Virus record (IMG/VR): IMGVR_UViG_3300021185_002760
Location: 1-39,053 of that record
Source: a virus
Reading direction: 5' to 3' (one strand)
Length of the DNA stretch: 39,053 nt
A program made the translations under genes and the position numbers. The stretch's first letter is position 1. The number at the start of each line of letters is the position of its first letter. Shown here piece after piece: positions 1 to 39,053 of this stretch. The notes beneath the pieces are model-generated. The model made no database searches. It had not been told where the DNA came from and saw only the letters and a list, made by a program, of their open reading frames with translations.

Positions 1-163
1 GATAGTTCATGTACTCATGATTAAACGGATCAGGATGTGATACGTTCAAGTCTTTTGGAACATCGTCTTGATCAAACACACAACAAGGAAATATTTGCCC
101 ATCCGGACGCATTGCCATGTGATGAAACGGCATTACACAAGCATGTTTTGGTAATTTACTCAT
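1..163 (-). CDS. Radical SAM protein, N-terminal fragment (runs off left edge)
   Basis: Only the first 54 codons are in the window; the frame stays open to base 1. The visible part has Cys9, a PDG turn and a Cys26-Cys27 pair, the same layout as the start of the radical SAM protein at 3680-5080 (Cys9, PDG, Cys27-Cys28). In that family these N-terminal cysteines probably bind an auxiliary iron-sulfur cluster. The catalytic CxxxCxxC would lie outside the window, so the enzyme class is inferred from this N-terminal likeness. ATG at 163 follows a GGAAAG ribosome site. It overlaps the stop of the dehydrogenase gene by 8 bases and is the last visible gene of the leftward operon. Confidence 0.7.
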   Translation of the reverse strand, partial: MSKLPKHACVMPFHHMAMRPDGQIFPCCVFDQDDVPKDLNVSHPDPFNHEYMNY

Positions 164-710
164 ACCATCTTTCCGGTTGCATAGGATCGATACTTAATTC
201 ATTGATATTAAAATGCGCAGGCTGATCAACAATCCATTTAATGTAGCTCGCAGCTACATTTATATCCATAGTTTTTCTATCAGGATGCTTTTCTTGATTA
301 TTACTTAATGTGCCAAAACTAATATACGAGATTTTTGGTCCACTTGCCCATACACCAGTAAGTCCTAAAGTGTTTGAATAGTCACGTAATGCTTTCTTTT
401 CGGCGTTGTATAACCAAGCACCGCCTTTTTTAACACGATCAGTAGTACTACCTATGTTAATAATATGACAGTTATGTTTTTCTAATATACATTTTTTATA
501 CACAATATCTAATAGACTTGTTTGATTAAATCTAAACAATGCACTACAATTAATAAAAACATCATGCGCTAGTACTGCTTCTGCACAGCGTTCCATATCT
601 AACTTTTTGCCAAAGTCATAGCCAGTACTTCTACTAATAAATTCTGCTTCTGGATATAGTTTATAAAGTGCAGCCGAAACGCCTACATCCTTGTTACCTG
701 TTATAATCAT
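156..710 (-). CDS. Short-chain dehydrogenase/reductase (SDR) family protein
   Basis: A 184-residue Rossmann-type protein. It opens with a beta strand and TGNKDVG loop (residues 4-10) at the place of the SDR nucleotide-binding TGxxxGxG. Ser88 (in INIGS), Tyr101 and Lys105 (YNAEK) match the SDR catalytic triad, with the usual 13-residue Ser-Tyr spacing. An NCS motif (54-56) sits where the family has NNAG, and the C-terminal strand before DPM resembles the end of many SDRs. It is short compared with the usual 240-280 residues. It probably oxidises or reduces a hydroxyl or keto group using NAD(P); the substrate is unknown. ATG at 710 follows AAGGA, and the gene overlaps the upstream PP-loop gene by 17 bases, so translation is likely coupled. 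Confidence 0.8.
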   Translation of the reverse strand: MIITGNKDVGVSAALYKLYPEAEFISRSTGYDFGKKLDMERCAEAVLAHDVFINCSALFRFNQTSLLDIVYKKCILEKHNCHIINIGSTTDRVKKGGAWLYNAEKKALRDYSNTLGLTGVWASGPKISYISFGTLSNNQEKHPDRKTMDINVAASYIKWIVDQPAHFNINELSIDPMQPERWYE

Positions 711-1524
711 TTATTTCCTTTATTATATTTACTACACGTTTATTTGCCCAGGCACGTTCTTCGCACCACCAGCATTGTTTGCATTCTGGTATAAACATTC
801 CGGCACTATAATCCTTAAAATGTCCGCAGGCTTCTTTTATTACATCGTGATGATTGATATCGCCTTCACAACTGCGTGTTGTTTCATACAAATCTAGTAT
901 ATTGTGTATGTAATACTGTGCAACAATCCAATCCTTTTTTACAAATCTAAAAGGATGCACAAATGTAGCATTTACTTTGCCGCTGTAAAACCACAAGTCA
1001 GACATTGTGCCATCCTCAGCATCTCTGTCTCTATTAGTCATACGATCTTCACGCAAGTCATCTGGGTTTTTACTAGTAGCATTGTATACTGCATCTAAGT
1101 TGTATTCCCATGCAGAAAATTTGTTAAAACTACCAACAATAATTTGATCTCCGCTGCGTCCGTTAATTACAGGACCAATAACTCCGTGTTCTAATTCTGG
1201 CGGAATGTATGTTGTATACCTGTTTTCAATAATGTAAGGAAACAAGTCTTTTAATTTGTTAAAAACTTGCATAGAAATATGGCCTTGCCACGGTCTTGTT
1301 TCCCAACAACGTTGATATGTGATAACATCTACTTTTGTAGGCAAATTATATCTTTGTATCATACTACAAAGTAAGTATGTCAATAATGCACTATCAGCAC
1401 CGCCGGAAAGATTAATGCCAATGCGTTGCCATTTTTCATCTAAAGGAATACTTAGATGCGACACAGTATGAAGCAAAATATTGTCAGCAATATTTTTATA
1501 TAGACTATTGTTTACTTCATACAT
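694..1524 (-). CDS. PP-loop ATP pyrophosphatase, QueC-like (copy 1)
   Basis: 276 residues. The PP-loop SGGADS lies at residues 40-45 and is the ATP-binding loop of adenylating enzymes such as QueC, asparagine synthetase and tRNA thiolases. Near the C-terminus there is RSCEGD (Cys219) and then Cys248, Cys251 and Cys254 (CxxCxxC), which matches the four-cysteine zinc site of QueC (7-cyano-7-deazaguanine synthase). The middle of the protein differs from true QueC, and no FolE, QueD or standard QueE is present, so the substrate may well be different. It probably activates a carboxylate or carbonyl by adenylation for attack by ammonia or a similar nucleophile. It overlaps the upstream radical SAM gene by 8 bases. 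The pair is repeated at 2842-5080. Confidence 0.82.
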   Translation of the reverse strand: MYEVNNSLYKNIADNILLHTVSHLSIPLDEKWQRIGINLSGGADSALLTYLLCSMIQRYNLPTKVDVITYQRCWETRPWQGHISMQVFNKLKDLFPYIIENRYTTYIPPELEHGVIGPVINGRSGDQIIVGSFNKFSAWEYNLDAVYNATSKNPDDLREDRMTNRDRDAEDGTMSDLWFYSGKVNATFVHPFRFVKKDWIVAQYYIHNILDLYETTRSCEGDINHHDVIKEACGHFKDYSAGMFIPECKQCWWCEERAWANKRVVNIIKEINDYNR

Positions 1525-2845
1525 TATATACTAATTCTCCATCAACAAATTGAAATCGTTGTATGTGATCATTAAAATTTTGATTCCATAGCTTATCTGA
1601 TTTTGGAATATACTTTAATAGTGCTTGATAGTCTTTGTTTGACGATTGATGATTCATCACGTATTCTCTTACTTCCTCAATAGCTTGTAGAGCACTAGTA
1701 ATGTCAGTCCACCATCCATAATTAATTTCTTCGTCCCATACATAGTTATACATTTCTTTGGTAGTAAGAATATTTCTCCTACGTTCTTTGTCTATTTTAA
1801 TTACAGCATTCCTTGCATTTTCAATTTCATTTAGTGTTGGACCTCTATACTTTAACATCATTACACTAGGATTTAAATAAGCAGGTGTATACACAATACT
1901 ACAATTTATATAATCTAGTTCTAATGACAAAAATCCACTCATTACATCTTCAAATTCCATAAGCTGATATACACCAGTAGTACACACTAAATTAATATGA
2001 CTATGTTTATTGTCAACTGCTTTAAATTTTTCAATGTTTTCTTTTAGTTTATTCCAGTCACCTTGTCTAAAGTAAGGATACAAGCGAGGGCCAGCATCTA
2101 CACTTATCATTATATTACAATAACCAAATTTTTTCAAGAGAAAACTTAGTGCTTCTGGATCAAAATCGGCATTAAAATTACTGTGGAATATGATTTTGAT
2201 ATTTTTAGCGTTTGGATGTTCTGATAATTTTTCTAGTGTAGGCAAAAATTGTTTTTGGTATAGTACTTCCCCGCCAGCAAAATCAATACGTTCCAAGTTA
2301 GGAAAGTTTTTGTTTAAATCTTCAGCAATTTCCAATGAACGTTTTGTACTAATTTGCATTGTAAAATCATCGTCCTCTGATGATCTATGCATACGTCCTG
2401 TAAGCTGATGCAATTGGTGTTTGTGATCTTCTTCATCCGGTGTATAGTCTTTGAGTTTTTTTAGCCACCCACTGCTAAACACTACACTGCAATGCAAACA
2501 AGCCATGTTGCAACTATGACTAAAACGTATTTCTACTGTTTTTAATCCTTTGAAATCAACCTCGCCGGTTTTTGCATTATAATATTCTAAGTCAGCTTCT
2601 TGTTCTTGCCGCATACTAGTGCCGCTTTTATCACGTTCTACATGCTCGCACATGTCGCAACCAAAACTCCATTTGCCACTCATCATTTCTAATCTATGTT
2701 TGCGAAATTGTTCGTTATTGTAAAACTCACTAGGCAACCATGCTTCGTCAAGCACTTGCATTTTTTCATGCTGCTGCGGACAACTGGTAATAAACCCGTT
2801 CTTAAAATTTAGACCGCCTATAGTGTAATAACAAGGTAAGCTCAT
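1517..2845 (-). CDS. Radical SAM protein with N-terminal cysteine cluster
   Basis: 442 residues. The radical SAM cluster motif is Cys112-x3-Cys116-x2-Cys119, and GGE (191-193) matches the SAM-binding GGE(P) of the family. An N-terminal region carries Cys5, Cys22, Cys63 and Cys66, likely ligands of an auxiliary cluster in an unusual N-terminal position; proteins of this form are often called twitch-domain radical SAM proteins in phages. The enzyme should cleave S-adenosylmethionine to a 5'-deoxyadenosyl radical; the substrate is unknown. ATG at 2845 has a good GGAG site 7 bases upstream and overlaps the upstream PP-loop stop as ATGA. It is paired with the PP-loop gene that follows (694-1524). 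Confidence 0.88.
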   Translation of the reverse strand: MSLPCYYTIGGLNFKNGFITSCPQQHEKMQVLDEAWLPSEFYNNEQFRKHRLEMMSGKWSFGCDMCEHVERDKSGTSMRQEQEADLEYYNAKTGEVDFKGLKTVEIRFSHSCNMACLHCSVVFSSGWLKKLKDYTPDEEDHKHQLHQLTGRMHRSSEDDDFTMQISTKRSLEIAEDLNKNFPNLERIDFAGGEVLYQKQFLPTLEKLSEHPNAKNIKIIFHSNFNADFDPEALSFLLKKFGYCNIMISVDAGPRLYPYFRQGDWNKLKENIEKFKAVDNKHSHINLVCTTGVYQLMEFEDVMSGFLSLELDYINCSIVYTPAYLNPSVMMLKYRGPTLNEIENARNAVIKIDKERRRNILTTKEMYNYVWDEEINYGWWTDITSALQAIEEVREYVMNHQSSNKDYQALLKYIPKSDKLWNQNFNDHIQRFQFVDGELVYNV

Positions 2846-3690
2846 AGATTCTCCAATAAAAATCCATTACAATTATCTAGTCCCCATTTCTTTTCTTGGC
2901 AAAAGAAACAATGACCACATTCGGGCGGATACTGTCTATTGCGTCTGTATTCTTCGCCAAATTCTGCAATATCACCTTCGCAACTACGAGTAAGTTTTAA
3001 CAAGTCCCATTGATCATAATTATGATACTGCGCCATTGTATAATTTTTTCTAAGTAAACCAAAAGGATTTATAGCCGGGCCACTAATTGCCCAATCCCAG
3101 TTGTCTTTCATAAATTCTTCATTTCGAAAGGTAGGTTCGTCATCAGTAGCAAATGGAGGATTCATTGTTATGCCTGTGTATATTAAATCTATATTATATC
3201 TGTACATAACGTATTCTTGAAAATCTAATGTACACAATACATCACAGTTTGCTTCTCTTGGTAGTTTTGTAAATAAATGTTCTTTGCCTAAACGTGTAAG
3301 AGGAACATCTTCAAACTCCGGAGGCAAAAATCCCCATATCTGTTCTTGTATAATATCTGGAAAACGTGCCTTTAGATAATTGTATACATCTTCTGCCATA
3401 GGAGCAAGCCAAGGTTTTTCTTTCCAAAAGCGTACTAGTGTCATACAATAGATCTTATTGTTGTAATTATTCTTTTCTATATAATCACACAACATATAAG
3501 TTAGTATGCTGCTATCAGCACCACCACTTAAACTAACAAGTAAGTTTTTTGCATTAGGATCAAAATGAACAGGCAACCCGTTTATCCTATGAATTTCCGG
3601 ATAAGGTCTAAAGATCATTTCGTAAGTTTTTATAAACTGTTCATCTTTGTACCCTGCTTCTAAATAATCTAAATAATGCTTATCGTCCAT
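2842..3690 (-). CDS. PP-loop ATP pyrophosphatase, QueC-like (copy 2)
   Basis: 282 residues from the ATG at 3690. A TTG one codon upstream (3693) is in frame, but the ATG is preferred. SGGADS is at residues 55-60. Zinc-type cysteines are Cys237 (again within RSCEGD), Cys258, Cys261 and Cys264, the same arrangement as copy 1. The identical RSCEGD and the common spacing show that the two PP-loop genes are paralogs, although the middle parts differ clearly, so they probably use different substrates or act at successive steps. The gene overlaps the end of the upstream radical SAM gene by 11 bases and the next radical SAM gene by 4, so it is an inner member of the leftward operon. Confidence 0.82.
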   Translation of the reverse strand: MDDKHYLDYLEAGYKDEQFIKTYEMIFRPYPEIHRINGLPVHFDPNAKNLLVSLSGGADSSILTYMLCDYIEKNNYNNKIYCMTLVRFWKEKPWLAPMAEDVYNYLKARFPDIIQEQIWGFLPPEFEDVPLTRLGKEHLFTKLPREANCDVLCTLDFQEYVMYRYNIDLIYTGITMNPPFATDDEPTFRNEEFMKDNWDWAISGPAINPFGLLRKNYTMAQYHNYDQWDLLKLTRSCEGDIAEFGEEYRRNRQYPPECGHCFFCQEKKWGLDNCNGFLLENL

Positions 3691-5080
3691 CAAATATGTC
3701 TTTCATTTCAGGAAATACTTCGGCAAAACTGTTTCCTCGTTGTGTATCACATCTATGTAAAAATTCTTGCATCTCTGGCAAACGTCTGCTCCAATCTTCA
3801 CTTTCCATAAAACTCAACATTCCTTTAAGACGTTTAATACCATACGGAGCGGCATCAAACATTTCTTTTGTAATTTTACCTTTATGCCAACTAGGAACAC
3901 CTAGTTCCCAGTTTTCTTCCCACCATGGATAGAACTCTTCATACTTTTTACGTACTTCTGCTTTGAACCATTCTGGCAGCACTTTAACATTCAAGTGCGG
4001 AGGATGATATACAAAGTGATAGTTTATACCGCCTGCGCCAAAAGGCCACATGTTGATCTTTTTAAATCCTTGCTCTAACTTCCACTTGATAAAATCTGGT
4101 ATGTAGTATATGTTTAATGCTTGTACTGCACATGCTACAGTTATTTCTACATTGTTGCTAGTTTCATTATCTAGTATGTGAAATACTTCTTCTTGGCGTT
4201 TCCATTCACTTGGATAACGAATGTAATCATTCATTTCTTCGATGCTGTCTATCGAATAGTGGAAGCGCACCAGTTTGAATTCTCGCCATAGATCAAATAA
4301 ATCTTCTCTCCATTCAACTCCATTACTGTTATAACGCAGTTCAAGATTTTTTGCATAACCCATTTTAATCGCATGTTCAAGTATTTCATAATGTTCCTCA
4401 ATAATAAGACTTTCACCGCCGGCAAAGTATATTTGTTGCATACTGGGCATTTGTTCATAAAACTGATCCCAGAACACAGGATTTTGTTTATGCCAGTTGT
4501 AGCTACTGCCGTTTGTACTGCCTTTGTCTTGCCACTGCATTGTTTCTTTGAGTGACTCATTCTTAACACCCGGGAAGATTGCCTTGTAATCTTTGATCCA
4601 ACCACTACTATCGTGTGGTGAACACATTACACATGCCAACTGACACTTGGTGCCGAAGCGTAAGTCAATGTATGCCAAGTTAGGAGGCACTTCGCCGTCT
4701 TCTGTTGTATCGGCTATCAGTTTATCAACATCGGTACGCTGACTCCAGTATGCAGTTTCCCACATACGTTTGCTATTATGTCCAGCAGCTTCTTCTCTAT
4801 AACACTTCAAACAACTAGGAGGCTTTTCACCGTTCATCATTTGCTTGCGTACATTTTTCATGTATTCACTATTCCAAGCAGTTTGAAAATCAGTCACGTT
4901 TAAGTTGTTTGGCTTTCCGTCATCTGTTTTAAGAATACCAACTTGTCCGCCATGTTCTTTGTCGTTTGTAGGGCCAACACTACTAGCATTGGCAGTGCAG
5001 CACACTCTCATACTACCATCTGGTCTTGTGCTTAGATGCACCCAAGGAAGGATGCAAAATGTATCGCTTACTTTGCTCAT
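3680..5080 (-). CDS. Radical SAM protein with N-terminal cysteine cluster
   Basis: 466 residues. The catalytic motif is Cys146-x3-Cys150-x2-Cys153, and GGE lies at 221-223 after an IYFA strand. The N-terminal region has Cys9, a PDG turn, Cys27-Cys28, and Cys90/Cys93 (CLKC), probably binding an auxiliary iron-sulfur cluster. The first 30 residues closely resemble the fragment at 1-163. The C-terminal region is rich in aromatic residues and may hold the substrate-binding part. ATG at 5080 has only a weak AGG ahead of it, and a 42-base gap (5081-5122) separates it from the upstream gene. This is the only real gap in the left operon; no convincing promoter was seen in it. It heads the first radical SAM/PP-loop pair. 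Confidence 0.9.
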   Translation of the reverse strand: MSKVSDTFCILPWVHLSTRPDGSMRVCCTANASSVGPTNDKEHGGQVGILKTDDGKPNNLNVTDFQTAWNSEYMKNVRKQMMNGEKPPSCLKCYREEAAGHNSKRMWETAYWSQRTDVDKLIADTTEDGEVPPNLAYIDLRFGTKCQLACVMCSPHDSSGWIKDYKAIFPGVKNESLKETMQWQDKGSTNGSSYNWHKQNPVFWDQFYEQMPSMQQIYFAGGESLIIEEHYEILEHAIKMGYAKNLELRYNSNGVEWREDLFDLWREFKLVRFHYSIDSIEEMNDYIRYPSEWKRQEEVFHILDNETSNNVEITVACAVQALNIYYIPDFIKWKLEQGFKKINMWPFGAGGINYHFVYHPPHLNVKVLPEWFKAEVRKKYEEFYPWWEENWELGVPSWHKGKITKEMFDAAPYGIKRLKGMLSFMESEDWSRRLPEMQEFLHRCDTQRGNSFAEVFPEMKDIFDGR

Positions 5081-5122
5081 ACTGTACTTACCTAATTATC
5101 TATGTAGTTTATTTCTTTATGA

Positions 5123-6193
5123 TTACTTACGTGTTTCGTTTGTCTCAATGTAATACAATTCATTATGATATGCTTTATTTTTTGCACAAGTTTTAATACA
5201 TCTTGTCAAATGTAAAGGATGTCCCGGTGTCCAACTTGCTTCCAATAATTTTTGATACCAACTATGATTTAATATTTCTTCTAAACTGTTATAATTTAAA
5301 TTATTCCAGCCTTTGTCAAAATAATTTAATTTATCGATTATCTTTTCAGAATTTTTAAAAAAACTATCCCATAAAAAACAACAAGGCCATACACTTAAAT
5401 CGTTAGCAATAAAAATTTCTTGTTCGTGTATGTACTTGCATGTAATACTGCTTACAATTTCTGTTACTTTGTTTTTATCAGTTTGTTGTTTTTTTGTTTT
5501 GTACTCTAGAATAAATTTATCTAATTCTTTTGCAATTTCTTTTTGTTTGTGTTCTTTAGTACCAGTTGTAGTAATTATTTTTGTTTCTTTTAAATTTTTC
5601 TTTCCTATTTCCGATAGCCATTGATGATAACTATTACGCATTCCTGTTCTAGTTGCAAAGTCAAAACCTAATACAGCAGCGTGAGCCCTAGCTGTAACTA
5701 AATCTTTTTCATTGTGATCAAACTCAATAAAAACCCATGTTGCATGTTTTTCAGGTGCAGTTTCTGCAAATGATAAAATATTACGTTCTACTACATTCCA
5801 CTTAGTGTTTACACGATATATATGATTGGTTTCTCTGTGCCCGTCTATGCAAAAATGCACATGTAATTTTCCTAAATACTTTGTAGCAAGTTCGCCTAGC
5901 TGTTTCCACCATGCTGCGGTATTATATCCGCCGTTGGTACTATATTCACAGTATGCACCTTGACTAAGAAGGTATTCTGTCATGGCTAGACAATCAGGAT
6001 TGGTAATAGGATCTCCAAGCACACCACAAAACTTGAACTCTACTCCATTGTAATCTGCAGGTGGAAATATTCTCTGCAGATCTTGCAGTGAAAAACTGTT
6101 TATTCTCAGCAAATCACTATTAAGTGTTCTAGCACAACCCGGACAAGCTGCATTACAATCACTGGTAATTTCTAATTCTACTTTTTTAATCAT
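5123..6193 (-). CDS. Radical SAM protein with C-terminal SPASM-like cysteines
   Basis: 356 residues. The catalytic motif comes right at the N-terminus: Cys13-x3-Cys17-x2-Cys20. Instead of GGEP there is CGVLGDP (56-62), a motif also present in the neighbouring paralog. The C-terminal part (about residues 250-335) carries a further Cys, a Cys-Cys pair in a WPCC context and a CxxxC, consistent with a SPASM-like auxiliary cluster. Enzymes with this domain modify peptides or sugars, but no substrate can be named. ATG at 6193 overlaps the upstream stop as ATGA, with GGAG 10 bases upstream. It is a paralog of 6190-7269, with which it probably works. Confidence 0.87.
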   Translation of the reverse strand: MIKKVELEITSDCNAACPGCARTLNSDLLRINSFSLQDLQRIFPPADYNGVEFKFCGVLGDPITNPDCLAMTEYLLSQGAYCEYSTNGGYNTAAWWKQLGELATKYLGKLHVHFCIDGHRETNHIYRVNTKWNVVERNILSFAETAPEKHATWVFIEFDHNEKDLVTARAHAAVLGFDFATRTGMRNSYHQWLSEIGKKNLKETKIITTTGTKEHKQKEIAKELDKFILEYKTKKQQTDKNKVTEIVSSITCKYIHEQEIFIANDLSVWPCCFLWDSFFKNSEKIIDKLNYFDKGWNNLNYNSLEEILNHSWYQKLLEASWTPGHPLHLTRCIKTCAKNKAYHNELYYIETNETRK

Positions 6194-7269
6194 TTGAATT
6201 GTGCTCCAAACGGATCAAACTCTTTTCCGCACTTCATACTACATACTTTTAATTTGCCATCGGCACAACTCGATTTATTCCAACTGTTTTCGATATCATC
6301 AAAGATACCTGTATCAAACACTGCACGTAGACCATGTTTTTTTGCACTGACTGCATCTTTGCCGCCCACAGCATCGATAAAGTCCCATACTTGTTCTTGC
6401 TTAGGATCTTTGTGCCACCATTTGTACATACGCCCAGCAGTCCAACAACACGGCATAGCAAGTCCTTCGGCTGTGATAAACAAATTGCCTTCGTCTTTTA
6501 CTTTACAATGTATTTCTGCACGATCATAATATGCGTCCATACTGCCATGCTTGTCTTTGACTTTGTCGTATTGTTTAATTGCATCATTTTGATATTTTTC
6601 ATCAGGCTTTTTAAGTTTAGCAGTTTCCTTACCTTTGCGATTTATTGCTTGGTGAGATTCTTTCTTTTTACTTTGTGCTGTTACAAATCGGCCTGTTTTC
6701 TTTTTAATAAATCTTTCGCAGCCCCAAGTATTTGCAAGTGCTTCTGCTTCTTCAACTTGATGTTGATTGTGTTCAAAGATTAAAAAGTCCCAACGTGCTC
6801 TACCACCTGCGTCTATGAACGCTCGCATGTTGCGTTCTACATTATCCCATACAACTCCTTGGCGATATAAATGATTAGTGTCACGCAAACCATCCACACT
6901 AAATATGACGGCACCCATCCTTCCAAAAACTTCAGCCAGCTGTCCCCACCATTCTTCATTTTTTGCTCCTGCATTTGTATTCATACTCAGCCACATTTTT
7001 TCATTATGCTGTCTAAAGTATTTGAATATTTCTAGTGTATCTCGTGCTACAATAGGGTCGCCTAAGTTGCCGCACATATACATAGTGTTTAGTTGTGCAA
7101 TAAACTCCGGTTCAAAGATACGTTTACAATCGTCTAATGTAAGTTCACTCAAATCAATGTGTGGATTTAATGCTCCGCCATTTTGATTGCGATCACACAT
7201 AGGGCAACTGGCTTGACAGTTTTGTGTGTTTTCTAAATGTATTGTTTTTATATTTTCGTACTTATACAT
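6190..7269 (-). CDS. Radical SAM protein with C-terminal SPASM-like cysteines
   Basis: 359 residues. The catalytic motif is Cys18-x3-Cys22-x2-Cys25, followed by CGNLGDP (66-72) in place of GGEP. C-terminal cysteines (a single Cys and a Cys-Cys pair at about residues 250-280, and four more between about 331 and 350) suggest one or two auxiliary iron-sulfur clusters of SPASM type. It has the same overall plan as 5123-6193. A lysine-rich segment around residues 200-230 is a likely linker. ATG at 7269 overlaps the small upstream gene by 8 bases. Function beyond radical chemistry is unknown. Confidence 0.87.
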   Translation of the reverse strand: MYKYENIKTIHLENTQNCQASCPMCDRNQNGGALNPHIDLSELTLDDCKRIFEPEFIAQLNTMYMCGNLGDPIVARDTLEIFKYFRQHNEKMWLSMNTNAGAKNEEWWGQLAEVFGRMGAVIFSVDGLRDTNHLYRQGVVWDNVERNMRAFIDAGGRARWDFLIFEHNQHQVEEAEALANTWGCERFIKKKTGRFVTAQSKKKESHQAINRKGKETAKLKKPDEKYQNDAIKQYDKVKDKHGSMDAYYDRAEIHCKVKDEGNLFITAEGLAMPCCWTAGRMYKWWHKDPKQEQVWDFIDAVGGKDAVSAKKHGLRAVFDTGIFDDIENSWNKSSCADGKLKVCSMKCGKEFDPFGAQFK

Positions 7270-7486
7270 CCATTATCAACTTTACATCTTTACCAGGACC
7301 AACCTTACTGGGCAAGTCGCCATATTGTTCAACATACCATTCAATAACAGCCTTGTACCAGTTTTGACTGTTGTGATGTGCTAGTTTATTAAACTGCCAA
7401 ATATTATTATTGGTTGCTTGTATTGTACTTAAAGCTCTAGCACTTTCAGTTTGCATTTCTCGTAGTGTTAAATTACTTATATCCAA
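7262..7486 (-). CDS. Small protein of unknown function (74 aa)
   Basis: A 74-codon reading frame starting with TTG at 7486, with GAGG about 10 bases upstream. An internal ATG (codon 11) is the alternative start. It overlaps the methyltransferase gene by 14 bases and the radical SAM gene by 8, as expected for a real operon member. The protein is predicted mostly helical, rich in Asn, Gln and Trp/Tyr in the middle (WQFNKLAHHNSQNWYKAV), with a Gly/Pro-containing tail. No signal peptide, membrane segment or cysteine is present. It is not recognised. It could be a small partner of the radical SAM enzymes or, less likely, a peptide substrate. Confidence 0.62.
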   Translation of the reverse strand: MDISNLTLREMQTESARALSTIQATNNNIWQFNKLAHHNSQNWYKAVIEWYVEQYGDLPSKVGPGKDVKLIMDV

Positions 7487-8513
7487 TTTTCATAAACCTC
7501 GTGTATTTTTCTAATTCTAGTTCGCCTTCATATAATACAGTTGACATTGGCGCACTTTTACTAAATTGTTTTAATGTACTAAAACAGTTAACATGCTCTG
7601 GAACTTCAAAATAATTGTTATTTTGTAATATTACTAATTGCTTTGGTAAAATTTTACCATACCAATCATCAAAGTCTTCCAAATGTTCTGTACTTGTGTT
7701 TATAATTGTATCTGGAATAGTCCATAATGTTTCAGTAGTACCATCTGATTTATTTACATCATATATATGTTCGTCAAACATTATTTCATGAATATCTTGT
7801 GTACATGCTTTAAAACGCCAATCGTCTAGCACCCATTTTTTATTAAATGTTTCTGCAATTTTCCATACACTAGGATCTATATCAAAACTAACAATTCTTT
7901 CTACATTAGTTTTTGATTCAAATAGCATTGTTGCTAATGTAGCATACCATCCTGCACATAAAAATACTACACCTAAATCAACATTTATTTCTTCTAATGT
8001 GTTTACTAACCAAAGTTTACTTTTTATTTGTCCTTGACTTAAACAATCTTCATCAAAATCAATATCATTTGTAATTAAATCCTTTAATGATTTTACAAAA
8101 TAACTATCTGTATAACGTGTTAGAATTTTAAACAAACTCCAAATATTATCATCAAAAATAAGTTTTTTTAAATCATCTTCGCCAACAAGTCTAAATACAC
8201 TAAAAACATTATCTTCACAAACTGCTTTACGCAAATCGTCATTGCCGGGTAATAATCTAAATAGACTATGGATATTATCTTCTAATACTGCTTTACGCAA
8301 ATCTTCTATATCGCCTACACAACGCTTATTATCGATTATTCTAAAAATACTATGAGAACTTTTGCTTACAATCGCCTTAGCAAGTTCTTTTTTATCTAGC
8401 AATGTTAAAATAGAATAGATGTCTTTATCGTTATAACACCTTCTTAATAATTCAAGTTTTTTATTATTAGAATTTAAAATTTCAAATCTATCTAGTATTT
8501 TAAATATTTCCAT
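7473..8513 (-). CDS. Helical-repeat / class I methyltransferase fusion
   Basis: 346 residues in two parts. Residues 21-131 hold five repeats of about 18 residues of the pattern DLRKAVxEDNxxSLFRLL, at 21-39, 43-60, 71-88, 93-110 and 114-131, likely paired helices. From about residue 165 the protein looks like a class I SAM-dependent methyltransferase: strand and turn FLCAGWYATLA (184-194) at motif I, SFDIDP (209-214) with an acidic residue after strand 2, and DTIINTSTEHLED (268-280) at motif IV. The substrate is unknown. ATG at 8513 follows AGAGG and overlaps the upstream glycosyltransferase gene by 14 bases. The repeats may mediate protein contacts. Confidence 0.68.
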   Translation of the reverse strand: MEIFKILDRFEILNSNNKKLELLRRCYNDKDIYSILTLLDKKELAKAIVSKSSHSIFRIIDNKRCVGDIEDLRKAVLEDNIHSLFRLLPGNDDLRKAVCEDNVFSVFRLVGEDDLKKLIFDDNIWSLFKILTRYTDSYFVKSLKDLITNDIDFDEDCLSQGQIKSKLWLVNTLEEINVDLGVVFLCAGWYATLATMLFESKTNVERIVSFDIDPSVWKIAETFNKKWVLDDWRFKACTQDIHEIMFDEHIYDVNKSDGTTETLWTIPDTIINTSTEHLEDFDDWYGKILPKQLVILQNNNYFEVPEHVNCFSTLKQFSKSAPMSTVLYEGELELEKYTRFMKIGYK

Positions 8514-9534
8514 TAAACTTTTCCTCTAACCAGTCAAAGTCATTTATCATTTTTAATTCTTCTACTTTATTTCGATTTCTAGCACCGTATGCAGCACCTG
8601 CTTTTGCACCTTTTAAAGCATATTCGCCAAACTCGGGCTCGCCTTTTAAATAAGTACACCAAATACGCAACCTATCGTTGGTTTCGTTATCTTTTTGCCT
8701 ATCAATAATCTTACTACTCAATTTTACGCATTCACGGAATGCACTTTTCCATGTGTTAAACGGATCTGTATTAAATGCTGTAATATTTGATATTTTCTTC
8801 ATTGCTACAAACTTACTACTGATACTTGTTGTCATATCAGGTTTGCTTGTATCCATTGTAAGTGTTAGTTCGGTAGGAAATAGTTTTATACCTCCGTATC
8901 CGTACACCAACCCATTGATAGGATTTTCACTACGCCAGACATGTACTGCTTCTTTATTGTGATGCTCTGGCATATAATCAAATTTAAAATAATCCGTAAT
9001 CTGTGCATCGCCGTCTATAATCCAAAACATTTCTGTTTTACATAAACTTGCTGCGGCAATATGTGCTTCGTGAATACCTTTAACACCGTGTATACGTTTT
9101 ACATCTGGAAAACGTTCTAGTATATGCTCGTAATTTTCGTCAGCATTTGGTTCATTATAACTGATAAAAACTTTATCAAATTCTATAGCAATTGGTTTAC
9201 TTGCTTGCACTTCTACAAACTTTTTGTTTACATAAAATCTTGCTTTTAATTCACCAGGACCGTGGTGACTGTTTTTAGGCATTAGCGCAATACCATCGTA
9301 AAATTCACCATTTAAAAAAACATGTGTATTGTCTTGACTATGCTCATCTGGTATATAGTCAAATTCAAAATCACTGTCTACTACGAGATCATCATACACA
9401 ATCCAAACAAATTTAGTTAAACATTTTTGTTTTGCTTCAGGCACCGTGCTGGCAAATTTTGCCATAGGAACATTTCTCTTTAATCTTTTAAAATTGCTCC
9501 ACGAAGGGTCGCCAATAAAATAAACATCATACAT
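8500..9534 (-). CDS. GT-A type glycosyltransferase-like protein with internal duplication
   Basis: 344 residues from ATG 9534. A longer open frame reaches 9696, but it would cross the promoter and enter the opposite-strand gene, and the stretch before MYDVYFIG has no similarity to the paralog. The second half resembles the protein at 14052-14975: ISYNEPNADEN (124-134), VKGIHEAHIAAA (151-162), an acidic DGD (174-176) typical of metal/nucleotide-sugar binding in GT-A enzymes, and a shared C-terminal part. The first half looks like a degenerate copy of the same fold, with YDD (47-49) in place of DGD and a similar FDYIPDEH / FDYMPEHH segment. It is the first gene of the leftward operon. The donor and acceptor are unknown. 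Confidence 0.72.
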   Translation of the reverse strand: MYDVYFIGDPSWSNFKRLKRNVPMAKFASTVPEAKQKCLTKFVWIVYDDLVVDSDFEFDYIPDEHSQDNTHVFLNGEFYDGIALMPKNSHHGPGELKARFYVNKKFVEVQASKPIAIEFDKVFISYNEPNADENYEHILERFPDVKRIHGVKGIHEAHIAAASLCKTEMFWIIDGDAQITDYFKFDYMPEHHNKEAVHVWRSENPINGLVYGYGGIKLFPTELTLTMDTSKPDMTTSISSKFVAMKKISNITAFNTDPFNTWKSAFRECVKLSSKIIDRQKDNETNDRLRIWCTYLKGEPEFGEYALKGAKAGAAYGARNRNKVEELKMINDFDWLEEKFNGNI

Positions 9535-9540
9535 ACTATA

Positions 9541-9569
9541 ATTATATGATAACTTAACTTTAAAGTCAA
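9541..9569 (-). promoter_or_regulatory. Sigma70-type promoter of the left operon
   Basis: On the minus strand TTGACT (9564-9569) and TATAAT (9541-9546) are separated by exactly 17 bases, a near-perfect host-type promoter. It reads left into the glycosyltransferase gene. The predicted transcription start falls at about 9534, on or next to the ATG, and no ribosome-binding site precedes that ATG, so the mRNA could be leaderless. Confidence 0.85.
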
Positions 9570-9579
9570 GAACAGAATA

Positions 9580-9587
9580 GATAAATA
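9580..9587 (+). promoter_or_regulatory. T4-like late promoter, GATAAATA
   Basis: GATAAATA fits the NATAAATA late-promoter type of T4-like cyanophages. It lies 17 bases before the ATG of the plus-strand fibre-like gene, and a CGGAGGA ribosome site (9594-9600) lies between. The same octamer precedes two minus-strand structural genes at 21189-21196 and 25732-25739. Confidence 0.75.
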
Positions 9588-9604
9588 ATGTAGCGGAGGA
9601 CAAC

Positions 9605-11065
9605 ATGGCGGATTTTATACCAGGTGAAGCATATAGACTAGATATTATCGGGGCCGATGAATCTATTATTGTAGATAGTTGGCAAGGAACTATCAAAGCA
9701 AATGTAGTATCGGATATCGGTATGGTACAGGTTGATGTATCAACAGGAAAACTTTATGGACCTATGATAGGTGACATTGAAGATACTGAAGGTAATATAA
9801 TTTTTGACGCAACTGCGCAAACGTTAAAAGCTGATTTATCCGGAAGTGTTTATGATAATAGCGGTGCTGTAAAAATCATTGACGGTATGACTGGTAAAAT
9901 TACCGGCCTACTAAGTGGCAATGTAGTTGACTCCGAAGGCACTGTAATGATAGATACTGCTAGTCGAACTATTTCCGCAAATAGTTTTACAGGCGACTTA
10001 TACGGCGATGTATATGGTAATTTAACTACTGAGAGTATTGTTTACGGTACATTTAGTGGTGACTTTAACGGTACTGCATATGGCGAATTCTTTGGCGATA
10101 GTACAGGTACACACAACGGAGATGTAAACGGCGACTTAGTTGGTAATGTCACTGGTAATGTTTTAGGTAGTGTCACAGGTGAATTACTTGCACTAAAGAA
10201 CGGCAGCGAAATTCCAGATCAGCTTACAGCATGGAATGAATTTCACCAACAATGGGAATGGGTAGGCGGTGTCGGCGATCTTTCTGCAGTTGAAGAAGGC
10301 GATATTGCTAGAGGTCCTGTAATTTTAACAAACGCTGACAGAGCACAAACTGCTCTAAGAGCAAACGTAACACACTACAATGGTACTGAAATTATTAAAT
10401 TACACACCGACGAACTAGACCCAGATTGTCCTACTGCACCAGCAACTATTAGAGGGTTGTTTGATGGTAATTTTATACATTTAGATGACGACGGTGTTGC
10501 ACATACTGTATTAAGTGCAGATACTATTGGTGGTAGTGTTATACATCCAGTAAATGGAAAACTTAATATTGGTATGCACAACGATCCTGTTGAGGATATT
10601 CAAATCAATGCAAGTAATTTTACGATAGAATCAAAACTAACACGTCTAGATACAGCCGGTGTTGAAATTAAAACTCATACGTACAGAGGCGATGTTGATG
10701 CAAAACAAGCAGTGCGTGATGAAGATTTAATTGGTGGGTTTCACGTTCATGCATATAACGGAAACGAAATGGTTGTTGCCGGTGGTATGGGATTCACTGT
10801 TGCAGGTGATGTAAGCAATACTGGAATTGGTGTACCTTCGAGATTTGTAGTAGGAACATCAACTAATACACATAAATTTCATCCAAACAACGAACACCAA
10901 CTTGAGTTCTGTAATGGAGTACTTACTGTGCCTGTAATGCAAGCAGATCCAATGAATTACGTTGAAAGAGATGCAATGTCAGCCGAAGCTGGAATGATTA
11001 TTTTTAACAGCGGTAGTAATACATTTCAAGGATTTAATGGCACTTCTTGGGTTGACCTACACTAA
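9605..11065 (+). CDS. Fibre-like virion protein with glycine repeats
   Basis: 486 residues. Residues about 15-200 consist of short beta-type repeats, ending in a run of five- to eight-residue units of the form GD(L/V)xG (TGDLYGDVYGNL, NGDVNGDLVGNVTG), as in beta-helical or trimeric fibre shafts. The C-terminus ends in a segment of the form MIIFNS...FQGFNGTSWVDL, a motif known at the ends of T4-like cyanophage fibre and structural proteins. The late promoter and strong ribosome site upstream agree with a virion role. The gene sits alone on the plus strand among accessory genes, away from the other structural genes, so it may be an exchangeable receptor-binding fibre. Which fibre it is cannot be said. 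Confidence 0.72.
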   Translation: MADFIPGEAYRLDIIGADESIIVDSWQGTIKANVVSDIGMVQVDVSTGKLYGPMIGDIEDTEGNIIFDATAQTLKADLSGSVYDNSGAVKIIDGMTGKITGLLSGNVVDSEGTVMIDTASRTISANSFTGDLYGDVYGNLTTESIVYGTFSGDFNGTAYGEFFGDSTGTHNGDVNGDLVGNVTGNVLGSVTGELLALKNGSEIPDQLTAWNEFHQQWEWVGGVGDLSAVEEGDIARGPVILTNADRAQTALRANVTHYNGTEIIKLHTDELDPDCPTAPATIRGLFDGNFIHLDDDGVAHTVLSADTIGGSVIHPVNGKLNIGMHNDPVEDIQINASNFTIESKLTRLDTAGVEIKTHTYRGDVDAKQAVRDEDLIGGFHVHAYNGNEMVVAGGMGFTVAGDVSNTGIGVPSRFVVGTSTNTHKFHPNNEHQLEFCNGVLTVPVMQADPMNYVERDAMSAEAGMIIFNSGSNTFQGFNGTSWVDLH

Positions 11066-11079
11066 ATTTATGTTATAAT
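11052..11079 (+). promoter_or_regulatory. Sigma70-type promoter of the ligase/acyltransferase pair
   Basis: TTGACC (11052-11057), 16 bases, TATAAT (11074-11079). A second TATAAT follows at 11084-11089. The -35 element lies inside the last codons of the fibre-like gene. It reads into the ANL ligase gene, whose ATG at 11107 has an AAAGG ribosome site. Confidence 0.75.
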
Positions 11080-11106
11080 TAACTATAATTTTAGAAAGGT
11101 GTCAGT

Positions 11107-12096
11107 ATGATCTACATTGACGGAATCAAGTATCTTGAAAGTGATAACGAACACGTAAGAACAGCAGTTATTAATTATTTGGAAAACTGGAATATTACAG
11201 TAAGTACAAGCGGCACTACCGGAACTCCAAAAGTTTATACACACTCAGATAAACTTATGCGTAAAGTAGCAGAATATAATGCTGAATACTTTATGCTTGA
11301 TTCAAACAGCAGCATGATGTCTTTGTACAATCCAAGAGGAATTGGATTTACAAGTATGAGTTTGTATCCTTGTGCAGTTGCAAATTGCGATACGTTTATC
11401 GAAACTACAGTTGCAAATCTTCCAGATCGTATTGCAGAGGTACAACCAACTAATATGCTTATACTACCTAATGTTTGGAAAACTTGGCATAGACATAAAA
11501 AATGGAAAAACTTAGATCTTAGCTGTATGAAACAAATGCAAGTAGGCAGTGATATTACACCAACAGGATTAATGGAAGACTTGAGAGAAAGAGGCGCTCA
11601 ACAGGTAAACACAGGCTACGGCAGCACAGAAGTTCCTCCTGTTATTATGAGCACAGAACGACAAGATATATACAAGTTTAGCGATATTAATCCTAACATT
11701 GATTTTAAATTTGTAAAACACGATGACGGTAGCACAGAGTTTTATTGCAAATACAAAGAACAAGATCAATGGTGGGATAGCGGCGATCTTGTAGAATTTA
11801 ATAGTGCTGATGAATTTAGATTATCAGGACGTAGATACAATGCATTTAAAATGGAAAACTGCGGTGATAGAGTTTATCCAGAACAGATTGAAAAAGTTGC
11901 TATTGAAAATGGTGCAAGTTTAGCACTGTGTCGAAAAGTTGCACACGAATGTGTTGTGTACTACACAGGCGAACTGGATGTATCAAACTTTACTAAACAA
12001 CACAAATGCGCATACGATATTAAACCAGTTAAAGTAGATGAAATTAAAGTAGACGATAATCTGCGTAAAATTAGTAGGAATCAACAATTTGTATAG
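11107..12096 (+). CDS. Miniature AMP-forming acyl-adenylate ligase (ANL superfamily)
   Basis: 329 residues with almost the full set of ANL motifs: STSGTTGTPK (33-42, the ATP phosphate loop), GYGSTE (170-175), DSGD (224-227, ribose-binding Asp), GRRYNAFKMENCGDRV (241-256, hinge) followed by YPEQIE, and LRKISR (319-324) with Lys321 at the place of the catalytic C-terminal lysine. The family is usually 500-600 residues; here the N-terminal part before the phosphate loop is nearly absent and the C-terminal domain is short. It should activate a carboxylic acid with ATP to acyl-AMP, then pass it to CoA, a carrier or an amine. No carrier protein is visible. The next gene overlaps it by 8 bases and may be the acyl acceptor enzyme. 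Confidence 0.88.
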   Translation: MIYIDGIKYLESDNEHVRTAVINYLENWNITVSTSGTTGTPKVYTHSDKLMRKVAEYNAEYFMLDSNSSMMSLYNPRGIGFTSMSLYPCAVANCDTFIETTVANLPDRIAEVQPTNMLILPNVWKTWHRHKKWKNLDLSCMKQMQVGSDITPTGLMEDLRERGAQQVNTGYGSTEVPPVIMSTERQDIYKFSDINPNIDFKFVKHDDGSTEFYCKYKEQDQWWDSGDLVEFNSADEFRLSGRRYNAFKMENCGDRVYPEQIEKVAIENGASLALCRKVAHECVVYYTGELDVSNFTKQHKCAYDIKPVKVDEIKVDDNLRKISRNQQFV

Positions 12097-12682
12097 ATTT
12101 GAAGCATACGACGGCACACAAGATCTCTCACAATGGTTTGAAGATGCAGAAAAGCACGGGTACTACAACAACAGTAGTAAAGCCATGCTAATTGACTATA
12201 TTGCAAAATACGAAGATGCTACATTATTTTTACTTTATTATAACGATAAAATTGTAGGAAACAGTATTGTACATAGTTTAAAAGGCTTAGGTATCCTTGG
12301 TAAAAACGCATACCGAATAGGTGCAAGAACTTGTTTAATTCGCGACCATATTGATGGCAATAGAGTGTATGCGCCAAGAGCGTGGGGTCCTATTAATCAT
12401 CACACACTACAAATGTTGTTTCCAGTTTGTATCGAACATGTTGGCAGAGATAAACCTGTATATATTAGTACCCACGAAGGTGGTGTAGGAAGTCAAGATC
12501 GTGTGCATAAAATATGGACTAAAAAGTTTACAAACAAATTAGGAATCACAAAAGATCCAATTGAGCTAGAGTACAAAGGCACATTCCAAACGTTTTATCG
12601 TATCGACGTAGAAAGACTTTATGAACTACTAGAGGATTCACGCTGGCCCGAAGCCGAAGAAGCTATTCCGTTGTTTAGTTAA
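12089..12682 (+). CDS. Possible GNAT-like acyltransferase
   Basis: 197 residues beginning with TTG at 12089, with AGGA about 10 bases upstream; no better start is present. It overlaps the ligase gene by 8 bases, so the two are probably translated together. Residues 45-75 form strand-turn-strand (LFLLYYNDKIVGNSIVHSL), a pattern common in GNAT-fold N-acyltransferases, and the middle contains GARTCLIRD and a histidine-rich PINHHTLQML segment. No clear acetyl-CoA loop (Q/RxxGxG/A) is seen, so the assignment is tentative and rests partly on the neighbouring acyl-adenylate ligase. The stop overlaps the stop of the opposing radical SAM gene within TTAA. Confidence 0.45.
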   Translation: MYRFEAYDGTQDLSQWFEDAEKHGYYNNSSKAMLIDYIAKYEDATLFLLYYNDKIVGNSIVHSLKGLGILGKNAYRIGARTCLIRDHIDGNRVYAPRAWGPINHHTLQMLFPVCIEHVGRDKPVYISTHEGGVGSQDRVHKIWTKKFTNKLGITKDPIELEYKGTFQTFYRIDVERLYELLEDSRWPEAEEAIPLFS

Positions 12683-14052
12683 ACGTACTTCTTACAAAGT
12701 TCAAAAAAGTCTGACATCTCCGGAAACACTTGTTCGTGATCAACATTACGTCTACGCCCTTGTTCTTCAAAGAAGTTGTGGAAGTCTCTACGTCCTTGAA
12801 TAACTTTATCTAGTGGATATTCTGTAGACTCCATGTAATCAACCACACGACGAAACTTTTCATACTCGATAGTGCTAAATGCATCCTTGCGATTATCATC
12901 TGTGTTCTCTTTGATAAACTGCAAATGGTCGTGCATATAACTCATGTAGTTTTTGGGCAGGATATTGATATCATACTGTAGCGGTTCTTTGAGATGCGGA
13001 GTATCAAACCCCAATCGTTGCCATCTGTGCGTTTCTACGTCATTGTATTTTTTACGCCATTCAAGAATCTTTTCAAGCAATGTACGGAATGTAGTGACAC
13101 TGAAAATATTAAATGTAATCATAATAACCATTGGTGCTTCACAGTTGCGCATAAAGTAATCTAAGTTGCGTTCAAACACTTCAATGTCTAACCCATCACG
13201 AATATACTCTGCACGTTTGCCCCAAGTGTCAATACTTGTAAACATTTTAAAACGTCTAATCTTGTTGTTTGTCAACAAGTCATTCACACGGTTTGTAAAC
13301 TTTTCCAACTGCTTTGGCTTGCCACCTAAGTTGCTGTTGCAGTTTAGTTCTAACTTTGGTTTAGGATCTGCATCCAGCATATCAAACAACTTGTATGTGC
13401 TTTGTTGTATTGTAGGCTCACCGCCTGTAATACGCAAAATATGCAAGTCCTTACTAAGCTCTGGCCACCATTTCCAAAATGCATCTAAATACGGATTGCT
13501 TTGTTCTTCAAATATTTCAAACCAGTCAATATCGCATCTGTGATTCTTTACGTTTGTATAAGGACCGTGTTGCTTGATCTCTTGATGATATCTACTGCTG
13601 GCTTTTGGATGACAATATCCACAACGGAAGTTGCACTCATTACCAAACGAAACTTCCAAGTATTCTGGATTAACATCAAACTCAGCACCGCCTTCTTTGA
13701 CAGCTTTCAAGCGTTCTTTGAAAAAGATAGTTTGGTTGCGTTGTTTTCTATCACTAACATAGTCTTTGCCCATTGCTTCAATCTTCCAGCAATAGTTGCA
13801 TCCACTAGGTTGTTCACCTTTCATCATAGCAGCACGTTCTGCTTTCTTTTGTGCTGTGTTGTGTATAGCACTAGGATTCTCTAATAGCGGTGCTGCGTCA
13901 ATCTTGTGAGGAGCAGGATGATAACAACTATGTGTTTCGCCTGTCTGGAAATAGATATTTGCATGATACCATTTTGCAAAACAAAACGTAGGAGATATTT
14001 CCTGCGTAATCTTATCGATACGCTTGATTTCTTCGCTTTCGCTGCGTTCCAT
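12679..14052 (-). CDS. Radical SAM protein with N-terminal cysteine cluster
   Basis: 457 residues. The catalytic motif is Cys140-x3-Cys144-x2-Cys147 (CNFRCGYC), with GGEP at 210-213. N-terminal Cys24, Cys43, Cys85 and Cys88 (GCNYC) match the layout of the radical SAM proteins at 1517-2845 and 3680-5080, so an auxiliary cluster is likely. It is the last gene of the operon that starts near 17530 and lies directly after a GT-A glycosyltransferase (TAATG overlap at 14052). This suggests a radical modification of a sugar or of the glycosylated product. It converges with the plus-strand island; the two stop codons share TTAA. Confidence 0.9.
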   Translation of the reverse strand: MERSESEEIKRIDKITQEISPTFCFAKWYHANIYFQTGETHSCYHPAPHKIDAAPLLENPSAIHNTAQKKAERAAMMKGEQPSGCNYCWKIEAMGKDYVSDRKQRNQTIFFKERLKAVKEGGAEFDVNPEYLEVSFGNECNFRCGYCHPKASSRYHQEIKQHGPYTNVKNHRCDIDWFEIFEEQSNPYLDAFWKWWPELSKDLHILRITGGEPTIQQSTYKLFDMLDADPKPKLELNCNSNLGGKPKQLEKFTNRVNDLLTNNKIRRFKMFTSIDTWGKRAEYIRDGLDIEVFERNLDYFMRNCEAPMVIMITFNIFSVTTFRTLLEKILEWRKKYNDVETHRWQRLGFDTPHLKEPLQYDINILPKNYMSYMHDHLQFIKENTDDNRKDAFSTIEYEKFRRVVDYMESTEYPLDKVIQGRRDFHNFFEEQGRRRNVDHEQVFPEMSDFFELCKKYV

Positions 14053-14975
14053 TATTGCTCTCTATCTAAAAATTTATTGCTGTTATCACGTGCTGGATTT
14101 TGATATACTGTTTTAAAAAATTTACTTTGATTTCCATCAAGTGGTTCAGCAGCAATAGGCAACTCAAGTTCGTCTATCAGTGAATATCCAAGTCCAACAG
14201 TTTCTGTTTCCATTTGGTCTTCATCTATATCTTTGCTATTCCAATACTCATTGAGCCATTCAAAGTCACGTACATTTATAAAGTCCCAGTCTGTACACAT
14301 AGTTTTGTACAGTCCTTCTCTTGCACCGTAGATAGCCCAACGGCCGTTTTCAACATCTGCACCAATCATTAGCCAGATATACAAACGGTGCAAGTTCTTC
14401 CAGTGATTTTTATGAAAGTCCTCTACACTAACACGCATGCCTTGATCCAGTGCCATTTTAACACCTTCTCTAAATCCAGCACGCCATGCTTGATGAGGTG
14501 TAGCATTATTCATAATAGTGCTAAAAGTTCCATTCATCTGGATGTATTGTGTGTCCCAGCAAAAATCTACTTGTGCATGTGGGTTATCATCTGGCGCATT
14601 TTCGTGTGTACGCATGTTTAATACATGTTGTTTGGGCCAGCACTTGATGCCGCCATTTCCGTATGTAAGATTATTGATAGTGTTAAGTGCAGTCCAACTA
14701 ATAACTTTGTTTGTAAGATCAGTATCAGTATTAAAATCAATTGCCTGATTTAAAAAGTCTGCGTTTATAATGTTATCTGCATCTACAGTAATAAATCGAT
14801 CTGTTGTGGATCTTTCTGCCGCTGCTTTGTGTGCGCTATCACTGCCTTTGACTCCTTTAACATGTTCTGCCCAAGGACATTTGCTGACTAAATCGGCAAA
14901 GTTTTTTTCTGCATTAGGCTCATCGTAGCTTAGATAAATTACATCATAGTCTACTACTCTAAAAGTATTAGTCAT
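14052..14975 (-). CDS. GT-A type glycosyltransferase-like protein
   Basis: 307 residues. It begins with a strand and LSYDEPNAEKN (15-25), then VKGSDSAHKAAA (42-53), then DAD (65-67), the acidic motif that binds metal and nucleotide-sugar in GT-A enzymes. The C-terminal half contains AWRAGFREGVKM and YGAREGL motifs shared with the second half of the protein at 8500-9534, so the two are paralogs; this one has a single unit. ATG at 14975 follows GAGGA and overlaps the upstream gene by 8 bases. Donor and acceptor are unknown; a role in glycan synthesis or modification of phage or host surface is inferred from the context. Confidence 0.75.
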   Translation of the reverse strand: MTNTFRVVDYDVIYLSYDEPNAEKNFADLVSKCPWAEHVKGVKGSDSAHKAAAERSTTDRFITVDADNIINADFLNQAIDFNTDTDLTNKVISWTALNTINNLTYGNGGIKCWPKQHVLNMRTHENAPDDNPHAQVDFCWDTQYIQMNGTFSTIMNNATPHQAWRAGFREGVKMALDQGMRVSVEDFHKNHWKNLHRLYIWLMIGADVENGRWAIYGAREGLYKTMCTDWDFINVRDFEWLNEYWNSKDIDEDQMETETVGLGYSLIDELELPIAAEPLDGNQSKFFKTVYQNPARDNSNKFLDREQ

Positions 14976-15516
14976 TTACTTCCTCATAATGATAAGTATC
15001 GAATCTACGCATAGTATATACGGAAACTTCTTCATTGTCAAACTCAAAATCATTTTCAAACGCAACTTCTAAACTATCTGGAAATTGTAATAACTTATAC
15101 AGCACGTTAGGATCATCTTTTTTTGTCACACTAAAATAATAATTTTGTAAATTAATTTCTATATTTTGTTGTTGTAAGCCTTGTGCAAATTTTTCATCAA
15201 CTTTAACTCTCCAACATTTCTTGATATTATCTTTAGTTATAATAATTTGATTTTCATCAGGTTTTTCTTTTGGAATTTCATACAAAAATGCCCACATAAG
15301 TTTTTCATCGTCGACTTGTTTTAAACTTTTGATACTATATTTTTTCTCTAAAAAATCAAATTCAACTTTATGTTCTAACAAACTTAATTTACCAGTGATA
15401 AAGTCTTCAACTTCTGCAAAGTCTAACTCTAAGTTTTTGAATCGTTCATCTGGCTTATTAGTGACTTTATAGATTGTTCCATCGTCTTCAAAACATACAT
15501 ATCTTTTTAGATTCAT
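14968..15516 (-). CDS. Hypothetical protein (182 aa)
   Basis: A 182-residue acidic protein without signal peptide, membrane segment or recognised motif. It is made of alternating charged strands and short helices, with an Asp/Glu-rich C-terminus. ATG at 15516 has AGGA 8 bases upstream, starts one base after the end of the GT8-like gene and overlaps the next glycosyltransferase by 8 bases, so it is a genuine operon member. Being placed between three glycosyltransferases, it may belong to the same pathway; nothing in the sequence says how. Confidence 0.65.
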   Translation of the reverse strand: MNLKRYVCFEDDGTIYKVTNKPDERFKNLELDFAEVEDFITGKLSLLEHKVEFDFLEKKYSIKSLKQVDDEKLMWAFLYEIPKEKPDENQIIITKDNIKKCWRVKVDEKFAQGLQQQNIEINLQNYYFSVTKKDDPNVLYKLLQFPDSLEVAFENDFEFDNEEVSVYTMRRFDTYHYEEVND

Positions 15517-15517
15517 T

Positions 15518-16366
15518 TTATATTCCTAAATATTTTTCGTACTTTTTGACTAGTTTGTTTGTGACAAAATCTTTTTCAGTATAATGAAAAACACCTGATT
15601 GTTTATAATTTCCAATTTTTAATTGTAAATCATCGTCTATATATACGCCTAATCTATCTTGCCATCTATAAGCAAATTGCTCTTCCCAGTTTTGGCATCT
15701 TGATTTCATATGTACAAAACTCGGATACTTTGTTTTTTCATTAGTAATAAGATGCAAGTTATCCATAATCATTGTTGCTATAGATGCAGTAATGTCCATA
15801 CTTGGATGTGGCAAATGCTTGAATTGATTATCAACTTGTTTGTAAAATTGTTGCCAATTATTTGTAATTATTTCTAACCAGTTGTTAAATTCGTGTGCCA
15901 TATCACTCTTTTTAAAATAGTGGCATCCATTGTATAAATTTGGCAGATTGTTTTTATAAAAACGTTGTCTATAAAAAGAGTCTGCAGGAATTGTTTCACC
16001 CCGGTAAGTTGTGACATTAGTTGTATAAAATAGATCGTATGTTTTTAAAAAATCAAACCATAAAGAAAGATCGTCTAACACTAACATATCAGTATCAATT
16101 ACTAATGTTTCTTTATAAGGAACTGCATGGTATATTTTCCATCTATTACTTACCTTCCAGTTTTCTTCTTGTGCATGATCGCCCCATGGTATTTCAACTA
16201 CATGATCAAAAACTTGTTTGTATTTTGTAGGAACAGGGTCGTTTGTAATTAAACATGTATTACTATTTTTATTAGTTGCTTTGATACTCATTGCTGCAAG
16301 GTAGGCTTGTCTAATATAATCAAATTCACTATTTTGAGCAAGCATTGTAAAATTATTTGTTGTCAA
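15518..16366 (-). CDS. GT8-like glycosyltransferase (copy 1)
   Basis: 282 residues from TTG at 16366, which has GGAGAG close upstream; the first in-frame ATG is codon 8 and lacks a ribosome site. The N-terminal strand is followed by DYIRQAYLAAMSIK, then a conserved strand VIDTDM with the DxD motif (Asp91, Asp93) typical of retaining GT8-type enzymes, and a NGCHYF segment after it. A C-terminal histidine in VFHYTEKD could be the second metal ligand. It is a distant paralog of the adjacent 16353-17186 protein, which it overlaps by 14 bases. It probably transfers a sugar from a nucleotide donor; specificity is unknown. Confidence 0.77.
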   Translation of the reverse strand: MTTNNFTMLAQNSEFDYIRQAYLAAMSIKATNKNSNTCLITNDPVPTKYKQVFDHVVEIPWGDHAQEENWKVSNRWKIYHAVPYKETLVIDTDMLVLDDLSLWFDFLKTYDLFYTTNVTTYRGETIPADSFYRQRFYKNNLPNLYNGCHYFKKSDMAHEFNNWLEIITNNWQQFYKQVDNQFKHLPHPSMDITASIATMIMDNLHLITNEKTKYPSFVHMKSRCQNWEEQFAYRWQDRLGVYIDDDLQLKIGNYKQSGVFHYTEKDFVTNKLVKKYEKYLGI

Positions 16367-17186
16367 TAATTCTCTCCAAACTAAATTTATTCATAACATG
16401 ACAATTACTGCCTTTTAAATTTACAGCGGTATACTCACCTAATCGGCTTTGTTTTTGTACTAGTATTTTTATTTCGTCATCAACTATATCTATTAGTACA
16501 TCTTTGTCTATACTAAAGAATTTAGTACCTGGTAATTTTCCTGCAAATTCGCCTGCTTGATAACCGTTCATAATATGGATTGCAATACTAAATGCAAAAT
16601 CATTCCTAAATACTGTTGTGCGAAACTGATACATGCTTCTATAATGCATATAGTTTTTTGATATATGTTTTATTAAATCAAAGAAAATTTTTGTTTCGTT
16701 TGTCTTCTTAAAAAAGAATACAGTAGCCCAATAAAAATCTACACCAGTATCACTTATTCTTTTAAATTCACTGGTACCATTATGTATACCAACGTGTGTT
16801 GCATCATTGTATAGCAAAAGATCTTTTTGCTGTACAAAACAATTATTTAAAATATCATTACTAATAATAAAATCAGTATCCATTACAATTGTTTCATCGT
16901 AAGGAGATATATCATATGCATCAGCACGATTGTAATTATAAAATCTAGTTATTTTATTATACATATCGCCGTCGTGATGTCTTTTGTTTGTAGTCTTATT
17001 TTCATTAATAGCATGTGCTATCACCTTATCAAAACAACTTTCTTGTTCGTCGGTGAGTTCAGTAGATGTCACAATGCTAGTAGGCAAATTCATATACTTG
17101 CGTATACGTTTAGCAAGGAAAACAGCTTGCTTTACATAATCTATTGATTTGTTATTGTTTGCAAATAACAGAACACCTTTTGTCAT
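16353..17186 (-). CDS. GT8-like glycosyltransferase (copy 2)
   Basis: 277 residues with the same order as its neighbour: N-terminal LLFANNNKSIDYVKQAVFLAKRI, a DxD strand (VMDTDF, Asp103 and Asp105), an aromatic FYWATVFFF strand, and a C-terminal GSNCHVMNK with a histidine that may bind the metal. Paralogy with copy 1 is visible in the (F/I)DY(I/V)(R/K)QA segment and in the DTD region. ATG at 17186 overlaps the upstream stop as ATGA. The pair probably adds two successive sugars or acts on different acceptors; this is inference. Confidence 0.77.
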   Translation of the reverse strand: MTKGVLLFANNNKSIDYVKQAVFLAKRIRKYMNLPTSIVTSTELTDEQESCFDKVIAHAINENKTTNKRHHDGDMYNKITRFYNYNRADAYDISPYDETIVMDTDFIISNDILNNCFVQQKDLLLYNDATHVGIHNGTSEFKRISDTGVDFYWATVFFFKKTNETKIFFDLIKHISKNYMHYRSMYQFRTTVFRNDFAFSIAIHIMNGYQAGEFAGKLPGTKFFSIDKDVLIDIVDDEIKILVQKQSRLGEYTAVNLKGSNCHVMNKFSLERIIDNK

Positions 17187-17530
17187 AAACTAACAATACT
17201 TTCTACGCTTCTGCTTTTTTTCAATTTGTTGTATTCCATAAAATACTTGTTTGCAGCTTCAAAATATTTTGTATAAATTTCATTTGCAAATGTTGATAAA
17301 TTTTCAACTGTAATAGGCAACTCATTGTCATCAATTAAAATTGTACTTGATTGATCCATTGCAACTAGACTCTGGCAAAAACTTACAAGTTCCTGTGTCA
17401 CTGTAAATTGCCCACCATTGTAATAGTATACAAGATTTTCTTTATACTGCGCAGCTAATAATCTTTTCTGATTGTTTAACGTGACCATATAATTGCTGTG
17501 ATCTAATGCTTTTTGTAGCCGTTCGTCCAT
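17183..17530 (-). CDS. Small conserved-looking protein (115 aa)
   Basis: 115 residues, first gene behind the promoter at 17550-17578, with a strong AAGGAG ribosome site. Helical N-terminus (LQKALDHSNYMVTLNNQKRL), a YYYNGGQFTV turn, and a long amphipathic helix at the C-terminus. No enzyme motif, signal or membrane segment. I do not recognise a named function; it resembles small helical proteins of T4-like marine phages. It heads the glycosyltransferase operon but need not share that role. Confidence 0.75.
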   Translation of the reverse strand: MDERLQKALDHSNYMVTLNNQKRLLAAQYKENLVYYYNGGQFTVTQELVSFCQSLVAMDQSSTILIDDNELPITVENLSTFANEIYTKYFEAANKYFMEYNKLKKSRSVESIVSL

Positions 17531-17549
17531 ACTATACTCCTTTGCACTT

Positions 17550-17578
17550 AGTATATAGTATTTTTAAGATTTTGTCAA
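17550..17578 (-). promoter_or_regulatory. Sigma70-type promoter of the glycosyltransferase operon
   Basis: Minus strand TTGACA (17573-17578), 17 bases, TATACT (17550-17555), then AAGGAG and the ATG at 17530. The -35 box begins directly after the stop codon of the 366-aa structural gene, leaving no room for a terminator between them. Confidence 0.85.
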
Positions 17579-18679
17579 TTAAAAGTCGGAATCTTTTGTT
17601 CCAGTTGGTGTATCTAATACAATGCCATTGTAAATAATGCCGCCGTATAAAAACGTACTAGAAGGTGTTTTTGTATACACAGTGCTAGTAATATTAGCTG
17701 TCACACTTTCGTCAGTTTTTGGACCAATAAAGCCGTCTGCTTGCTGGCCACCTGTTCCGGTATCGCCGTCATCTAATTCAATTTTAAATTCTAATTTAGT
17801 AGCTGTAGAAAATGCAGTATTTGTTCTAGCATAAATTCTAAAAAAGTTATCGTCATAAATTTGTTCTACTGGAATAACACCTGTATTACCGCCAGCTCTG
17901 CCGCCGCCTTGCTTTTCGAATATTTTAGTCCAAGTGCCACCGCTGCCAATATTTGCCGAACTATATCCTGTTCCACTTCCTGGTGCAATTGCTTCGCATA
18001 TCCAATCAGTTTGATTACGTCTGCGAAAACGTACTGTTCCGGCATCACTTAATACTTGTGCCCAGTCCCAATCCTTTGTGTACGGAGTTCCTGTAGTACC
18101 ACTAGTAGCAGAAGATTGAAATAAAATTTCTCCGCCTGCTGCAAGATAATAAATTAAATTAGCATGGCTTCCAAAATCAACACTGACTTCGTGTGTAATT
18201 ATTTTTGCAGCATCGCTGCTACCGCCGAATGTAGTTGTTCTTGTACTCGATGTACTTGCACCGCCGGCTGTTTCTAACGGTTCTAAACCTGTAAAGCTAG
18301 TTGCAGGAAATTCTGTAGAAGCATGATTAAATGCAAGCACACTATCAGCTAAGGTGTCTAAATCTAATTTATGCTGCCATTCTACAAGATCAGTGTTTTC
18401 CATTTGATTTGCATCTATTACACCTGATAAAGAAGAAAAACAATGATTATATCCTGCTTGCAAATCAAGCCATAAATCTAAGTGCTGTTGTTCTGTGACA
18501 GTATCAGTTGCAGCTATTACAGGATCACTACTAAAATTTCTTCCGTATCCTCCAGATGTTGTAAGAGGAGTAGACAAACTGCCGTAGTCATTGTATACAG
18601 AAACATTACCAAGCCTGCCTGCGACCAGCTCTCTTATTGCATTGTAATGCGATGCTAATATCGGTGTTCCTACGGCCAT
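17579..18679 (-). CDS. Virion structural protein (366 aa)
   Basis: 366 residues. The N-terminal helix region (ASHYNAIRELVAGRLG) corresponds to ARYNELQGRISGLLG in the 300-aa neighbour, and the rest is serine/threonine/glycine-rich beta structure. A shared core with (H)xVxVDF...AAGGEILF, then W(A/E)xxLxxxGxVxF, shows that the two are paralogs. The family occurs in the structural region of T4-like marine phages; its place in the particle is not known to me. The promoter in front is a perfect host-type one and not a late one, which is odd for a virion gene. ATG at 18679 with AGAGGA ribosome site. Confidence 0.7.
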   Translation of the reverse strand: MAVGTPILASHYNAIRELVAGRLGNVSVYNDYGSLSTPLTTSGGYGRNFSSDPVIAATDTVTEQQHLDLWLDLQAGYNHCFSSLSGVIDANQMENTDLVEWQHKLDLDTLADSVLAFNHASTEFPATSFTGLEPLETAGGASTSSTRTTTFGGSSDAAKIITHEVSVDFGSHANLIYYLAAGGEILFQSSATSGTTGTPYTKDWDWAQVLSDAGTVRFRRRNQTDWICEAIAPGSGTGYSSANIGSGGTWTKIFEKQGGGRAGGNTGVIPVEQIYDDNFFRIYARTNTAFSTATKLEFKIELDDGDTGTGGQQADGFIGPKTDESVTANITSTVYTKTPSSTFLYGGIIYNGIVLDTPTGTKDSDF

Positions 18680-18698
18680 TTAAAATCCTCTTTTAAAC

Positions 18699-18727
18699 AT
18701 TATAATGCTTAACTTTATATTTGTCAA
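18699..18727 (-). promoter_or_regulatory. Perfect-consensus sigma70 promoter
   Basis: Minus strand TTGACA (18722-18727), exactly 17 bases, TATAAT (18699-18704). It fills the 48-base gap between the two paralogous structural genes and reads into the 366-aa gene. The spacer shares the 9-mer AAAGTTAAG with the promoter at 9541-9569. Confidence 0.88.
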
Positions 18728-19630
18728 TCATAATTCGCTAGTTTTTGTATACGCTGGAGCATCATTTTGTACATATATACCAGTAGCTCGTATATGAGAC
18801 ACAGAACTTGTTAACACGCCTGCTACATATTCATCTGCACCGCCCGAGCCTACATCTTGATCATAAAATACAATGTTGAAAGTAATAGTGCTACTATTTT
18901 TTACTTTTGCTTGAACAAACCAATTATTTTCAGCGTATGTACCTGAAGGATCTCCTTCTTTTAGATACACTGTTTGATAACTAGATGTTAAATCTTCATT
19001 GCCTATAGAATAACCTATTCCGGTTCCTGTTGATGTAGTTGCTGCTCTTCCAAACTGTACTTGTCCACTGTTAGTGAGCATTTCTTCCCATGCTTGATTT
19101 TTTGCTAAATTAGCGCCGCCAACATTAGTAATATCAATACTAGCATTAAATCTAATTTGGCCGCCGGCATTAAAAAATGCTCTACGTTCGTTTGCACTAG
19201 AAAACCCTACATCAATTGTATGATTAATCTGTTGCGGAGTTGAAGTTCCGCCCCATTGACTAGCTGCACCATTCTTAATACTGTTTACGCCTGCAGATTC
19301 AACAGAAGCCTGCGATGGATGTAAAATGAACCTGTCATCTTCTAAATCAGTTATTAAACTTTCAAATTCTGCATACAATGCATCAGTTATTTCATCGTTG
19401 ATAGTGACTGTAGCAATCCCCGAAGGAGCTGTTCCATTTATATGAACAAAAACTTTTTCAAAATCGTTATATAATGCATTTATATGCTGTGCTTGTGCTT
19501 CGGTTAACACAGGCTCGGCATTAGAAGATACAGTTTGATTGTATCCCTTATCTAAATTTCCTACTCCTAAAAGGCCGGATATACGTCCTTGTAATTCGTT
19601 ATAACGTGCTGCTGAAATAATTTCTGGCAT
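18728..19630 (-). CDS. Virion structural protein (300 aa)
   Basis: 300 residues, paralog of the 366-aa protein that follows. N-terminal ARYNELQGRISGLLGVG, then an alpha-helical stretch (to about residue 110), then a beta-rich core with IDVGF...FNAGGQIRF and W(E)EMLTNSGQVQFGR. ATG at 19630 has a TAGGAG ribosome site; only 15 bases separate it from the upstream fibre gene, so it is probably co-transcribed from the late promoter at 21189-21196. Exact role in the particle is unknown. Confidence 0.7.
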   Translation of the reverse strand: MPEIISAARYNELQGRISGLLGVGNLDKGYNQTVSSNAEPVLTEAQAQHINALYNDFEKVFVHINGTAPSGIATVTINDEITDALYAEFESLITDLEDDRFILHPSQASVESAGVNSIKNGAASQWGGTSTPQQINHTIDVGFSSANERRAFFNAGGQIRFNASIDITNVGGANLAKNQAWEEMLTNSGQVQFGRAATTSTGTGIGYSIGNEDLTSSYQTVYLKEGDPSGTYAENNWFVQAKVKNSSTITFNIVFYDQDVGSGGADEYVAGVLTSSVSHIRATGIYVQNDAPAYTKTSEL

Positions 19631-19645
19631 ATAATTCTCCTAACA

Positions 19646-21166
19646 TTATGTTTTTATAACACACTCGACAAGTTTTTCGCCTTCGTCTACATTTGTTTCT
19701 AATGCTATTCCAACTAATGCTCTAGTTGCAGTTGTAGTACATACTCCATCTTCCCAAGCATATACAGGCTCGCCTTTTTTGATAGCACCTGTACATCTTA
19801 CAGGAACACGACCTCTTAATGCAATTGCTTGTCCGTCGATATCCGAGTTCATCAAATAAGCCGGATTTTCACTTATTACTCCAATTGCTAAATCACTACT
19901 TCTTGCAGGTCTAGTTTCATCGCTTACTTCCTGTTCTTCGCTAAACTTTTCAGGAGCAACTGCCATTGCAGTGCCAACTGGATGTTCTTCTGAAGTTGTA
20001 TATTTTTCTGCTAAATCTGCATACTGTGCTTTTGTAGCAGTACCATTAAAAAATCTTGCTGTTAAATCTGCGTTTGCATCTCTTACTGCAACAGTATTTG
20101 CTGTTGCTGCTGTGCTTGCACTACGCCCTGTACCGGCAACGTCTACTGTAGAAGCTTTTGTTGCATTACCTACAAAAGTTGTTGAATGGATTTCTGCAAA
20201 TCTTTCACTTGTACTACCAATGTTGTATACGCCATCTGCTTCAGGATACAATCCTTTAATCTCGCCGACTACATTTCTTACACTAACAATAGCTGTTGGA
20301 TCTTCGCCTGCTTGACTTGCTTCAAATACAATTTTAGGTCCGCGGTTTTCAAACTTTGCTTGATTGTCTGATTCAATTTTAATTCTTAAGTCATTACTGT
20401 CACCTACTGTAAATCCAGCATCTCCAAAGGTAATAGAATCGGTTCTCTTTAAATAATCGCTGTAAAGTGTGCCGCCTAGTCTAAGCGCATCGTTTGCAGT
20501 TCCCCAAATAATAGGTTCATTGCTTGCACCACTGATATATTCATTTACATTATTTTGCGTTAAACCTGTTGCACTGTTTACTAGTGTCATACCACGTTTT
20601 ATTAAACTAAACCCAGTTAAAGTAGGAACACCATCTGGCTGTAAATTAGCAAGTGTAAATTCTTCATTAGATATAACATAAACTGCTACATCATTAATTA
20701 TTGCAACAATAATTGTTTTTTCGTTATCGGCATTATCTAATACATTAACACTAAGCATTTGCGTTGTGCCACTACCAGCACTCTGAGGACCAACAAGGAT
20801 AAATTCACCAGCAGCAGTTTTGCCGTATAACTGATTACTTGTACTACTCCACCATAAGTCGCCTTCGTCTAAACCAATTGGTTCACTTGGACTAACTTCT
20901 GTGCCGCCTGCTGTTTTCCAGGCACTGCCTGTGTAAAATTTTAATTTTGTAGTGCTTGCATCGTACCAAACTTGTCCGTCGATTGCTTTCACTGGTGCAG
21001 AAGTGCCACTAAAATTTTCTAGTAAATGAAGATAGTTTTCGTTTTGAACTTCACCATATCCACTATAATTTCTTCCCACAAATTTAATATCAGTGGTTTG
21101 ATCAATTGTACCATCTTCTACAACAGTAAGTTGTGTACCGTTAAATCTATTTACAATATATGCCAT
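19646..21166 (-). CDS. Fibre-like virion protein (506 aa), paralog 3
   Basis: 506 residues. The N-terminal 130 residues carry the module shared with the two upstream proteins: GYGEVQNENYLHLLENFS, then two copies of GxxWYD...LKxYxGxxW (about residues 63-87 and 104-125). Repetitive beta structure follows. The C-terminal 110 residues (DLAIGVISENPAYLMN, ALRGRVPVRCTGAIKKGEPV) resemble a domain found at the end of cyanophage fibre proteins and possibly related to intramolecular-chaperone/autoprotease ends; this last point is uncertain. A late promoter and GAGGA ribosome site precede it. It is likely part of the tail or fibre complex. Confidence 0.75.
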   Translation of the reverse strand: MAYIVNRFNGTQLTVVEDGTIDQTTDIKFVGRNYSGYGEVQNENYLHLLENFSGTSAPVKAIDGQVWYDASTTKLKFYTGSAWKTAGGTEVSPSEPIGLDEGDLWWSSTSNQLYGKTAAGEFILVGPQSAGSGTTQMLSVNVLDNADNEKTIIVAIINDVAVYVISNEEFTLANLQPDGVPTLTGFSLIKRGMTLVNSATGLTQNNVNEYISGASNEPIIWGTANDALRLGGTLYSDYLKRTDSITFGDAGFTVGDSNDLRIKIESDNQAKFENRGPKIVFEASQAGEDPTAIVSVRNVVGEIKGLYPEADGVYNIGSTSERFAEIHSTTFVGNATKASTVDVAGTGRSASTAATANTVAVRDANADLTARFFNGTATKAQYADLAEKYTTSEEHPVGTAMAVAPEKFSEEQEVSDETRPARSSDLAIGVISENPAYLMNSDIDGQAIALRGRVPVRCTGAIKKGEPVYAWEDGVCTTTATRALVGIALETNVDEGEKLVECVIKT

Positions 21167-21188
21167 TATTGTTGTTCCTCGCTTATGT

Positions 21189-21196
21189 TATTTATC
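21189..21196 (-). promoter_or_regulatory. T4-like late promoter, GATAAATA
   Basis: GATAAATA on the minus strand in the 31-base gap before the 506-aa fibre gene, ending 22 bases before the ATG, with GAGGA between. It lies immediately after the stop of the 628-aa gene (21198). Confidence 0.78.
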
Positions 21197-21197
21197 G

Positions 21198-23084
21198 TTA
21201 TACTGATGATGTGCTAATAACGCCGGTATTCACGTCCCAAAGGCCGCTTGATATTTCTATTGTTATTACACGCCTTGTGACTGTAAGAGTCACTGTCGCT
21301 GTTGGGTCGCTAATTGCAAAGTCACCTATAACATTGACGTTTTGCACACCTGCGCTGTCTACTGCAATTAATGTTTTAGCAATGCCGCCTTGTACATCAA
21401 TTGGATCTGTGGTTGCATCATAATAGTAAGCATGAATCTTTGCTACAGTTCCATTTCTTGCTGTAGTAGGTGTTGATATTTCTGCCAACATAGTTGCAAT
21501 TTTTACTATTAGTCCGTCATCACATGTTCCGTCGCCGTATGCTCCAGGATTGTATGTTGTTCCTAAATTAGTAATATCTACACCCATAACAACTGGTGTT
21601 GCTTCAACAGCTTCGTCAACATATTTTTTATGTGCTACGTCAGTAGGATCAGCAGGTTCTAAAACATTTTTAATTCTTTTTGGATTAGTAAGTTCAATGT
21701 CTTCAACACTTGTAATTTGCAAGCCAGTAGTAGTTGAAATTGTGTTTTCTGTGATGGTCATTGTTTCGCCACCTTCAGGTCCAACTGTTAGATTAACTAA
21801 TTTTCCTACATTCCTAAGTTCACTATTTACAATCGTGCTACCTAATGTATCCAATGATAATACATTTGTATTTTCAATATGATAGCTGTCAAATGCTGAT
21901 TCTAATGCAATGCCATGCGAACTTGTCCAGCGGTTGGTTCCTGTTCTGAATGCCCATTCTTTGTCATCGCCGCTTACTCTAATTACAATTCCTGCTGGTC
22001 CGTTTGCTGCTTCAAGACCTGCTAGGTCTGCTTCACTAATTAGTGTACTATCGTCTTGAATTGCAAGCTCGATTCTGTGATCTTCAACACGCAATTTTGC
22101 AACATCTAAACTAACACTGTCGCCTTCGACTAAGATGTTTCCTGTGACACGCAAGTCTCCTGCAATATCAACTGTATAAGCAGGCAACGCACTTTGGAAA
22201 AAACCTACACGTTGCTCACTACTATCAAAATATACACTTTGTGCAATATCGTTGCTACCATTAAATGCAATTTTAAAGTCTTGATTTGTTTTTTGCATTT
22301 TTAAGTTGGTAATTGTGCCGTCTTGTCTAATATTTAAATCAAAATCATCGCCAAGGAATAAGCCGTTATCATCTTTAATACTAATACTACCTGTTGTAGT
22401 ACTGTTGTTGTTTGAACTTAGGAAACTACTTTGATCATATACATTTCCTAAATCATCGATAAGTTGTTTTGCACTATCAGCAGCACCTAAAAATGTATAA
22501 GTTCCAAATCCTGAATTAATGTTAAAACCAGTTTTTAAACTTGTAAATCCTGCAATACTCGGAAAAGGAGTAAAGTTTTCTTTTGATTCAATTGCAATTA
22601 AACTTCCATTTATATACTTTTTAATTACTGTTTTATTTTGTCCAAGTGTATCTTTGAGTGTTTCGATAACATCGCCTGTACGTGATTGTGTTTTTGTAAA
22701 TTGAGGACCTACTAATACTGTTTCTGTTCCGTTCCAAAAGAACACTTGGTCTTTTGATCCGTCAATCCATATATCGCCTTCAATAAGTTCATCTGGTTGA
22801 GTAGAACTATAAATTGTACTATCTGTACTTCTAAATGTAATACCGTCATATACTTTTAATCTAGCAGTTGCTCTGTCATACCAAAGTTGCCCTTCGATTG
22901 GTTTGCTAGGAGCAGTTGTGTTTGAAAAGTTTTCAAGCATTTTGATAAAGTTTTCATTTATACTTTCTCCAAATCCTTGATAATTTTTGCCTATTAGATT
23001 TATATCTGCGGATGTAGTATCCAGTCTTCCATCTACTAGTTCTACTAATAATGATCCGTCTGTTTTATTTAATTTATAGGCCAT
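21198..23084 (-). CDS. Fibre-like virion protein (628 aa), paralog 2
   Basis: 628 residues. The N-terminus repeats the module of its neighbours: LIGKNYQGFGESINENFIKMLENF, EGQLWYDRATARLKVYDG and EGDIWIDGSKDQVFFWNG. A mid-region with AGDLRVTGNILVEG and KLRVEDHRIELA is typical of T4-like cyanophage structural proteins, and a C-terminal beta-rich part follows. The late gene upstream overlaps it as TAATG; CGGAG lies about 10 bases before its ATG. It probably forms a fibre or baseplate attachment together with the two paralogs; the stoichiometry and place are unknown. Confidence 0.75.
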   Translation of the reverse strand: MAYKLNKTDGSLLVELVDGRLDTTSADINLIGKNYQGFGESINENFIKMLENFSNTTAPSKPIEGQLWYDRATARLKVYDGITFRSTDSTIYSSTQPDELIEGDIWIDGSKDQVFFWNGTETVLVGPQFTKTQSRTGDVIETLKDTLGQNKTVIKKYINGSLIAIESKENFTPFPSIAGFTSLKTGFNINSGFGTYTFLGAADSAKQLIDDLGNVYDQSSFLSSNNNSTTTGSISIKDDNGLFLGDDFDLNIRQDGTITNLKMQKTNQDFKIAFNGSNDIAQSVYFDSSEQRVGFFQSALPAYTVDIAGDLRVTGNILVEGDSVSLDVAKLRVEDHRIELAIQDDSTLISEADLAGLEAANGPAGIVIRVSGDDKEWAFRTGTNRWTSSHGIALESAFDSYHIENTNVLSLDTLGSTIVNSELRNVGKLVNLTVGPEGGETMTITENTISTTTGLQITSVEDIELTNPKRIKNVLEPADPTDVAHKKYVDEAVEATPVVMGVDITNLGTTYNPGAYGDGTCDDGLIVKIATMLAEISTPTTARNGTVAKIHAYYYDATTDPIDVQGGIAKTLIAVDSAGVQNVNVIGDFAISDPTATVTLTVTRRVITIEISSGLWDVNTGVISTSSV

Positions 23085-25105
23085 TATGCTGTTACTCCGT
23101 GATATATAATAAAGTTCAATGCCAAGAACGGGTTAACAACATTCACTGGCGTATTTTGTAAATCAATAACACCACCACTTGTTTCTAGTCTTGTTCCTGC
23201 TCCAGATATATCACCATTGGTTGGTACACTATCTGTTCCTGTGTAGGTTGCTGTTGTAGCTGCATAATACTGGTTGCCGTCGCCGTCTTCTAAGTCATGT
23301 TTGTGTTCTGGTAAGTTTTCTTGTTGAATAGTTACGTCGGTGCTACCGCCGGTACTACCCAAGTTTCCAGTTGTTATTGCACTTGCTGATAATGCCCTTC
23401 CTGACAATGTAGGATCAGTTGACATTAATGGTAATTGTCCTCTTAAATCAGGAACTCTAAAAAAGCCAGTTGTTGCTGGATTTCCATAATACCATGTGCT
23501 ACTGTTTGCAGGATTAAATCCTAACGCATCAGCTAATTCTGTATATGTTGTTCTATCGTATTCATCGCCATCGCAAATAAACCATCCTGTAGGTGCTGTT
23601 GGACCACCGAACATGATAATTGTACCTACTGGCATTGTGTCAATACTACCAATTAGTTGATCAGGTGTTGCTTTTGCTAGTACGCCGCCTTGGTTAATTA
23701 AAACTTCGTCTGTTGCTCTGTTTACACTAGTAGCTGTTGTCTGATCTGAAATAATTGCAGGAGCAGCCTGTGTTCCAAAAGATTTTGTACTACCGCCTGT
23801 CTGTCCATCAAATACAAAACTATTACTAGTAATTTGTCCTGTCATTGAAAATGTAGTAGCACTATTTAATTTGGCTGTACTGCCTGCTGTTCCACTTACA
23901 TTACCTGTCACATTACCTGTTAAATTTCCTGTAATTCTATTTGCAAATAATGTGTCAAATGGTAAAACAGTTGAACCTATATTTCTAGTATTTGCAATAT
24001 CTGGAAGCAAGTTAGCTAGTGTAATATTTCCATCAACTACAGCATTACCGCCTACATTTATGTTTTTTGCAACACCAATTCCGCCAGCAACTTTTAAAGC
24101 ACCAGTAGTTGGGTTGTTGCTTTCTGTTGTTCCGTTTACAATAACTGTACTATCAGTTTTTATATTACCAACTACATCTAAACTTTCTGTAGGATTTAAA
24201 TTGTTTACACCAATATTTGTATTGCTTTTTATTCTAAATGGAACTACAAATGTACCATTATTATTTACACGGAAATCTAAAGGTGCTCCAGGTATTGTAT
24301 TTTCAAGTATACCGTTGTTTCCTTCAACTAGCATACTAATTGTTTTTGCATTTCCTACTTCAATACCTTGGTTAGCTTTAATTTGTAGTTTTTCACTAAC
24401 TTGGTTTACAATATTATTTCGCATAAAGTTGGATGCAGGTATAGTTGCACCGCTAATTAATAAATTTTCTGCTAAATTTGCTGTACCATTAAATTTTGCA
24501 TCATTTAAACTTTTGTTAAAATTTATCCCTACTTTAAATGGCGTTGAGCTACTATATCCTGCAAAAGGTGTCTTTGGCGAAAACTCAATTCTAGTGTAAA
24601 TTGTGACAGGAATATCTTCAATATAATTAATAATAACTGTTCTAATATTACTAGCTGTATCAACTATTTCTTCAACTAATGCTCCGCTTTTGTTGCCGTC
24701 GCTATAGTTAGGACCTATAAGCAACCAGCCGCTGCCTGTGTACAAATAAAGTTGACTAGTGCTAGTGTTTACCCAAAGGTCGCCTTTGACACTATTTGTT
24801 AATTCTGGTTCAAAACTTCCTTTTTTAAGACCGCCTGCTGCTACCCAGTTTGTACCATCGTATATTTTTAATTGATCTATTTCTTGTGTTGTATCGTACC
24901 ATAACTGTCCTTCAACTGGATTAGCAGGAGGATTAGCATTAGCAAAATTTTCTAGCAAATGTAAAAAGTTTTCATTAACACTTTGGCCATAGTCGGTTGT
25001 TAGTCTGCCTGGTAATTTTACACTAGTTTCAGTATTAATGCTTTGATCTTCTACTGTAATGTTGCCTTTGTTTGCTTCATCAGTAAACGGAATATTGTAT
25101 GGCAT
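23084..25105 (-). CDS. Fibre-like virion protein with tail-collar domain (673 aa), paralog 1
   Basis: 673 residues. N-terminal shared module: TTDYGQSVNENFLHLLENFAN, EGQLWYD, KGDLWVNTSTSQLYLYTG. The middle has glycine repeats (NLTGNVTGNVSGT) and a SLDVVGNI type fibre segment. Near residues 489-560 is a phage tail-collar domain: MPVGTIIMFGG...PTGWFICDG and later FRVPDLRGQ. The end (LPEHKH ... PFLALNFIIYHG) also fits this family, which occurs at receptor-binding tips of T4-type short fibres and related proteins. TAATG overlaps on both sides couple it with the 200-aa and 628-aa genes. It is the best candidate in the window for a host-recognition fibre. Confidence 0.85.
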   Translation of the reverse strand: MPYNIPFTDEANKGNITVEDQSINTETSVKLPGRLTTDYGQSVNENFLHLLENFANANPPANPVEGQLWYDTTQEIDQLKIYDGTNWVAAGGLKKGSFEPELTNSVKGDLWVNTSTSQLYLYTGSGWLLIGPNYSDGNKSGALVEEIVDTASNIRTVIINYIEDIPVTIYTRIEFSPKTPFAGYSSSTPFKVGINFNKSLNDAKFNGTANLAENLLISGATIPASNFMRNNIVNQVSEKLQIKANQGIEVGNAKTISMLVEGNNGILENTIPGAPLDFRVNNNGTFVVPFRIKSNTNIGVNNLNPTESLDVVGNIKTDSTVIVNGTTESNNPTTGALKVAGGIGVAKNINVGGNAVVDGNITLANLLPDIANTRNIGSTVLPFDTLFANRITGNLTGNVTGNVSGTAGSTAKLNSATTFSMTGQITSNSFVFDGQTGGSTKSFGTQAAPAIISDQTTATSVNRATDEVLINQGGVLAKATPDQLIGSIDTMPVGTIIMFGGPTAPTGWFICDGDEYDRTTYTELADALGFNPANSSTWYYGNPATTGFFRVPDLRGQLPLMSTDPTLSGRALSASAITTGNLGSTGGSTDVTIQQENLPEHKHDLEDGDGNQYYAATTATYTGTDSVPTNGDISGAGTRLETSGGVIDLQNTPVNVVNPFLALNFIIYHGVTA

Positions 25106-25707
25106 TAGGTATTACCCCCACTTAAACTTTGGACTCTTACAGTATAATCAATTTGTATTAATCTGTTAAGTGATTTTTGCACAGGATGGAAAATTACGTG
25201 TGTAAGCAATCGTCCTGATCCACTAGGTGAATATCCAACTAATCCTAGTTCGTCAAAAACAAACTGTTGTTCAGTATCAGCAGCAGTATCAAATGCATCT
25301 TGCCCATCTGGCTCGCCATAATCAAGTAATGCACTAACTACAATATCTGTATAATTTGTACCAGTCACGTGTCGTGTTTCAATTTTATTACGCTGCGGAT
25401 CAACGTTGTTAACAGAACGGTCGTCAACAACTTTTGAATATGTTTGGTTATACAAACTTGCATTTGTTCCTGTTGAGTTTGGTGTTAAGTATGTTATAAT
25501 ACCTGTTGGATCAACACTAGTACCTCCATTTCCAAACGCCATTTCGTAGATAAATCCTTCGCCGGCATTACCTAAACTTTCTGCAAGGCTGATACTCATA
25601 TTTTCATAATGAATAGCATTACGCTTGTTTATAAATACGTGTCCAGAATCTGGATTGTGTATTTTTATATGTCCTTCAATGTGTACACCACTTTGTTCAT
25701 TAATCAT
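25105..25707 (-). CDS. Virion structural protein (200 aa)
   Basis: 200 residues, beta-rich, without signal or membrane segment. Notable segments: IEGHIKIHNPDSG near the start, EMAFGNGGTSVDPTGIITY in the middle, and LLTHVIFHPVQKSLNRLIQIDYTVRV at the end. Proteins of this kind stand next to the fibre genes of T4-like marine phages; no more precise role is known to me. ATG at 25707 follows a late promoter and an AGGAACGGAAC ribosome region. The stop overlaps the next gene as TAATG. Confidence 0.72.
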   Translation of the reverse strand: MINEQSGVHIEGHIKIHNPDSGHVFINKRNAIHYENMSISLAESLGNAGEGFIYEMAFGNGGTSVDPTGIITYLTPNSTGTNASLYNQTYSKVVDDRSVNNVDPQRNKIETRHVTGTNYTDIVVSALLDYGEPDGQDAFDTAADTEQQFVFDELGLVGYSPSGSGRLLTHVIFHPVQKSLNRLIQIDYTVRVQSLSGGNT

Positions 25708-25731
25708 TGTTTTTGTTCCGTTCCTATAGTG

Positions 25732-25739
25732 TATTTATC
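25732..25739 (-). promoter_or_regulatory. T4-like late promoter, GATAAATA
   Basis: GATAAATA on the minus strand, 24 bases before the ATG of the 200-aa gene. The TAA inside the octamer (25735-25737) is the stop codon of the giant structural gene, so promoter and stop overlap. It should serve the 200-, 673- and 628-aa genes. Confidence 0.8.
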
Positions 25740-28700
25740 GTGGTAGCGATATTGTTTTGTCTGTTATAAATTTGCATATTTGATTTTCGCTATCTGCAAT
25801 TGTTTTGCCTTGTTCTGACCAAACTCTGCCTGTTTTTCTTACAACTTCAACTAAAGTTCCATCTGCAGGGGGATTAAGATAATCTGCAAGATAAATTGCT
25901 GTCACTGTAGCTTCACCAAATATAATGGTTTCCATTGTATATTCAGGTGCAATTGTAATATCGCCTTCTGGTGAGTCTTGATCTTTTGTAGGATCAAACG
26001 ATGTTATTACATCTTTGCGTAATTTTATACCGCCTAAATAAACATCAAATTCATTAACGCTAGTAGGTATCCAATCTAACAAGAATTGTTTTGTACTACT
26101 ATCACCTACATATTTTGTTTTATATATTTCATCTTTGTAAGGAATATTTTCTTCTATGCCTTGTCCGATTACTTTTGTATTCACAGCGTATGTTTCTTTA
26201 ATACCTGTGCCTAATGTACCTCTACGAATTTGACGTAGCTGGTTGTTGTCAACCGCAAAATACTCAATACGCTCTTTGTCAATATAAACTACACCCGGTA
26301 AACCAATTGCTCTGTTTGGAGATTGAATACCTGTTGCATCTTTTAATTGAATTGTTTGATCATAGTAATTTAATGGCTGCTGTAATTCATACTCGTTGTC
26401 TTTGTTAAGACGCTTGTAATGGAATCTATTGAGCATATCTTTAAATATTCTATATCCAAATTTTGGCTTACTAACAGGTGCTGCAAATTGTAGTACATCA
26501 ATTGTATCATTTGGATCAACCTTTTCATACATTTGAACTCCGTCTTTTTTATCTACAATCTTATAATCTTTTTGTGGTACAAGTATAATGCCATTTTTAA
26601 ACACCCAAACATAATTTGCACTTATTGCAGGTTTTTGTAATTTTACATATCCAGTACTCAACAAGTTTTTATCAATATATTCTTGTGTTCCTTCTGGTGC
26701 TTGGTTAGTATTCCAAACTACATCATAACTGTTTCTTTCAAGTTCATTTATATCGTGATTACTAAATGTATAGATATCTACTGTTTCCCAATCTTCAGGA
26801 GTTTCTAGTAAACAAAGAACATCTGTTTCTTGTAATCTAACTTCTTCAATTTCTAAATTCTGTGTGCTGTCGTCTCCTGCAATCATTGCAGGTGTAGAAT
26901 CAGTACTCTTTAAATCAAATAAATCTCTTACATAGCCTTGAAGTTCAATTATAGCATCATTTTCGCCGCTGTATTTAAAACTTTCAACTCTTGCATTTAC
27001 AACTGTACTATCGTCAGTTAGTGCAAATGCTACATCTGTACCTTGAGGAATTTGTGCAAGAGCACTACCTCCTTTGACAACTGCTATTGTATTAAAGAAG
27101 AAATATTCAGCATCTCTAATTATGAAAATTTCTAGTAAATCTCCTGGCAAACCGATATTATTGGATAGTATTTCTACACGGCCATTCAGTGGATCATAAT
27201 TCCATAATGTTTCTGCTAAGACTTCTCCATTTAGGTATATTACAACATCGCTACTATTCACTAGTGTTGTGTCTTCAAACTGCCAAGCATCGATATCATA
27301 ATCACGTTGTATAGTCATTATGTAAGATTTTCTATACCCTGGATTTAAGAATTTACTTCCTTTAGAACGCTGTACAAGTATGTTATGCGAGTATGGTTTT
27401 TTAACAAACGGTAAAGCAACATCATTATCAAATCTATGAACACGATTGTCGCCGTCTACAGTCATTGTTTTATCAATTACCATTTCGCTAAATTGATTTA
27501 TGTTTGCACTATAAACAGTATACCCAATTACAGTATTTGCACTTGGTGCAGTAGGAAATTCAATTACACCAAAACCAGCATCATTTGTATCATAACCATA
27601 CTGTGTGGCTGGTTCTTGTTTCACACCGTTTAGTGTGACAAATGTACTTTGTTCTGTTGTAAATCTAATAGGTAATTCAAAAGTTCTTGAATTACCTGTT
27701 GATATAATATTATCACTATCGATAATATCAACACCGTTAGTTCCTATACTTAAAATACTAAGATTCTTGCCAGCTTCTATTACTGTACTATCACCTAATG
27801 CAATGTATTTGTTTTCATAATCTACTACTAGGTCGCTGTTTGGAATTACCTCACCATCTATGGTCACTATAATTGTTTTTTCAGTCTGTGGAAATAAGTC
27901 AAAATTCCAGTTTAGTGTATTTCCGTCTGTAATATAATTCCTTACAGCAATAATACCCTGACCTTGGCTAACTCTATTATATATTGTCATATCTAATGTG
28001 TCAAGTACTTGTCCTGGAACTTGTTCTTCTGGACCTTTTGATGTTGTTTCTGTGACAAATCCATCGCCGTCAACAGTAATTTCTGCCGGATCGATACCAA
28101 GTGCCGAAGTATTTTCAAATGTACCGCCTCTTAAACTTACATCAAATGCTGTGCTTTCTGGAGTAAACGATCCGTCACTTGTGCTCTTACGCACTATAAC
28201 AACATCGTCCATTTGCGTTGTAATCACATCGCTATCTAAGAAAACATTCTTTGTAATACCATCACCTACAGGCGATACCATCTTAGCATTTGGATTTGTG
28301 CCAGGTAGAGGATAACTAGGATCATCTATTCTTACATTGTTTAAGTATACGTTATAAACAACTCCGGCTTCTAATTCTGTGGATAGACTTACAGTTTGTG
28401 TACTACCATCTAAAACAATAATTTCATCTTCGTTAGCAGTATCATATGAATCAAAGTCTACGCCAAAACCTTGTAGGTCCCAACCTAGGCTTTCACCAAA
28501 GTCAATACTATCCATTTGCACACCACTGTAATCAATGCCATCCATAAGTTGTGCTAAGTCTTTGCCTGGCATACCTGTAGTCGGATTGTAGAAGAAATTA
28601 ATTCTGTCTGCTGCTGTAAGTAAGTCTGTAGACTTTTTATAATTAATTACAACTTCTGCATTGTTTGCTGGTGCTGTTGTAAAAGAAATTTTACCTTTGT

Positions 28701-31700
28701 ATCTTTCAAAACTTCTTGTTTTATCAAGTTCATTTGACGAAGTGTAATCACTGATTAATTGTTCTACTCCGCCTACTGTAATAGTTAAATCAGCAGAACG
28801 AGTACTTAGAGGCCATTTTAAGTTAAAGTCTGTTGAGCCACCATTGCCTAAGAATGTTTCTGTTTCGTCTAATGTAGTAAACAAATAACTACCAGTCACT
28901 CTATCAAACTTCATACGCATGTGCGTATTACGCACAAGGTTATTTCCTATAATTGCATACACAATTGCTTCTCTACCGTCTTCATTTAAACTTCCGTTTA
29001 TTGTGACAGTAGGTGTGTTAAAGTATTTTGCACCTACAGTATCAACTTCGATAAAGTTAATAGTGTTGCCGCCTAAGTATGCCGATCCTTCTAATGTAGG
29101 ACCACCGCCGCCACTAACAGTGACGTTTGCAGTATTAGTATAGCCGCTGCCGCCGTCAAAAATAACAAATTCTTTTATTTCAAAGCCAACGTTGTCATAC
29201 CAATTACGATTAGGATATGTTAATACACTTGTAGGAACATTTACAAGTTGATTGTTAACAAACTGTATTGCCGATGGAACAACTTTGCCTAATTCTGAAT
29301 CATAACTAGGAGGTAAATCAAAGTCAGTGACATTTGTTTGAGTAGGATCTACTTTTTCATATGCACTTATATATTCACGAACCTTTGCACTAAATGGTTT
29401 TACTTCATTTATATACTCTTGATAATTAGGTAAGTTATCATTTTGATATGTTATTTTTTGTTGCAATTCTCCAACATTGTGTTTAGCAGTGACAAAGCTA
29501 GATTTGAATATCCAATCAACATCTACTTGCTCGCTTATTGCATAACGAACACTACTAAAGAAAAGTTTATTCCATTCTACTTCTAATTGATCAACAAATA
29601 AGTTTTCTTCAATTGCTTTAAGAATGATTTTAATTTCTTCACTTGGTTCTCTATCATAAAAACTTGTATCGTAAATTTGCTTGTCATAACCAACACTTTC
29701 ATTTTGATACAATTGGCTACTTAAACAAATTGTACCATTTTGCCTACCTATACTTTTGTAGTTTACAGTGTAGTCAACATTTTGTTGATTGTCAATTTTT
29801 TCTAGTAATAACCAACCACCAGTTCCGATTGTTTCAATTTTTACTACACTACCAATTCTATCTGGTGTTGCTTCTAGTGCATAAGCACCTGGTATAATAA
29901 AGTTGATTGCAGTTTCTGCATTGTAGCCTTCAGCATACCAATCTTTATAATCCCAATAAAGACTAACATCGTAGTCTTGTATTTGATTTCTAAACCATTC
30001 GCCTGTACTACTAATCCAATTGTATACTGCCCAGAACCCGCCAATGTCACTGTCGTTTTTAACAAGCACACTAAACGGACGTACAATCAACACTGTGTTA
30101 TCTAAATAATTTTTACCACTGTTTACTATTTCTACATCTACAATCTGACCTAAGTTGTTAATATAAGTTTTTAATTCAGCATCTGTACCTGTGCCTTCGA
30201 TTGTGACTGTAGGACCATGTCTTGTACTACCTGTGGTATAATTGCTATCAATATAGCCTCTACCCGAATTAGTAATTGAAACTTCTGTAATTCTGCCATC
30301 AACAATAGTAGGTGTAAGAACTGCTTGAGAAATTTTTGCAGTACCTATAAATCTTAATAAAGATTCACTGTCTATTTCTGTATCCCAAAGATTACTAAAC
30401 TTGCTAGGAGCTGGATCAGCTTGCAATAAAGGAGAAATATCAAATTCGTCAACAACCACATATTCGTTTAAGATTCCGTTTACTCTTTCGATTATTTGTT
30501 TTAGTGCTTCTTTTCTGTTTACAAACATACTTTGATTTGGTTCGTTTAAAATACCAAATCTTCTTGCAATACTAACTCTAGTATCAGGCAACTGAATATT
30601 TTGTTCGTTATAACCAACTAAACTATCTACCCACTTGGCAACAAGATCGCTGTTAGGTTTACTACTTGCCAACCCTTCAGTTAACAAATGATATTCACTA
30701 TGAATATTATCATCACGATCTTCAGTGGTATAATAATCAATATGTAATACAGTATCTTTGTCTTTAATTAAATTTCTTACATTGTGTAAGGCAAAGTTTT
30801 TACTATCAAACAAGTTTACAAATCTATATCCCTGACCTGCAGGATCTCTAATTAAGTTTTCAACATCTAACGCTGAAATTTTTCTACCGTATGTGTTAGG
30901 TAAAGTTGTTTTAGATTTTACCCAGAAATAATATCTAGATGCTGCTACACCTGTAATTGGATCATAAGAATTTTGTATTGTATATGTTTCGTCTCCGTAT
31001 AAACTTAAACCACTTATACCTTCTGATAAACCTTCAGTTGTATCGGCAATACTATCCCATTCGCTTGGTAAGTAGTTGCTTTCAACCCATTCATAAATGT
31101 CAACATCATATCCTGGAATTAACTGGTTCCAATTATTTGTTTTGTACTGGATATCTCCAGTGTATGGATTATACCACCTTACAGTAGTAAGATTCCACCA
31201 CAATTTTCCAACATAATTAGTTGACCATAAATCTTTATCACCTGTGTTAGTTGATCCTGTATTGTAAACTGCTGGATCATAATACAGTTTATAACTTAAT
31301 TCTTGTTCTGCTGGCCCAGCAATACGTCCTTGTATAGGATCAATATAATCTATATAACTAATTAGATCTTTAGTCTTAGTATCATATAGCCACACGCCTT
31401 TGATTTTGCTTAAATCTACAAAAGGATCTACACTGCTGTTTATAGTCCATGCAGTTTTGCCAATATCTGATCTATAATCTTGTATAATTCCTTTATTGTT
31501 TGTGCTATCTGCAAGTATATTTGTTAAGTCCTGTGCAGGCGCAACAACATACAAATGATTTCTATTTAGATATCCGTATGCATTTTTTGCTCCGGAGATG
31601 TCAGTACTTGAATATAATTTTTCTGAGTAGATTAATTTATTGCTTATATTTTCAAACATATAAACTTGGTTATTATCTTCTACAGTATCTACAATATTAG

Positions 31701-34700
31701 TAGCTGCATTATCAAATATTGTTTCTCCGTTGTCAAATTCTAATGCAAAATTAGTATCGCCGTTTTCACTTGTGACAGCAAGTCTGTTATCATCTAAAAC
31801 TACATAAACACCAAATCTATTGTTTTTCTCACCATCGGGTGCATATAATTGTTGATCTAATTCAAATTGCTGATTAGCTAGTTTATAAACATAAACTTTA
31901 CCATTTAAAATGCCTTTATCTTTTGAATTAGGAGCACCAATAGCAAGTTTGTTTCCTACACTATTTAAAGAAATACTATAACCAAAATATTCATCATCAA
32001 CTGGACCATCAATGTTTTGATCAAATACATATCTGTTGTTTTCTTTTCTGTAAATTGCAACTCTGTATTCGTCGCCGGCTAAAATACCAGATAGTGCAAT
32101 TACTTCGCCATTTGCACTTATATCATATGTGACACCAATATCTGTTGCTAATCCAAATCCGCTACTATCCTCGTTGTAAAGATCAGTAGTGCTAGTTAGA
32201 TCGCTAGTTATGTATCCAGTGTAATCTACAAATGTATCTAAAAGGTTCCAAGAATCTGTATCAAAAGTATTGCCTGCAAACACTGTTTGGTTAGCTTGAT
32301 ATAGTTCACCGTCGTAGTATACAATTTCATTCTCGATGTATTTTGCAATTGTTTGCCATTCGCCTCTATAACTAGGATCAATATTATATTCATATTCTTC
32401 TATATTATCGACACCGAGATTGTTAATAATATAAACTCTACCATTATCGGCTAAACTTCTTACATATAAACTATGATCAAAGTCACCTGGGCTAACTGCT
32501 TTTATACCAAGTCCAAACTTTTCATTTTCGCCAGGCGCACTACTGCATATAATATCTATTAGCTCAAAACTATTATCTATTAATTTTTTGTAAATGTATA
32601 CAACACCTTGATCGTTGTATCCCAGATTAGTTGCCGACGGATCTGCTGTAATCATGTTTACACGCTGCCAGTCCTGGCTTTCTAAATTAATTGTGCTACT
32701 TTCTACTGTCACAGTTCTTAAGGCCTGCCATAGCACACCTTTGCTGCTAACAATATCAGCTTGCTGGTATTCTTGTAAAGGATCTAATGCACCTTTGTAT
32801 CTTGATTTAACATTACTTGCAGTAGGAGCACCAACATACAAATATTGTCCGTTTGGTGTAATTGAAACACTGCTACCAAAATCACCTTTACTATGATATT
32901 GAGGCTGAGGCTGTAATGTTTGTTTAACTGTAAACGGAATAGCATCACTGCTTCTTGTATAAATGTAAACTCTACCGTCATCAATATCAGGTGTGCCAAC
33001 TGCCATTATAGTATTATTAAAACTTGCAGAAACACTTCTACCGTATTCGTTGCTGTTTTCCTCAGGTGCAGTAATATCTTGTAATTTATTGCGTATTACA
33101 TTTCTGTCATACACTGCACTTACGCCATCACCAATATCGTCTATCCAAATTCTATCGTTTGCATTTAAGTCATATGCTTGTAAAATTAAATTAGACTCTG
33201 ATGGCTCAGATACTCTACGTATACAGAATTCAGATACAATACCTAGTGTACTATCTTCTACATCTATAACACTTTCGCTAATAGGATTATCAGTTTCAAT
33301 TTCTATATTTGGCTGAGAAATTGTACCGTCTGTATTGTAAACAATATTTCTTTGCACATTAGTGACCAACCAAAACCCATTTACATCAGGATGTATATTG
33401 TTTACACCAATAACCGAATCTTCATCAAACTCAATAGGTTTGTTAAAATACATTTTAAAGCCAAGTTCTGTGCTTTCTACTTTTGTAATAGAAATATCAG
33501 ATATCATATGCCTATACATTGCCCAGGTATTTAAATCCTTTGTGACCCATACATAATTTCCAATATCAACTGAATCAATATCTACCGTTAAAATATCTTC
33601 AATTGTTTTTGCAAGGAAATTAATTTGATCTAATTTTACATATCCTGCTGTTTTAGTATATTCATTTACTGCATTTTGAGTTGGCAAAAATCCTGTGTCA
33701 TAATTTGCTGGAGCAATTAATACATCAGATTTTGGAAACTGGTAAACTAGATCGGTTCTTGTTTGATCTACTTGATTTACTAGCTGCATAGTTTGAGGTT
33801 CAATTCTAAATTGCTTTTCGTCTAATTTAAATTCAACTTCATCAAAACTTTTTAGTGCTCCGTATTGTCCAACACGTATTGCCCATTCTTCAAATAATTC
33901 AATACTATCTTTATTAGCACTGCCTAATTTATCAAACAATTTAGTTATACTATTTGCAGTACCTTTGTCTTGAATAAATCCTTGGTAGAATTTGTACTGA
34001 CTAACATCGTCTTGAATAATATTAGATAGATAACCACGTTTTTGATAACCGATTAAATGTTGTGCTAGTCGTTGTTGTTCTGCATCAAAGTTGTCAGTAT
34101 CTAAGTCGTAAAAATCTGCAAACTGATTTGCTCTATAGTCCCAGTTTGGCTGTAATTGATTTTCAGGCTTACTAGGCAAACGATTCCACAAATCAAAGTC
34201 AAAGTTTTCAGTACCGCTGTGTGTAAATTGTGCAGCATAATAGAATTCTTTAAACTTTATTAATTCGCCAACAGTGTAATCTTTATATGATTTCCATTCT
34301 GTAATACGTGCATCATCATATAAAAATCCTGGAATATTTAAACTACCGTTCCATTCGTCGGTTCTATAACCTACTACCTTTAAACGCTGCTGTCTATATC
34401 CGGTACTTAGACTATAAATTGTATCATTGAATACTGTAGTGTTGTCAATAAACACTACGTGTTCTTTTTGTATAAGTGGTAATTTTAATAAAAATATTCC
34501 ATCTTCAGTTGAAGTTAATTGGAAGTTATTAATATTATCTCTATATACATTAAAAAATGATCTATTTAATTTCTTACCGTTTTGATTTAAAATTTGATAG
34601 TTATAAAAGCTATCAAACACATCATCAACAACATAATATTCTTTTGAAAATAAAACATTATTTGCCGATGGACTTAGAGTTATAATACTACTAGATGCCC

Positions 34701-37700
34701 AATTTTGCGAAGTCCAGAACATAAATTCTTTTGCTGCTAATTTCCAGTTTTCTATAGCTTCGGTTTGTTTGTTAAAATAGTCAAACACAAATCCTTCGTC
34801 GATCATATGTTTTTCATAACCCAACAAGAAGTCTACAACACTTTGTATATCTACAAGTATAGTACCGTAATCTAATTGCGAAGGAGTATCTTTATAGCGT
34901 TTTCTAAATTTTGCATTAACTCCGCCTACTTCAGGAAGTTTAGGCAATTTAGTATATTTGGTATCATCAAACGTATCAGTAGATGTATGATTGACTTTTG
35001 TTCTATAATATACATCTTCAAATTCTACTATTTTTCCAGCTATATATGTTTTGTTTTCGCTCCATATAGCAAAACTTTCACTAATGCCGCCTACGTTAAT
35101 ATTTGGATCGTTAGATGATTCTATTGCTTCATAATATGAAAAATACGGCTGTGTTGTATCGTAGCCGCTAATTTTAAATCCTTTAGTAGTTTTTTCTACA
35201 ATCACACCACTGTATGTCACTACCTTTTGAGGTGCGCTGCTTCTAAATTCTAAGTTGTAATTTTCAAATGGTACAAAAACATTTCCTTGATTCAAAGGTG
35301 TTTTACTATCAAGAACTAATTTTAATTTTTCTTTATTTGCAAATCCTGCAAGTTTAAATCCTAATTTATTTTTGATATTTGTAATATCACTAATATATTT
35401 ACTGTAAGTAAATTCGTTATTTAAACTTACATATTCTGATACAAAGTTAATTAAACCGCTTGAAATGTTTCCATTTATTTTTGGAAATACAATGTCCTTT
35501 GTAGTGATTCTTTTATCCGTATCTGTATAGACATAATTACCTGCTTTGTCTCTGCTAATACGTGATCTATCATATCCTATACCAATAGTATGCGCTGGAC
35601 GTAATAAAATCATTGCAACTAATAATGCAAATGGATAATCACTACTGCGTCTCCATGCTGTTTCTTCTGGGGCATGATCTCCAAACTTGAAAGGAATATT
35701 TCTTTGCACCGCATAACTGAAATTTTGTACATAACCACTTTCAAGTGGAGATAGTAGTTGTCCGTTTTCGTTTACCGGTATGTGACTTAACAATTTACTT
35801 CTTACATACTTGCTTCGAATACTTACAGGTTTTCCTGGCTCTCTTACTGTGCCGTTTTTAATGTCTGTCCATAATATTAAATTATTACTTGTATAAGGAG
35901 CAGGGCCATAAACACTTTCCCACCATGTTGGTTGAGAACTAAATCCTAACATTTCCCATGGATGTGTATGCGGACGGTCTGTATCATATGCTTCAATATA
36001 TACACCTCTCCAAAATCCAGGAACATTTTGATTGTTTAGGTTTACAGTTTGACTATAATTATAAGTAAAACTTTCATCTAGTCTAACAAAACTGTTGTCA
36101 GTATAATCATTAATTTTTGCAACTTCTAGCCATTTTGTAAAATCAGTGATAGTAATATTATTAATGTCACTGTTTGACACTTTAGTGTCTCTACTTAACC
36201 CACCTACTACATCATGGATATCAAAAATGTCCGTGTCGTATGTAATCTTTAAGTTATTGTAAATTCTCTTTTCTAGCTCGAGAATCAAATCATCACGATA
36301 ATCGTCATACGCAACCATCATACTACCGTCATGTCCACGTATAACATTTAACGGTCCAGTACCTCGGATTTCATTACCGTTTTCATCGTATTGCACTTGG
36401 TATGTTGTATCTAAAAACTTTTCAGGCTTGTATGCAGGATATAATCCAATCTTTGTAGGTGTTGGAGGAATAAAACTTCCTTCAGTATTTGCATATTCTT
36501 GTATTTTAATAATGTCGCCATTGTTTAGGTCTTTTATAATACTAACAAACCCTGTGTCTGTAAATGTATAATCAGTATTATGTACAAGTTGCTCATCGTT
36601 AATATAAATGTAAACTGCTGTATTGCTAATTACATTTTTTTGAAATACTTTGCTTAATGCATATGTCTTTAATCTATTATCAAAGACTTCATATTCAATT
36701 TCAACACTGCCGCCAGTGCCGGCCATATCAGTGCTGTAAAAATTCATAGTTTGAACTTTATCTTCATTGAGTGTATTAAAAACATAATCAACGTGTTCTT
36801 TAGCTGTACCTTCGTAAAAATCATCAGTTGCTATTTGAATAAATTGTCTTTTGAATTTTTGATATTCATTAGATGCAAATCTAACAGCCTTGATAACATT
36901 AGCATCTTTAGATACTAGATTATACATTGCTAGATTAATAGGCCCACTATGTTGTACAAATTTTCTACCAAATCCTGCTACATCGCCTAAGTCTCTAAGA
37001 TTGCTCACACCTGGTTGTAAACCGTTGAATCCGTTGAGCTCACTAATCAGTCCTTCAACATGATCATTAACTTCGCCTAATGTAAATTCAGTAATATTAC
37101 TGTTTAACGGATTTCTTTCTAAATTATAAGGTACCTCATAATATCCGTTTGCATTTTTATCAGCGTTGCTGTGTGTTTTTACAACAACTATATCTTCAAA
37201 TTCTAAATCATCTGTAAAAACAATATTTTTAAAATGGTTGTTATTTGTTAGAACATAATCAACATCTGGTGTTTGAAACAAACTATTTACATACACTTTT
37301 ACTTTTAAGTCTTGTAAATCTGCACTGTTATTGTAAACATCTATAGGTAGATTATTTGTAAACTCTGTACCTGTAAATTTTCGTACTACAAACTGCTGAG
37401 ATTTAATTGTTGCTTTTTTCCATGCATTTACAAAGCTATCTTTTTCATTTGTGTATTTCTTTAAAAATAGTGTATCACTTGAAATTTTAACAAACTCATT
37501 GTCAACTTTGTAATTGTATTTTTTCTCCAATAATGAAAAATCAAAAACAATATCGCCAATGTTAACAAAGTTTTTGTATGTTAAAGGAAATCCAAGTTCT
37601 GGATCATTAGCGCCTTCGCCGACACGATAATTAAAAATTCTATTTCCTACAAATTCTGTACTATCGTAAACATTACTATCGCCAATACTATTTTCGTCTT

Positions 37701-39053
37701 TGTCAAACAAATCAAATCTAGGTGACTGATTTAATCCAGTTTTATCTTGTGCTTTGTTCCACACAATGCCATCATACCAGTACATGCAGCCAGCATTTAC
37801 ATCGCCATCTAAAATTAGAATAGTTTCGTTTTCTACAGGCATTGTATCTGTAGTTTCTGTTAAACTAATTTGTAAATTATTATTATGTGTTATAAAATTT
37901 ACTTCATATATTTTGCCATTTACTAGGCTATCAGGATCTGCTGTAAATAATACACGCATACCGTCTGCCAAATCAATGCCGTCAACGTTGTATCCAACAC
38001 TACCTTCGATTGTACTAAAAACATCTTGTGTAAATGTGTCTACTAAGTCTACCGCGGCTTTTGCACTATTACCATGATTGAACAAACGTAAATTTGGTTC
38101 AAATTCAATAATAGGTCTACGTGCTCTTAGGTCTTCAAAAATCTCAATAGGCTGATTATTAATTTCTGCACTTTTTTCAATTACACTACGATGTGTCCAT
38201 CTATTGTATCTACTCCATGGATTTTTACTTTTGTCTCTACGGTTAATACAAACATAGTCCTTTGTGCCAGCAAAACTTTTAGCATCGCCAAATGGTACTC
38301 TATCAAACGGATTAATATCAAAAGGAACTTGTGTATCTTGTGTAAAAATTGCAGGAACTTGCAGATCTTTTACTGCAACTAATTCGATACTTTCTCCAAC
38401 ACCTTCAACATAGTACAAACCTTGTGCATAAGATGCAGGTGTGACATTTCCTTGGAAATAAATTTTCATACCATTTGAAAAGTCCCAGCCATCTGATGTT
38501 TTGTAAGTTTTCTTTCCTAATATTTCTTCTACTACATTTATTTCAGTAGATTCTTCTATATCAAATAAGTTTAGGTTGCCGCTGACATTTATGTCGTTTT
38601 GACTTATATAGTACAATTCAGCTGGAGCGTTTGTAGGTACAGTAAATTTTAATGTACCTTTTTCAATAAATCCATTATCTATATAATCATCTCTAAATTT
38701 TACAGTATCGTCGTATTCTTCTGTAATTTCAACACCATCTAAATAAAGATTTTCTGCATATACTGCACTATCTGCATAAGGTACATTTTTTAATCTACTA
38801 AGAGCAATACCAAAAGGATGTCCTTTTGTATCAACTTCAAAGATGTAAGTTTGTCCTCTGTACAGTGTTAGCTTTTTATTACGTGTGACTCCATCTGGAG
38901 AGAATACAAATGCTGGATCCCCGCCATCAAATTCAACTGTGACTTTGTATGTGCTTACAACTTCAACGCCATTTCCTCTTACTGGAACTTCTTGGGCACC
39001 ATTAGGCAACCAATAATACTCACGGAAATTTGTAAATTTATCAAAATCAATAT
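25735..39053 (-). CDS. Giant virion structural protein (at least 4,439 aa, 5' end outside window)
   Basis: The frame runs open through base 39053, with FREYYWLPNGAQEVPV reading across a TTG at 39009 that could be mistaken for a start; the true start lies to the right of the window. Residues below count from that TTG. Order: a cupredoxin-like beta domain (about 20-145); many YxNG-x-DY beta modules; four carbohydrate-binding-like modules (CBM5/12 type); an FG-GAP-like propeller (about 1985-2485); GxGY beta repeats (about 2900-3350); more YxNG modules to the end. No enzyme motif was seen. Proteins of this size and style are known as structural proteins of T4-like marine myoviruses. It is likely a long fibre or baseplate-attached adhesin. 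It takes up a third of the window and is followed directly by the late promoter of the fibre genes. Confidence 0.85.
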   Translation of the reverse strand, partial: IDFDKFTNFREYYWLPNGAQEVPVRGNGVEVVSTYKVTVEFDGGDPAFVFSPDGVTRNKKLTLYRGQTYIFEVDTKGHPFGIALSRLKNVPYADSAVYAENLYLDGVEITEEYDDTVKFRDDYIDNGFIEKGTLKFTVPTNAPAELYYISQNDINVSGNLNLFDIEESTEINVVEEILGKKTYKTSDGWDFSNGMKIYFQGNVTPASYAQGLYYVEGVGESIELVAVKDLQVPAIFTQDTQVPFDINPFDRVPFGDAKSFAGTKDYVCINRRDKSKNPWSRYNRWTHRSVIEKSAEINNQPIEIFEDLRARRPIIEFEPNLRLFNHGNSAKAAVDLVDTFTQDVFSTIEGSVGYNVDGIDLADGMRVLFTADPDSLVNGKIYEVNFITHNNNLQISLTETTDTMPVENETILILDGDVNAGCMYWYDGIVWNKAQDKTGLNQSPRFDLFDKDENSIGDSNVYDSTEFVGNRIFNYRVGEGANDPELGFPLTYKNFVNIGDIVFDFSLLEKKYNYKVDNEFVKISSDTLFLKKYTNEKDSFVNAWKKATIKSQQFVVRKFTGTEFTNNLPIDVYNNSADLQDLKVKVYVNSLFQTPDVDYVLTNNNHFKNIVFTDDLEFEDIVVVKTHSNADKNANGYYEVPYNLERNPLNSNITEFTLGEVNDHVEGLISELNGFNGLQPGVSNLRDLGDVAGFGRKFVQHSGPINLAMYNLVSKDANVIKAVRFASNEYQKFKRQFIQIATDDFYEGTAKEHVDYVFNTLNEDKVQTMNFYSTDMAGTGGSVEIEYEVFDNRLKTYALSKVFQKNVISNTAVYIYINDEQLVHNTDYTFTDTGFVSIIKDLNNGDIIKIQEYANTEGSFIPPTPTKIGLYPAYKPEKFLDTTYQVQYDENGNEIRGTGPLNVIRGHDGSMMVAYDDYRDDLILELEKRIYNNLKITYDTDIFDIHDVVGGLSRDTKVSNSDINNITITDFTKWLEVAKINDYTDNSFVRLDESFTYNYSQTVNLNNQNVPGFWRGVYIEAYDTDRPHTHPWEMLGFSSQPTWWESVYGPAPYTSNNLILWTDIKNGTVREPGKPVSIRSKYVRSKLLSHIPVNENGQLLSPLESGYVQNFSYAVQRNIPFKFGDHAPEETAWRRSSDYPFALLVAMILLRPAHTIGIGYDRSRISRDKAGNYVYTDTDKRITTKDIVFPKINGNISSGLINFVSEYVSLNNEFTYSKYISDITNIKNKLGFKLAGFANKEKLKLVLDSKTPLNQGNVFVPFENYNLEFRSSAPQKVVTYSGVIVEKTTKGFKISGYDTTQPYFSYYEAIESSNDPNINVGGISESFAIWSENKTYIAGKIVEFEDVYYRTKVNHTSTDTFDDTKYTKLPKLPEVGGVNAKFRKRYKDTPSQLDYGTILVDIQSVVDFLLGYEKHMIDEGFVFDYFNKQTEAIENWKLAAKEFMFWTSQNWASSSIITLSPSANNVLFSKEYYVVDDVFDSFYNYQILNQNGKKLNRSFFNVYRDNINNFQLTSTEDGIFLLKLPLIQKEHVVFIDNTTVFNDTIYSLSTGYRQQRLKVVGYRTDEWNGSLNIPGFLYDDARITEWKSYKDYTVGELIKFKEFYYAAQFTHSGTENFDFDLWNRLPSKPENQLQPNWDYRANQFADFYDLDTDNFDAEQQRLAQHLIGYQKRGYLSNIIQDDVSQYKFYQGFIQDKGTANSITKLFDKLGSANKDSIELFEEWAIRVGQYGALKSFDEVEFKLDEKQFRIEPQTMQLVNQVDQTRTDLVYQFPKSDVLIAPANYDTGFLPTQNAVNEYTKTAGYVKLDQINFLAKTIEDILTVDIDSVDIGNYVWVTKDLNTWAMYRHMISDISITKVESTELGFKMYFNKPIEFDEDSVIGVNNIHPDVNGFWLVTNVQRNIVYNTDGTISQPNIEIETDNPISESVIDVEDSTLGIVSEFCIRRVSEPSESNLILQAYDLNANDRIWIDDIGDGVSAVYDRNVIRNKLQDITAPEENSNEYGRSVSASFNNTIMAVGTPDIDDGRVYIYTRSSDAIPFTVKQTLQPQPQYHSKGDFGSSVSITPNGQYLYVGAPTASNVKSRYKGALDPLQEYQQADIVSSKGVLWQALRTVTVESSTINLESQDWQRVNMITADPSATNLGYNDQGVVYIYKKLIDNSFELIDIICSSAPGENEKFGLGIKAVSPGDFDHSLYVRSLADNGRVYIINNLGVDNIEEYEYNIDPSYRGEWQTIAKYIENEIVYYDGELYQANQTVFAGNTFDTDSWNLLDTFVDYTGYITSDLTSTTDLYNEDSSGFGLATDIGVTYDISANGEVIALSGILAGDEYRVAIYRKENNRYVFDQNIDGPVDDEYFGYSISLNSVGNKLAIGAPNSKDKGILNGKVYVYKLANQQFELDQQLYAPDGEKNNRFGVYVVLDDNRLAVTSENGDTNFALEFDNGETIFDNAATNIVDTVEDNNQVYMFENISNKLIYSEKLYSSTDISGAKNAYGYLNRNHLYVVAPAQDLTNILADSTNNKGIIQDYRSDIGKTAWTINSSVDPFVDLSKIKGVWLYDTKTKDLISYIDYIDPIQGRIAGPAEQELSYKLYYDPAVYNTGSTNTGDKDLWSTNYVGKLWWNLTTVRWYNPYTGDIQYKTNNWNQLIPGYDVDIYEWVESNYLPSEWDSIADTTEGLSEGISGLSLYGDETYTIQNSYDPITGVAASRYYFWVKSKTTLPNTYGRKISALDVENLIRDPAGQGYRFVNLFDSKNFALHNVRNLIKDKDTVLHIDYYTTEDRDDNIHSEYHLLTEGLASSKPNSDLVAKWVDSLVGYNEQNIQLPDTRVSIARRFGILNEPNQSMFVNRKEALKQIIERVNGILNEYVVVDEFDISPLLQADPAPSKFSNLWDTEIDSESLLRFIGTAKISQAVLTPTIVDGRITEVSITNSGRGYIDSNYTTGSTRHGPTVTIEGTGTDAELKTYINNLGQIVDVEIVNSGKNYLDNTVLIVRPFSVLVKNDSDIGGFWAVYNWISSTGEWFRNQIQDYDVSLYWDYKDWYAEGYNAETAINFIIPGAYALEATPDRIGSVVKIETIGTGGWLLLEKIDNQQNVDYTVNYKSIGRQNGTICLSSQLYQNESVGYDKQIYDTSFYDREPSEEIKIILKAIEENLFVDQLEVEWNKLFFSSVRYAISEQVDVDWIFKSSFVTAKHNVGELQQKITYQNDNLPNYQEYINEVKPFSAKVREYISAYEKVDPTQTNVTDFDLPPSYDSELGKVVPSAIQFVNNQLVNVPTSVLTYPNRNWYDNVGFEIKEFVIFDGGSGYTNTANVTVSGGGGPTLEGSAYLGGNTINFIEVDTVGAKYFNTPTVTINGSLNEDGREAIVYAIIGNNLVRNTHMRMKFDRVTGSYLFTTLDETETFLGNGGSTDFNLKWPLSTRSADLTITVGGVEQLISDYTSSNELDKTRSFERYKGKISFTTAPANNAEVVINYKKSTDLLTAADRINFFYNPTTGMPGKDLAQLMDGIDYSGVQMDSIDFGESLGWDLQGFGVDFDSYDTANEDEIIVLDGSTQTVSLSTELEAGVVYNVYLNNVRIDDPSYPLPGTNPNAKMVSPVGDGITKNVFLDSDVITTQMDDVVIVRKSTSDGSFTPESTAFDVSLRGGTFENTSALGIDPAEITVDGDGFVTETTSKGPEEQVPGQVLDTLDMTIYNRVSQGQGIIAVRNYITDGNTLNWNFDLFPQTEKTIIVTIDGEVIPNSDLVVDYENKYIALGDSTVIEAGKNLSILSIGTNGVDIIDSDNIISTGNSRTFELPIRFTTEQSTFVTLNGVKQEPATQYGYDTNDAGFGVIEFPTAPSANTVIGYTVYSANINQFSEMVIDKTMTVDGDNRVHRFDNDVALPFVKKPYSHNILVQRSKGSKFLNPGYRKSYIMTIQRDYDIDAWQFEDTTLVNSSDVVIYLNGEVLAETLWNYDPLNGRVEILSNNIGLPGDLLEIFIIRDAEYFFFNTIAVVKGGSALAQIPQGTDVAFALTDDSTVVNARVESFKYSGENDAIIELQGYVRDLFDLKSTDSTPAMIAGDDSTQNLEIEEVRLQETDVLCLLETPEDWETVDIYTFSNHDINELERNSYDVVWNTNQAPEGTQEYIDKNLLSTGYVKLQKPAISANYVWVFKNGIILVPQKDYKIVDKKDGVQMYEKVDPNDTIDVLQFAAPVSKPKFGYRIFKDMLNRFHYKRLNKDNEYELQQPLNYYDQTIQLKDATGIQSPNRAIGLPGVVYIDKERIEYFAVDNNQLRQIRRGTLGTGIKETYAVNTKVIGQGIEENIPYKDEIYKTKYVGDSSTKQFLLDWIPTSVNEFDVYLGGIKLRKDVITSFDPTKDQDSPEGDITIAPEYTMETIIFGEATVTAIYLADYLNPPADGTLVEVVRKTGRVWSEQGKTIADSENQICKFITDKTISLPR
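32229..32358 (-). repeat. Carbohydrate-binding-like module 4 in the giant protein
   Basis: About residues 2218-2260: W, YIENEIVYYDGELYQANQT and SWNLLDTF. Good CBM5/12-like spacing, including the central YDGELYQA. Also inserted among the propeller blades. Confidence 0.6.
32650..32799 (-). repeat. Carbohydrate-binding-like module 3 in the giant protein
   Basis: About residues 2071-2120: ADIVSSKGVLWQALRTV and a closing DWQRV. Weaker than modules 2 and 4; it appears inserted within the FG-GAP-like propeller. Confidence 0.45.
34172..34296 (-). repeat. Carbohydrate-binding-like module 2 in the giant protein
   Basis: About residues 1572-1613: WKSYKDYTVGELIKFKEFYY, then AAQFTHSG and LWNRLP. This is the best match of the four to the CBM5/12 pattern. 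It is clearly a duplicate of module 1, including the helical region that follows. Confidence 0.62.
34945..35064 (-). repeat. Carbohydrate-binding-like module 1 in the giant protein
   Basis: About residues 1316-1355: W, then YxxGxxVxxxxxxYxxxxxHTS, then F and a closing YTKLP. The spacing of Trp/Tyr, Gly, Val and the YY pair follows chitin-binding CBM5/12 modules (WxxxxxYxxGxxVxYxGxxYxA...W). It is followed by a helical region ending in FVFDYFN. Confidence 0.55.

Follow-up and report, generated by a model that had tools for sequence, protein, structure and literature searches.

A radical SAM enzyme coupled to a QueC-scaffold PP-loop protein in the accessory gene array of a large T4-like phage

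A stretch of viral DNA of 39,053 nucleotides (IMG/VR record IMGVR_UViG_3300021185_002760; hereafter the window) carries, at positions 694-5080, two consecutive gene pairs in each of which a radical SAM gene is followed by a gene for a QueC-like PP-loop protein, raising the question of what two such enzymes make together in a phage. A preliminary description had taken the pairs for repeats of one two-step module distinct from preQ0 synthesis.

Gene order and the coupling of rSa to PPa

The four genes lie on the minus strand in the order rSb-PPb-rSa-PPa, with neighbouring frames overlapping by 4-14 nt. Frames, strand, pair order and motifs were as first described: rSb (3680..5080; 466 aa) and rSa (1517..2845; 442 aa) are N-terminal-twitch radical SAM proteins with four N-terminal cysteines each, and the paralogous PP-loop ATP pyrophosphatases PPb (2842..3693; 283 aa, with a TTG start in the ORF list) and PPa (694..1524; 276 aa, the partner of rSa) both carry SGGADS, RSCEGD and a CxxCxxC element, which reads CGHCFFC in PPb and CKQCWWC in PPa. 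They belong to a longer array, likewise on the minus strand, that includes the radical SAM genes rSc (5123..6193; sub-threshold Pfam Radical_SAM and SPASM matches and a weak TIGR04317 match), rSd (6190..7269; Pfam Radical_SAM, 31.3 bits), both of conserved synteny, and rSe (12679..14052; Pfam Radical_SAM at 24.1 bits, below the cut-off; phrog_14086, E=1.6e-10). Upstream of rSd lie o74 (7262..7486; 74 aa, conserved across relatives), o346 (7473..8513; no family match above the cut-off) and o398 (8500..9696), the last two also kept in synteny. A short SDR-like protein (156..710, minus strand; weak SDR matches) overlaps the end of PPa and is found near PPa in most relatives. Protein o398 resembles o307 and looks glycosyltransferase-like; such calls on window proteins were made by eye, without family matches. 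Related contigs have further radical SAM genes beyond the region matching the window, and their arrays comprise 6-20 radical SAM matches per contig, adjoin tail-fibre genes and include accessory genes for SGNH, 2OG-oxygenase, amidinotransferase, nitroreductase, SDR, methyltransferase and glycosyltransferase-like proteins, AspH-like 2OG oxygenases being frequent near the modules.

The radical SAM and QueC-like genes had been proposed to act in one two-step pathway, and functional coupling and conservation elsewhere were supported for rSa. In 109 of 111 cases (31 of 33 nonredundant ones), rSa was either followed by or fused to a PP-loop gene, and in six viral contigs rSa and PPa formed one open reading frame of 827-843 aa, the fusions being 48-96% identical to each other; two of them lie at L181:8556-11039 and L236:4240-6738. 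No radical SAM/QueC fusion was found in the open-access literature searched. Every one of the 47 nonredundant PP loci had radical SAM genes in the surrounding 6 kb, 6.2 on average, and the PP gene was directly adjacent to one of them at 41 of the 47 (33.6 expected; p=0.0035). Adjacency alone is nevertheless weak evidence, since the arrays are dense: a radical SAM gene stood upstream of the PP gene no more often than expected (25 observed, 24.8 expected). The argument for coupling rests on the rSa-specific linkage and the fusions. In three loci (L034, L038 and L043), PPa was kept although rSa was cut to 190 aa.

The view that the pairs repeat a single module was not upheld. PPa and PPb form sister clades (support 100/100), whereas no sister relationship links rSa with rSb in the tree, and tandem duplication of a gene pair was discarded on this ground. 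PPb is a lineage-specific insertion between rSb and rSa; of 38 relatives, 12 lack it and three have a diverged form in which SGG is missing. The rSb-PPb pair, confined to a clade, was present in 13 of 52 nonredundant cases. The true module is thus rSa-PPa rather than the tandem pairs, and rSb-PPb is not a copy of it. Array gene content differs widely from contig to contig, with PPb and other genes coming and going, and the hypervariability of host-recognition regions is known (PMC7029224), which would suit unrelated cassettes gathered in such a region and paired by shared transfer rather than by a common pathway. Against this stand the near invariance of rSa-PPa, its fusion in six contigs and the retention of all catalytic residues in both proteins; we consider the cassette explanation unlikely for the module, while it could apply to rSb-PPb and to the genes at the edges of the array.

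The two protein families compared with known systems

Against the NCBIfam family N_Twi_rSAM (NF033640; cut-off, 170 bits), whose name states no reaction, rSb scored 426 bits (E=1.1e-127) and rSa 186 bits (E=1.2e-54), in both cases over nearly the full length; both also match Pfam Radical_SAM. It is rSa, the divergent one, that relatives carry fused to a PP-loop domain. Seven cysteines are invariant in rSa (C5, C22, C63 and C66 at the N-terminus and the CxxxCxxC core; 38 aligned rows), and rSb likewise has an invariant N-terminal set (C9, C27, C90 and C93) and core (71 rows). QueE, in contrast, is a short radical SAM enzyme without an auxiliary cluster, and the earlier statement that the phage enzymes are about twice its size with extra cysteines is accurate: they measure 442-466 aa and have four additional invariant cysteines.

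PPa was modelled with AlphaFold2 at a pLDDT of 92.8. Its best fold in the PDB was Cap9 (9nto; E 1e-6, with a modest TMq of 0.44), TtuA, NcsA, TilS and LarE being about as close, and its best viral predicted folds in BFVD were phage QueC proteins. With QueC (PF06508), the 7-cyano-7-deazaguanine synthase that turns CDG into preQ0, the phage proteins have in common the PP-loop fold, the SGGxDS motif (SGGADS in nearly all relatives), a four-cysteine zinc-type site on the C-terminal side and a PF(x)4K-like stretch. The hhalign alignment to QueC spans the C-terminal zinc site, the four invariant cysteines of the PP family aligning with the QueC motif SC...CxxCxxC; TilS scored similarly to QueC, and PF06508 matches in the relatives were weak and partial. 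Differences from QueC comprise a longer and variable spacing between the first and second cysteine (the strict C(x)8CxxCxxC spacing does not hold among the PP relatives), the signature CxxC[WF][WF]CxE[RK]xW, the near absence of QueD, and a radical SAM partner with a twitch domain. Of the other PF06508 branches, the WbpG/PseA sugar amidotransferases (cluster 5) are likewise PP-loop enzymes in a surface-sugar context, but their motifs CxxC(x)6CxC and SGGxDSxY were found in 0 of 72 PP relatives, as was the QatC motif C(x)19CGxCxxRR. The structure search suggested in the preliminary description thus placed PPa nearest Cap9 and QueC, and the motif counts argue against the sugar amidotransferases that it had also named. 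Together, these data are evidence for the PPa/PPb family being a further branch of the QueC scaffold, tied to radical SAM enzymes.

Does the locus then make a 7-deazaguanine-type base, by the preQ0 route or a variant of it, with PPa or PPb as QueC and one of the radical SAM proteins as QueE? The scaffold and its zinc site, the commonness of QueC enzymes in phages (PMC9301287) and the presence of FolE in 7 of 26 relatives are compatible with such a role. However, the QueC motifs YxQxHxxE, VPxRN and YPDC were each found in 0 of 72 PP relatives, compared with 12/12, 10/12 and 12/12 ordinary QueC proteins retrieved in the same way. No match to PTPS/QueD passed the cut-off in a set of 26 records, and one did in a set of 14; the records may be incomplete, and hosts could supply FolE and QueD. 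Beyond their size and additional four-cysteine site, the radical SAM proteins also lack QueE among the top 50 folds for the modelled member. FolE was, as noted earlier, missing from the window, although its occurrence in relatives shows that this does not hold generally; for QueD, near absence extended to the relatives. On the QueC motifs and QueD, the preQ0 pathway was dropped, as the preliminary description had anticipated, and we regard a 7-deazaguanine product as very improbable. The pair is conserved in other contigs, and a full alignment with QueC combined with a complete preQ0 pathway was not found. The related suggestion of a modified DNA base found no direct support, the QueC motifs being absent, QueD nearly so, and the array lying beside tail-fibre genes with glycosyltransferase-like, SGNH and amidinotransferase genes.

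The proximity of TtuA, NcsA and LarE to Cap9 in the fold search, with four invariant cysteines in the PP proteins, could alternatively indicate a thiolase that adenylates its target for sulfur insertion, with the radical SAM partners carrying out C-S chemistry. TtuA, NcsA and LarE, whose fold similarity to PPa is comparable, have a three-cysteine [4Fe-4S] active centre. The SC..CxxCxxC arrangement of PPa, however, aligns with the zinc site of QueC, and neither a sulfur carrier nor a desulfurase was among the recurrent neighbours; we consider sulfur insertion quite unlikely.

Protein or peptide modification

The main rival explanation is that the radical SAM enzymes act on a peptide or on a tail protein, altering its residues in the manner of RiPP maturation, and that the PP-loop enzyme works on a terminus, capping or ligating it, as does Cap9, the QueC-family protein of type IV CBASS that joins 7-carboxy-7-deazaguanine to an N-terminal glycine (PMC13329287, PMC13279940). 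A peptide or protein target is favoured by the radical SAM model (rSb; pLDDT 85.7), which is nearest, albeit weakly, to the peptide-modifying SkfB; the closest solved radical SAM folds were the RiPP maturases SkfB and SuiB. The nearest PP fold is likewise the protein-modifying Cap9, and phage PP members keep its CE..CxxCxxC (56/56) and PF(x)4K (52/56) motifs, found in 3/16 and 9/16 bacterial members, respectively. The frequent AspH-like neighbours and the adjoining tail-fibre genes point the same way. Conversely, radical SAM fold scores were weak, and the deazaguanine pocket motif of Cap9, YxDC, was missing from all 72 PP relatives. The phage proteins are about 90 residues longer than Cap9 and coupled to radical SAM enzymes, and no CD-NTase was present near PP loci among the families listed in the Pfam scans (the top 25 families in one of them). 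Nor was a precursor-like peptide apparent: among small conserved neighbours the search covered o74, which proved uniformly conserved across relatives without a variable core and was dropped as a RiPP precursor. The SGNH, amidinotransferase, nitroreductase and sugar-nucleotide genes would also better suit a small molecule or glycan. We give protein modification a lower probability than the glycan reading set out below.

A proposed two-step module and its carriers

We favour, at a probability of roughly 0.45, a reading in which rSa and PPa constitute one two-step module within an accessory biosynthetic island beside the tail-fibre genes, probably building an unusual surface-glycan decoration of the virion or host. 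In a first step, rSa would remodel its substrate by radical chemistry, most likely making or exposing a carboxyl or amide group. PPa, a putative zinc-site ligase on the QueC scaffold, would presumably act second, adenylating this carboxylate or amide with ATP and joining it to ammonia or an amine to yield an amide, amidine, nitrile or conjugate, as predicted by analogy with QueC and Cap9, whose chemistry is established (PMC13329287, PMC13279940). PPb may provide a second, lineage-specific acylation step, and rSb would be a core radical SAM enzyme of the same array. A glycan or surface decoration is our leading guess for the end product, favoured because of the tail-fibre location and the glycan precedent in the host-recognition clusters of marine phages (PMC7029224). 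Whether rSa-PP further represents a new bifunctional class, in which a radical SAM reaction precedes an ATP-dependent acylation carried out on the QueC scaffold to give a modification without known counterpart, in jumbo-type T4-like phages and some bacteria, is a more tentative proposition.

Radical SAM genes have been mentioned, as cassettes and counts, in pelagimyophage host-recognition clusters (PMC7029224), and 12 of them in a T4-like environmental genome (PMC5332604). As here, many radical SAM genes lie in a T4-like marine phage near tail fibres and glycosyltransferases, but the relevant passages of these accounts mention no PP-loop partner, and the capsid of the present phage is nearest to those of jumbo T4-superfamily phages. 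A pelagimyophage (SAR11) origin, suggested by the layout, was dropped for this reason, both the capsid and the giant virion protein being closest to jumbo T4-superfamily phages such as Phosso, Vibrio phage 2.275.O, GAP32 and PA5oct. PP-loop relatives also occur in some bacterial genomes, mainly of Bdellovibrionia, and were absent from 50,697 cultured-phage records. rSb, the most conserved array gene, has 208 viral relatives and matches in cultured phages only at 22%, in two Vibrio phages. The carriers are a little-studied group of large T4-like phages.

The QueC scaffold has been repurposed for phage defence in Cap9 and QatC. The present family probably adds another branch, this one carried by viruses, and in one collection the PP-loop protein has 479 or more viral relatives. 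The passages on phage radical SAM arrays in the published accounts that we found (PMC7029224, PMC5332604) give no function for them, and the natural rSa-PP fusion offers a single tractable protein for asking what these arrays do.

Coupling of rSa with PPa

Four open reading frames on the minus strand, overlapping their neighbours by 4-14 nt, encode the QueC-like PP-loop proteins PPa (694-1524) and PPb (2842-3693) and the radical SAM (rSAM) proteins rSa (1517-2845) and rSb (3680-5080), as expected from the preliminary description of two rSAM/PP-loop gene pairs in the same order. PPa and PPb both carry SGGADS, RSCEGD and CxxCxxC, again as described; S39, G41, S44, K196, Y203, T215, S217 and four cysteines were invariant across 34 relatives. 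Both rSb and rSa exceeded the N_Twi_rSAM subfamily cut-off and, in alignments of relatives, displayed four invariant N-terminal cysteines each and an invariant CxxxCxxC core, so that catalytic competence seems to be preserved in both.

PPa and PPb formed sister clades (tree support 100/100) but rSa and rSb were not sisters in the rSAM tree, which rules out a duplicated gene pair and with it the earlier notion of one pair repeated. Of 38 relatives, 12 lacked PPb, although one of these retained a 91-aa remnant, and three had a divergent PPb whose SGG motif was broken. At loci L034, L038 and L043, PPb harbors SSGADS in place of SGGADS, and rSa is only 190 aa long beside an intact PPa. With all fetched loci pooled, rSb was followed by a PP gene at 77/167 loci (13/52 nonredundant), and rSa by a same-strand PP gene, or fused to one, at 109/111 (31/33 nonredundant), the latter count being biased upward since many pooled loci had been located via PP. 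A second search seeded with rSb instead of PP, affording an independent view, yielded the same rSa-PP pattern. The only rSa genes without a following PP (L049 and L055) lay on contigs that binning assigned to bacteria or archaea. Six contigs carried rSa and PPa as a single open frame of 827-843 aa, with the rSAM domain at ~1-441 and the PP domain at ~577-842. These contigs represent five distinct sequences sharing 48-96% identity, an independent conservation that makes assembly error an unlikely source of the fused frames. An rSAM/PP pair is thus conserved elsewhere in the form of rSa-PPa, and the fusion is the strongest evidence that the two proteins act together.

Relationship to QueC, QueE and preQ0 synthesis

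Pfam returned only weak PP-loop/QueC matches. Structure prediction and search, suggested earlier and run here for PPa (AlphaFold2, mean pLDDT 92.8), retrieved Cap9, a QueC-family protein-modifying ligase, as the top PDB match (E 1e-6, TMq 0.44), followed by TtuA, NcsA, TilS and LarE; the top matches among viral structures carry QueC annotation. The QueC profile alignment covered the C-terminal half of the PP proteins including the zinc site, whose proposed QueC-likeness was thereby upheld, and a TilS profile, scoring similarly, covered the N-terminal half. Using the published framework of canonical QueC motifs (PMC13329287), YxQxHxxE, VPxRN and YPDC were each found in 0/72 relatives, compared to 12/12, 10/12 and 12/12, respectively, of the control QueC proteins, taken for profile alignment from Alphaproteobacteria. 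PF(x)4K and CE..CxxCxxC are shared by Cap9 and phage PP members, but Cap9's YxDC was missing from the 72 relatives, as were the QatC zinc variant and the WbpG motifs. We conclude that the PP proteins form a branch of their own on the QueC scaffold, with a substrate pocket other than QueC's. A signature, CxxC[WF][WF]CxE[RK]xW, extends from phage to bacterial members.

The rSb model (pLDDT 85.7) had the RiPP maturase SkfB as its nearest, though weak, match, with viperin and anSME next, and QueE was not among its first 50 fold matches. Because rSa and rSb, in addition, differ from QueE in their extra four-cysteine site and doubled length (both features noted previously, the site now proving invariant), they are not QueE. 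A preQ0 pathway, although FolE occurred in 7/26 related records and hosts could supply intermediates, is very unlikely given the lack of canonical QueC motifs and the near absence of QueD, which exceeded the cut-off in 0/26 related and 1/14 larger records. Of the reported absence of FolE and QueD, the QueD part largely stood and the FolE part did not extend to the relatives.

Phage surroundings and distribution

The window, a virus record of 39 kb, further encodes the rSAM proteins rSc (5123-6193), rSd (6190-7269) and rSe (12679-14052), all on the minus strand, tail-fibre and tail-collar proteins, an AMP-binding ligase and a giant virion protein. The AMP-binding (ANL) ligase, which looks like a small complete ANL enzyme, is followed by a GNAT-like protein within the array on the opposite strand (11107-12682). 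A 74-aa protein with a TTG start, o74 (7262-7486, minus strand), is strongly conserved in relatives between rSd and the conserved protein o346 (7473-8513, minus strand); it had no family match and, aligned across relatives, was not precursor-like. The giant frame (25735-39051; ~4,400 aa and still open where the window ends) encodes a virion structural protein (phrog_10938) that matches chitin-binding CBM5/12 and FG-GAP and shares ~29% identity with PA5oct-type phages. PF04055 matches numbered 6-20 per related contig (median 10; 26 contigs). One related contig encodes a T4-type major head protein, portal and baseplate wedge, indicating that the relatives are T4-superfamily phages; the head protein of a relative is 65-69% identical to jumbo phages. 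T4-like marine phages rich in rSAM genes have been reported before, with 12 rSAM genes in one genome (PMC5332604) and rSAM cassettes in pelagimyophages (PMC7029224). Searches of the open-access literature turned up neither the QueC-scaffold partner nor a fusion of it with a radical SAM enzyme.

Viral relatives of the PP family number at least 479. Each of the 47 nonredundant PP loci examined had rSAM genes within 6 kb, on average 6.2 of them. PP directly adjoined one at 41 loci, against the 33.6 that array density would predict (p = 0.0035); an rSAM gene upstream of PP, taken alone, was no commoner than chance at these loci. The family is rare in bacterial and archaeal genomes (16 loci; 7/144 Bdellovibrionia, 1/385 Alphaproteobacteria), yet some of these loci lie inside rSAM arrays on contigs of 0.35-0.94 Mb, and it is thus not only a phage trait. 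In a second architecture (L242-L291), the PP gene comes first in an rSAM operon, and a protein of ~223 aa that reads as an AspH-like 2OG oxygenase is encoded divergently.

Array partners and possible product

Recurrent in the arrays are SGNH hydrolase-like proteins (33 distinct), two families that look, from their sequence motifs, like 2OG oxygenases (one at 43 loci, the other at 26), putative amidinotransferases, and SDR and GNAT-like proteins, together with Pfam-assigned nitroreductase, FkbM methyltransferase, AsnB-like amidotransferase, APS kinase, UDP-glucose dehydrogenase and UDP-GlcNAc epimerase. The SGNH/GDSL hydrolase-like genes are dispersed among the rSAM genes at up to five per 20 kb in many loci (e.g., L003:18157-18843). 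In two Bdellovibrionia genomes (L054:7578-11281 and L063:3083-6780), the neighbours of PP include genes for APS kinase, for PAPS-reductase-type proteins and for a sulfotransferase-like protein, which suggests that the product may be sulfated there.

This set of partners looks like one that would build a small molecule or glycan bearing decorations. A protein target is quite possible instead, since the PP and rSAM model searches both lead to protein-modifying enzymes. By analogy with QueC and Cap9 chemistry (PMC13279940, PMC13329287), PPa would adenylate a carboxyl or amide at the expense of ATP, and an amine or ammonia would then attack the adenylated group. What the sequences show directly are the intact cofactor sites, the coupling of the genes and the rSa-PPa fusion; the substrate of PPa would be the product of rSa, and the end product might, at a guess, be a glycan or surface structure. 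The tail-fibre location of the array fits a role in host recognition, and for a comparable region in marine T4-like phages a case has been made that surface glycans are altered (PMC7029224). The cultured Vibrio phage K566 (255 kb), with a cluster of three radical SAM genes 22% identical to rSb (L080:14971-19373), may provide a laboratory model.
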